The notes below the pieces were generated by a model. The model had not been told where the DNA came from. It did no database searches and saw only the letters and a list, made by a program, of their open reading frames with translations. DNA of 64,000 bases, taken from positions 1,178,001 to 1,242,000 of the forward strand of contig CAJVGD010000046.1 of NCBI GenBank assembly GCA_910890315.1, in the 5' to 3' direction. The position numbers and the translations under genes were made by a program. Positions 1 to 64,000 of this stretch are shown in pieces. This DNA is from Serendipita indica DSM 11827 (Eukaryota; Basidiomycota; Agaricomycetes; Sebacinales; Serendipitaceae). Every line of letters begins with the position of its first letter. Positions within the stretch are counted from its first letter, which is position 1.

Positions 1-395
1 ACTGCGAGCAGGGTCGCATTAGCAGGTATCCCACTCACTCCCGTCCACCGCGTCGCTGGTGCTATTGTCTGTGCGGCGACGGATCCGAATTGGGAGACGA
101 GTGGTGCTTCGTACAACCTACCTGACGACGGACTCGTTATGCGTACAGAGCGTCATGAGTTGACCGTTGGCGTGTACAAACTGTTGACGGATAGAATCAA
201 CGGTTTGATCAAGTAGGTGGACTCACCCTGCCTTGTATCGAACCTGACCATCGTTACAGAGTGCAAACTACTGCGAACCATTACAAGAACGTCGTATCCG
301 ACTTGTTCATGCTGGCTGCCCCTCACTTGACAGTCGTCGCTTTTGTCTTGCCGATCCTCGCGTACTGGCTATTCACCCGATGGATGAACAGTTAG
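1..395 (+). CDS. C-terminal part of a short-chain dehydrogenase/reductase-like protein
   Basis: The reading frame is open from the first base and the gene therefore starts outside the window. The first exon runs to 212. A 47-nt intron (213-259, GTAGGT...ACAG) is followed by an exon ending at TAG 393-395. The translated part contains GAIVCAATDP, then a YNLPDDG segment and a KLLTDRIN helix, which resembles the C-terminal region of fungal NAD(P)-dependent Rossmann dehydrogenases. The second exon ends with a hydrophobic helix (LTVVAFVLPILAYWLF) and a short polar tail, suggesting a C-terminal membrane anchor. The Rossmann fold and the catalytic Tyr/Lys lie upstream and cannot be seen. The SDR assignment is therefore a family-level inference from the C-terminus only. 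Confidence 0.5.
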
Positions 396-513
396 AGGAG
401 TGATATTAAACGAGCATGTAGATACTGTTGCGCTTTTGGATATAGATTAAGTTAATCAGCCTCGTCACTAAAGGAGCGTCAGTCTTTGGCATGTTCAATT
501 AATGCTTGGGCAC

Positions 514-1470
514 TCACCGTTTCCGACTATTCTGTACACGAATGTATATCCAATCTATTGCATCTCGCACCCCGGTTCTATCCAACCTATCAGTACTCTT
601 CCATAGCCAGATACTCACTCACCCTTTGAGTGCTGAAACTCCCATGACATCCAAGCTTCCCATACGTCTCGTGTCCTCTGTGTCTGGCTGTAACCCTTGC
701 GCACGCAGTTTGCCTGCTTCCTCGCCCACCACTCTTCATAGTTTTCGCGAATCTGCTCGACGGTGAGACTCCCATCTGCGTCTTGTTTATTTGCGAGCAG
801 AAGGAGAGGAACACCGGATATCTGCGGAGAGCTGAGGACTTCGTCTGTGGGATAGTCAATCCAGTAGTCAACCCCCCAGGGACGGACATACCGAATACGA
901 CCCATCCATCGTCTAGTCGATCAGGATTGCTCGCATCAATCATATATGCCACGGCGTGACACTTGGATGTTCAGCGGAAGCAAATGAGCATACGCCTGCT
1001 CACCTGTTCAAAGTATCTATGCCATAGCCCGCGTAGCGCTCTCTGACCACCTTCCTCGTGTCAAATACGATACGAGAATCAATTCATGGACAACCAACCC
1101 AAGTCCTGAAAGTTGAGAATGGTCGAGGGGAGCGTAATCTTGCCCGCTACAAACATCAGCCGACGTGAAAGCATATAAAGATATCGCGTACTGTTCAAGC
1201 CGACGGTAGGACCAATCTTGTCGGGGTGAATGCCTTCCGTCTTGTTGTACTGACTCTTGACATTCTCCAGAAACGTCGTCTTGAGAGTTATTAGACACTA
1301 TGAATTGAGTTTCATAATAGTTCTACCTTTCCGGCTCCATCTAACCCGAGAATAAGGACACTGGCAACGACGTATCAGTCGGCGACGCCAAGATCAAGAA
1401 GTGGCCAAACGCGCTTAAATTCGTCCTTGCGTGTGAGAAAATCGTAGAGGCCGCGTAAAAGATGATACAT
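514..1470 (-). CDS. ARFRP1: ARF-related small GTPase (ARFRP1/Arl3 type), with one apparent frameshift
   Basis: A Golgi-associated small GTPase of the ARF superfamily. ARFRP1-type proteins control recruitment of Arl1 and golgin tethers at the trans-Golgi. The start MYHLLRGLYDFLTRKDEF is typical of the family. Visible motifs are P-loop GLDGAGK, switch II DLGGQR followed by WHRYFEQ, guanine-specificity ANKQD, and C-terminal LDVMGVSALKG. Seven exons can be joined. Intron 1 uses a GC donor (exon 1 1415-1470; acceptor before 1360), and the last intron joins LKG to TGVRDAIDWIYIRVQ. Around 725-727 a GGG run appears one base short: the frame carrying ENYEEWW stops matching the family, and the family sequence resumes one frame over. 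This is either an assembly error or a real break. The identification is firm; the integrity of the gene is not. Confidence 0.85.
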
Positions 1471-2060
1471 GGGCAAGACTCCGCCGTGCCGGCTAGAAGC
1501 GGTCGAGTTCAAAAGTCTTCTCAACAAAACGTCTCCGACCTCCACTTCAGGTTCATCAACGTCTAAACAATTTTTTGTAAAGAGGCACAAGGAGCAAAAG
1601 GACGAGGAGGAGCATGCTCGCTTGGCGCCCCTTCCACCCATTTGTGCATATATGTATAGGTAAAACCCAGTCACGGTACGCTATCAGTGTACGTGCATGT
1701 AGTGATACATCCGCGTAGCCTCCGACAGAGTGAAAGAGGCAATACATGGGCCCGCCTCCGAGGCAGCTGACCCACGGAGTTAGGAGAGGAGTTAAACAAA
1801 TACGGAAAGAGATGTGTCATAGAGGAGGGAGCGAGACAGAAAACGAGCGAGGTTTTGGAAATGAGAGTGGCCTGAAACACTTTTTGAGAGGAGAGGGTTT
1901 GAGAGGGGAAGTCCATCTTCCAATGATCAATAAAAAATGATCATGAGTAGTGAGAGAGAGAAGGATAGAGAGTCATACAGCATGAAACGTTTGCTGAGGC
2001 GAATCGCTCCATGAACAAGTTCCGCGAAGTTCCGTGATGGGAACGGGCGTGGAGATGTCC
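1471..2060. other. Intergenic, upstream of ARFRP1
   Basis: Lies between the 3' end of the membrane protein gene and the start of ARFRP1, both on the minus strand. Purine-rich on the plus strand around 1790-1980. Short overlapping open frames show no family resemblance or codon pattern that supports a gene. Confidence 0.5.
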
Positions 2061-2794
2061 TCAATAGCTCGGAGCATTCTTTCGCGACGTCTTCATCGTC
2101 TCCATGTGGTCAGACAAGCCCGTCTCTAGCTGGTTGAGGTCAAAAGAATACTTTTGCTTGATACGGTCGTATGGGCTAGCCGCAGCCGCGTTTGGATCCG
2201 TGGTTGCCGCGGATCTGCTGACCTGGCTGGCTGGTGCCGTTTGCGCGTTAATTCTGTCTGCTCCTGCACCAACTGTGGTGTGAGTGCCCGCCATGCCAAC
2301 AGCTGCACCGCTTTGCAGGTGCGTAAAATTAGACGGGCCAGAAATATTTAGACGCGAAATGCGCGAGCGTGCGGGTGTCGTCTTGTGTTCGCGCTTACGG
2401 ATAAAGAACCAGCGTACACCAAAGAGGATGAGACCGACGAGGAGCAGGAGACCAATGACCAGACCCGCAATGGAACCTGCAGGGCTGTCACAAGAGAGTC
2501 AATTAGCGTCTAGATTTTGCAGGTTAAGATGATGGGGGTTACTTACGTTCCTTGTGCTTGCGCAGTCGTAGTCGCTTGCGAGCTTGCGGCCGCTGTCGTT
2601 TCAGTGGCCGGTGAGGACGTCAAGCTGGGCGAAGAAGACGAGGGTAGATTCGGTGCTGGACCGTCTACGATGACTGGCGAGCTCGTGCTCGCGGTGGGAG
2701 ACGAGGAGCTCGTGCTTGAGGGCGTAGAGGTGCTGCTATTGGCGAGTCCGACGATGATTGTACTCGAGGGACCGATAATTGCGCTGATAGGCAT
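2061..2794 (-). CDS. Ser/Thr-rich single-pass membrane protein
   Basis: Two exons (2547-2794 and 2061-2484) separated by a 62-nt intron with a GTAAGT donor give a 223-residue protein. Residues about 18-82 are dominated by Ser, Thr, Pro and Ala, as in heavily O-mannosylated ectodomains. A single hydrophobic helix follows immediately (SIAGLVIGLLLLVGLILFGV), then a basic stop-transfer (RWFFIRKREHK) and a cytosolic tail of about 110 residues containing SYDRIKQKY-like polar sequence. This layout matches fungal wall-sensor-like or SKG6/Mid2-like proteins in architecture only. There is no convincing N-terminal signal peptide and no conserved enzymatic domain. The start is the first ATG of the Ser-rich frame. 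Function unknown; a wall or surface sensor role is speculation. Confidence 0.7.
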
Positions 2795-3568
2795 GGTGTG
2801 CTACTCTCCAGAGATGTAGGTCGTAAGAAAACGAGCGAGGTGTAGGAAAAGGCGGGGAGAGGAAGGAAAGAAAGATGGAAATCTGCCAAGTTGCAAGGAT
2901 CAAATGTACAAGACAGAAGAATCGTGCGGCACGTAAGGTTGCGGGCGGGTCTAAGTTGCAGAGCGCCGGGCGTCCGTGCAGGTGGTTCACAGCCGCCGTC
3001 GGCAATGTCCTAGATAATTATATAAATTGTATATAAACTCCCTGACGGTCAATCGCGGGGCGCGCTGATACCTAATGGACTCGTCAGGGGTGGGAGAGTG
3101 GAAACACCCAAGCCAGCGGTCGGCATATCTCAAAGTCTTGTTGGATCTTGCTTTTGTTCGATCATCCAACTTCTCCGAGGTCGACAAGTCTTCCACGCCG
3201 ACATCGTGGCAACGAACATGCAGGAGCCCCCTCGTCAAAACCGCAGATTGTCCTCGCCGTCCGTCCCCTTCATAATCGCTAGACGCCCTCGAGAATGTAG
3301 TTGCAGGGAATCTCCCACCGGAAATGAACGTGCGGCGCTAAAGAGCTCGGCGCATTCTAGGCGCTGCAAGGTGAGAACGATCTATGGGAAATACCCAAAC
3401 TGCTGGGTGAGAATCGTCGCCAGTGTCCATACCATCTGTCCATCAACGTCGCCAACGATCCGGGTTTCCCATGTAGCCGTGACATATGTCCTCGGGAAAC
3501 AAATTAAAATGGCGGAGACGTCTTTGCAAAAAGAGGTGTCTAGCATTCCGCACGGAGTTCCTAGATAA
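2795..3568. other. Intergenic region without a supported gene
   Basis: Between the stop of uS11m and the start of the Ser/Thr-rich membrane protein, both minus. A 156-codon plus-strand open frame (3098-3568) has no recognisable features. The segment probably holds the promoter of the membrane protein gene. Confidence 0.45.
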
Positions 3569-4716
3569 TCAAACACGTCGCGCCTTTCTAGCCCTGCATC
3601 CTCCGATTTTTATTGGTGTCTTGTCCTGTACCTAGAACATACCAAACGTGAGCATTTGGTGAGATCTCAGATCTAGAACCACATACCTGGGCAATGAGAC
3701 CTCGCACAAAGTTTCCTTCCCCACTCAGGACCGCAGCATTGAATGCATCTCTTCCAATGCCAAAGCCTGTGTATACGACACGGATTCTCATCGTATTTTG
3801 AGCCCCTTTACCCCCATGCAGGGGCGCTGTAAAGGGATGTCACGACATGCCTAAACGTCTATCATGTCAACTGACCTTCGCTCTTCTCCTCATCCTTCTT
3901 TCCTTCCTTCATGGGTGCAATGTCCTCTATTCTACCTCCAGCAGTAATAAATCGGAATGCTTCCTCAATCCTGCGTATGATTCGAATCTGCTGGGATGTG
4001 AGAACTCATTCATCCTATTGACTTGTTCTCACCGATGCGGCGTACCCAGCTTCGTACGTACTCCGGTTCACCTTTTTGTAATGACAAGAGCCACCAGACG
4101 CCCAGCCAATACACCTGTTCGCGGTCATTGCAAGAGGCACTTGACTCGCCATGACGGCGAATTGAGTCTCCTCTGTGCGTTCAATCGACTCTGAGGTGGG
4201 TTCGGCATCGGGATTGCTATTCACTGAAAACGCCTGTGCAGCTGCTGCTTCGCTAGGTCTTGGTTTCGCGCCTGGCAGGACGACTTCTGCACGAGCAATT
4301 GTATGTAATCGAGGTGTACTAGGAGCGTGCAGTGAGATGATGGTGTTGTTGGATGTGGATTTGACATGGACCACATAGAGTGGAACGTATTTCCCGTCTT
4401 CGGTGGTCGTTTTCGCGCCTTCTACGTCACGTTTATAGCTCAAGCGCATCGACCCAGTCTCTGGGTCGTCTCTCCCCTCTGGAAAGGGATGTGGGTAGGT
4501 GCCTGGTGGTGGTCTGGGAGGGAATGCTCCTGCTAGTGATAGCAGAGCATTTGCACCTTTGGTATTTTGTGTAGAGCCCACAGGTGTTGTATTCTCCCTC
4601 CTCGACGAAGCATGCAGAAAACGAGCGTGCCAAGGTCGACTGCCTGCAAGTATTTTGCTCGAACAAGCGCGAAATGGTCCCTCTACTCCTGTTTTTCTGA
4701 TTAATGACGATGCCAT
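3569..4716 (-). CDS. Mitochondrial small-subunit ribosomal protein uS11m
   Basis: A component of the mitoribosomal small subunit platform that contacts rRNA near the mRNA exit and E site. Four exons (4033-4716, 3876-3990, 3687-3826, 3569-3631) give 333 residues. The first about 60 residues are basic and Ser-rich (SLIRKTG, ARFLHASSRRE) and look like a mitochondrial targeting presequence. The core starts at YVVHVKSTSNNTIISL, continues through GGSCHYKKVNRSTYEAGYAA, and ends with VVYTGFGIGRDAFNAAVLSG and DKTPIKIGGCRARKARRV, the conserved C-terminal signature of the S11 family. The N-terminal extension is long, as is usual for fungal uS11m. The start ATG is only 87 bp from the start of QCR9 on the other strand, suggesting shared control of two mitochondrial genes. 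Confidence 0.92.
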
Positions 4717-4803
4717 GAGTATACTACTGATTGCTGAGCAACAATGGTCTAGTTCGACCGACGCGGTCGAGGTCGAAGTTGATGTTAAAACTTGGTCTCC
4801 GCC
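4717..4803. promoter_or_regulatory. Putative bidirectional promoter between uS11m and QCR9
   Basis: Only 87 bp separate the two divergent start codons, so both core promoters and 5' leaders must fit or overlap here. The segment contains a direct GACGCGGTCGAGGTCGA stretch at about 4757-4773. No TATA box is visible. Use as a shared promoter is inferred from geometry. Confidence 0.55.
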
Positions 4804-5252
4804 ATGTCGGTGAGTTGTGGCCCCTCATCGCTCGAACGCGCAGAGCTGACAATATTCTCTACTTTTTAATTTACTCGATGTTCTCCGTCGCCAGCTCGCC
4901 AACTCGTTCTACAACACTTTTGCCAGACGGAACAGTACGTCCTTCATTGGCCCAAAGTCATCTCAAAGATGCTCCAGGCGGTCTCATAGTATTTGTTAAC
5001 TCGTCTTACTAGGCGTCTTCTTCCCAACCATCATCCTCGGCGCATTTGGCTTTGGAGTGGGCTTCAACGCCGCAACGAATGCGTTCTGGGACAATTGGAA
5101 TCGTGGAGTACGTCCTTTATTCTATATTACTAGTCCCTTTGGCTCCCAAACTTCACCGGCGAACACCTGCTGATAATCACACCGCTTCTCCTTTCTGCTC
5201 ACAGAAACAATGGAAAGACATTAGACATAGATATATCGAGAAGGATGAGTAA
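4804..5252 (+). CDS. QCR9: Cytochrome bc1 complex subunit 9
   Basis: A small single-helix subunit of respiratory complex III in the inner mitochondrial membrane, needed for assembly around the Rieske protein. The gene has four exons: 4804-4809 (ATGTCG, only two codons), 4895-4934, 5013-5107 and 5205-5252. Together they encode 62 residues, within the usual size of the family. The N-terminus MSLANSFYNTFARRNSVFFPT matches the conserved (Y/L)YNTFFKRNSVF pattern. It is followed by one membrane helix (TIILGAFGFGVGFN), then FWDNWNRGKQWKDIRHRY, which matches the family NxGKxWKD(V/I) ending. The two-codon first exon is accepted because it restores the canonical start and a good GTGAGT donor. Divergent to uS11m. 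Confidence 0.9.
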
Positions 5253-6208
5253 AGCTACGCTTACTCCGTGGCTCACATAGTCAACCGTATATGCACCTTT
5301 TCGATTCGACATCATTTCTAAACCAACTTACAGTGACCCTATGAGAATAAACGGATTTAGATGGACCATAGAACAGAGTACATGTGGTATGTCCGTCAGC
5401 AGAGATGGACTTACCGATTTCTTTCGTCAGTCGAGAATTGCACAAGGCCAATCGCCAATCTCTATTCACAGCAATTTGTTAAATTTCCTATCGATTTGGC
5501 ACATTTCCTTGTCCGCCACTCTTGCCAACGTTGCCGCCGGCCTGTATCCCGACTTGGACAACCCAGTCTGGCGAAGCTGTTTATGGCGACAGCGACGGCC
5601 GAAGCTCCATTTTTTTCACTAAGGTGATCTGCGCTGTCCATCACGGCCCCTCGGCGGAAAGCGCGACGTATCCCGTTTGGGCTCACTCAGCCATCTTGCC
5701 GCGTTGTCTAAATACGGGCTGTTCTACTGACTTGAAACTATCGTACGACTATGTTGCGCAGCACTAGGGCAGAGGGATCACGGTCTTCTGCGATGAGCCT
5801 GCCTAAAGGCACATGCCAAATCTGGAGAGGTCGCGTCCCTCTCTTATCATCACTCCGCCCTCGATGTAGTCACCTCGGCTCGGTGTATCAACGTGCCCAG
5901 CCTGAAGTGTTCTGATTGGATTGTGCTGAGCAGCCCACTTACTCAGGTGACAACAAATAGCCCAAGATTTTCAGAATCCACGCTTCAAGTGGGCAGAGGG
6001 AAAGATTGTGCATAAAACCCCGTCTTATTCTCAGCGTGCCCCCCTTCCCTCCTGCTCTTGACGTGATCCTCTAGCCCACGACGTAGGGTCACTGATCTTA
6101 TTCTTATCCTTTGTTCTATTCGCCTTGGTATGGCATCTGCTACGTGAAGGAAGAATGTCGCTGACTCGGTAGACAGGTCACTAGCATCCCTCATCCGTGT
6201 CGCCCCTC
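5253..6208. other. Intergenic; possible unrecognised small minus-strand gene
   Basis: Follows QCR9 and precedes the coiled-coil gene. On the minus strand two perfect GTAAGT donors occur (near 5411 and 5329), and an open stretch of about 60 codons without ATG covers roughly 5470-5610. These hint at a small multi-exon gene, but no exon chain gave a protein I recognise. The rest (5770-6200) shows nothing beyond the promoter of the next gene. Confidence 0.25.
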
Positions 6209-7731
6209 ATGACCGTCTCCTCAGCAAGCAGCGAGACTTCGACGATTCGTATGCGCTCACCTACACCTATCACTACAAAGTCCATATCCACTCCACGACC
6301 TCTTGGTCGTTCACCCCAAGTCAACCCACGAAACTCACCCTCACGCTCCCCCACTATCACGCACGCTCGCCCCCCGACGCCTATACCCCTGCGTCCATCG
6401 GCCCCACTCGCACTTCGCAAGCACATCAAACTCCCGTCCATCTCCTCGACACCCTCGCCAAGTCAGCCTCTGTCGCTGCCCTCCAAGCCCTCTGCGCCCA
6501 TGGCCCAAACTACGCTGCCACTGAGCCTACCTACAAAGCGAAAGGTCCTCCATACTCGCAGTCGATCAGAGGGACAATCCAAACCCGTCATCGACTACGC
6601 GACTCGCGCTCTTCCTCCTACACCCTCTGCGCCTTCTGTCGACACAAAGAAGGCACTCCCCGCGCCACCGACACCAGTCCTCACAGTAGCAAAGCGTCCG
6701 CCAGTGGAAGACTTTTCCAATGGTCCCTCGAGTGCTTGGTTCGGCTTTGACGACGAACTGGACCACGAGCAAGAGCTCACTGTGACAGCCAGCCCATCTG
6801 AGCTTCCTTGCTCTCCGTGTTCGCTCACCTTTGCTGAGTCCGACACATCGTCGGTTCTCCCGGCTGCCAAGTCAAAGTCGATACGTTGGGCCGAGATTGC
6901 AGAGTTTCCTGAACAGCAAGTCTTGGTGAATATTCATGGACTCCTGAGAACCCTGACGGAAGCGGACAGGTTGGATGCCGAGGTTAGTTCTCTTGCTTTG
7001 CTTCGGGTGCTATGTATGTGTTTCTGATAGTGGTGCTATGACAGATTAGAGAGGCGTGCCAGATCCTCTTGAAGCATCTACCTCTCCCCGGTGTCGAGTC
7101 AGAGCGAAGATATACGTTGCAGGTGTCTCAAGGAGAACGGCTGGAGCATGCGCTGAGGATACTCGATGGAGCGCTTTCTCGAGAAGTTGAACCCGCTGCC
7201 GTGAACAAGGCTCGGAATACAATAAAGAAGCTGGTTCCTATAATACAGGTACGTGTACCATATATCTAAATCTCATTTTCTCTGACAGTGAGGTAGCTTC
7301 GTTTCGCCACCATTCCCTATCACCGCGATGTTCAGCGCCTCAAGTCTCAACGAGCACAAGTCAAAGAGGACCGTGCTCTCGTGCTGGTTCAGCTCGCCTT
7401 GCAAGAAGCCGAGATCAAGCAGGCCCAATTACGCCGCGAGACTGAACGCCGTCGAGAGTTTGAAGAGGCGGCCGCGCGCAAGTTGAAGCGCAAGCAGGAG
7501 AAGCTCAAGGAAAAAGAAGTCTACCTCGGGTATCGAAAGATGCTCGAAGAACGTTGCGAGGAGCTCAAGACGCTCAATCAGATGATTGAAAAGGAGAATG
7601 AGCGCCTCAGCCGCGCGAGGGATGAACGCGAGAAGAAGATTCAAGAATATGATGAGAAAGTGGCGACTAGGCGCATTCTCGGTGGCAGCCTGAGAGCCCG
7701 TCGCCCGGAGGGGATCAAGTGCTGGATCTAA
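6209..7731 (+). CDS. Proline/serine-rich protein with C-terminal coiled coil
   Basis: Three exons (6209-6982, 7045-7248, 7297-7731) encode 470 residues. The first about 190 residues are low complexity, rich in Ser, Pro and Thr with PxxP motifs (ALPPTPSAP, PTPIPLRPSAP) that could bind SH3 or WW domains. An acidic linker (FGFDDELDHEQE) leads to a helical region (IREACQILLKHLPLPG). The last about 145 residues form a charged coiled coil (LRRETERRREFEEAAARK and following). The start is the first ATG of the frame; an upstream GTG in frame was not used. The protein resembles fungal cytoskeletal or septum-associated scaffolds in layout only. No conserved domain was recognised. Confidence 0.75.
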
Positions 7732-8078
7732 TTCTCCAGCTGTATACGACAACTGTTCGGACCGATGTTTCTACTTTTATCTTCAAGACGCATATCTGTT
7801 CACGCTCACGCCTCTTTCATCTTTCACGACCCCTGCTGTATCCATTACGCTTTCCTTTGTTTGTACGACCCCGCGGACGGCATTTTACGACTAGTATGCC
7901 CTATGCTATGCCCCAATACATGCCTTATGATCATGCACAATTGTTCTTTGAATTTTCCGAGTGTTGACAGAAGACGCACGGAGATGTTTATTTGGTTTAA
8001 CACCTGGACTCTAGCCACGATTGCACGGGCCTTGCGCCGTGCACACCTATTGTATAAAATACACCGGGGAGCTTAGAT
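7732..8078. other. Short intergenic stretch
   Basis: Between two plus-strand genes. Pyrimidine-rich in its first half, consistent with a 3' untranslated region, and with a TATAAAAT sequence at 8052-8059 just before the next start codon. No gene seen. Confidence 0.5.
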
Positions 8079-10558
8079 ATGGACAATGTGTCTCACGAAA
8101 ATGATCGACGGCGACACGTTCGCGATTCCCACTCGACTGCGGAACTCGACGAGCTCGTGACGAGCACACAGAATGCGCGAGTACGATTTTCTGTCGACGA
8201 CGAAGCGTATCATGATACCAGTGCATCTTTGAATGGTGCGTTCGCCGACGATCAACGCGCCCTTCTACATGCTCGGTCAAGCTCTCGAGACGACGACATC
8301 CAAGGAAACGAAGGCGAATGGACTGATAGAAACGGACATTATCCTCCCAATGGGCGCGGAAGAGCTCGGAGCCTGCCGAGGTTTTATGGAGAGGATTTCT
8401 ATATCCGAATGGGCGAGGCTTGGTGCAAAACGCAGAGGAAAAGACGGCTCAAAGCGTACGGGAGTCTCGGTTTCACGCTATTTCAAGAAGCTTGGTATGC
8501 AAAGTGGACGGTAAAGGTGAGCTAATTTGCGCCTCCGTTTCGACTAGCAAGAGATATAAATATCATGCGGCCTCTCAGCTTGAAGTCGAGCAACTTACTT
8601 CTTCCCCATGACGGAATAGATGACGTGCTGACCGTTTCTCTTTCTCTGTGTAGGTCCAGCTCGCATTCCTCATCGCGGTCTTCGTGACGAGCATGGTATT
8701 CTCCATTCATATCTATCACCATTCGCATTTCAAGCCATATCCATGGCGTATTCATTGTGCTTCACAGCCTGAATTTCCTATGCAAAAATACCTCGACTCG
8801 GAGCAGGTCGGCGTCTTTGTAGGTGTAATGACCATGGCGAGCGAGAAGGCTGCAAAGAGGAGAAATCAGATACGTAATAGTTGGGCGAGTCATTGGGCAA
8901 GTCGAGGACGCTGGGCTACAGGAGGTGTACTCACCCAGGATGAACTGCGTTCGCACGCAGGGAATCCCAACGCACTCGATCCAACTGCGAGAACGGTCGT
9001 CCGGTTCGTAATGGGACACCCAAGGCCAGAGTGGCGAGAGCGTATTCAACAGGAGATGAGTGGTGTGTACTCGATATATATAGCTGCTTCTAGGCGTACT
9101 GATGGTCCATAGAATACAATGATATCATCATCTTGCCGATGCGCGAGAACATGAATGACGGCAAAACGTTTGCCTTCTTCGACTGGTCGTTCAAACATGC
9201 ACTTGTCCCGTCACGACCGTCCAATCTCACATCGTTGCCTCCTATACCAGACTCTTCTTCACATGATGCGGATGGTGGCTATGGTCGACGTTCTCCTCGT
9301 CCCCCACGACCGTCATCGGCAAGTGACGGATCGCTGCATGGTTGGGCGTTGCACAACGCCTATGACAGACGCCCGCCAGCACCGCACGATCCAGTTGGCC
9401 ACAATGGAGAACGATCTGCAGTTAAAGATGGATGGACGCGACCTGATTTTGTGGTCAAAGCAGACGACGATTCGTTCATTATGCTGGCAGAACTGGAGGC
9501 TAGGCTACGAGTGCTGGATAGAAAGGGTGTTTATTGGGGGTGTGAGTACACTACAGTTTATCACGGTGGAAAAAGTCTTAGTGGATACTATAGATCCTGT
9601 TCGGGCAGGTCACGTCGACTTTCATGCGGGCGAAGCGTATGCCCTTTCGTGGGATTTGGTTGGACATGTTTCGACATACGCACATCGGCACGAGCGAAGG
9701 TCGGGCCAGACTACCTTGTCACTCAATGCCACTCTGGAATCGGATGTGCGCGGGAAGCCACCTCCGCTACCGGACTTGATAAAATCCTCCTCGCGTCGTC
9801 GCGCGTCCGAAGTGCTACGTGGACGTAAAAGTCATTGGCATGGCAAAGGACGCAAACTATTCCAGGATCTATCCCTCAACATTGTGGGCCGCGAAGATCA
9901 GGTGACAGCTGGGTGGATGAAAGACCATGGCGAAGAATGGGGAGTGACATGGTACGATGAACGTTGTTGGGTTTACGATGGCCCTAAAGCGGGCACGGTC
10001 TATTCCAAGGGGTTCCTCTTCCCGGACGAGGTGGCGAGAATTCGAACAGAATGGTCTGCGGACGGGAGACAGATCGAGCCTTCTTCTCCTTCGCCAAGAG
10101 TAGGGAGGGAAGAACAAGAGAGTAGCAGACCAGAGTACAAGCGCCTCCACGATCCAACGTACTCGACGGTTCTTCGCGCCTTTTACCGGAACTCGTACCC
10201 CTTTGCTGTCAAGTGGGCGACCCTGTACAAATCTCCTCTCTCCTTTCTCTCATTTGAAGGCGGAGAGGACGTAGAGATGGCGACAGACGCATTGATTGAG
10301 GGGAGCAAGCTCAGCATGCTTTCGACCGACTCTGGGGACGACACATCAGAAGCGAGTCGACGGTGGAATCTTGACATAGAACATGGTTGGAGGGGACGAT
10401 ACTTGCTGGGGAGCGTTGATTCACCGCAGAGCCGTGTGCCGATAGGCGGGTCGGTGGTCGTGCACTACATTAAGCAAGACCAGCACTGGAATGAATGCGT
10501 GGGTATCTTGCTTGATGCGTGGAAAAGGGAAAAGGCGCATCTAGATACGCGCGGTTAG
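8079..10558 (+). CDS. GT31-type glycosyltransferase (beta-1,3-galactosyltransferase-like), type II membrane protein
   Basis: Probably a Golgi enzyme that transfers a hexose from a nucleotide sugar. Four exons (8079-8516, 8654-9062, 9113-9541, 9594-10558) encode 746 residues. A polar N-terminal tail of about 145 residues precedes one membrane helix (QLAFLIAVFVTSMVFSI), giving type II topology. The GT31-like core has KRRNQIRNSW at its beginning (the family R-x-x-x-R-x-S/T-W motif). It continues with EYNDIIILPMRENMNDGKT, then the metal/nucleotide motif DFVVKADDDSF with three Asp at about residues 400-402, and an EAYALSWDLV segment typical of the acceptor side. The C-terminal part includes FLFPDEVARIR and WNECV and is longer than in animal homologues. 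The acceptor cannot be deduced. Confidence 0.82.
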
Positions 10559-11173
10559 ATGCGCGGGGTGTGATCCCATTGTGGGCGCACGAGGGGAGGT
10601 ATGGCATTATTAGTGGGCGCGGGTGTGGACGCTTCTCAGGTACTATACGACTGTAATATTTTGTAAATGTGAAATTTTCTCTGTCCGTGAGCGGTGTTGG
10701 CACTGGTCCAAAGTTGGACTTGGCTACGATGAGGCCACTCTCTCGGGACGCTTGAGTGCCAGACGAAGAATGTCAAACTCCAAAGAGAGAATACTGACGA
10801 TCAGATTCGAAGGCGTTGCAAGTCAGCTGGTTGCTGTCTGTCTCTTACTGGCGAGTCTGTCTGGCCCCAATAACCAGCCAACGTTCTGACGAGATGGACA
10901 TAATACAGATACCAGCAGAGAATCTTCATGAGAGTGGTCAAGGCCGTGTTCGCCTGGCAATCGAGGCCGTCTCGCTTGGTCCCACGCTCTGGACGGAAGA
11001 CGAGCCAGTCGACCCTTCGTGGTCTGAAGGCGCATAACGAGCACATTTTTTTCGACTCTCAGCGCTAACGGAATCGAAACAAGCCGGGTTCGCGCGCCTG
11101 TGCACTCATTTCCTAATGACCGTATCCTCGGTTCTACGACTGACTCTGCCAAATTAATAGGCGCCAATCTGTG
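10559..11173. other. Intergenic region without a supported gene
   Basis: Downstream of the glycosyltransferase gene. Open frames of up to 114 codons on the minus strand (10823-11167) carry no motif that I recognise. A CCAAT motif lies at 11164-11168, just ahead of a TATA box. Confidence 0.5.
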
Positions 11174-11182
11174 CTATATAAA
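11174..11182 (+). promoter_or_regulatory. TATA box of the low-complexity gene
   Basis: CTATATAAA, about 120 nt before the ATG at 11300, with CCAAT ten bases upstream. The spacing fits a fungal RNA polymerase II core promoter. Confidence 0.6.
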
Positions 11183-11299
11183 CGGGCGTCGTCGACACTT
11201 GGACCTGATTCCCGCTTTCACTACCATTCCTCCCCCCAGTTCTCCAGTCTGTCTTCGAGGAGAACAGTGACAAAGGCAGGAACATACTCGAAAGAAACA

Positions 11300-13153
11300 A
11301 TGTCTCACTATCCCGTCCCTCCGCGTCGGTCACCAGCAACGAGATCCATCCAGCTCACGAGCTACACCGAGGACACGTCCCCTGTGGACTATATTTGCGC
11401 ACTCGAGCGTACCGCTGGGCGTATACAACGAGCGGCAGTCCAGCTGCAAAACCCCCGACAAGCCGAGCAAGCGGCATCCCCACCGCTTGCTCATTACCCA
11501 CCCTCCTATTCCAACAATAACCAACCCGCTGCAGCGTGGACCCTCAAGCTCGAATTTACGACCCCAGAGGCTGCCAGTACTGCGTATGCTGCGGTTGCCG
11601 AGTCTATCACCACCAATTCGACGTCTTCTCCAGTGACGAGCCCGTACCCGATGGTGCCGGGAGGGTTTGTCACCGCTGAGCGCCTGTCGTGTTTTGTATT
11701 GGAGGATGGCGATATCTTCGTCAACCCCCGAGATCTGACAAATATTGCTCGGGGTGATTGGTCTGCTCCAACCCACCATGCCCAGAGTGGTTCTCTATCT
11801 TCCAATTCTCTAGCGCCTACACAATCTTTACCAATTGCTGCGCCTGGTAAGTGGCATTGACTTGTTCTTCTGACTACTTCTGTCCCCCCATCTCTTTTCT
11901 TGTCGTCGCGTTCTGATCGGGATTTTCTAGTGGGCGCCCAGCCTTCAACAAGATATTCACGCGGAGATGTACTTAACTCCGCCAGTCCTTCTACTACGGC
12001 CTATTCGACTCTCCGTACCGGAAACAGCAGCACATTGTATTCGCAAATGAATAATGGGATGGCTCTTGGCCTCGGGTATGAAGGTGGACATGTGCGCGCG
12101 TACAGCTTTAGCTCTGAGGACGGCGGGTATACATCGAGCAGCAGCAGTCTTGTCTCATCAACCACTGCGTCTTCGAACGAGAGGACAAGTCCATACTTGA
12201 GCCATTTACGTTCCGCATCTTCATCTTTGGACACGGGCTTTGGTGGGCCTTATGGTCATATCGGATACACCGTAGGAAACTCTGGAAGGTTTGCAATGGG
12301 GGATCGCGGAGTATCGATTCAAACACCTGGAGTTTTGGACGACTTTGACGCGCTGGCGCTCAGTATGTCGAACCTGGACGTCGCGACCCCTATCGCGGGC
12401 ACGAACAAACAACCAGCACCGTGGCAGCTCGACATCGATCTAGACAGGGATGAGCCACGCAGAAAGGAGACTCTGAAGCCTGCACCTACCCCGATCGTTT
12501 CGGCTGAGGAAAAGGATTCCGTGAATCAACCTGCTACGACTACGACGTTCGCTTCACGCTCGGCAGTTGCGTCGTATTCGGGTGCACTACGCAAGAGTCT
12601 CCCAAACGAAACGACGAACAAGAACTCTCCGGTTGTGAATGTTTCGAAGACGAGTACGGTGGCTCACCATCATCATCACCACAGCGATGCACGAAGCGAG
12701 TCTTCGAGCACGACGACACATACTAAACATTCAACGTCGTCTTCATCCTCTACGAAATCTCGCCTGGCTAACACTGCCCACCACTCAAACTCTAGCCCTG
12801 GCGCCCGTAATAACGCATCCCATCCGTCCTCTGGGACCCATCACCGCAAGGCACCGAGACAGGATAAACGCCTGTATGCAACGGATCCACACCAAGGCCC
12901 ACGGCCGACCGACTGGATGCTGTCCCCGGAAACGCTCGCTTCCCGCGAAGCGCGCGACGCGCGCTTTGCAGAGATTGTCAAGCTGGGTCTCGCCAAGGGG
13001 AGGACGAAAGCCGGATGGGCACAGGCAAGAAGGCCGGGGAAACGGGATCGAGATGCGGCAAAGGCGAAGTTGAGGGAGATGGAAGAAGAGAAGGAACGTG
13101 AGAGGTTGAGGGCGCTCCTGGGCGAAGATGAGAAGAAACTGACGACGGCATAA
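11300..13153 (+). CDS. Low-complexity Ser-rich protein with His tract, function unknown
   Basis: Two exons (11300-11846 and 11931-13153, donor GTAAGT) encode 589 residues. Most of the protein is Ser/Thr/Asn-rich and probably disordered. A run of six His occurs near residue 440. The N-terminal part (TPVDYICALERTAGRIQ-like, with WTLKLEFTTPEAASTAY and CFVLEDGDIFVNP) looks folded but I cannot name it. The C-terminus contains PRPTDWMLSPETLASREAR and a highly charged helix rich in Lys, Arg and Glu. Codon use and an intact splice site support a real gene. A nuclear or regulatory role would be guesswork. Confidence 0.72.
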
Positions 13154-13417
13154 GGGAAAGGAATCGTATTTATGCAAGTGGATCCTTGATAATCTTGCTG
13201 CTTTGGTGGTACATCCAGAGCGACTCTGCAAATAATGTAGCTTCACGAACGTTGTCTAACTCATGTCCTTATGCCGGTCATCTCGAAATAAATAACAATA
13301 TGTCTAAACCTTCAGATCAAACTTACTGTAAGAAGGTCACAAGTGAGAGCAAAGTAAAGAGCATAAAAGAAATCATTCGACGATCAAAAGAAAAAAAAAA
13401 GAAAAGAAAAGGGGGCT

Positions 13418-13424
13418 AAAAAAA
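13418..13424 (-). terminator. RNA polymerase III terminator of tRNA-His
   Basis: Seven T residues on the minus strand, five bases after the 3' end of the tRNA gene, as expected for class III termination. Confidence 0.85.
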
Positions 13425-13429
13425 TGAGT

Positions 13430-13500
13430 GACGCTAGGGTGATTCGAACACCCGTCTGCTCGGCCACAACGAGCTGATCTAACCACTAATCTATAGCGTC
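13430..13500 (-). tRNA. tRNA-His (anticodon GTG)
   Basis: The 71-nt minus-strand sequence folds as a complete cloverleaf. The acceptor stem is GACGCTA/TAGCGTC with 7 perfect pairs. The D arm is GAT...ATC enclosing AGTGGTTAG. The anticodon stem is GCTCG/CGAGC with loop TTGTGGC, giving anticodon GTG for histidine. The T arm is GGGTG-TTCGAAT-CACCC. There is no intron. CCA is not encoded, and the extra 5' G of tRNA-His would be added by THG1, as in other eukaryotes. Internal A and B box sequences (TAGTGG, GGTTCGAATCACC-like) fall in the usual places. Confidence 0.95.
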
Positions 13501-13878
13501 GTCACTCTGCATACTTTGCAATGTAAAACTTATAAAGAGTCAATTTACTTTCAGAAATCAGCTCTTTGAACTCCTCTCGTTTTGGTCTTTCTTCTCCCCA
13601 AATACAATGATTACAGAGCAAAGCAATCAATTTCTGAGAGTTTCTTGCTGTCTTTCTGTTCCCTGGGAAGACATTTAAGCGTGAGCACAGGTTAGCTCCG
13701 CGCTAGGCGGCGCAACTATCAATTTCGCGCCAGTTTACCAATCAACCAGTTTCTATGGCGTCTAGTATACACAATGGTCGATATTACACAGGGTACGGAG
13801 CTAGCGCCTGCTACAGAATGCACAATTACCGAGTAGGGAGTCGAACAATATGAAGACAAGTCGGTGAACAGCCAAGAA
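13501..13878. other. Intergenic, tRNA to KDM4-like gene
   Basis: Contains the upstream flank of tRNA-His and the 3' flank of the demethylase gene. No gene seen. Confidence 0.5.
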
Positions 13879-17197
<3,319 letters not shown>

Positions 17198-17249
17198 TCA
17201 GATAGTATTCGAAACTATACAGAACTCAAAGAAGTAACTAAAAGATGCT

Positions 17250-18665
17250 CTACTTTTTGGCAGCCCCAATGCTCCCCAGCTGCTCTTCGACAAGTTCTTT
17301 AAACTCTGCTTTCAGGAGCTCCTCCCGGCGCTGCTTTTCCTCTTTCTGCAGCTTGAGAATGCTCCTCTTCTCCTCGGCACTAATGACCTGGTTCTCCTTG
17401 CGCATTCGGACAGCGTTCATCCTACGATGTCGGCTGCCACTCATCACATAGCCCACATTCTCGTACGCCGCAATCTCATTCGAGGATAAACCAATCTCAC
17501 CACGACGCGGAATACGTGCATTCTCTTGCACAAAGGCTGCCATGGCCGAACCCTCGCCACGGAGAAGAGCGCCTCCGTATTCACGCTCGTCAATCTTGTC
17601 CTTGGCTTTCTGCGGTGGCATCGGCCCGATCGCGTCGTCTTCATCGTCTTCATCCATTTCGATTGGCGCGGCAACCTTGTTTGGTATCGGAGGCGGGGGC
17701 ATGCTCTTTGAGACGGGTTCCTTTTCCACCCACTGGGCTTCGTCGTCCTCTGGTTCATGACGATGTCGATCAAGGGGAGTCTTGGACTTTGAGCGTCGTC
17801 TTTCCTTATCATGGCTCCTTGAGCGTCGATGATCCCGTTCCTCATCTCGAGCTCTTCGCCTCTCCTTTCTCCGCCTCTCTTCCTCGCTCGAATCAGTCTC
17901 AGAAGAAGGAGACGAAGAGCGAGATCGTCTACGTTTCCGCTTCTTATCCTTGTCGCGTCGGTCGTCCTTTCTCCTTCGACTGCTATGCCTGTCTTTATGG
18001 CGTCGCTCACCGGGAGAGAGCGATCGTCGGGGAGGTGGTGGAGAGGGTGGCCAAATGTTGACAGTGGATGCCTCTCGTCGTTTTCTTCGTCTATAGGCCA
18101 TAGTATCAGCACACTGACGCTTCCCCAATCATTACGCTTACTCTTCGAAGAAATCACCCCCACCGCCAGGGTTTCTCTGCCATCCACCATACCCAGAAGA
18201 GTGCCCCCTCGCACCTGAATGAGGTGGTTTGTCGTTTTCTACCCGATGCCGCGCCCAGTTATTTTGCTGATCATCTGTACGGGGCGGGCGTTGCTCTCCA
18301 GAAGCTTCTCGTTGTTTATACGCTTCATAAGACGGACTTGCGCGTCTTTCTCCACTTTTCGAGCGTGCTGTCCGTCGAGGCTCGGGGCTGCCTGACCGAT
18401 CATGGCGTCCTCTTGGTGAACGCTCGCGTCTGCGCTCCGTTGACCGATCTCTCCTATTCCTTGGAGATCGTTCACGTTCTCCATACGGGCGAGGAGACCG
18501 CCGAGAATACGGTGAACGAGATCTTGAACGTCTCGACTCTCTCCTATCGCCGTCTCGCCTCGAATCATAGCCATTCCGATCCCTTCCAGACTCTCGAGTA
18601 TTACTATTCCGTGACGGAGAGTCTTGTGGCACCAGCCCAAGTCTGCTAGGATGAACCTGTGCCAT
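17250..18665 (-). CDS. NKAP: NKAP-like nuclear protein
   Basis: Homologue of NF-kappa-B-activating protein, a conserved nuclear factor that associates with spliceosomal RNA-protein complexes and with transcriptional co-repressors. Two exons (18142-18665 and 17250-18090) encode 454 residues. The N-terminal half is an RS/RE-rich disordered region (RESRRSRSRSPYSRRSPR and similar), typical of splicing factors. The C-terminal SynMuv/NKAP domain is clear: ALLRGEGSAMAAFVQ, RIPRRGEIGLSSNEIAAYE, NVGYVMSGSRHRRMNAVR, RKENQVISAEEKR. It ends in a short coiled helix. The chosen ATG (18665) begins MAQVHPSRLGLVPQ. Downstream neighbour on the same strand is the KDM4-like demethylase, only 67 nt away. Confidence 0.92.
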
Positions 18666-19023
18666 GGGTCGGGTCCAAGGTGGAGAACCTCTGACTTTTT
18701 CATGGTCCAGCGTTTTGAACAAGAAGTGCATTTGCGATAACAAAAAAACTCGTAATACAGCGGGTCATCGTCCATATAGCAAGTCTGGTGGACAAGCTGT
18801 TAGAGAGTAGCAATCGTTCGGGCCGTATGGCAAACCGCTGGACCTGGGTGGTCTTCTAGCCGTCTAGTGGCCCAGCGGATTGCAATAGCAGATCATAATT
18901 CAAACAAACCCCCACTGTACACGCACATTGGGTCCTTTCATTTTTTCTTCGTCTAAGTCCCCCTCCATTTCAATCAAAATGGTTGGGGATTTGCATTTGA
19001 GCGGGTCCGTCGCGGGGAATTTT
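18666..19023. other. Short intergenic stretch between NKAP and the C2H2 gene
   Basis: Both flanking genes are on the minus strand, so this holds the NKAP promoter and the 3' flank of the zinc-finger gene. No gene seen. Confidence 0.5.
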
Positions 19024-21286
19024 TCACCTTCCCTTGTAGCCACTCGAACGAGGGTCGTACTCGAATACGACACCCCCACCTTCATAGCCAGCAGGAGGCG
19101 GAAGCGTATGCCCACCAGCGTTACCACCAGCGTACGACGAGTAGCCACTCGGACTGAAATGTCCACCACTAGGTCCTGGACTTGTCGGACTCGTACTGCT
19201 ATAAGGCGAGGACGAGTATCCCGCGCTGTGGCTACGATCACTCGCGCTCGTGTTCGAAGAGAGGACAGGGTACGGGTTCTCCCCTCGACGATGCGTCGTA
19301 CGTTCGATAACCGTGTCAGGAGGAGGTGGTACGTGGTCCTTTTCACAAGTCAGCGCTCTGCTAGGGGTGGCAAAAGGAAAAGGGTACATACAGCTGGTGG
19401 TGGCCAGGTCAGATGCGGTTTATCCGCAGCGACTGGACATTGCTTGGAGACCACGTGTCGTTTAATGGCATCACGGCGCGACAAATTCTTCCCGCAGTAA
19501 GGGCAAGGATGCGTCTTCTTCACGCCTGCAATGTGAGTGGTTTGGTGACGTTTGAGATCTAGGGGAGGAGGACAACGTCAACAACATCTTTCTCTGAGCA
19601 ACAAACGACTCTACTCACCATGCGTTCTGGCGAAATTCATCCCACAGTCGTCACACAAGAACGGCCGCGCTGCGAACCCGGGACCGGCAAAGGGGTTTGG
19701 TTGTTGGTGTGCAGCAGCGGTCACAACTGGTGTTGGTCCAGAGGGTTGTACTTGTGGCGCCGGTGGAGGAAGGCGAGTCTCAGGTGGGGACGATCGTCCA
19801 TATCTGTGATCCGATCCCATAATGGGTGGAAAGGGGTACAAGGTCACCGCCACACGTACAGTAACGCCACAATTGGAAACCGAGATTGAAAAGCCACCGT
19901 CAGTCAACTGTACAACTGGTCGTGGAAACGAGCAGACTCACCCTTGAGTGGTAGAGTACGCGCTGGATGTTGCTGGAACAGCATAGTCGCCACCACTTGG
20001 TGGCACAAAATGACCTCCAGACGAATTGAGCGGCGGTAATGGCATGCCTGGGACATATGCGCTCGCACTCGCCGTCGACGATGCAGAATGAGAGTGCGAG
20101 TGGGAATGACCATGTCCGTACGGAGATGCGTATTGTGGGCTGAACGGAGTCGAGGGCGAGTCGCTAAGGCTGCTGGGAGTCGTTGGAGAGGACGGAACGT
20201 TTCCGCTCGCGGCAGAACTTGATGTGACCGCACTCAGAGGGTAATCACGTCCATTCGTTGGGAAATAGCTTGCATGCCTGGTGTCGATTGGCGACAGTGG
20301 CGGCGAATCCGAATGTCGGGGTGGTCTATAAACGAAAAAAAATGTCAGTTTCCGATCGCAATCATACGAGGAACAGGTGCAAGATAAGAGCTCTCGGAGA
20401 TTGCCGTCGCGTCATCTAGATAACGATGAAAACGCATCAAACGACGAGCAACGAGAGAAAACGTAAATGTTCAAGGAAAGGCAGCTACACTGGGCGGAGA
20501 TGCTGGCTGTGATCGTTTCGATGGCGAATTTCAGCCGGCGCAGACGGTCGCTGCAAGAGCGCCGAGAATGGTGGCAGCCGCGTCGATGCTATCGTGAAAA
20601 CGAGGCCCAAATGGTTTTCGCGGCGTGGTGGTCGAAATCAAGGGGATCGACGAATAACAAGCCACCGAAAATAAGACCAACGTGCATCACAAATGCCAAC
20701 TCTCGCACAGAGACCCCCCCCCTGTCGAAAGCCAGAACAGGAAAGGAAAACTCACCGTGACGATGCCGACGAATTGTATCCGCCGTAGGAAGGTGCCCAA
20801 GTCGTTTGACCTGGGCCAGCGGCGAATGCCCGGGCAGTGTTAGGCGATGGATAATCCCTGGTATTCGGTTTTTCCTCTTCGTAATATGCATAGCTGCCAG
20901 CCGAAGGAGCATAGGCCGCCGCCTCGTGGGTTCCTGCTGCAGCTGCAGCAGCTGCCGCTGGGTTCGTGTATGACGAATGCGGATAGTAAGGACCAGGGGT
21001 ACCACTGTGGATCATTTGTCCGTTTGCATAAGTCATCTCTAGTGAGGGCGGCGTGTGTGCGTACGCAGTTGGATGATGCTGATATGTCGCCGCTGCTGCT
21101 GCTGCTGTTGCCTTGTCGGTGCGCCACGGAAGATGTGTCGGGAGGCGAGTCGGCGTATTCAGAATCGTAGCCTCCTGCAAATTCAGGAGATGAGCCTACA
21201 GAGCCACGAGAGCGAAGAGGACTGGGGAATCCACCTGCAATCGCCGAACTGGCGTCTCCGACACTTCCGCCTCGACCGTAGTGCAT
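19024..21286 (-). CDS. C2H2 zinc-finger transcription factor
   Basis: Two adjacent zinc fingers lie in the C-terminal half: FLCDDCGMNFARTHDLKRH...H, whose codons are split by an intron at THD, and HPCPYCGKNLSRRDAIKRHVVSKQC, a C2HC-ended finger. Exons are 20756-21286, 19942-20325, 19619-19803, 19392-19558 and 19024-19338; the first intron is 430 nt, unusually long for this window. The N-terminal and middle parts are Ser/Pro/Tyr/Ala-rich, with a Gly-His-Ser repeat (GHGHSHSHSHS) and poly-Ala, typical of activation regions. The first exon has two good frames that meet at a CAG/AGC repeat near 21085-21110. Either a cryptic intron (GTAGGC donor near 21205, ATATCAG acceptor near 21080) or a one-base slip joins them. 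An acceptor-like TGTTGCAG just before the ATG suggests a 5' leader intron. Target genes unknown. Confidence 0.8.
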
Positions 21287-24200
21287 CTCAAACTGCAACA
21301 GCGATGACAACACGGAGCTTGGTATGACCGAAATTTTGGCTATTCTTTTGGGGGTTCAAATTGGAGCAAGGTTTCGGGTGCTCTTCTGTTCAAACAGAGG
21401 AGGAATTAATGGAGATAGACGAATGGTAAGAAGGACATACTGAGCAATGGATGAATAGGAATAGCGTCTAGAGAGCTACCGGCGGCGATGGGTAAGAGCG
21501 GTTGAAAAGCAACCAATGGTCGGGAACAGACCTAGAGAGGATACTTTTTTGGGCACGTTCAAAGGTAGATTTCGACAGATGGACACGAGTCTAAATGTGA
21601 TTTGCCGCGCCGAATCCGGGATGGCTGGTGGGGAGCAATTAGTCCAGAAAAGTCAGTTGTGAACCCGCGCAAGACTCACAAAAAGGCAGCTAGCAAAGCT
21701 AAGGAAGACGAGGAGATGGTGACGGCGCGCGCGCGGGGGAGAGGCGCAACGTAGAGGAATCTACGACTGTAAACGAATGTTTCAGTAACGAGCCGCTTGG
21801 TGGAAGTGGGTGGATGTGTGTGGGTGTAGGTGGGTGTGCGGGATGGCGGGGGGAGGAGCGACAGAGGCGGACGAGGAGCAAGTGGCTGTGGATAGATTGT
21901 GTGCCGACCTAGTGCAGAAAAAAGTCGCAAAGGTGCGAGAATGGCGTCGACGCCAACAAGGGTCAAAAGGGGGGACGAGTGGGCCCGGTGGAATATGTCG
22001 AGTGATACAAGGAGAATGTGTGGTATAAGTACAAAGGAGGTCGTCAAGGATAGACTCGAGGTGGGTTGCAACGAGAAGACCACGCACAAGGGAGCGAGCG
22101 ACCGGAGTGGATCAAGTACGCTGCTTGCTGGCAGGAGGCACTTGCTTTTTAGTTGTTCTGATGGTTGTGTCGTTTTTTAGTGATTTCGATTTGACGATTT
22201 GGGCAAGGGTCAGATGGGCAAGGCATGCACACCCAGGCGGGGCACAGGACGAGAGCGTGACAGCAAATAAGTCGGACCGGGCGAGAATGAGGCGGATCGT
22301 CACGGAATTCAGGTTAGTCCCATTATGCTTCAGCCGAATAACCACACACATGCCTTGCTTTTTAGGAGCGGAGCAGCCACGTTCCGACAACAAGGCTTAA
22401 ACGCGCTGCAAAGACGGGAATCGCGTTGCAATGGTAGACAAAAGTACAGGGGCGATGACAAAGGTCGTCTAGACGGAAAATCATCAGAGAGGAGATGCTG
22501 GTAGCTCCGATACGTACGAGGCGAGGAACAATGAGGGGGGGCGCCTTTGGTAGTTGGAGTAGTAAAGTCACCTCGTCAGGGCTGCACGTCGTCGATCTGC
22601 GGCGCGGGTGTGTCGTTGTACCTCGTGTGTGTACTGCAGGTCTTAGGTCGTCGTTCTGTAATTAAAACCAAGCCGCAAACGAGATGCGCTGGGCTCTGTG
22701 ACAAGCAGGGATCCCGTGTCGCGTTGGTGGTCAAGCCGAGATGGATCGGGGAGTGGCGTCGGATACGACTGGGGGGGGGAGGACAAGAGTTGGCAAGATG
22801 AAAACCCAAAGAGAACACGACTGGAAAATACAAGGAGGCGGGAGGGAACAAGGATGCCAAACAGTGAACGCGTCGAGGGTCCTGAACGAGCCCCTGTCAT
22901 GGGCCCGAAAGGAACACTTATTGATACGTCGATTGGCTGCAATTTGGTCCGCTGCCGTTGGTGCTCTATGCCAGAAGTCTGTCTTCTCGTCTGGTTTGTC
23001 GGTCAGTTCCCGACGGAATGATCATGATGATGATGCCAGTAGTCTTCTTCTACCTTGGCCTTTGTCCGCCTGTCTGCTGCTGTACTGTACTTGTCCCGTA
23101 ATATGTTTACCGCCGTGAAATCAAATCGGCTGAAGTCTTTGTCCCTGGTCAATCAATCGACGGTAAACTTGAATTCGGACGCTGTTGCCCGAGAACATGA
23201 TGAACCACGAGGCTGCCAAAGTTTATTCTCCTGGCACCTTTTTGCTGGGGAAAAGTCTCCCCACAATTCCCTTTGCGCTTTCGTAAGGGGCTTGACGGAC
23301 CCCCAAAAATCCCCAGAGTTTATCTGCGAAGTCGCCCCTCAGAGTATCGTCGCAACCTGCATTAATATTAAAAGACGTTTCTGGCGGCGATTCGTCTAAA
23401 AAGGCAGGTCCCTCCCGATCCTCTGGTGCACGGTACTCTCGGTGCCCGAACCACGCCGTTTGTGGATGTTCGCAGGAGTCCGAAATCTGTTTCAATGAGC
23501 GCCCGTTCCTTACCCAAAAAAATTATACACACGAAATTGAAATCCTTGTACGTCATTAGGAGCTAGACCCGTGCTCTCTTGTGCTCCCATTCTGCGGCAA
23601 GGTTTTTCTGCTCTCGCTAGAACCCTGAGACGAGTACTGTCATCGTCCGAGAAAAGCCACCAAGTTCCGAGTAAGCGCGAGGCGATCGGGGCGGCGACAC
23701 AAGTGGCATTAGCTAATATCCCACGCGGCGGCTGCGAGGTCGCCAGAAGGTGACCAGGAGATTTGCTGTCTGAGAAATCTTTTCTTGTCAATGCACTAAT
23801 GGAATGTTCACCCCACGTTTCAAAAGTGCCCGAGCCAATTCTCGTGCGAGGATACAACTGTAGAGGATGGGGTGATCCTGGTATCCTCCACTCTCCACTT
23901 TTCCCAATCTCAGTCGCGGAGACTGGGAGCAATCGTTTTGCTGAGCCCGTGAGCATGGCAAGCTCAAATGGGCGAGCCAAAATCTGCAGAGCTAATCGAC
24001 GATTCTCGGGACTGAGAAGAGATTATTGCAAACACCTGTCCACGGCATCTTCACAAGCTCCGTGAACAAGATACCGATCAACTCCCTTTCAGCACCTCCG
24101 ACGCGACCTCGTCTCCATCTCGAGTTGGCGTGCACCTCTCTTCTTCGACCTTGTGGCGTCTCCAACCCCTCGCGTCGTGCGCCGCCACGCAGAGATGAGC

Positions 24201-24413
24201 TGATACTGTGCAAGACTCGGACTTTTGGTCACTGAGATAGACCAAGTTCTCGGGATATTTTGCAAGTCCCGTACAGTGGTGATCAACTCGGCGCTGTGGC
24301 TCAACAATATGCCCCCGTTTGTTTAGCCAAATTACTATTTTATTTCAATCGAGATGAACAACAAACAAGAGAAAATTTTCTATCCAAACAAATTTCACGA
24401 GGGAAAGCGTCCA
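21287..24413. other. Long intergenic region upstream of the C2H2 gene
   Basis: About 3.1 kb between the F-box gene (ends 24414, minus) and the zinc-finger gene (starts 21286, minus). It has GT-rich low-complexity sequence at about 21790-21860 and G-rich tracts near 22765-22780. Several open frames of 90-156 codons overlap each other on both strands (for example 23510-23980 minus) without recognisable features. The length suits a complex promoter and a long 5' leader of a regulatory gene. Confidence 0.5.
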
Positions 24414-25991
24414 TCAAACAGAAACCCATTCATCGTAAAGTCTAACTCCGCGGAGAAGCAAATGCTGTGTGCACTCGACTCGGCTCGGGCACTGGTCAAT
24501 GTGCGACGGCTGAACGACGAGCGTCGTCAACCGTGGCATCCACCCACGCTGAACCACAGACACGAGCAACGGGAGCAATGTTCCAGGTGCAGGTGCAGGC
24601 GCGTACCCACCAAGCATCGCCAACGACGACGACGACGACCCAGGCGAGACGGGAGATCCAATTCCTGACCCTCCTCCTCCTCCTCCATACCCGCGATATA
24701 CCCCCGGAGAGGGCTGTGGAGAGAAAGGCTGAGCGCCTCCTATGGCCATACTCCCTGCCTGTGGCGGATCGCACCACACGACAAACGTCCGCAAGTTGGA
24801 ACAATAGCCCAGGCCAGCTTGCACGAGTCCCTCGAGATCCCACCGTTCAAACAAATCGACATGGTTCCGGATACGAAACGTCTCGAGTGCGGGACCAACC
24901 CCTGCCAGCACTCGTCCAAACGTGATCCCACTCACCCGACGACGGATCGTGTTCATCGTCAAATGGCGCAGAGAGAGCATGGACGTGGAGAGTATCCACG
25001 CCAATACATCTCCTGAAAGCGTACAGCGTGCCAATGACAGCTTCGTGAGCTGAAACGACGGGCTCATGCTCGGAATGGGACTGCGATACATTCCACTAGA
25101 CTTGCCGCGTCCACTCCCCATGGCAGGAGAACCGCCCGCTCCATCCGTATTGGGCTCGTAGATATTATCCAGCGTCAGCGACCGCAGCCTCGTCATAGAG
25201 GCCAGGGCAGGCAAGAGGCTGTCGAGAGGCCAGGAACCCCCACGAATCTCAATCGAGCACAGACGGTGAAGAATGTGAGGAAGGAGGAGAAAAGGCGGGA
25301 GTGGAATGGGGACCGACGGCATTGGTCCAGCCAGTGGGTTGGCTAGAGACGTGTTGCGTGTGCCCACCCAATCAAGGCGAAGAGAGTCGAGTACAGGAAT
25401 CGACGACAGTAGCCGGTACACGTCACTTGAGGGCACATGCGGGTGCTGGCGTCGGCTGGTTCTATTGGACATGGCACTGGAGCCTGCCACCGTCTCGTCA
25501 GAGGTGAATGCAATGTCCATGTGGGAAATATAGTCTGATCGAAACGTATTAGTGGATTGGAGTAGGAGAAGAAGGCGATTAAAGTCGTTGGCGGATTCGA
25601 TAGTGTATGAAGTCATGAATGCGCGTCGGGAGAGTACAAGCCATCTACGACAGACGAGTGCCGCATCGAGCAGAGACACGTCGTCGCATAAGACGAAGAT
25701 GCGGGAAAAGATTTCGTTGGGCAAATTGGCGAGGGCCGACTGTGGTCGGAATGACCTGCCGTAGGCCGCTTCTCGGCCACTGCGAATATTGTTATTGTAG
25801 CTGAACATATCTAGAGGTGAAGGTGAACGGGGTGTCGGGATGGCAAATGCGTCGGTGTTGGTTTGCCACACAGCGGTAGGAGAAAAGTGTCGATGTCCAA
25901 GAGGTAGAGCTCCATCCTGGTGGCCTATTATATCATCCGGAGGACCCACACCCCGATAGGCGTATGAAGTGGCTGCCCATGATACGGACAT
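24414..25991 (-). CDS. F-box protein with leucine-rich-like repeats
   Basis: Probable substrate receptor of an SCF ubiquitin ligase. It is an intronless 525-residue frame. The F-box lies at about residues 88-130 (LANLPNEIFSRIFVLCDD, then AALVCRRWLVLSRRAF). Downstream are irregular leucine-rich segments (IPVLDSLRLDWVG, MTRLRSLTLDNIYEP, FQLTKLSLARCTLSGD, MLSLRHLTMNTI) as in basidiomycete F-box/LRR proteins. A glycine/serine-rich insert (GYGGGGGGSGIGSPVSPGS) separates the last repeats from the C-terminus. Basidiomycetes carry hundreds of such genes; the substrate cannot be inferred. Confidence 0.85.
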   Translation of the reverse strand: MSVSWAATSYAYRGVGPPDDIIGHQDGALPLGHRHFSPTAVWQTNTDAFAIPTPRSPSPLDMFSYNNNIRSGREAAYGRSFRPQSALANLPNEIFSRIFVLCDDVSLLDAALVCRRWLVLSRRAFMTSYTIESANDFNRLLLLLQSTNTFRSDYISHMDIAFTSDETVAGSSAMSNRTSRRQHPHVPSSDVYRLLSSIPVLDSLRLDWVGTRNTSLANPLAGPMPSVPIPLPPFLLLPHILHRLCSIEIRGGSWPLDSLLPALASMTRLRSLTLDNIYEPNTDGAGGSPAMGSGRGKSSGMYRSPIPSMSPSFQLTKLSLARCTLSGDVLAWILSTSMLSLRHLTMNTIRRRVSGITFGRVLAGVGPALETFRIRNHVDLFERWDLEGLVQAGLGYCSNLRTFVVWCDPPQAGSMAIGGAQPFSPQPSPGVYRGYGGGGGGSGIGSPVSPGSSSSSLAMLGGYAPAPAPGTLLPLLVSVVQRGWMPRLTTLVVQPSHIDQCPSRVECTQHLLLRGVRLYDEWVSV

Positions 25992-26725
25992 AAGCAGCTA
26001 GGCGGGAACTGATTCCAATTCGGGCAGTGGGCAAATCCGGTCAGTCAACATATCCATTAAATCATATCAGCAAAGAGACAGTCATTACCTTGTTCCTATC
26101 GGCTCTTTGTGACTCGGCTTGTGGTGAGCGGTGGACGTCGAAACGTGTTTATCGCCGTACAGGCAAAACTCGAATGGGGGATTAAGAGGCAACGCCCTAA
26201 ACCGGGTATCAGAAACTAAATATGTAGCCTAGCTTAGGAACTGCGGCGGAGAGCCACTTGTGGGTCAGGATTCGTGGCAAGCGCCGAGCCATATGAGCAG
26301 AGCCCGCATCTGGATAAGCCGGAACCGATGCGAAGAGTGATGAGCAAAGATATTGGGTGAGCCTTTGAGCCACCATTCTGCACGGGGAATTGTTTGTCGT
26401 CGTTTGCAGCCGACGTCCAATCTGTTGCGAAGCTGAAACTGGATTACACCGCGTGATCAGCAGTACACGACTAATAATCACATCTAAGGTGCTTATAGAT
26501 GTCAATAATGGTCGGAGAGTGCGCCATGGGATCGACATAGCCTTTTGCAGGGCCATCAACTGTGTCACTTATGAACAATCAATTGGCTTCACTCAAAAAT
26601 CACCTTTCCGATATTCTGCTAAACGTCACGTATATTCGCTTCGCAGCAAGACGTGGACACACAGCGGGACTCGGGCGGAGTCCATGACTCCCACATGTTT
26701 CCGATCGAAAGGGCGCACCGTGACT
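25992..26725. other. Intergenic, upstream of the F-box gene
   Basis: Between the pseudokinase stop and the F-box start, both minus. Open frames of up to 119 codons carry no recognised motif. No gene supported. Confidence 0.45.
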
Positions 26726-28740
26726 TCATTCGTCGGGAGCCCACTCAAACTCGCCGTCCTCTTCAGACCCGTCAAAGTAGGATATTTCGAGAGCGGCCTG
26801 TGCTTGACCATGATGAAAATTACTGCACCCGTGGTCAGTACGATGAGTCAGACATTGAACAGAAGTGTGATAGTAGAAAGGGGCGGCCCGTCAAAAACCA
26901 CAGTCATGAACATTGTGTGGGTGCCGCCGTTTGATAGACGGGAAAACGCCGAGGTGTGGCTCCTACGAGTCGGAGCCGAGTACTCACCTTGGTCGTGTAG
27001 CAGAACTCCTAGAGCCGTCCTCTCTACTCCCCTCGTGCCCAGCTTGACGGACCATTTTGTGAAAGGAGGCCACTTCGGACATGATCAACTGGTTGATGGC
27101 ATCTTGGCTCGTCTCTAGATACGCGTCGTTCCTGAATGCCTGAATATTGCGTGGGGGAACACGTTAGCACAACCTGTACATATTCAACGATGCCGAAGTC
27201 CCCATTTGGAGACTTTATTCCGCCTCATCGAGGTCCCGGAGTGGCATATCAAAGAGGCTGCCACTTACCATATGTGAAACCGCCTCGTCCGCAGTATTTC
27301 TCCATTGAGAAAAGTAGAGACCATCGAGAAGGTCGGTCGATGCACTTCGCGCCATTGGATCCCAGAGCAATGTTTGATGTATGAGCTGCATTTCCGCATC
27401 ATTCGCTGTCGGGAAGAGTTCCCGAATGGCAGGCGGATTTTGTTTCCGAATGGCTTGAATGTTCTAAAGTTGTCATGAGTTTGTTTCGTCACTCGGCGGT
27501 AAAACGGAGTAAAGCGGCCAATCGCCGTTTGTGGTGTATCACTCTGATCTTCCGTGGGAATCCACTCACTTGGACAGTTTGCGGGGAGGCTATTCGCTTT
27601 AGAACGTCGTCCGACGGTTTTCCGAGTCGTGCCAGGAGTGTCCGTATCTGCCCGGGGAGGCTGCAAGAAGTCTTAGTGAGGCACCGTTGACAGTATGGAC
27701 AACTCAGGTCCTCACTCGTTCCTATCGAATAAGGGGGCACCGTTGAGAAATTCGGCAAGAATACATCCAATACTCCATATATCGACGGCTTTCGATCGGA
27801 GTAAATGAGCGATACACAGGTTTGGGATGGTTGGATGGCTCACCGAAAGAGACCTAGGCCTAGGTCAGCCATTTTCTTCTCTCTAATTGTATTTCTGAAA
27901 CATACCTTTGATACTCCGAGCAGGAGTTCGGGCGCCTTGTAGATGATCGAGCCGCCCGTAGTACACAACGAAGGGTTGGAACCTCTTGCCAAGGAGTTTC
28001 CGTTCCAAGTCTGCGCATTAGAAAAGTCACAGATACGTAGACTGACGTCGGAATCCACTAGGATGTTCGATGGTTGGATAGCCCCATGAATGATTCCAGC
28101 AGAATGGATGTGTCGGACGGCACAGCACAGCTGATACATGAGGTACTGAACATGAGCCTTGGTGAGGTTCTTTCTACTTTTGAAGATTGACGCGAGATTA
28201 GACCGTGGTAGCTCGGTCTTGGATCGTGAGCGAGGTTCTGAAGCGAGGAGGATATAAGACCCACATAGAGATAAACATCTGCAATTCTTCCGTTTTCGTG
28301 GATAGAATAGCTCATATCATAAGCGCATAAAATCTGAACGCCATGAGGAACTAGGTGAGAGAAGCGAGAGAGGTGGACCAACATTTCTATGGACTCGCAG
28401 GTGGCGAAGCATTCTAGATTACAAGTAACAATCAGCCGAGTGGTCGCGGCTGCGTTCTATACTCGCCTAAGTTCTTTCAAACAATCTTTTGCCTTGGACA
28501 ACTACGGATTCATGTGAGCATGAGGACAATCAGGAGGGTTCCTGCACCCACATCAGAGCCGATACCAGTAAATTTTTGCACGCTACAGATCTCCCCGCTA
28601 GCATGTCGAGCAGCAATAACATAACGATGAGATGATGAAGGAAGGGTGGCCACGAAAGTGTAGGCAGCGTCTAGGGTATATGGTTGCCACTCCTTGGGAA
28701 CTGGCGCGAGCGTCTTGGGAGGAGACGACCGATGAATCAT
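26726..28740 (-). CDS. MAP-kinase-derived pseudokinase (Slt2/Mpk1-like fold, catalytic motifs lost)
   Basis: Eleven exons (28552-28740, 28467-28501, 28383-28413, 28265-28333, 27906-28217, 27844-27853, 27716-27788, 27570-27660, 27269-27463, 26988-27139, 26726-26822) sum to 1254 nt, or 417 residues. The fold follows Slt2-type MAPKs throughout: RMLRHLRVHRNILCAYDM, ADVYLYTELPRSNLASIF, AHVQYLMYQLCCAVRHIH, VDIWSIGCILAE, IRELFPTAND, LLWDPMARSAS. Every catalytic element is altered. There is no glycine loop (LPSSSHRYVIAA), and VAIK is SVQK with Gln55 in place of Lys. HRD is HGA (152-154), with LKPSN reading IQPSN. DFG is DFS (172-174), and no TEY/TGY activation motif is present, whereas the APE motif (203-205) remains. 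Exon 6 is a 10-nt microexon, and intron 2 starts with GC. Intact splicing and an uninterrupted frame argue for a functional non-catalytic protein. Confidence 0.85.
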
Positions 28741-29654
28741 TTTAGTGGATGGGGGATGATTGTCATAGTAGAGTTCGGGAGACCTCGAGACCCTTGGTTA
28801 AATGGGGGTTGGATCCGTTGGCATACGATACGCCACCGTCAACGCATGATGAAACGCTGAGAAATTGCCGAGAGCATGCTCCGAGCATGATTCTTCGCGA
28901 GTTCATTTGAGCTTCGCGATGTGAGGTCAGTCGTTCTCGAATGGAAGGAGCTGGGAGCATCCAGTTCCGCACACCCCTTTCTGATACTGACGTATGAGTA
29001 GTTTGTTTTCGAAAAAAAATCGCCGGAAAACATGTGCGTACCAAGGGATTACTTTCAGCGGGGTGCGACGGTATACGGCTATTTCGTCGCAGTCGCTAGT
29101 GGCCGAACGGCTACAGTCGGTCGTTTCTGAATTTTGCCGCCAGAATCCAGCGCTACCGGTCGGGTGTATCCCCATCGCGATCCACGCCGTCCTAAGCACG
29201 CCGCGCTACGGTGGTTCTTTCGGGGGGCTCGTCTGCAACAGGCAACGAGGGGCATGAAAACGCGTAAGATTCGACCATTGCCGACAGTGGCCGCGTCCCG
29301 GAAAGAGCATAATTGCCTGTGAGAAACTCGGGGAGGATTCACAGCTCGGACGAAGAGATTGCCCACGCGGGTGGCCGCTTTGATAGGGAACGGGCGGGCT
29401 TTGGACAAACTCCTGCAAATCAGATGGGCCCAGACGGCTTCGTAGAGGGGTCGTCTTCGTACTAGACTGTGGTCAAGGGCTGACAACTCGGAAACCCCGC
29501 GTGTTCAAGGCTTGTGGGTGGCTTGATGAGCCTAAGCATTGCCATGTAAATTACCGTAACCACGTTGTTGCTAGCCATTACTCCCAGTTTGACAACAACA
29601 TGAAAGAGTCGGGGTTCAAGTTGTTTGTCAGCCACCTTGACCACCAACCACGAA
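28741..29654. other. Divergent intergenic region, pseudokinase and CWC24
   Basis: Holds both promoters for the minus-strand pseudokinase and plus-strand CWC24. An overlapping 135-codon minus frame (29079-29486) is rich in Arg and has no family features, so it is not called as a gene. Confidence 0.45.
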
Positions 29655-30725
29655 ATGGCAGAGTCGACGCCTTCTGTTCCTTTTTTCAAAAAGAGCAAGA
29701 GACCAACAACAACCGCTCGCAAGCGATCTCCAACGGTTGATAATCAAGAATCCACCACCCTCGTCTCAGAAGTCGTCCGCCCTGCACCGCGCACACAGAC
29801 AAAGCTGCTCTCACAAGGGACAAAACGCACAGTATCACAGCGTGATGATTATACATACGACACGAGCGACGGTGTGGACACCAAGGACGGCAGCGCGGTA
29901 GGTGTCAATTGGCAAGGAGCCGGCGCCGTAAAAGATCATGCGGATGCTAAACAAATCTTTGATGGTGAAGAAGCAGAGGAGATGATGGAGCAGAAGCGCA
30001 AGAAGGCCCGTCTAGAGCGCGGCGAGGTCGACGACGTCGTGTCCCCCGATGGTCTTTACCGCGGCCAAGACTCGTACCAGCACAAGCTTGGCCGCAAGGA
30101 CGAGACCATGCTTTCCAAAGCGCAGCGAATTGGTCCTGTCAAGGGGTCGAATACCGTCCGCAATGTCACCATGATTGATTATCAACCAGACGTATGCAAA
30201 GACTATAAAGGTAAGTAATCCCACTCTGTTGTATTTGAATCGATACTTATTTGCATCGCAGAAACCGGGTATTGTGGCTTCGGCGACACTTGCAAATTCT
30301 TGCACGACCGTGGCACTTATCTTCAGGGCTGGCAACTCGACAAGGTTTCATCAAAATCCAATTTTATTACCTTTGCCACCCGGGCGGGTCTAGAGAAGCG
30401 GCAGGACACTGATTCAGACGATTCAGATATCGAAGACATTCCCTTTGCATGTATCCTGTGCCGCAATCCTTACACTGATCCTATCGTCACGAAATGTGGG
30501 CACTACTTTTGTCAGGCATGCGCCATCAAACGCTATGCGAAGAACCCTCGCTGTGCTGCTTGCGGTGCGCCTACCAACGGCATCTTCAACAAGGCGGACA
30601 AGATCATCGCCCGTTCGAAAGCGAAGCGTCTAAAGGAAGCAAAGGCGGCGGGCGAGCTCGAAGGCTCTCAGTCTGACGAAGAGAATGCAGAATTGGAAGG
30701 CGTCGAAATAGAGGGTGGCTATTGA
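29655..30725 (+). CDS. CWC24: Pre-mRNA-splicing factor CWC24 (RNF113 homologue)
   Basis: A spliceosome component that binds the 5' splice site in the activated complex before the first step. Two exons (29655-30210 and 30262-30725, GTAAGT donor) encode 339 residues. A basic, disordered N-terminus is followed by [30 protein letters not shown]-type sequence (positions 30173-30310), a CCCH zinc finger spelled C-x5-7-C-x5-C-x3-H. A C3HC4 RING finger comes next (FACILCRNPYTDP, TKCGHYFCQACAIKR, RCAACGAPT). The order CCCH then RING and the size are diagnostic for Cwc24/RNF113. The ATG giving MAESTPSVPFFKKSKR was chosen because this KK-S-K motif is the conserved start. Confidence 0.95.
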
Positions 30726-30791
30726 ACACTGTATCTACTATGTATCGTTCTCTCATAGGGTATGATCACAAAAAAAGTATAATAATAATAC

Positions 30792-33700
30792 TTATGGCAA
30801 ATCTTCTGGTCCCCATTCGAGCTCAGTCTCCATCACAATAGGATCCATGACGTCTGGATCCCACGCGTAGATAGAAGCAGACGAGCCAGCTTCGGTTCCA
30901 AAATGCGACTGGAGCCAGCTCTTGCTGTATCCGAGATTTGACATTGTCAACTTGCCGTCCTTTTCGACGAGTTCGAACATTGCCTTGCCTATCGTCTATA
31001 TGTCAAACCTAGTCCCAAGAGTAGCTCTCAACTTACGGGGAGAGGGAAACGCATCAATCTTGTCCTCTTTGAGAGCCTTCTCTAGGGCTTCCCACTGCGC
31101 GTCATCCCAGTAGCGAGGGCCAGATTGTATGAGGACTAGATCGTTGTCCACAACTGGAGCGCATACGTCTGGGAATCCAGCGAGATAGTAGCGGCGCGCA
31201 GCCAAGTGGCGAGGTAGCTGGGTCCATGGAAGAAAGTATGATACTTCTCTTCCATTATCGTATATACACGGAATTTGATGATACACTTTCTTTGATCAGC
31301 AAATGTCTGCCCAATGGAATAGGGGCTCACAAAGAATCGCAATCAAACTCTTGATGGACTCTTTTCGACGTCGTAATTTTCGATTCATGCTTCTAAAGGT
31401 TTCCACGGACTGGTGCATCGGTCCCGTTATAGGTTCTCCTTCGAGCGACATGCCTCCAAGCAAAGTTTCGACTTCGGACTGCGTCTCGTCTTGTGAAGGC
31501 CGCAAATCAACGTCGGCGGAGGTCCCACCTCAATTTTCATCATCTCGTCATCGGAAGCTGCCACTCGTGGTCTTTTGACGATTCGGTGATCGAAAACGAA
31601 TGAGCCCTTGCGCTTGGTTTGCCCAGATAGAGTGCCTGGACTGTCGTATTGCATATCGCTGTCCTCATCTTCTGATGTATCGGCCCTGCGCCTTCGTCTA
31701 CCTATTGATGACCCATCGACCAGAGCCATAATGACTCCGTTGCGTGCTCTCATGTCTGGGTCATCCTTTTCTGCGTTGACTACGAGGAATATTTGAGTAA
31801 ATGGCATAAAAACCACGAACAGCTTACTAAAGTCGTCCCAGGTGAACTCGAATCGCTCGTTTTGCTCATTAAAGGCTTGGACAATTGTTTGAGTTGCTTT
31901 CTAGTCGTTAGACCGTGAATACGTCAAATGAAATATAGAGCGTACTTTCATCCCACTTTTCAACAGCAATACCTTCATAATCCAGCAAGTTGACTACCTT
32001 GTCAAGGGTTTCGCCATTCCACCGGATCGCCCAACGGCCAAGAAGTTGTTTGTGAAGTTTGAAGTATGGAAGAAGTTCGAGCGGAAATCCGACTAGACAG
32101 ACTTTGGCTTGATGAAGGAGTTTTGGAAGGGTGTGCCACACAATCTTGTATTTGCCCTGACGAGTTTCATGTGGAGCAAGCTGAACGCCTGCCTCAACTG
32201 TTTTATGATCAGTAGTGTGCATCAATCAGTCCTTCCGTCTTACCGAGCATCTCAGCTAGCTGGTCCATCAACGCCGTGACCTGGGCGTGCCATGATTGAC
32301 CAGAGGTTGTCGGTTTTTGCAGCATTACTTCATCCATGTGGCCGTCTGATTCTGACTCTGCGTCTATCTCTTCCCATTTCCCAATGTCAATGTGCGTGCC
32401 CTTCTCGTCTATTATTTCAAAGACCACATCCCTATCTACAGGAAGAGCTCAGCGGTGAATAAATGTTTCGAATTCAACATACCTAGTGGTCGCTTCTGAA
32501 CTTGAACAAGACCTTGATTCAATACTTTCTGGAGACCATGGGTGGCTTCGGCATTTTGGAGAAAGAATCTCTGCGGCTTCCACGGAAACTTTCTTATTTG
32601 CTCCAAACTTTTCTTCCCTAGGACGAAATTTGCGGGAAACCCAGAGATGTAAACACCCTTGTTCCAGAGCTGATGGGGAATCGTTTCCCATGGAATGTAG
32701 CCCCTCTCTTCGGGATCTTCTTCGATTCCGGCTTGTACTACGAGAATCGTCAGGATGGGCCACTATAATAGAGTCGGATGACGTACGAAGAAGCTTACGA
32801 AGCTTCAGCGGCACTTCTTTGGCATATCGAAAGAGATCGACTTCTTCTTCCTTTGTCTCTTTCTTTCTAGACCTCAAGGTCGACTTAGGCTGTCTTTTGT
32901 TCCCTCCTTCGATCAAAGCTTTGCGCAATGATGCGCTCTGGCTTCGATGTGGTGTGATGGGGGTGGTAGGTGTGATAGACCGGGTATCCCCCCCTTCGTC
33001 GCTGGGTGATACAGACGGTGACATCACGACGGGTGGTGGTCTAATTCGCTGGGCCCGGGCGACCTGTGGCTGCGCTCTCCACTTTACTAGATCGACGGGA
33101 CCATGCTTTGTTATGACTTCCAATATGACATCGCGATCTATAGCCGTAAATGAGAAGTTTCTAATTGAAAATGTGAGCGTACCCTTTGGACGAGGAAGAA
33201 CCTTGATATCACCCTTTTCCGAGGCTTTTAACAAGGCACTCTGGGTCGATGGATTCCAACGTGGAGTCAAATTACCCTTGAGGGCATTTTCGATGACATC
33301 TATGGCTGGGTCACTGCTTCCAAGGAACACACTCGCGGGGATCCCTGTAATATAGAGGCCTTTGGTCCAAAGTTGGTCAGGTAGAGCTCTCCATGGGATA
33401 AAACCCTGCTTCGTCTCCTGTAAGCCGAGGCTTTCTTGCTGCATATCAATGTCTGCGTGGGAGAATGGTGGATCACTTACTTAGCAACTGCCTAAAGGCC
33501 AGCGGTGCCACCACAGCGCTGCCCGGGAAGGGGTTTCCCAAAGAGGGTAACGGAGTGAGAGTAGATATTTGTCTTGGATCCGGCGGACCTGGTTCGTTGA
33601 GAGTCGGCTGCGTCACATGAGCAGACGTGTTCAAGCTCTCTGGGGCAGATGGCTGCTGAACTGTAGCGTTTCCAGGAGCAGAGGTGAATTTCCGATTAAG

Positions 33701-34232
33701 TACCTCTGGTGGATGAGGAGAGGACGCAAATGGAAGGCTTGGGCCGGAGGGTTGCGTATGCTTTGCAATCGTCTTTCTTGCAGGTCGAGGGGCTCTCCAC
33801 CTTGGAATGTCTAGAGTGGTTCCGTCTTCAGAGATTGTCTGAAACACTATATCGCTGCCTGGAAAAGTCAAATCACAAACACATGCTAGTGGCAAGCTTA
33901 CCATCTGGACGCGGGACGAGACGAACCAACCCATCGGTAGAACATGCTTGCTTGAGTAATACTAATGGATTTGGACCAGGAGGTGGCCACTGTAGATATG
34001 TCTCAAGACGCTGCCTCCTTTGTTCGTCGGAAGGTTTGTCGGTGCCGTAGAATATGCTCGTCGGCAAACCAGCAAGGTAGAATCCTTTGTCATAGAGGAT
34101 ATATGGCACAATATTCCATGGAACTCGCTCCTTCTCGTCGGCTTTGATCCCCAACGAGTGAAAAATCTCCTTGAGTTTGAGTGGAACAGTGGTTTTTGGA
34201 TATGGATCTATTCGTCCTCCAGTTGAAGCCAT
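30792..34232 (-). CDS. Orphan protein built of five diverged tandem repeats
   Basis: Not a family I recognise. A repeated module of about 100-130 codons occurs five times on the minus strand. Its core is [V/I]PW-x2-[L/I]P-x2-L-x3-G-x-Y-[L/I]-x-G-[F/I/L]-P. Unit 1 has VPWNIVPYILYDKGFYLAGLP (34060-34125), unit 2 IPWRALPDQLWTKGLYITGIP (33340-33400), unit 3 IPWETIPHQLWNKGVYISGFP (32630-32695), unit 4 IVWHTLPKLLHQAKVCLVGFP (32085-32150) and unit 5 LPWTQLPRHLAARRYYLAGFP (31175-31240). In the first three, a KVLPRP-like segment is followed after an intron by a strand-rich tail (RDVVFEIIDEKGTHIDIGKW; in others DIVFQTISEDG, RDVILEVITKHG). Linkers are basic and Ser-rich (residues near 32700-33000 and 31500-31750). 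Splicing was traced through units 1-3; the join to units 4-5 is less certain and could be a separate gene. Start chosen at MASTGGRIDPYP. Confidence 0.6.
30990..34200 (-). repeat. Five-unit intragenic protein repeat array
   Basis: The five modules of the orphan protein, spaced about 450-900 bp apart. Similarity is visible at the protein level only; the DNA has diverged, so the duplication is old. Units 2 and 3 are the most alike. Confidence 0.6.
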
Positions 34233-35034
34233 CAATACGATCCATCCAGCGCTTGCCAGGCTTCTACACGCTTTTCGGGTGTGGTGGACGAAGTTTAAGA
34301 AACCAACGACGACATTGTTCACACCTTTGGCCACACCAACGCGAGGCCGTCTGTCCACAAAATCAAGAAATTCTATATTTTTGCAAAGAATAGGGCAAAT
34401 AGATTTCACCCAACCTCGACCCAGTGGCAGAGTTCAAAGGGACGCTGTTTCGCGTGTAGTCGGTAGCGTGTGATCGCCCTGAATCGCTCTCTGTGGATAC
34501 TCGAAAGAATAAAGAAGATGAGAAATTGGTTCAGCTAAACATATGGGCTCCCGCGCCGTCGGCATAGCCCAACTCTCATGAACGTTTCAGTCTCGACTGG
34601 TCATGTCCTCTTCTCTTCTCTCGGGCCCAAATACGCTAGTGGTCATACTCGGGGTAACGTTCAGTCCCTATTTATGCCGTCTTTGCCGCACCACTTTATT
34701 AGACAGGGCCCATCTAGCCTTGATAGCATGCTCAAGGGGGTATCACAACTTTTTATTTCCATATTTACGTCCTCCAGAGGTCGTTTTGTGGTATCTGATG
34801 AGTGCCTTGGGACGTGAGAAGGCATTGCCCGCCCCATCTTTGGGCTCACTGGACTGATCAAACTGAATAGAATCTGTGCAAACCCATATCTTCTGGCGTC
34901 AGACGGGCATCGGTGACATTGCCAGTGCACAGCGCGTCCTACTCTATATATTATCTTCGAGTCGACTAGCGTCCTCTTTATCTGCCCCTTCACTTCACTG
35001 TCAACACTTTGGCGAGAACAAAGGCATCCTCGAG
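34233..35034. other. Divergent intergenic region
   Basis: Separates the repeat protein (minus) from the Ser/Pro-rich gene (plus). A TATA-like CTCTATATATT lies at about 34940-34950, roughly 90 nt before the plus-strand start. No gene supported. Confidence 0.45.
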
Positions 35035-36220
35035 ATGAAGTTTCATTTGGAGAATCCACCGCAGCGCACCGTTTCTTTGGAGCGCTCGAAACAGCTCCGA
35101 CGGCAGTCGATGTCCAATCTACCCGGAACACCGACAGACTCGGAGGCAACTGGAACGACTCCAAAAACATGTCCCTCAGTGCTGCCTACTCATTGGCCCT
35201 CGACGAATGTGAGTGATTGGTACCATTGAGGCAAGATGATCCCAACATGGAATAGGAACCGACAGAGATCGTTCCAGGAGATCTCGTCTCAGAGTTGTGT
35301 GTGCCCGAAGTGGAGCGGTCACAGCTTGAGCCATCGTCCTCACACGGCCTCGCACCCAACAGAGCTACACTGGCTACCGTAGATATCAACGTTCCCTTCA
35401 CTCCATCATTCCTTTCCGATGACGGGGACTGGTCTATCACATTCTCCGGGTGCAGCTATGAGCGAAGTCTCCAGCGGTACGTTTTCACGCATATTAACAT
35501 TGTTGTCGTCTTGACTGAACTTACCTCAGAGATGGCTCCATCAGCTCTCTTTTCCGTCAAAGCATACCTCACGACGTGATGTCGTCGCTTGGTAGCCCGG
35601 TCCTTTCTCGACCTACATCCCCTTTTGCATCTTCCCTTTGTACCAAGTCTGAGGAGTTCTTCGGCGTTGAACTCCAGTGGAAGGGTATAAAAAACGCCAC
35701 AACGTCCCGTGTCTCAACGTCGACCACAGTCTACTCAATGAAGAGTGTCAGCCTTCGTAGACAACAATTGTCTCTGAAAAGAAAAGCGCACCAAGGAGCA
35801 ATGAAAAGGCAACAGAGGGCAGGCGTTAGATGCCTCCCACCCGTCCCTCAACAAGAACAGCCAGCCGAACTCCCTCCTTCAAGCGTAATGACGACAATGA
35901 CGACAACGACGACAACAGTGTGGACTCAGCCACAACCAACAACATTCGCCGGAGGTCCAACGAACAGTGCTTCGCCGGTATCATCACCTAGCCATCGTCC
36001 ATTCCCTGCCATTCCTATCCCTCCACGGTCTAAGTCTCGGCCGCTGCCACCTCGCCCTGTGCCTAGCTCGTCTACGACCGTATCGCCAGCGCCAGTTGCC
36101 CCGCTTCAACCTAGACGGCTACTCCTGCCTGGCTTCAACTGCCAATTTTTAGAACCGCCAAGTGTTTCTCCGATCGTTGGGATGGTTAATGGTATGCTTT
36201 TGGAGTCGAGAAGTGGCTGA
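35035..36220 (+). CDS. Ser/Pro/Thr-rich protein of unknown function
   Basis: Three exons (35035-35208, 35256-35476, 35530-36220) encode 361 residues. The sequence is mostly disordered: MKFHLENPPQRTVSLERSK at the start, DDGDWSITFSG in the middle, then a basic stretch (LRRQQLSLKRKAHQGAMKR) that could be a nuclear localisation signal. A Thr tract (MTTTTTTV) and a proline-rich tail with SH3-type motifs (IPPRSKSRPLPPRPVPSS) end the protein. No enzymatic or structural domain recognised. Good GTGAGT and GTACGT donors and preserved phase support it as a gene. Confidence 0.65.
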
Positions 36221-36332
36221 AGCCGGCGTTTGTTCAACTATTCTTATTCTTTCCTATGCACATTTATACTACGCAATGTTGTATGCCAATCTACAGTTTT
36301 TTGTACAAAAGGATATTAACGAAATAACGAGA

Positions 36333-38184
36333 TCACAACCAATGGTCGTATCTTCCCAATTTTGAGACTCGTAAACCGCCTTCGAGACCCGCACGGCCGG
36401 AAGCCCCACTGGCCTCCCAGTCTGCCATCTCCACCACATCTTCATCATAGGCAACCTGGATATGCAAGTCACCATGATGAGATCCCCGCATTAGCCACCA
36501 GGGTAGCCTTGACCAAACACGGTGAAGTCTACTACTTTCACCTGCAGTCCCTCGAGTGGGTTCGCTTTCTTCACTCTGTAGGCGATCAAGATCCTTGTGC
36601 ACCTGAGGATGAACCTCAGGCTCTGGAAGACCGTGCAATACACTAGGCGCCTCGTCCGCTTCAGTCTCTTCTCCGGAGAGATGGCTGTCAAACTGGCTCG
36701 CCGCGTTGATATATACAGACTTATTATATTTGCTGGTAGTTCGATGCTTAGCACTGTCGCCTTTATCGCCGCTCTTTGGTCGTGAACTGCTCGTGCCAGC
36801 GGTCATGGCAGGGAAACTTCGAAGTGGGATGGAGGTGGTCCATGAGGTTCACGACTTCGAACACTGGATATGTTCACTTGCTCGTGAGCTCGTTGAGCTG
36901 CGGGTAGCGCCGTCGTTCGGATTCCTGAGATATACTCTGGCGCTGACTGAGTTCCGGTCGTTCGTGTGCCGGAGAAGGAGCTTGAGAGGAAGTGCTGAAA
37001 GGCCTGGGAAGATTTTACCCCTAAAAGAAGGCGCGAAGTGGCCACTTGGCACATTATCCATGTCGACAGGAGCGGAACAGAGAACCATTTAAGATCCAGA
37101 TACCGCCATGTCTGCAGAGAGTTGAGAGTGATACAACCAGTCGTGACAAGTACCTACGACGAAGGATAGAACGAATACTGTCAACGTGAATGCAAAGTAG
37201 AAAATGCCATGTCGGTACATGATGGCTAAGAGGGGCGTTTGTGCAGACCTTTTCAAGGTTAGGATAGTTCAAATATCAACGAGGACATACCTCGGTGTCT
37301 TTAGGGACTTGAAGAGCAAAAAGAGGAAGAATATGGCATGCTCAGCTACATTGGGTAACCAATTCTCCCAGATTCGTGGCAGCACGGCATAACAGACATT
37401 TCCCACGGGAAGCACATGGATGGCTGTGAAATCCAGTCAGACAAGCCTAAGTATATGGTCGGACAACCGACTCTCAAGCTTCAAGAAGAAATTCTTGACG
37501 AGCAATAGCATGGCAATAGCAAGCGCTATTCCCCATACAAGGAGAAGGAGAGTGAATGCTGTTCGAGTGATCTCCTCCAAGGCGTACAAACTGACCAACG
37601 GTATCAGTGATGAAGAGACAGACGCGAAGCCCATACCGAAATGTCACTATCAAGGACACCAATGAAATACCTATGACCTGTGTTACATCTAGAATAGATA
37701 GCCATATGCGACAGCTGGGTTACCTCTTAGCAGGCGCTTTGGTCATGGGAAATGCTCACAACTGGGGAGACATGTCAGTTTCGGTGACGAATAGTAATGT
37801 TAGCACGGGAACATACATTATCTGTCAAACCGGCTGCACGTCCGGTGAATGCTACAAGCCGTGATTAGCAGAGAAAAGGCGTGACTCTGGAGAACATACT
37901 CCAGAGATTGATGGAGATGATGAGAGGAGAGATATAGCGGTTGAAGAAGAAGAGTCCCTTGACAAGGGTGAACTTCGCACTCCAGACGTATCGAACCTAG
38001 TTGTCGGAGATGAGCTAGAATGGCGATACCTCGCATAACAAACCTCATCTCCAAAGGTAAGGAGCACATCCCATATGAGGAGAGTAAATGCAGAGTACGA
38101 AAGGCCCTTGCCGATCTGATAAGCCATGTAATAATCCTTGAAATGTCCCAGGATGTCCAGCGGTGCAGGGATGGGCCGGCTCAT
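36333..38184 (-). CDS. DUF6533-type heptahelical membrane protein (copy A)
   Basis: Member of the basidiomycete DUF6533 family of seven-helix membrane proteins of unknown function. The N-terminal exon (MSRPIPAPLDILGHF ... YSAFTLLIWDVLLTFGDE) joins across an intron to VRYVWSAKFTLVKGLFFFNRYIS, the DUF6533 signature (W-D-x-LLT...F-x-NRY). Later helices are visible (TAFTLLLLVWGIALAIAML near 37560-37510), then SRLLLGVKSSQAF after helix 7, a long polar cytosolic tail with RLPWWL, and the terminal KLGRYDHWL. Not every internal exon was joined, so integrity of the middle part is not proven. Tandem with copy B upstream on the same strand, 340 bp apart. Confidence 0.75.
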
Positions 38185-38524
38185 GTCGAGCAGACCTTGT
38201 AAGAAAAGTTCTGCTGCGCTTCGTTTGCCGTGTCTCTCCGGGCGTAGGTAGACCGCGTGCAAGGGCTCAGCGTCGGCTGTTGGTGGAAAGGTCCAAGATC
38301 ACAAATGACACAGCATATTCTCCGAGTATTAATACTCACGTAGTTTAATGCTTGCGAACCCCGTGAGTCGGTTACCAGGTTGACATTGGCAGGCTGACAG
38401 TTTCGTGCCCTGTTCAGCTTTTGCTCTAAACAACCAGATGGCCTCTGATTCTAAGTTTGGGGAACTCCCTTTGATAGAACAGCTGATCGGGGATCAATCA
38501 AAGAGGGTTGCACGACAAAAAGGA

Positions 38525-40225
38525 TCAAAGCCAATGGTCAAATCGTCCGAGACGCGACACCCGAACGCCACCGGTCCCGCCTATCTCGCAGTCCTGTGAT
38601 TCCGCGCCAATAAAGACATAGACATCGCGCACCCCTTCTGAAGACGCCCACACCTCCGGGAGTAACCACCAAAGCCGCCGACGCCAGAAACGCAATTGTT
38701 GGTTGGAGCCCCATCTCGGGCCTACATCCTCGATGTACTGAGTCTCCCGGCCGTGACTCTGAGACGAGGTTTGGGGACTCGGTGTCCGAGGCTGATGACC
38801 TGAAGACGTGACATATTCTCCACGTTTAACAAATGGCAATGTCCTTCCATGTTGAGCCATCCTCTGGGCAGTGTGAAATGATTGAAGGGGAAGCGCCGTC
38901 GGGTGTCGGAGATGTGGCGCTTGACAGGAGCTCGCGCTCGTATTCCGTCTTGATGCATATCCTTCAAACAGTTGCGAGGTCCTTACGTGTAGCAAGAGAC
39001 GTGATATTGCCATTTGAAAGACGATCCACGGTGTATACAGTGTCACACCCATGTAGAGGCGAGGGGCGTATTTCCATATCTACATGGCATCCTTTGAGTA
39101 TATCTTCGGTTGTACAATGATGACCTACGATCAAGGCCGTGAACATGACTCCAAAGGTGACAAAATAGAATAGAATCCCATCTCGATACAAGATTGCTAA
39201 TGCGGGACGATGCGCGGAGCTTGCATGTGTCAGTGTATTGTTCTGGCGACACTTTTGAAGCTCACCGTGGTGTAGCCATTGCATGGTAGAACAGCAAGGA
39301 AAAGTATAACCCATGCTCGATCACACCCGGAAGCCATTGAGTCCATATAACAGGTTGCTTCGTCATACAGACATTGAACATAGGAATGTGGATAATATCT
39401 TGCTAGGAATGAGTTAAGCAATGGCAAGGGCACTCCACATACCTCGCCCATGAACCCACATCGAGTCAACGACAAACGCCAAGGAAGCAATGACAGAAGC
39501 GACCCATATTGAGAGGAGTATGTATAGATTGCGCGTCGACATATCGTACCAAGCCCAAAGACTGAAACAACCAATTAGCACTAGTACACGGTCAAGCGAG
39601 AGACGATACCTACCGGAATGAAACAAGGCACGAGACCATGGCCGAGCAGAAGAGCTGGATTCCGAACGCGGCCGAGTTCCATCCCCGACAACTAGTGATG
39701 GAAACGAGGAGGCCGTCACGAATTCAGTAGTCTATCGCAAATTCCATACTCACAACTGCCTTGTCGTAGCGGTGTATCAATCAGGAAGGAGTGAGCGTGG
39801 TCAGCTGCGGCAATATTCCCATGCTGAAGAGCGCACCGATTCAGTCAACCCCCGTGCGTGCCCGCTCATCGCTGTACCAGGCGTCGTCAGAAATGAGAGA
39901 ATGCGTCACAACAGGGACAAACCCCAGATGTTAACCGAGATGACGGCTGGAGTCGCATAGCGATTGAAGAGGAAAATGACTTTGAGGGCTGTCAGTTGCG
40001 AGTTCCAAATCAGCTCCACCTTTGGAGGTCCATTAGCCCCTAATGGTCTTATGAGAAGGAAGTGAACTAGCTGACCTCTCGAGGCAGCGTTAAAAGCATA
40101 TCCCAGAGCATGAGCGACATCGCCCCATAGTTGACCGCACGGGCCGTCCTGACCGCATAAGCCGCGCTTTGCAATGTCTTTGCTGTCAAGGGTCCAAAGA
40201 ATGTCAAGTCTGCTAGCGTCGCCAT
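38525..40225 (-). CDS. DUF6533-type heptahelical membrane protein (copy B)
   Basis: Paralogue of copies A and C. Exon 1 starts MATLADLTFFGPLTAKTL and contains YGAMSLMLWDMLLTLPRE. The intron sits at the same place as in copy A, and exon 2 reads VELIWNSQLTALKVIFLFNRYA, the DUF6533 core. Towards the end, LYTPWIVFQMAISRLLLHVR forms helix 7 with the shared SRLLL motif. The cytosolic tail has RRLWWLL and ends RLGRFDHWL. Start chosen at the ATG at 40225. The internal exons between about 39000 and 39900 were not all resolved. Shares a 540-bp divergent upstream region with the helicase-like gene. Confidence 0.75.
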
Positions 40226-40765
40226 GAATATCCAATCATCAAGCTGGAGCGGCTTATCCCTTCGGAGTGTCAGCGTAGATACCGAACGACGTTATGGAAA
40301 GACCTTGAAGAGATCCTGAGGGAACTTTATACGAGGGTTTGTCGCCACTCCTAAATGGTGTCGGGTAATTTCGACACGGTTTTCTACGATGTTCTACGAA
40401 TGGTACCTGTCAAATTCAGGGGTGTCCTGTATTTTGAATGTGCGGACCTGATAGATGCGGGGGGACTGCCCATATGGCGTACGAATACCGGCCGCGTCTA
40501 TTGACGGGTCATAACGATCTCTTATGCAATAAAAAGGTCTAATTGAATCGATAGTGACGATCACAAGCGCTGAATGGCAAGACTGGCGAGGGTTGAACAC
40601 TGAGAATCTGAGTGCCGAGCGTCAGGAGACAGTGGTCGCTCACGTCGAATTCACATACCCATGACTTGACATCAAGTGATGCTCTATAGTATATGCAGTT
40701 GGTCCGGTTGACACAAGAGAAGAAAGCTGGAGAAGGCCGAATTCAAGTTTTTGGACTCTACTCGC
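40226..40765. other. Divergent intergenic region between DUF6533 copy B and the helicase-like gene
   Basis: Holds the promoters of both genes. No gene or repeat seen. Confidence 0.45.
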
Positions 40766-42887
40766 ATGAGTCTGTCACTCCTTTCACGTTCTCGAGCTGT
40801 AGAACGGACACTATCCGCAACATACACGCCTAATATTCAGACCAGTGCACCGCGCTGTTTGATGAACACGTCGCGTCACTACGATAACCTTCGACGGACG
40901 CGTTGCTCGCGCCTAGCTAAGCAGCAAGTTGCCCAATTGATGACAATCACGAAAAAACTGCTTTTGGAATCACAAAATGCCTCTCCGAAGCAGGTAGATA
41001 GGCCACGACCAAAGATTTTGGTCAACAACAGAGCAATTTCCCACTGCATTGCATCTAATCGAATCCCTTCGGAGTCTACCTCTTCACAACAGGAAACTTC
41101 CCAGCTATTCAGAGATTTTGTATGGCAGGGAAAGCTATCCCGAAGCCTCGTCTCCCAACTCAGAAGGGAGCAATGTACAGCCGTACAAGCGAGAATATTG
41201 AATATTGTTCTTCAAGGAAATGATCTGTAAGCTCACTTGTCCTACTCTGGAGTAAAATTGACCTCTTTCAGTGTCGTGGAGGCAAACGAAGACTCTGGTC
41301 GAACCCTTGCCTTGCTCATTTCGACGATTCAGCGACATTTAATAGAGCCTAATGTCCAACATGGACACCCCTCCATCCTGATTATCGTGCCTACTCGCGG
41401 ATTGGCGCTGCAACTGGAGGCGACTGTGAACGAGATTATCGGAAAATCTCCTTGGAATTGTCAAACCGCAATTGGAGGAACCAACGTTCAGATTGATATA
41501 CAGCGTGTACGGCAGAAGTGCGATATTTTGGTGGCAGTGAGTAACTTTGGTATCATGATACCTATTTGGATCTCAAATTCGCAAGACTCCGGGTCGCCTA
41601 AGCGCTCTATTAAGGGAGGAGGGCTTTGCCCAACGAATGAGGCAAATACGATGCGTGATCGTCGAGGAGGCAGGCAAATTGAACCGCCCTAATCAACGAC
41701 GGGATCTGTTCGCTATATCAAAGCTTCTCCCATCAAGAGAGGGTGGGAGGTAGGTATGGATAGCCGGACCTCCACCGCGCTCACATCATTTCTACCCTAG
41801 GCAGACGCTACTTTCGGCCACGGAAATCACCGAACGGTTCCTCATAGATGTTTTTCTGGGGAAAGAATATCAACACCTTCGCCTGAGTCAGGGATACGCG
41901 CCAAGTCACGGGCATATCCAGAAGTACCTGATTCTAGACTCGGAATGGCATCTCCCAAAGCTAGCGAAAACAATCTGGGACACGTCACATGCAAGCCCTG
42001 TCAACAAGGTCATTGTTTTCTTCTCGACGGCCAGGACCGTCGCGCTGGCCAGTGCCACGGTGAGTTTAGTTTCTATGACTTCCAGAAATTCCTTAGACAA
42101 GGAGCGTCTATAGCTGTCGCAAATCGACATCCGCACACCAGTTTTTGAACTTCACTCGCGCACATCGTTGGCAGCTCGTCGTCGAGTAGCGCGAGAGTTT
42201 ACAGAATCACGCTCAGGAATCCTTCTTTCAAGTGATTTGACGATAGGAGGCGGCTTCGAATTTCCAGGCATCACCTCGGTGATTCAAGTCGGTTTGCCTG
42301 AATCTGTTAGTGAATGTATGTCGGCCTTTGGTCTCGTACTACCAATGCTTATCTCGGTCCCCTCCAGATCTCCAACGCTTTAGACACGCCACACACCATG
42401 GCTTGAGACTTCTGATCTTGGCCCCTTGGGAACAACGGTTTCTTGCCGAAAAAGGCCTCAAGAATTTACCACTGGAAGAAGAATGTATGGACGACAATAT
42501 TATGAAACAACTCGGTCTGTGGAAGGAAAAAGTCGATCACGCGATGGGTTCGGTGGAGGAAAAGACAAAGGTTGGGGCATATCAGGTAATGTTAAATATT
42601 ACATTTCCTGAAACTATGCCTCGTGCCCCTTTATCAAGTGAGAAATAACTAACTTCGGTTAGGCTATGCTCAGCTACTACGCTCAGAAGCAGAGCGTAAT
42701 GGGTCTTAGTGCAGAGTCGGTGTTACTTGTGGTCAACCAGTATGCAAAGAAGACACTTCGCTGGAAGCTGGGCGTAGAGGGCAGAGATGGACTACCCCCT
42801 GTATCAGCCAAAGCAGCGGCAATGATCAATCTGCCAGCGTCACTAAAGCAGTGCGAGCTCAACATTGAAAGGGCTTCAGACGATTAG
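40766..42887 (+). CDS. Degenerate DEAD-box helicase homologue (mitochondrial Mss116-like)
   Basis: Seven exons (40766-41226, 41272-41536, 41586-41749, 41801-42059, 42114-42315, 42368-42585, 42663-42887) sum to 1794 nt, or 597 residues. The Arg/Ser-rich start (MSLSLLSRSRAVERTLSAT) resembles a mitochondrial presequence. The two RecA folds are followed motif by motif. Motif I reads ANEDSGRT (158-165; expected AxTGxGKT, Lys replaced by Arg) and Ia reads PTRGLALQ. Ib reads TPGRL (243-247), which is intact, and II reads EEAG (269-272; expected DEAD). III reads SAT (302-304), also intact. IV reads KVIVFFSTARTVA and V reads SSDLTIGGGFEFPG (expected ARGxD), while VI reads QRFRHATH (expected HRxGRxGR). 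ATP hydrolysis is therefore unlikely. The C-terminal extension resembles Mss116-type proteins. Intact splicing argues against a simple pseudogene. Confidence 0.82.
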
Positions 42888-43799
42888 TCTGTCAAGCACA
42901 GCCCGTCGTTATTACTTCCGAGGCGTTTGCCAACGTCTGGCGTAAGGGGCTAGGCACCCTGGGGTCACCTAGCATCACGTAACGATTGGAATGTTATGCT
43001 AGTGTCAAAGCGCAGAAATGTACAGGGCTTTCATTGAGCGGACGGGGGACAGAAGGAGAGTCGTAGGACTTCTCTCTCGCAGCTTTGATGAGCAAAAGTG
43101 GATGCTATATAGCGATTCTGGGCAGTTTTGGTCCCTAGGCTTGGATGTACGGGTGGGTATCAATTGGACAAAGGACTTTTGAGCTCTGCAAAACCTTATC
43201 AACTTCGCAGGTCGAAGAACCCGTACCCAACAGCAGCCATGAATCGTGGATGAGATGTTTATCTGGTTTAACATCGATAGCATATCGGGTTGCAGCGCCT
43301 GTGCCGTGAAAATGCGCTCTTCAAAACGCCGAAACTTCGCAGAATCGCAGCTTGACCGTCCCCATGGCCACTGAGAGTCTCGGCCCTGCGTTCTCAAATT
43401 GACGCGTCGAAACATTCTGGCAGCGGGTAAGTACATACCGTTCACAACTCCCGACGTCGCTGACTTTACCCAGGTCAGGAACTCGATCAAGCCGTGAGCA
43501 ACCCTGCACTCGACGGAACGAGTCAAATTATTCCTATCATACTGGTTAAATACTCTGTGACTCCCGACGTATCGACTCACACCCCACGACCTGACGCCCC
43601 TAGCAGGCCTCCCGCGTCCGCCCGCACTGTCCTGGCTCATCAGTACCTCACGCACTCGTTTTATTATCCATCTCTCACAAGCATAAACCATACACCGCTG
43701 GTCAGTACAGACGGATCCACGTGCATCCCACGCTGTCCCTCGCGACCGTGGCCAAGAAAGCACATTTATCAACAATATAATAAGCTTGGATAGTCACCA
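42888..43799. other. Intergenic region upstream of G-alpha
   Basis: About 0.9 kb. A 256-codon minus-strand open frame (43005-43775) covers most of it but shows no domain, and it spans the G-alpha promoter; not called. CTCACACCCCACGACCTGAC-like C-rich sequence occurs near 43575. Confidence 0.4.
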
Positions 43800-46337
43800 A
43801 TGGCCTCCATATCTAACCGGTTACGCACGGTTGGACCGCCCCAGTTCAAGATGAACGATATCAGTGACCCTCTCACCCGCCAACTCATGCAAGAGCGCGA
43901 GATGGAGACTGCTGATCAAGCAGCTGCACGAGAACGCGCGGAGAGAGAAGCTCTAAAAGGAGTAGGGAAATTGATGAATGGCTTCAAAAGGAGCGGAGTG
44001 ACAAGTCGAAAGACCGCAAGCGCCGCAAGGTTGCCAAAATTCTACTTGTTGGTGAGTCGCTCAAACGTTTTATCGATTAATGTTCACGCTATTTCGACGA
44101 CATGCAGGCCAGTCTGAGTCGGGTAAGCCGACAGCTTCTGCCAGACTTTTCGATACTGATACTGATATGGTAGGGAAATCGACAACGCTAAAGAATTTCC
44201 AATTACATTATGCTCCCAAGGCGTTTCAGGCTGAGCGCCACAGGTGGAAGACGGTCATCCACCTGAACATAGTCCGGTCTATCCGCAAGATCGACGAGGC
44301 CCTGAGTGCATACTCTTCAAGCCAACAGCAACGTCAGCACCAACAGAGTCGATCAAGATATGGGTCCCCACGGTCGACACCCCTGGGAACACCCTCAATT
44401 CAAGCGACCAGCAATTTTGAATTCTTCGCCAACGCAGGATCAGACGAAGATGATGAAGATTATGACCTTGGAATGGGTGCAAGCTCATTGCCACATCGAC
44501 GGCCAAGGCTCACTTCGAAGCACAATGTTCTCCTCCTTCGTCTGCGGCCTTTGCTTTCCCTCGAACCCCAACTGATTCGGACACTCTTGTCCAACGACTT
44601 GTCGAACCCTGCACCGCCCGTCTTTCTGCGGACGAACAGCTCTGCCGGGTACTTTAGCAGTGGAGTCGGCGGAGGAACGGTATGGCGAAACGAGGTGCCC
44701 GACGAGTTTCCATCACCCTTGGCGGCGAGCCCTTCGGCATCCGCTCCAGCAATATCACCGCTAATTGTATCCAACGAAGTCGCCCTCCCAGCTGGATGGA
44801 ATTCCTACAGGAGCGCGAGTGCATTCCCCGTTCCCACCAATGGAATAAACAGAACAGAGAGCGGATCTAGTACCGGTGATAGCGGCGAAGGAATGGGAGT
44901 GCGAGGAGAGGTCGGCAACGATTCAACTGTGATGTATGAGGCGCCCAGCGTGGTACCAATAACGATCCCACGCAGGATGCATAGTCGGAATGACGGCAGT
45001 CTCACCCATGCATCACCCAATGGGAGTATTTCCTACTCGGGAGGAGCCCCTGTCTTCTCTTCCGGGCAACAGCAACAGTCGATACTCCAATCGCCACTGA
45101 CAATGTCCCCTTCTACGGGACTCGTACATCCAGATCGGCCATTCGCCGAACGCGTTGGGCATGGTTCGTCGCAGGATGGTGGCCCGCATCCATTGACGGG
45201 GAGCAATATGAGTATCCGGGGTAATATGCGCAGCCCAACGCCGAGTGTACACGACTCGTTTGAGGTCCCGGAACGAGTTCTTTCGGCGTGTGCACCGGAT
45301 ATTCTGACCCTCTGGCGGGACGAGGTACTGAGAAATCTGCTCTGTGGGCCGCTTTCGACCGGAGGCCTTGGACTTAAATTACATGAAGACGCAGGATTGT
45401 GAGTTTCTCTTGTCATCTTGGCTCATGCTAATGAAGTCAGTTTCCTGGACGATATTGAACGCATTACTGCCCCCAACTATCTTCCAACCGATGGTTTGTA
45501 GCTCCTTACTCTCGATTTCCCATTTTACGCTTTGTAGATGATGTTCTTCGAGCCCGACTCAAGACGATGGGTGTTAGTGAACACCACTTTGTACTTGAAG
45601 AGGGTGCGCTCACCTCGTGCCATCGGAAATGATCCTCTTTTGACACTCTTTGAAGCAGGAGACCTCGATCTAGTTACCGAGCTCGTTGTGTACGACGTAG
45701 GCGGCGCTCGAACGCAACGGCACCAGTGGATGCAATTTTTTGACGACGGTGCGTACTTTTGACCAGAGCCTTCGTGTCTTACACGACTGTCTAGTCAACG
45801 TCATTGTGTTTCTGGCGCCCATTAGCCCATTCGACCAACGTCTGGCTGAGGACCCAACGGTGAACCGGCTCCAAGACACGTTTAGTCTCTGGAAAGGTAT
45901 GCTAATCATTGCACTTGATCAATGACGAAGGCCTCTGACGGGGTATCAGACGTATGCCGGTCGCCTGCGTTGTCCCGAACGGATTTTTTGTTGTTCTTGA
46001 ACAAGTGTGACTTGCTGGACGCCAAGTTGCGACAAGGATTGAAGCTGCACAAGTTTATCCCTCAATATAATGGCGGTAACAATCTGCAGGAAGCGGTCAA
46101 ATGTGGGTATCGCGCGCAACGCACCAAACGCTTGCTGACAAACAGATAGTTTTCCGAGGTGTATTCTACCAGATCTGGCATAAGAGCACGCAGGGTCTGA
46201 AAGATTCGCACAAGGGCCATAGAGCCCTATACATTCATAGTACAAGTATGATCGACATCAAGACGTCTCGGGCGGTGATTGAAAATGTGCAAGAGTGTGC
46301 GGTGCGGTCGAATCTAAAGACAGCACTGGTCATCTAA
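43800..46337 (+). CDS. Large non-canonical G-protein alpha subunit
   Basis: Heterotrimeric G-alpha of the enlarged type found in Agaricomycetes. The P-loop GQSESGKSTTLKNF is assembled from three exons, the middle one only 15 nt (44108-44122). Between the P-loop and switch I, the helical domain carries an insertion of over 250 residues of Ser/Gln/Gly-rich sequence (44300-45290). Switch I has DVLRARLKTMG; G3 reads YDVGGARTQRHQW, with Ala where canonical G-alpha has the catalytic Gln. G4 is NKCD; the G5 region reads STSMIDIKTSRAV. At 43955-43958 an A-run seems one base short: SREIDEWLQKERSDK matches the family one frame away from the upstream helix. A 29-nt intron could mimic this but is less likely. 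Flanked by DUF6533 heptahelical genes. Confidence 0.85.
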
Positions 46338-46914
46338 CCAATCTGGACAACTCCCAAGTGCAACGTCACTTTCCGTGGGGAAAGTGGACACGGACACTCA
46401 CTCTTCTGATATGTTTTTATTTGATGGACCCCCACCTGGCGTGGCGTGGCGCGGTGCTAGCGTGTATTGTAGACGATTGCGCCCACCCAGTACTGTGGAA
46501 TAAGACGACTAGTGGGCTCAAGGCAGTACAGAATTCTTCGGTGTTATCAGTCCTACCGGAACCGGCACTGGTATGTACACAGTCTAGCCAGCTAAGCGTC
46601 GGAGAGTATGAGAAGACAGATGCACTGCCCCCGGTTTCATCTATCATCAGGTCCCCGTTACAACATGTCAAGGTTGTGCTGTTGTCGAGCGGCTATCTCG
46701 AGGTTACCGTTAGCCGAGCCCGACCTTTTCGACGCCACCATGTGGATCCTCTGGGCCAGGCGTAACTCTAAACTCGATTCATAAAACCCCGCGAGAATTT
46801 GATTGTTGGCTTGTTAGCCCTTGCCGCTACCCCACATTCCTTAACATTAACGAGCCATCCGAGTGCAGAACTGGCTACCATCTGCATAGAACTGGATCCT
46901 CGCATTCTCAAAAA
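46338..46914. other. Intergenic, between G-alpha and DUF6533 copy C
   Basis: A plus-strand open frame overlaps the G-alpha 3' end (46295-46765) without recognised features. Otherwise the promoter region of copy C. Confidence 0.45.
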
Positions 46915-48919
46915 ATGGTCTCTGGACCACCACTCGACATCCCAATGCCGCCTGTCACGGCGGCGCGTCTACTGTTCTTCGTGCACGCTGACCGGTTAAT
47001 GTGCACGCTGTTATATAGTGCACTCGCATTACTCGTCTGGGACCATCTCCTGACGCTGAGACGAGAGGCGCGCTTCATCTGGCGCGCCAAGTGGACTGTC
47101 ATCAAAACACTCTTCCTCTTCAACCGCTACATAACCCTCATCATCATCACTGGGAATGCAATCAGTATGGATTTTTAATCTCTTTTGTGGCCAGAGTGAG
47201 GGCTAACATATAAAATCAGTTGGCAGTGGCGTTGTCAAGAGTCTAACGAATACTGTAAGTTCTACGTTCGTTAGCAGATTCATGACTGACTCTTGGATAG
47301 TTGTAAGCATAACAGGCTTTACCATTTCGTCTGCTCATCAGCCCAGCTGTCAGCGATGGATCCTTATTGGTGCTACTCTCGAGCTCTTTTGCATTTCGTT
47401 TGTCTCTTTCGTTGTTTTATTCCGGTGCGTCGCTCTTCTTACAACCGTGCGTCATTGATTCCAAACGCTCCAAGGTTGCACGCCATGTGGGGGGGTTCGC
47501 GAGAAATGTTTGTCGGACTGCTCTTCATGTGGTTTCTATCCTTCCTTGGCTCAGCCACCATCTTTCTTCGCATCTTCTTCTACGCACGACGATGTACGTC
47601 CACCGTTGACCCGCATTGGCTTGGTTCTTGTGCTGACTTGTTTTTTCCCAACAGTCATCTTCCACGACTACAATTTCAACATCTGTTTCGCTGTCATACC
47701 GAATATCTGGCTTTTATGGCTCCCTGACGCACTCTTGCATCTCTTCCTCCTCATCCTCATCCTCTGGAAAGCCATCGCCACGCCACGGTCTTCACGAACG
47801 CCACTCCACGCCTTGCTATATAGAGATGGGATTGCCTATTACTCCTCTACTCTCTTGGTAATGTTATTAGGCATGGCTCTATGGAAGTGGGGAGATGTAG
47901 CTTGGGTTGGTGTCCCGCTCTATGTCGGTTGGGTAGTCATACAGATCGCCATGTCGAGGCTCCTGTTGAGCCTAAGGACGGTATCTGCTTTTGAGACCCA
48001 GCAGGAGTTGGAGATGGCGCGTGCCAGGGTGTGTCAGTATCAACACCACGGATTCGGTTCGCGAGCTTGTTCAAGACAGACTTGTCGTTCCTCATCTCGT
48101 CCCTTTTCGAAGCAGACTCGTTGGCACCACACCAAAGGCACAACCATGTCTGCGAGGGACACTCGTACCAAATCTCATATACATACGCGGACGTTATCAT
48201 CTCCGGTACTGACAACAGTGTCGGTCGATAGCCACTGTAGCTATCAACTTGACACGTTTGCGGTACATGGTCGCGCAACAGGCGGGAACCACGGACAGGT
48301 GGAGAGCCCGTATGGATATAGAGGCCGTTCAGGGACGGATTGGAGAGCGTCAATTGTCGTGAGCTATGACGATGGAGCGACACTCGTACCGTTTCCTTCG
48401 CGTGATCTCGAGGAGATTGCGGGCTCTAATGGGACGACGCCGAGCACAACAAAGAGCTATAGTGGGCCTACAAACTTCCACCATACCATCTCTCGTGATG
48501 GGTCGGATAGAGGGAGGAAAACGCCCAATTCGGCCTCCAGCATGTTCGCCCCGGATGCGATGTCCACTCGCAAGGCAGAGATGGAACACGAAACACGCAC
48601 ACGCACGCGCTTGGGTGACTACGACGTCAATGCACGTCGTCCTTTGGAGAGATTATGTCGCCTATGGTGGTGGCTCTTCACGCCTTCTCATCCATCCTTT
48701 GATGACATTACCGAAGAGGCCGACCATGAGAGCGGTGACGAGGAAACACGTGCTGATAGGAGAGACGAGAGATGTTATTGGGGTCGTCGACGGATGCGAC
48801 AGCGCGATGCACGAATCAGTGTCGACGCGAGCGACGTTGAATGGTGGGACCCAGCAGACGGCGATCCGGGACCTGGCGTCAAGGATAGTCGATTGGGTCG
48901 CTATGACCATTGGTTATGA
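46915..48919 (+). CDS. DUF6533-type heptahelical membrane protein (copy C)
   Basis: The clearest of the three DUF6533 copies. Seven hydrophobic helices can be read: CTLLYSALALLVWDHLLTL, TLFLFNRYITLIIITGNAI, WILIGATLELFCISFVSFVV, FVGLLFMWFLSFLGSATIFL, VIPNIWLLWLPDALLHLFLL, YSSTLLVMLLGMALWKW and VGWVVIQIAMSRLLLSLR. The DUF6533 core is LLTLRREARFIWRAKW...FNRY. A cytosolic tail of about 310 residues is polar, with RLWWWL near its middle and the terminal RLGRYDHWL. Introns were joined at 47597-47655 and 47428-47472. The splice between about 47254 and 47305 could not be resolved in frame, so a small error may lie there. Unlike copies A and B it has no intron inside the DUF6533 core. Confidence 0.82.
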
Positions 48920-49368
48920 GAATTACGGCTTCTTATCATACATTATGTGGCCCTTGGTATTCGAGGGCGACTTTGGAGCATATTTTGGCACGCACAAAAA
49001 AAGGTGTGCTGTCATGGACTTGTGTTAGCTGATTGCTTGTAACTTAGTGTATAGATTAGATTACTTATGGGAGCTGGATTATCCGGTGATAGGTGGGCCC
49101 TGTAAGGTGCTTGTTGTTCTTCGACCACAGCAATTCATATTGCAAAATGGCATTGATAGTGGCTCAATTCGTCGCAGAGGACATTCACTCAACCTATCAG
49201 TGGCATTTCTATGTCTCCGCAGCACTGCCGATGCCGCCACGCAAGTCGCGGCAGACCAAGAACTGCGGTTTGGACAAAGATTTGTAATCATGAACATAGC
49301 CTACTTTTCAGCCGGCGCCTAAATGAATAGACAATTCTTCTGCTAGGCATTATCGACACCGCTCTCTC
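48920..49368. other. Intergenic, 3' flank of DUF6533 copy C
   Basis: Nothing beyond short shadow frames; precedes the promoter of the first dehydrogenase gene. Confidence 0.45.
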
Positions 49369-49403
49369 CTCCGATGGATGTCGGAGGTTGTATGCGATAT
49401 AAC
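49369..49403 (+). promoter_or_regulatory. Palindrome and TATA-like element before SDR copy 1
   Basis: CTCCGATGGATGTCGGAG (49369-49386) is an inverted repeat with 6-bp arms (CTCCGA/TCGGAG) containing everted CCG/CGG triplets, the type of half-site bound by Zn2Cys6 regulators. GATATAAC follows at 49396-49403, 73 nt before the ATG. Confidence 0.5.
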
Positions 49404-49475
49404 CCTCGGAGACTATAGCCAAACTATCAGCAATATACATCGCTCAAGTTTTCACTTTCAGTTCAACAAGTCGAA

Positions 49476-50640
49476 ATGGCGCTCCGTTTGCTCGGCGAAA
49501 ATCTCTCCGACAAATACGTTCATCGTAGCCTGCCAGAAAGCTTCGTAGACCTCACCGGTCGAGTTGTTATCGTCACTGGCTCGAATACCGGACTTGGACT
49601 CGAGGCAGTCAAGATGTTCTACAAGATGAACCCTGCAAGGCTCATCATGGCCGTACGAACAGTCAGCAAAGGAGAGTCTGCGAGACAACAGGTTCTGCAG
49701 CAGCAGACAAGAATGAAGAGTGGGACGAGTGTCGAGGTCTGGCAGCTCGACATGTCGAGTTTTGCGAGTGTCAAGCAGTTTGCACAGCGGTGCTACGATG
49801 AGCTCGAGAGGATCGACATCTTCCTCGCTAACGCTGGTACCCAGTCTGACGAGTGGGGGGTTACGACCGATGGATGGGAGAATACGTGCGTTTCGTGGCT
49901 TATGGCTTCAGCGGACTGACGCCTCGTAGATTGCAAATCAATGTCCTTTCTACCCATTTATTGACTCTCCTAGTGCATGACAAGCTAGTCCAGACTGCCC
50001 GTCTTCCGCCTCCAAAAGTCGGGGTCAACTTCAAGCCGCACCTGGTCATCGTCAGCAGTGGTGGTAAGAACCAGCATGATTTGCTACAAATACGCGTTCT
50101 TTCTAACCAGTGATCCTTATAGTTCACCTCGTCGCACCTTTCAAAGACAAGAACCAGGCAAACATCTTTGCGGCCCTCAATACCGAGTCTCGCTATGTTC
50201 AAGGCGACCGTTACTTTGACAGCAAGCTCCTGGAGATCCTCATTACACGACATATCTCCAAAATCCCAAAGTTCAGCCAAGAGGCGAGCGGTGTGGTAAT
50301 GTGTACCGTTAACCCAGGCTTCTGCCGCTCCGAGTTGATGAGACGGAGTCCATCGGCTGCTATAGCGTATGTTTTTTCGTAGGTGTGATCGGACGAGGGT
50401 ACTGACGTTTTATTAATAGGGTCGTTGGCACATTACTTATGCGCCCTGCACGAGAAGGCGCGAAAGCCATCGTGTGGGCTTGTCTCGATAACAACATCAC
50501 CCAGGGTGCATATACTTCGAATTGTGCGATTGACGCGTACGTCCCTTGATTTCTTGATGGCTCGTTTGCTGGGTGCTGATGCTCTTTGTCAGAGTCTCGA
50601 TACCGTAGCTCCAGAGAGACAGGAGGCCTGGAAGGTGTGA
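49476..50640 (+). CDS. Short-chain dehydrogenase/reductase, copy 1 (C-terminus altered)
   Basis: NAD(P)-dependent Rossmann-fold oxidoreductase of the retinol-dehydrogenase-like SDR group. Exons are 49476-49885, 49930-50063, 50123-50366, 50420-50536 and a short last one. Cofactor motif VTGSNTGLG (TGxxxGxG), structural LANAG, and catalytic YFDSK (YxxxK) are all present. NPGFCRSEL follows the active site, as in the paralogues. At the C-terminus, paralogues encode about 35 residues ending APEKQSAWTL. Here, most of that segment is missing: the sequence passes from an RVS-like piece directly to VAPERQEAWKV, and the reading frames do not join cleanly, so translation may stop at 50608. The catalytic core is intact. 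Substrate unknown. Confidence 0.82.
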
Positions 50641-51393
50641 TGCTTAGACTAATCCTGTGGGATCTTCTTTGGAATCTGTGTTCAGAGTTAGAGACTCGAA
50701 GAGTATATAACTATCTATTTGAATGCGACTTTTTGCTCCTCGGCGTGGTGGTTTGGCGTGTTTTAACCCTCATTCCTCCTGCAACCAGAAACAGAGTGCT
50801 TGCGGGGCCTCCATGGGATACTCTGGCCATAATAGAATCTCAAGAGTGAGTTGCCCATATCTTTCTTCCTCAAGATATCGGTGTACCAGCAGAGGTGAGT
50901 AGGTTCATCTGTAGCAAGTTCTAAAGTCACCTAGCATCATATCTCCCCGGAGGCGATTGAAGGTGTCAATTCGTATTCATTGCCTTGCGTGAGCAACGAC
51001 AGTTCCCCTCTTAGCTGGTGTAAAGTCGAGACGTGAGTATTGCCGCCGATCCATTCACATATATTTCATAGTGATTCTTCGTTTTTTCACGCCAGTGACA
51101 TGATACAGACGCAGAAGAGGCTGTGGAGGAGCTGGATGCGGTCCTCAGCGCAGTCGATCCTCGTGTAGGCGCTCTGCTCCACGGTGGGGCCAAATGATGG
51201 ACAATAAAGAATGGTGCTTCCGCAATTTATTGGTGGTCTGCCCTGCTATACGGATATCCGACGAAAACCGGAAACAGAAGCGGTGACGCCTCCATTATCA
51301 GGCATTAACGGGCGACTCTGTTACTGTGTAAATTCAAAATATCGTTGAATCATCCGATCTTAGGTTTCTCGATGAACGCGGGTCATGGGTGGA
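50641..51393. other. Intergenic with possible short spliced fragment
   Basis: Plus-strand pieces at about 50740-51197 can be chained through several GTGAGT donors into a frame ending DAVLSAVDPRVGALLHGGAK with a stop at 51197. No start codon and no family could be identified. It may be the 3' remnant of a gene. The remainder is the promoter of SDR copy 2. Confidence 0.25.
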
Positions 51394-51428
51394 TCATTCA
51401 TCGGTCGTCCGAGGCACGTCCTTATAAA
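51394..51428 (+). promoter_or_regulatory. Shared CGG-N4-CCG element and TATA box, SDR copy 2
   Basis: CATTCATCGGTCGTCCGAG (51394-51412) is identical to a sequence before SDR copy 3. It contains CGG-TCGT-CCG, an inverted-triplet site of the kind recognised by fungal Zn2Cys6 factors. TTATAAAG (51421-51428) follows, 80 nt before the ATG. Confidence 0.65.
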
Positions 51429-51507
51429 GCCAGGCAGATTGCTTCCCTTGGCCATATTCTTCCAAAAAAGGCCCCCATCTGTCCATCACACAAACCTATA
51501 AACATTT

Positions 51508-52745
51508 ATGGCATTTGCTGTCCTTAGCGAAAGTTTTGCGAACAAGTGGTTTCCTGGTCGCGGCCTCCCGGAGACGATTGTCGACCTCACAGGACGTACG
51601 GTCATCGTCACCGGATCCAACGTTGGACTAGGATTTGAGACTGCCAAAGCTTTCTACCAAATGAACCCTGCCAGGCTTATCCTCGCAGTTCGTAGTGTCG
51701 ATAAGGGCGAAGCAGCAAAGAAGAAGATTGTCGAGGAGGGCGGCGTCACTGTTTTGGAAGGAAGTAGGCCCCGAGTGGACGTTTGGCACCTCGACATGGC
51801 AGATTTTGCCAATGTCAAGAAGTTTGCGCAAAGGTGCCATGACGAGCTGGATAGAATCGACATCTTCCTCGCCAACGCCGGCGTTCAAAACAGGGAATGG
51901 ATTGTTACAAAGGACAGTTGGGAGGTTGCGTAAGTACTGATCAATTGGAACTCCACCGTTGGCTAACAATGCACAGGTTGCAGACGAATGTCATATCGAC
52001 GTATCTGCTAACCCTTTTGGTCACCGATAAACTTGTTCAGACCGCCAAGTTGCCCGCCCCCAAAGCGGGGGTTATATTTAAACCTCATTTGGTTATTGTA
52101 GCAAGCGACGGTGCGCCTCGTTCAACTATGACATATGGAATCTCATCGATAGTCTAGTGCACTACATGGCCTCTCTCAATGACCGGAAGGAGGCAAATAT
52201 CTTTCAAGCTCTGAACAGGGAAGACCGCTTCGACGGTGCCGCGCGCTATCAGGATAGCAAACTCATAGAGGTCCTCCTCACTCGCTTCCTCGCCAAGCAA
52301 TCCAAGTTTTCTCTCGAATCCACTGGCGTTGTTATGTGCACCGTCAACCCGGGACTCTGTTACTCAGAACTGGGACGCTTCATGAAGGGCCCTATGGCGA
52401 TCGCAAAGGCGTAAGTCACAAATTTATTCCTAGTTCGAGTGCTCATAATTCTCTGTTCAGGATTTTCTTTGCTCTGTTTGCTCGTATCACGGAGGAAGGT
52501 GCAAAGAACTTTACATGGGCGTGCCTCAACAATGATATCCCCCAAGGTGCTTATACATCTTCGTGCCGGGTTACCACGTACGCTGCATGTGTTCACGAGT
52601 CTTGTTAATCCTAACTAAACCCGACAGACCCTCGAATTTCGTCCTGTCACAGGAGGGAGACCAGGTATCTGAAAAGTTGTGGGATGAGCTTGTCACTATT
52701 CTCAATGAGATTGCACCGGAGAAGCAATCAGCTTGGACCCTCTAG
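51508..52745 (+). CDS. Short-chain dehydrogenase/reductase, copy 2
   Basis: Complete member of the cluster. Six exons are joined by introns at 51931-51976, 52110-52155, 52410-52460 and 52577-52625, placed as in copies 1, 3 and 4. Starts MAFAVLSESFANKWFPGR, a family-specific N-terminus. Cofactor site VTGSNVGLG, LANAG, active site YQDSK, NPGLCYSELGRF, and a complete C-terminus (VSEKLWDELV ... APEKQSAWTL). The N-terminal FPGRGLPE segment and LDLTGR-like strand match the retinol-dehydrogenase/WW-oxidoreductase-like SDRs that are expanded in Agaricomycetes. Preceded by a TATA box and the shared 19-bp element. Substrate unknown. Confidence 0.9.
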
Positions 52746-53555
52746 GAGCCTGAATAAGCAGCACGAGAGTTTCCATCTAGATAACATGACCCTCTATCAC
52801 ATTGTGTATCTTATTGACGGGGAAAAGGGTAGAGCGAGACCATAATTAAGCACTTTACGCTTCTATCGGAGGCATATCGCAGTCGGGAAGAAGTGTCGGA
52901 GCGTGCTGCACATGTATACGTCTCGGAAGGATTTCAATTTGGTCCAGTCGGCGTCCTCTTGGAAATTCACTTTATCTATATCTAGCCGCGAATGCGAACA
53001 AGATCTGTAGGTACTGCATTGATATGCAGAGCATCCCTGAGGTTTGCGACCGACCGCACAGCTCCTCATGTATTCCCGGTTGAAAGGGTTAAAACCTCCG
53101 TTCCGTGACTATTATCGGCGAAATATTATTGCATTCAATCAAGTAATTTCTATGACTTGTCGAGCCTGTCACACCGCCGTCGACAGGTCTCCGCAGCAGC
53201 GAGTTGTGGACGCGCCAGCCTCCGGCAGAAGACGTGCTGCGCGTGGCTAAGAATTTGCATCCTCTAAACTAGCCTGCTTATCATCAAGTGTATACAGAGG
53301 TAAGCGCTCCTTGGCTGATGTACCTAATCCGTATTACACCCGCACCGCTTGGAAAGTCCTGCCATGTCTCGTGGGAGAGTCGTACGCCATACAAGTCCTA
53401 CTAGTGGTATATTCATGAAACTCGGTGATGCAAAGAGGCAAGACATTCCTTTGTGACCATCCGGCATTGCCGAATGCTCCGCCATACAACCAGATATCAA
53501 TTTTCCGCGATGTAATACTGCCTTCTCTGCCGAAGAACACGCGTCATGACCGGTA
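52746..53555. other. Intergenic between SDR copies 2 and 3
   Basis: No gene seen; short shadow frames only. Contains the upstream region of SDR copy 3. Confidence 0.5.
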
Positions 53556-53589
53556 CATTCATCGGTCGTCCGAGACGAACCATATAAAA
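53556..53589 (+). promoter_or_regulatory. Shared CGG-N4-CCG element and TATA box, SDR copy 3
   Basis: CATTCATCGGTCGTCCGAG (53556-53574), the same 19 bp as before copy 2, then ATATAAAA (53582-53589), 59 nt before the ATG. The spacing between element and TATA matches copy 2 to within a few bases. Confidence 0.65.
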
Positions 53590-53647
53590 CGGACAAGAAC
53601 CTGAGCACTTTTCACTCATCATTCCATCCTCAGCACCCATAGAAGCC

Positions 53648-54881
53648 ATGGCACTATCTATAGTTGGTGAAACCTTTGCCAACAAGTGGTTCCCTGGCCG
53701 CAAGCTCCCCGAGACATTTGTCGACCTTACCGGACGTACAGTCGTTGTCACTGGATCCAACGCAGGGCTTGGGTTCGAATCTGTCAAGGCCTTCTACCGA
53801 ATGGGTCCAGCCAGACTCATCCTTGCAGTTCGAAGCCTCGATAAAGGAGAGGAAGCGAAAAAGAAGATCGAAGCTAATACCAATACCACGGGCGGAAGTA
53901 GGCCACAGGTTGATGTCTGGCACCTTGATATGGCAGACTTTGCCAATGTCAAGAGGTTTGCGCAGAGGTGCTACGACGAATTGGACAGAATCGACATCTT
54001 CCTCGCCAGTGCCGGAGTACAGAATAGAGAGTGGATTGTCACAAAGGATGGCTGGGAGGTCGCGTGTGTCTCCGTGGTCCCAATTGTATTTATCTGTTTG
54101 CTGATGGTGTACAGATTGCAGACGAACGTTATTTCGACATACCTTTTGACACTCCTCGTCACCGACAAACTCGCTCAAACTGCCAAACTGCCAGCTCCTA
54201 AACCTGGAGTCGTATTGAAGCCCCATCTAGTCGTCGTAGCAAGTGACGGTGAGGAAGCTCATGCGTAACAGTCGGAATCTTATCAATGGCCCAGTGCACT
54301 TCATGGCGTCGCTGAATGACCAAAAAGAGCCCAACATCTTTCAAGGTCTCAACGAGGAGCGTCGTTTCAACGGAGAAGCGCTATTTTGACACCAAGCTTA
54401 TGGAGGTTCTCATCACTCGTTTCCTTACCAAGCATCCCAAGTTCTCCTTTGAATCTACAGGCGTCGTTATGTGCACAGTCAATCCAGGATTCTGTCGCTC
54501 AGAGCTTGGTCGGTTTGCGAAAGGACCCATGGTCGTTGCACAAGCGTAAGCCCCTTTTCCAAAGTCCCATGCCGTTCTCAAAGGGGATGGCGTAGGGTTG
54601 CTTTTGCAGTACTCGCTCGCTCCACAGAGCAAGGAGCCAGGACGTTCACTTGGGCATGTCTGAATAACGATATTCCTCAAGGTTCTTATACATCTTCGTG
54701 CAAGGTCGCCAGGTACGTACTTTGTTTAGCTCCCTTCGATGAGGTATTGATCCAGTTCGACAGGCCATCCAGCTTCGTACTGTCACCTAGAGGAGATCGA
54801 GTCTCTGAGAAGCTGTGGAATGAGCTGGTTATTATCCTCAATCAGATTGCCCCTGAGAAGCAGTCGGCGTGGACGCTCTAG
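53648..54881 (+). CDS. Short-chain dehydrogenase/reductase, copy 3 (one apparent frameshift)
   Basis: Closest paralogue of copy 2. Starts MALSIVGETFANKWFPGR, with VTGSNAGLG cofactor site, LASAG (Asn of the usual NAG replaced by Ser), active site YFDTK, NPGFCRSELGRF and C-terminal APEKQSAWTL. Introns match those of copy 2. Near 54379-54382, immediately before the active-site Tyr, the frame breaks: RRFNGEA runs into a stop, and RYFDTKLMEV continues one frame over, as if two bases were missing relative to copy 2. The LASAG change is notable because that Asn helps position the catalytic residues. Either a young pseudogene or an assembly error. Confidence 0.78.
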
Positions 54882-55183
54882 GACCAAAGTATGTTTGCAT
54901 CATGCATATTTCACGATGTTTATTTTACACTCTGTGACGTTGGACTCGGTATCATGTGGGTGTTGAAAGTTCTGCGATTGTCGTTGCTTGTTCCCGACGA
55001 CATTGAAGAACCCTGGTCCGAACATCCGAACTGGATCAGTAGTACGAATAAGCACATATATCCTTAATCTTAACCTCTCTTGGGACCGACTGCCTTGGAG
55101 AAGGTGAGGCGATCAAACCTGCTGGCTTTTTTCATACAAAAGTACCGACCTATATGTCTAGTTCATAACCTACTTGTGATACT
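54882..55183. other. Short intergenic stretch
   Basis: Between SDR copy 3 and the TPR pseudogene. Nothing seen. Confidence 0.5.
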
Positions 55184-57018
55184 ATGCCCATCCGTGCGAT
55201 GACTCTTGCCATGACCAGAGTGCGAGCTTCCACGTCGAGATCTATACCTTTCATACGGTACGTCCATATCTCAGATTCACGTCTCAATGACCTGAAATCG
55301 CTCATCAGAACTCTTCCTCGACGTCTTGTAACCTCGCACATCACCGGCATGTCCAGTAACAGGCCATCCAGGGGAATAGATGCCAGTCCCAACGTCATCG
55401 GTCGTATTCATTTTGCCACTGAAGCAAATCATTTCGACCATGGCACATACCACCAACGCGAAGCCGAGTATCATCAATTCATGGATGAAATGGCGCAGTT
55501 GTGGACGCCTGTCATGGATTTGGCGGAGGAGAGTCCACTGGAAGCAATCTCACTTTGTCGTGATCGACTCAGGAATCCTCTCTTGTCGCTCGGTCGACCT
55601 TCCATCACTACCATGGAACAAGCCATCGCCATAGCTCAACACCACCTCGGAAGACTTCTATTCGACACTCATGTCGCAGAAGACGCTCCACATCCTGACC
55701 GTTCACAAAATACGGAAGCGATTGACCTGCTTCGAAAGGCAAAAGATGGATACACCGCGCACCTACCAAGCTTCGAGCTGGACATTGCGCAAATCCAAGA
55801 TACTCTGATCTCGTGTCTCCAGCATGAGGGGCGGCTTGTCGAGGCGGTGGAGGAAACGAGGAATCTCGTTGATCTCCGGAAGCGCATCTGGGCTAGAGCC
55901 AAAGAGGATGTGGAATTGACACCCGGTGACCGTAGTAGTCTCCTTCGGGAACTTGTTCGTTCTGCTGGGTCGGCACTCGCAATTTGCGGCTGATGTGAAC
56001 CAGAGTGTTCTCCTTTGGAGGCGGTTCAGGAGGCACTTGTACTCTTGGAAGAACATAGCAAGCTCTTCGGCACAGACGCACCATTAAATGTGCTACATAT
56101 CAACCTCCTTATCGATTCAAGTGCCCGTCTCGCAGACTGTTGCCACTTAGAGGAGTCGCTGGCAGAAGCATACAAAGCTCTGATCCTCTCGAGAAGAGTT
56201 GCAGAAAAACTCCACCCAACCAGGCGAGAAGGCTGAAGTGCTCTATGGCCGCGCCCTTGGAAACATGTCTGCTCGCATGGTTGACTCGAGCGTCGAGAAC
56301 TTCCGTGATCTCGAGCTCAGATATATCTGTGAAGAAGCTGCAAAGCTTCATCATCGCCTCGCGCGTCTTCCCTTCGACCGTACTGAAGGTATACCGCTCG
56401 ACTATGTTCCCCAGCGTGGTGGATACGCTCTGAGTAGCCTCAGCATACTAGCAGCAACTACAAGCGGGTACGGAGCAACAACAAGCACTGCTGGAGAGGT
56501 CATTGGAGGTGATGCTTCTTGTCTCCTCACCGGAGATAGCAGACACATTGCGTAAATTTTCGCATGTACCGCTCTCCGTAGCTTACAAGTACTACGTCGA
56601 AACGCTGGACTGGCCAATTATGGGGTTCGCCGACGCGAACGATGCACTGAGGATCATAACCGGTTTGGTTCACATTCGACTCGAGCACGCCAAGGAGACT
56701 GGTAGCCTCGACGGAGACGTCTCAGGTATTCTCCAGGCAGAACTTCGCCGGGGGGTCCAATTGGCGACAATCTTGCAGCAGACTGCAGTAAACGAAGGTA
56801 CCAAGAAGGAAGCAAGCGTCAATATGAGCAAGGTACTCTCTCAGCGGGGAGTATTCGAAAGGTTCTCTTCAGTAGAGACGGCCAGAGTTACGTGGATGGA
56901 GGCAAAAGCTCTCCTCGAGATGTCGGCCAATATGCAACCTACTACTTTCGACGCAGTGGAGAAGAATAGAGTAACCATATTGGAGGAGATTACTGAATAT
57001 CTTGCCATGGACGATTAA
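55184..57018 (+). pseudogene. Broken TPR-like (helical repeat) gene
   Basis: An intronless-looking helical protein similar to the TPR arrays of fungal NLR-like and signalling proteins: AIDLLRKAKDGYTAHLP, GRLVEAVEETRNLVDLRKRI, PLEAVQEALVLLEEHSKLFG, ESLAEAYKALILSRRVAEKL, SVAYKYYVETLDWPIMGFA and VFERFSSVETARVTWMEAK. The frame is interrupted by an in-frame TGA at 55991-55993, by a frame change near 56205-56225 and by another near 56430-56465, while similarity continues across each. No plausible introns restore the frame. The N-terminus (RASTSRSIPFIRYVHIS) could be a targeting sequence. Sits between SDR copies 3 and 4, so the locus may have been rearranged. Could also be a gene with clustered assembly errors, but three breaks in one gene favour decay. 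Confidence 0.65.
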
Positions 57019-57634
57019 GGCTGGCCACATGTAGTCGTTTCAGAGTAAGTGAGGTCCAGTCCCTGGCATACTGGGACACTATAGGAGATTTACTGTCTAT
57101 ATTCATCCTCATAACTGAGATATCATGTTTTCGTTGCCTCTACTGGGAGATTCGGCGGGTCAAGGCGGGAGGTTGATGCCTAGCGGCCTCAGAAACGAGA
57201 TTGAATCATTCTGCAACGCTGATTCACCAATTGAATCGATGTATATACACTATAGTACACTTTATGTGGCACAGTCTCGTCACCTTGATGTATACCTTTT
57301 GAAAAGTTCTGTGCTCTAGCAATTACAAATCGATCACTTGAAGAACGGTTCCACCCACTACGACTCGGTTATTGACACAAGAGATACTGTATGGCTGCGT
57401 GCGTACTACGATGTAAGATAGCATACAATATGTTACAATTTTAGCTCTCTTTGACAGCTTGATTCGTACACGTTTCCTAGTGCAGTTGAAAACTCTCCTC
57501 AACTTAGTGTCGGCCAGAATGGGTGATTAGCCATCACAGATGGTCATTTATCGAATCTAAGAGGAGAAATTCCGCTATTTGAGTGTTGCATCTGCGCCAA
57601 AACGGTGCCGACTCGTATAAATCATTTGACAAAC
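57019..57634. other. AT-richer intergenic region
   Basis: Convergent space between the TPR pseudogene and the minus-strand SDR copy 4. More AT-rich than its neighbours, with no gene seen. Confidence 0.5.
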
Positions 57635-58968
57635 TCACATTGCGCTTATACCCGTAGCGAGATCAAGTTCTATAATCATATCACTATGGCATATAAATCT
57701 TTTGCTAAATAAACGCCGAGAGGGCGGCTTTGGTGTCATCGCCTCAGAATGTCCACGCATTCTTTTCTGGGGGGCGACTCCATTTAGAATTGCGACGAGC
57801 TCTTTCCAGAGTTTCTTTCCAGCTTCCACTCCTTCATCTGATCGAACAAATGCAGAGGGCCTGTTGTCCATGATTAGAAAAGTCCAGTCGGGTGTGCATT
57901 TGAAGTACGTACTGCGTAACTTTGCATGAGGAAACGTATGAGCCCGACGTAATCTTTGCGTCCAAGGATGCCCATATCAGATTCTTTGCACCTTCGCGAG
58001 TCGGGCGTGCCATGACGCTGTACATTATCCTAGATCCCAACTTATCAGCATTTTATGATTGTATGTAGCAGAGCGCACCATTTAAAGACCGGCGACCAGT
58101 CACGGTGAAAGTCGGAGCGAGTAAAACCTGGGTTGACGGTACAGAGCACGGGTCCCTTCCCATTAGAGGACGCATAGACCGGGTGGTGTTGCGCCAAGTG
58201 ACGGGTGAGGAGGATCTCAAACAGTTTAGTGTCCGTGTATCGCGTCGACGAATTGAAGCGCTTTTGGTCGTTGAGTGCGACGAGGATGTTGGGTTGCGTG
58301 CGATCACTGAATGGCGCAAAGAAGTGTACTAGTGGTTCAGTTTGTTCAGGGGAGGGTACAAGGGGTGAGGGAACGACGTACCGTCACTTGCAACGATGAC
58401 TAGATGCGGCACGAACTCGATACCAGGTTTAGGTGCAGTGAGCTTGGATGTTTGGACCATCTTGTCTGTAACGAGTAATGAGAGGAGTATCGTCGAGAGG
58501 ACGTTGACTTGGATCCTGCGAGGCATAAGATTGCGCGTAGGAATTCAGACGGACGTACCCTTGTTCCCACCCGTCTTTTGTGACAGCCCACGACTCGCTC
58601 GCGACACCTGCGTTTGCGAGGAATACGTCGAGACGCTCCAGTTCTTTCTCACATCGCTCGGCAAACTGGACGACGCTCGAGAAGTCTGCCATGTCCAGTT
58701 TCCAAACTTCGACACTTGGTGCATTCTCGCTGCTGGCGGTACCAGCATGAAGAGAGAGGATGGACTGTTTGGCAGCCTCGCCCTTTTCGAGGCTACGCAC
58801 GGCGAGAATAAGACGCGCGGGATTCATCTCGTAAAACATTTTTGCACTGTCTAGTCCTAGTCCAGTGTTGGAACCAGTGACGACGACGGTGCGACCGGTC
58901 AAGTCTACGTGGGCCTGTGGCATCGTGCGCCACTTGTTGAGAATGGATTCGATGAGAACGGCGAGCAT
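57635..58968 (-). CDS. Short-chain dehydrogenase/reductase, copy 4
   Basis: More diverged and inverted relative to copies 1-3. Starts MLAVLIESILNKWRTMPQAH. Cofactor motif VTGSNTGLG, LANAG, active site YTDTK, CTVNPGFTRSDF, and a C-terminal KKLWKELVAILNGVAP. Introns occur at positions homologous to the other copies (donors GTACGT, GTACGT, GTGCGC, GTACGT). At the end, a run of six C on the coding strand (57769-57774) shifts the frame: the conserved K-N-A-W-T ending, stopping at 57744, is one frame away, and the present frame runs on to 57635. A one-base homopolymer error would explain it. TATA sequence on the minus strand at 59018-59026. Confidence 0.82.
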
Positions 58969-59686
58969 TGTGATAGTTGGAGGCTTTGTTTCGTCTTTGC
59001 TTGAAGGTCAGAGTGAGCTTTATAGCGAGCCGACCATAACCCCCGATTGCGGCCGCCTTCGTCGCCGCTTGCTTTGTGCTTAGTCGTATACAACCCGGAT
59101 TGAATTGGGATTAGTAACGCGATATCTATTAGCCCCTAAGTTGTATGGTTGATGTAATGAGAACGAGTCGGAGATGGTAGGAGTTTGAAATAAGGTTGGT
59201 CGAAGTCGTGTTGTAGATCCAACTTGTGAGGTGGAAGACATCTATGCGATTGTCGTATTCTTTGGAGGTCGCAGTATTCGTTTGAATACGTTGAGTTCTG
59301 AATACGGTAAGATGAAACTCGCATTATGGCAGCGGCAGTCGCCCAGGGGTGAACTTGCGGGAAACGGGGTAACCAGGCCGTTGCTCCGATCAGCTCAGCG
59401 TGAGAGGCCTAAAGACAGCATAGCCATCTTATTTTACACGCCCTAATGTCGAAATTGGGACGAGTATTATTAGCAGCAAGGCATGCGGGATACGAGCGGC
59501 AAAGGAGAGGAGCGGGAGGACTGCGCAATCAATAAGGAACTGAGTATGATTTGCAGAATTGGTTTATTATACGGTGGGTAGCCAGCAGCCGGGTTGAGTT
59601 TTTCCAAAGCTTGGTCCTCACCACTTCTGCTCCCTCGTCGATCCCCAATCGTCTCCAGTGTCTCCAGAGTATATTCTTCGCTGACC
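58969..59686. other. Divergent promoter region, SDR copy 4 and first glycoprotein gene
   Basis: Contains the minus-strand TATAAAG (59018-59026) about 50 nt before SDR copy 4. The rest shows no gene. Confidence 0.5.
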
Positions 59687-61215
59687 ATGCTCGCTACAAC
59701 GTCGTCCTATACCGCCGCGGCCATTGTGCTCGCAAACCTCGCTGCCGTCGTCCACGCTCAGTCGTCGGGAGCGTCAGCATTTACGCCGCTCGCATCCCAA
59801 AGCTTTACGTATACTGCTCTCCCATACCAGGCAGATACTGGAACAGGTGAACGTGGACCCCAGTCTGGCTACAACATTTGCAACTCGACGGTGTGTGATG
59901 CTTGCTGGGCCTAGAATGTCCAATGCTGACGCTGCTGGTCGTCGTCGAATAGACCGAGAACCAACAGTCCAAGTGCCAGACGGCCATTATCAACAGCATT
60001 GACGGTGAGTCGGCCATGCCTCGTCCCCCTGCGCGCTCGGTGGTCGTCCAATCACCACCGCCACTTTTGCCTGTCCTTTGTTCACCACTTCTCATCTGCC
60101 CGCACAGATTTCTGCCTCTGGGCCCCCAGGATCCAAACAGTGTGATCGGAAACGTCGAAGGGTACGTTGCTCTGGTATCCCCGAAGAAGAGGCCCACACG
60201 CTCACGCTCCTATTCGCCAGCGAGTGCGTTGCCTGGTGTACAAAGCCCGGTCATGGTATGTGCATTTAACCGTAAATGTAGACGGCATTATTGATGATTG
60301 CATAGGAACGCGCTTAATTCCTGCTGGCGCTCTCACCGCTGTCCAATTTATGAAGACGCCCGACTATGTTCAAGGTGAGCTCGACCCCCCCCCAGCGACC
60401 AAAATTATAGACTCACGAAATGAAGTCACCGGTCTCATCAACCAGGCACTCATCAACATTGCCCCCAACGACGATGGTGGCGAGTTGGACCCGCACGGTG
60501 CAGATCAGCGCGGAAACCCACTCGGCGGGCTCGTCTTTTCCAACGCATTCCCTGCATCCAACGGTAACGCGAACAACTATGTCCAGGCGATTGAATGGCA
60601 CAATTTCATGGGTGGAAGCGCCTTTTGTCTCAAAGCCTGCGATCCCTCGCGTCCCAATGCTGCTCGGTACGTTCTCTAGGATCTTCTAGAGCTGTTTCTG
60701 ACGAAAAAAAAAAATCAGTCTGTGTGAACACGTGTTCGATCGAATTGGATGCCAGTACAACGCACCTGCTGCCTATGCTCCAAATGTCTTTGAGTCTTGC
60801 CTCGGTGATAGCCAAGATTTCCCCGGTGTATATACGGGTGCCAATGGTGTCGTGAGCACGTACAGCCAGCCTCCCGAGTCGTTGGGAGCCATCACTGCCA
60901 TCCCGTATACCCCCCGTATCCCGGCAAGCTCGTCGTGCACGCCCTACACGAGCTCTGCAATCTATACTGCCAATGTGAGTGGACTATTGAGAGAGAAGAA
61001 GAAAGAGATTGACGAGATTGTAGCCTAGCGCGTCCATTTCGACGTCGACTAGCTCGAGTAGCAGCACCTCGCGTACGGGCACGACGTCTCGCTCGACGTC
61101 GACACGTACCGTCACGCCGTCGAGCACATCTACGCCCGGTGCTGGGTTTGTGAGTGCAAAGGCATCGCCCGTTCTTGCCTTGTTCGCCGCGCTGGCCGGG
61201 TTCGCCATGTTCTAA
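59687..61215 (+). CDS. Macrophage-activating-glycoprotein-like secreted protein, copy 1
   Basis: Secreted or wall-bound glycoprotein of the basidiomycete 'macrophage activating glycoprotein' family; biochemical function is unknown. A signal peptide (SYTAAAIVLANLAAVVHAQ) is followed by the family core: FTPLASQSFTYTALPYQAD, GYNICNST, DDFCLWAPQDPNSVIG, CVAWCTKPGHGTRLIP, GGELDPHGADQRGNPLGG, EWHNFMGGSAFCLKACD, FDRIGCQYNAPAAY and GVVSTYSQPPESLG. The C-terminus is Ser/Thr-rich and ends in a hydrophobic segment (VLALFAALAGFAMF), as in GPI-anchored proteins. Eight exons were joined with phases matching copy 2, including several short ones around 59990-60300. Paired Cys suggest disulfides. Tandem with copy 2. 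Confidence 0.88.
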
Positions 61216-61858
61216 AAGGACCACTATTGGTTCAGAGACGAGTTGGACATTTTGATTGGCGAGTTGGACATTTGGTGGTTAGCCAGTTGGACACTTTGTG
61301 GTTAGCCGTTGTGTTATGTGACTAGTTTTCCGCTTGTTTGACAGACGGAGAGTAAGAGAGGGGGGACGTGTTGAAACAAAACGAGTTGAAACTTCTTATT
61401 TATCTACTCTCCGCGTCGTTTCCAACTTGGCAGGCTTGGAAGGGCCGACTGAGAATCGAGTAGAAACGGCGGCCGTGCGGGTGGGATTGCCGAGAGTCGG
61501 TCCTTGGCATAGGTCACAGTCAATGCGGTTTCAATGAGGCCGGCAAAAGTCAAGAGGGGGGTGGAGGAGCAGGTCGAAGAGGGGGGAGAAGAGACGAAGG
61601 CAGACGAAGGATGATGGGAACAGACGAAATAACGACGCGGATATAGCGGTTCCGGGGTGGGAGTAGCCAAGCTCGCCGAGCCTGTGCGGCCTGCACTGAC
61701 TTGTACTTGGCCAATTGCCCCGTCACATTGCTTATAAGGAGGTTTTTTTCCCCCGAAGTCAAAGGTTGCTCTCTACCTTTTCTTTCCCTTTTGTCGTCGG
61801 CGACAGTCCAATAGGCCGTTTTTCCCCCGCCTTGTTCTCTCTCTCTCTCTCAACCAAT
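61216..61858 (+). promoter_or_regulatory. Strong-looking promoter of glycoprotein copy 2
   Basis: Includes CCAAT at 61711-61715, CTTATAAGG at 61731-61739 and a CT-rich tract up to the ATG (CTCTCTCTCTCTC near 61838-61850). CT tracts ahead of the start are typical of highly expressed fungal genes. A repeated GAGTTGGACATTT occurs just after copy 1 (61237-61275). No gene seen. Confidence 0.55.
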
Positions 61859-63121
61859 ATGCTCACGCTCCTCGCGACCGCCCTCGTCTCCTCGACCGTC
61901 GTCCTTGCCCAAGGCGGCGCGTTTACCCCGCTCGCATCTCAGAGCTTTACGTACACTGCACTCCCTTACCAGGCCGACCCAAACACGGGTGAGCGTGGCC
62001 ACCAGTACGGCTACAACATTTGCAACTCGACGGTGGGCATATTACCTACATATTTTTAAAAGTATAGCTCATTCTCTATTAGACTCAGGGCCAAGAATCA
62101 CTCTGCCAGACGGCCATTATCAACAGCATTGACGACTTTTGCCTTTGGGGTCCCCCCGAGCCCAACAGCTTGATCGGTGACACTGAAGGTGAAGCCGTTG
62201 CTTGGTGCACAAAAGGAGGTCACGGAACTCGTGTCATTCCCGAGGGTGCCCTCACCGGTGTCCAGTTTATGCGCACACCAGATTACATCCAAGGTCCGCA
62301 CCCAACCCTAAATCCTAGGCGTGTACTAACAACAAAAATATAGTCACTGGTCATATTAGACAAGAGCGTATCAACATTGCTGCCGACGACTCTGGAGGAG
62401 AGATGGATCCCCACGGTGCCGACCAACGTGGCAACCCCCTCGGTGGCTTGCTCTTCTCCAACGCCTGGGGTGGAGGATACGTCCAAGCTATCGAATGGCA
62501 CAATTTCATGGGTGGTGGCGTCTTCTGTCTCAAGGCCTGCGACCCCAGGGGCCCCAACGCTGCTCGGTACGTCTCCTCCTACCATCTACATCCTTTTCTA
62601 ACCCTTAAAAAGCTTCTGCGAACATATCTTTGATAGAATTGGATGCGCATACAACGCCCCAGCTGCGTACGAGGACGGTGTGTTCGAATCCTGCCTCGGC
62701 GAGAACCAAGACTTCCCGGGTTTGTCTCTCCATGCTTTGTAAAAAAAATAGGATGATACTGACGAACAAATCAGGTATCTATACCTCGAATGGCGTCGTC
62801 ATGACATACACTCAACCCCCCGAGTCGCTTGGTCCCATTAGCGTCCGCCCATATGAGCCACGCATTCCGGCAAGCTCTTCGTGCACACCCTACACGAGCT
62901 CTGCACTCTACACAGACGCACCACCAGCCACTGGTGCCGCCGCCTCGTCTTCGTCCACGACGAGCCGTGCCTCGACCTCGACTCCACGCAGCACCGCGAC
63001 GCGTTCGACGACGGGTACTAGCGCAAGTGCTACGTCGACTCCAGGTGCTGGATTCGTTGGTGCATCTGTCAGCCTTTCTGCTCTCCTCGCTGGCTTCTTT
63101 GCCTTTGCCGTCGCGCTCTGA
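61859..63121 (+). CDS. Macrophage-activating-glycoprotein-like secreted protein, copy 2
   Basis: Paralogue of the preceding gene with the same fold signature: signal peptide MLTLLATALVSSTVVLAQ, FTPLASQSFTYTALPYQAD, GYNICNST, DDFCLWGPPEPNSLIG, VAWCTKGGHGTRVIP, GGEMDPHGADQRGNPLGG, EWHNFMGGGVFCLKACD, FDRIGCAYNAPAAY and GVVMTYTQPPESLG. The Ser/Thr-rich C-terminal stalk (ASSSSTTSRASTSTPRS) and hydrophobic end (LLAGFFAFAVAL) again indicate a GPI signal. It has fewer introns than copy 1: those around EGE(C/A)VAW and HGTR are absent here. This means copy 1 gained, or copy 2 lost, introns since duplication. Expected location: cell wall or secreted. Confidence 0.9.
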
Positions 63122-63799
63122 GATGCCCCGCCCCTTCTTTGTTTGGTGATGATGGACTTGGTTTAGTTGACTGAATACCTACTTATTCCACTCGTTTGCT
63201 CCCTCCCAAAAATATACACGTTTATTCTATGTTGGTGTCTGTAAATCAAAGGACTTGACCCTGAGCATCTCGACGGACATATGCGCCCAATGAAATATGT
63301 AGAGGCAACCATGGATAATATGAACTTGGCCTTTGATGCAGTGAACCCGACGACGGGTGCGATGACCAAAGGCGCACTAGAAATCTCTTTTGCGATCGCA
63401 AATACTGTATAAACTTGGCACAGAGTGACCGCCGAGGCGCTGTCGGCTGAAATATTCGAGTGTGAAAACGGGCGAGGCGATGGGCGTGCAGTGCGGTGCT
63501 GCGTTCCCATCAACCCATCGCCGTCTGCGTTCTCATGGGCTGTCCATTCTCACAATATTCGCTCCAACCAGCGTCCTATATAACCAGCGCATTCCCCCTC
63601 TGCTCTGCACTTTCTCCCCCACCGAGCACTTTTAGCGCCAGTTCTCGCAAGCCTTTTCTTCTTTCTTTTTCTTCTTTTTTCTTCTTTTTTTCTTCTTTCT
63701 TCTTTCTTCTTCTTTCTTCGTCCTCGACTTGCTAGCCAAGTTTTCTGTTCATTTCTTTTTTCCATAACATCTACACACACAAGTCGATAAACAACAATC
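63122..63799 (+). promoter_or_regulatory. Promoter and leader of the last gene
   Basis: CTATATAAC (63576-63584) is a TATA box about 220 nt before the ATG at 63800. A long pyrimidine tract of TTC/TTT units covers about 63653-63722, again typical of strongly expressed basidiomycete genes. No other gene seen. Confidence 0.55.
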
Positions 63800-64000
63800 A
63801 TGACCGTCGCACCATCTCGCCGTTTCTGCTGCTGCATCCCCGTCCGCCTGGGTGTCTTTGTCCTCAGCTTTGTGTCGCTCATTGCCTCTGGCCTCGTCGC
63901 CGGTGTCGTTTGGGTCGCACTCGCAAAGGGTCCTGCCAACCACGTCCACTTTGCTGAAAACCTCAAGATTGGTCTCATCATCGCTGGTGTACTCTACACC
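63800..64000 (+). CDS. N-terminus of a multi-pass membrane protein (cut by window end)
   Basis: Begins MTVAPSRRFCCCIPVRLGVF. A triple Cys at the start may be palmitoylated. One hydrophobic helix (FVLSFVSLIASGLVAGVVWV) is followed by a short polar loop (KGPANHVHFAEN) and the start of a second helix (IGLIIAGVLYT). The layout resembles small four-helix membrane proteins of basidiomycetes. The rest lies outside the window, so no family is assigned. Confidence 0.65.
   Translation, partial: MTVAPSRRFCCCIPVRLGVFVLSFVSLIASGLVAGVVWVALAKGPANHVHFAENLKIGLIIAGVLYT

Follow-up and report, generated by a model that had tools for sequence, protein, structure and literature searches.

The locus and its gene model

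The window, by which we mean the whole 64,000-nt stretch of DNA that was analysed, carries on its minus strand a gene that starts at 28740 and whose stop codon ends at 26726. Its 11 exons join into an open reading frame of 1254 nt (417 codons plus stop) with no internal stop codon or frameshift. The protein, called the pseudokinase below, has a sequence like that of MAP kinases (MAPKs) of the Slt2/Mpk1 type, and its best match among solved structures is MPS1, the MAPK of that type from the rice blast fungus. A preliminary description of this DNA had proposed 11 exons that join in phase without a stop to encode 417 residues, and assembly of the exons reproduced this exactly. The gene is laid out as follows.

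26726-28740, minus strand: pseudokinase gene, 11 exons, 417 aa, Slt2/Mpk1-like MAPK sequence (spliced model; Pfam Pkinase 3.9e-36, MPS1 5e-62)
28552-28740, minus strand: exon 1, with the start codon, the glycine-loop region (LPSSSHRY) and β3, in which Gln55 stands for the ATP lysine (codon 28578-28576)
28467-28501, minus strand: exon 2, upstream of the GC-AG intron
28414-28466, minus strand: intron 2, GC-AG (GCGAGT...CTAG), the sole non-GT donor among the ten
28383-28413, minus strand: exon 3 (MLRHLRVHRN)
28265-28333, minus strand: exon 4 (ILCAYDM...VYLY, similar to ITCLYDM...TYLY in MPS1)
27906-28217, minus strand: exon 5, reaching APE, with HGA (28088-28080), DFS (28028-28020), CTT replacing TxY (27965-27957) and APE (27935-27927)
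27844-27853, minus strand: exon 6, a 10-nt microexon flanked by introns of 52 and 55 nt, with a gap-free join to MPS1
27716-27788, minus strand: exon 7 (AVDIWSIGC), αF, Asp218 retained
27570-27660, minus strand: exon 8, the region known in MAPKs as the MAPK insert
27269-27463, minus strand: exon 9, with Arg309 retained, the first common-docking Asp lost (N326) and Asp329-Glu330 retained
26988-27139, minus strand: exon 10, C-terminal MAPK segment (AINQLIMSEVASFHKMVR)
26726-26822, minus strand: exon 11, coding for the acidic C-terminal tail and ending in the stop

The introns are 47 to 165 nt long, and introns so short and densely spaced would suit a gene of a filamentous basidiomycete; nine of the ten are GT-AG. 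The other is intron 2 (28466-28414), which is GC-AG; such introns are normally spliced when the flanking consensus is strong. An alternative GT lies four bases inside intron 2, but its use would shift the reading frame of exon 3 and lead into a stop, so that the GC donor is needed for the frame to stay open. The donor of exon 1 was placed at GTGGGT (28551), which keeps the frame and gives a gap-free join to MPS1, whereas a donor 14 bases earlier would be out of frame. On the opposite strand, a stop-free frame of 249 codons (26369-27118, plus) runs antisense across the 3′ end of the gene and bears no sign of being a gene itself.

Conserved domains recognized by Pfam flank the gene on both sides:

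15514-17000 (about 15.5-17.0 kb), minus strand: JmjC and JmjN domain pieces (Pfam)
17250-18128, minus strand: open reading frame with a strong Nkap C-terminal domain (Pfam, 6.2e-46), adjoining the JmjC and JmjN pieces
24414-25997, minus strand: F-box-like open reading frame (Pfam)
About 30.26-30.58 kb, plus strand: CCCH and RING matches (Pfam)

The Pfam scan covered 29 of the 42 open reading frames of at least 170 aa in the window, the three plus-strand frames of 29600-39500 and the three minus-strand frames of 16600-26500. The idea of a transposon-derived neighbourhood was rejected, given that in the frames covered the scan found no transposon domain at E ≤0.01 and found JmjN/JmjC, Nkap, F-box, CCCH and RING domains instead. 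A second MAPK was not found by tblastn within the window, which returned the gene itself and four matches at chance level (E 3.7 to 9.9). Further away, the open reading frame at 44056-45402 has a partial match to the G-protein α subunit (3.5e-7; 30.1 bits against a cut-off of 48.8; profile positions 32-91 of 333), and is perhaps one exon of a Gα gene or a fragment. Two short-chain dehydrogenase frames, at 53588-54268 (plus) and 58429-59007 (minus), have opposite orientations and about 4 kb between them. The only tRNA found in the window is a tRNA-His (GTG) at 13428-13500 (minus), and a search of the window for RNA families gave nothing besides it.

Kinase motifs and relationship to Slt2-type MAPKs

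The pseudokinase was compared with other MAPKs at 128 reference columns, defined as those identical in MPS1 and in two p38-type sequences, namely 6qyx (a p38/ERK chimera) and 3gc9 (MAPK11 as crystallised), of which only the aligned stretches were used. The pseudokinase keeps 68 of these columns and has lost the other 60. The glycine loop of active MAPKs is lost, this region reading LPSSSHRY, and the β3 ATP lysine is replaced by glutamine (K55Q). HRD has become HGA at 152-154, where His152 is kept but the substitutions R153G and D154A have occurred, and the catalytic-loop lysine is also gone (K156Q). In the activation loop TxY is replaced by CTT at 193-195 (T193C, Y195T; local sequence CTTGGSII), so that the dual phosphorylation site is gone and no tyrosine is left, and the P+1 loop VATRW is replaced by GGSII. 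The first common-docking aspartate is lost as well (D326N). The roles of these residues are established in the kinase field, and judged by them the losses would affect catalysis, switching and substrate reading.

The residues kept are the αC Glu73, His152, Asn159, the DFG aspartate (Asp172), APE at 203-205, the αF Asp218, Arg309, Asp329 and Glu330, a set of which much has a known part in stabilising the kinase fold. The position of the former DFG glycine depends on the alignment. In the HMMER alignment DFG corresponds to a contiguous DFS at 172-174, with the aspartate kept and the glycine changed to Ser174, while MAFFT places an insertion after DF, and Ser183-Leu-Ala-Arg then represents the former Gly-Leu-Ala-Arg. 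A contiguous DFG is absent under both.

The missing glycine loop, Gln55, HGA at 152-154, DFS at 172-174 and the lack of TxY had all been noted in the preliminary description; Gln55, HGA and DFS were found at exactly the positions it gave. Its term "complete pseudokinase" holds for the catalytic and switching residues, which are gone, but is slightly too strong, given that the DFG aspartate, Glu73, Asn159, APE and Asp218 remain. A pseudokinase is defined as lacking at least one of the ATP lysine, the HRD aspartate and the DFG aspartate; here the first two are lost and the third is kept. Phosphotransfer is very unlikely on this sequence, because neither the ATP lysine nor the catalytic base is left, and the phospho-switch has disappeared along with the substrate loop.

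In a search of solved structures, the match to MPS1 is colinear over residues 19-376 of the pseudokinase, and its E value (5e-62), like that of the Pfam kinase domain, is far beyond chance. Three MPS1 chains head the best 60 of the 1738 matches with 213.6-213.8 bits, compared to 150.4 bits for the best other kinase among them. The same preference is seen when pieces of the protein are searched alone: residues 57-149 match MPS1 with 66 bits and the next structure with 46, and residues 271-417 match MPS1 with 28.9 bits and the next best with 22.2. The identity to MPS1 is 34.6% (120 of 347 aligned residues). A more stringent comparison used the 83 columns at which both p38-type sequences agree and differ from MPS1. 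At these the pseudokinase has the MPS1 residue in 21, the p38 residue in 18 and neither in 44 (p 0.75), a split that favours neither subfamily. The protein matches 13 NCBIfam kinase families, all far below their cut-offs. The earlier assignment to a MAPK sequence of Slt2 type is borne out in that MPS1 is the best match for the whole protein and for two separate pieces. The case for calling it Slt2-like is good but not decisive, the relatives compared being those with solved structures.

The reading that we prefer, although tentatively, is that the protein is a catalytically dead Slt2-derived MAPK paralogue kept for its fold, which most likely docks other proteins without catalysis, within the wall-integrity pathway or close to it. 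The retained MAPK body, of which residues 57-149 are a part, would bind the partners of the active Slt2 or vie with it for them; these might be the MAPKK, phosphatases or transcription factors. Docking would use the region of the MAPK docking surface, the partly retained common-docking acids and the C-terminal segment. The loss of one common-docking aspartate weakens this docking idea. By analogy, the protein could reasonably be a scaffold or a decoy. In this proposal we infer that the gene is expressed, that its protein folds and has binding partners, that another locus of the genome encodes an active Slt2, and the role itself.

The retained protein might alternatively have left wall-integrity signalling for another task, such as that of a structural adaptor in an unrelated complex, in which case its likeness to Slt2 would reflect ancestry only. 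We regard this as somewhat doubtful, but it is the strongest of the alternatives. Features by which a MAPK meets its pathway partners are gone, namely TxY, the P+1 loop and one common-docking aspartate, the first, and an identity to MPS1 of just 34.6% would fit such a change of role. The C-terminal tail also fits: its last 26 residues contain nine acidic residues, no basic residue and four aromatics, and the MPS1 stretch compared stops at residue 365 of 408. We offer as a suggestion only that the tail resembles an acidic activation segment. On the other hand residues 57-149 and 271-417 are still closest to MPS1 among solved structures, and nothing points to another partner.

Constraint, decay and the reliability of the model

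Neutral decay was simulated by taking MPS1 as a proxy for the ancestor and running it down to a set identity, with indels and splice sites left out. At 70, 60, 53 and 34.6% identity the runs acquired on average 5.1, 6.8, 7.9 and 11.2 stop codons, and the numbers free of stops were 5, 4, 0 and 0 of 2000 runs each. The value of 53% was chosen because that share of the 128 family-invariant columns is kept, and it is at these columns that the ancestral residue can be named with most confidence. At this level every one of the 2000 runs contained at least one stop, in agreement with the preliminary description, which had considered an intact frame unlikely for a decaying copy.

The 60 replacements at the invariant columns are also conservative. 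Their mean BLOSUM62 score is -0.07, compared to -0.68 (s.d. 0.21) under neutrality, and was equalled in 11 of 5000 neutral runs, a value that is somewhat optimistic in that the alignment itself favours similar residues. Replacements scoring above 0 make up 40%, against 26% expected (p 0.013). Because there is no stop, the replacements are conservative and the splice ends are intact, the protein was probably under constraint for most of its divergence.

Codon usage is uninformative about the present. The G+C content at third codon positions (0.505) equals that of the introns (0.51) and falls inside the range of eight other open reading frames of the window (0.443 to 0.580), not all of which have been shown to be genes, and therefore codon usage lends no support to current coding constraint.

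The equality with the introns is one reason to consider that the gene was for a long time a functional pseudokinase, or else a weakly constrained paralogue, and has since begun to decay or even fallen silent. The GC donor in intron 2 and the retention of only 68 of the 128 invariant columns point the same way. We nevertheless consider it unlikely. The frame runs through 417 codons without a stop or frameshift, all 20 splice ends are GT or GC and AG, the neutral runs were almost never stop-free, and a GC-AG intron with a strong flanking consensus should be spliced normally.

It is far less probable that nucleotide binding, or some residual or unusual catalysis, persists. This would have to rely on Asp172, Asn159, Glu73 and Lys56, the last of which is present next to Gln55, and it is true that some proteins classed as pseudokinases have proved to be active. 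However, the glycine loop, Lys55, Asp154 and Lys156 are lost together, and the P+1 substrate loop is replaced.

The exons were first placed by eye with the help of known MAPK motifs, including those of yeast Slt2, and were afterwards checked against the MPS1 sequence; the motif letters used for this first placement entered no computation. Within the stretch aligned to MPS1 all nine junctions are gap-free, as judged from 12 columns around each. The tenth junction sits in the C-terminal tail, past the aligned stretch, hence the comparison of nine. It is scarcely credible that the model is partly wrong, with another N-terminus or a mis-assigned intron making artefacts of some of the losses: the exons were indeed picked by eye so as to join in frame, one adjustment was made to the donor of exon 1 and intron 2 requires a GC donor, but the nine testable joins are all gap-free and the lost motifs at 55, 152-154, 172-174 and 193-195 lie within exons 1 and 5, away from junctions. 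Sequencing error or misassembly was likewise rejected as the origin of the lost motifs, since these consist of many separate substitutions without a frameshift.

Contig collections were also searched. The pseudokinase had no match in a viral collection, which lies outside the fungi and is silent on fungal orthologues. MPS1 as query gave two stretches in viral and 15 in prokaryotic contig collections, none of which was confirmed by tblastn, and this says nothing about fungi.

Comparison with yeast Mlp1 and other MAPKs

The preliminary description knew of no fungal MAPK pseudokinase of this type. This did not survive comparison with the literature, where a dead Slt2 paralogue has been described in yeast. 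According to published accounts, Mlp1/Kdx1 of S. cerevisiae is a catalytically inactive pseudokinase paralogue of Slt2/Mpk1 that acts non-catalytically in the wall-integrity pathway (PMC9106771, PMC8836261, PMC4850913). Mlp1/Kdx1 is also described as activating Swi4-dependent transcription together with Slt2 and without catalysis, binding the phosphatases Msg5 and Sdp1, and taking part in the export and control of cyclin C (PMC9106771, PMC8836261, PMC3898958, PMC4850913, PMC3827324).

The likeness to Mlp1/Kdx1, as drawn from these published descriptions, is that of a fungal Slt2-type MAPK without catalysis, for which a non-catalytic role is the simplest model. A gene with ten introns is unlikely to have come from Saccharomyces. 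The Mlp1 site phosphorylated by Mkk1/2 is the activation-loop tyrosine, and the K-G-Y protein of S. cerevisiae mentioned next is presumably Mlp1. A K-G-Y activation-loop motif is reported for S. cerevisiae in a fungal MAPK survey (PMC4769017), which is consistent with the finding that Mlp1 is still phosphorylated by Mkk1/2, to give "monophosphorylated Mlp1" (PMC9106771). The present protein differs in having CTT, no tyrosine and no P+1 loop. Without TxY and the P+1 loop it would not be switchable by a MAPKK at that site, and since these are missing its control, unlike that of yeast Mlp1, would be constitutive or set by expression level. Active Slt2/Mpk1/MPS1 proteins share with it the best solved match, the colinearity over residues 19-376 and the preference on two pieces, and differ in that its catalytic and switching motifs are degraded and its identity to MPS1 over the 347 aligned residues is low. 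Tribbles and other eukaryotic pseudokinase scaffolds are described as also using the kinase fold as a binding platform; scaffolds of the Tribbles type are not MAPK-derived.

Work on MAPK pathways usually takes the phosphorylated TxY loop as its readout. In the survey, which covered 173 species, the TxY motif varies among fungi, the nine new motifs listed all retain the tyrosine, and basidiomycetes often have large numbers of MAPKs, Laccaria amethystina as many as 20; among the 73 species listed as Basidiomycota, 72 show TEY alone or together with TGY, and the remaining one has SDY in addition (PMC4769017). The CTT loop of the pseudokinase falls outside the motifs listed there, and neither "pseudo" nor "HRD" occurs in the survey's main text (PMC4769017). 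A survey based on the TxY motif would miss such a protein. Among the literature matches listed, which include PMC3591445 and PMC12394161 and mostly leave subscription papers outside their scope, no basidiomycete MAPK pseudokinase was found; the phrase "MAPK pseudokinase" was not found in the literature searched, which was mostly open-access.

A bolder extension of the docking proposal is that filamentous fungi, probably basidiomycetes, possess a conserved lineage of MAPK pseudokinases without a switch, to which this gene would belong and which would have arisen independently of Mlp1. Its members would be without catalysis, phospho-switch and substrate loop, and would serve as a constitutive docking body tuned by expression, with the acidic tail possibly acting in transcription. 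This extension seems to us doubtful at present.

The pseudokinase looks like the same idea as Mlp1, further disarmed, and apparently in a different fungal group. A second and more disarmed MAPK of wall-integrity type in a fungus other than budding yeast would mean that fungi have arrived more than once at dead MAPK copies as a solution, and would allow the non-catalytic function of the fold to be studied without catalysis or a switch. It also carries a warning, namely that recognition of fungal MAPKs by TxY will overlook genes of this kind.
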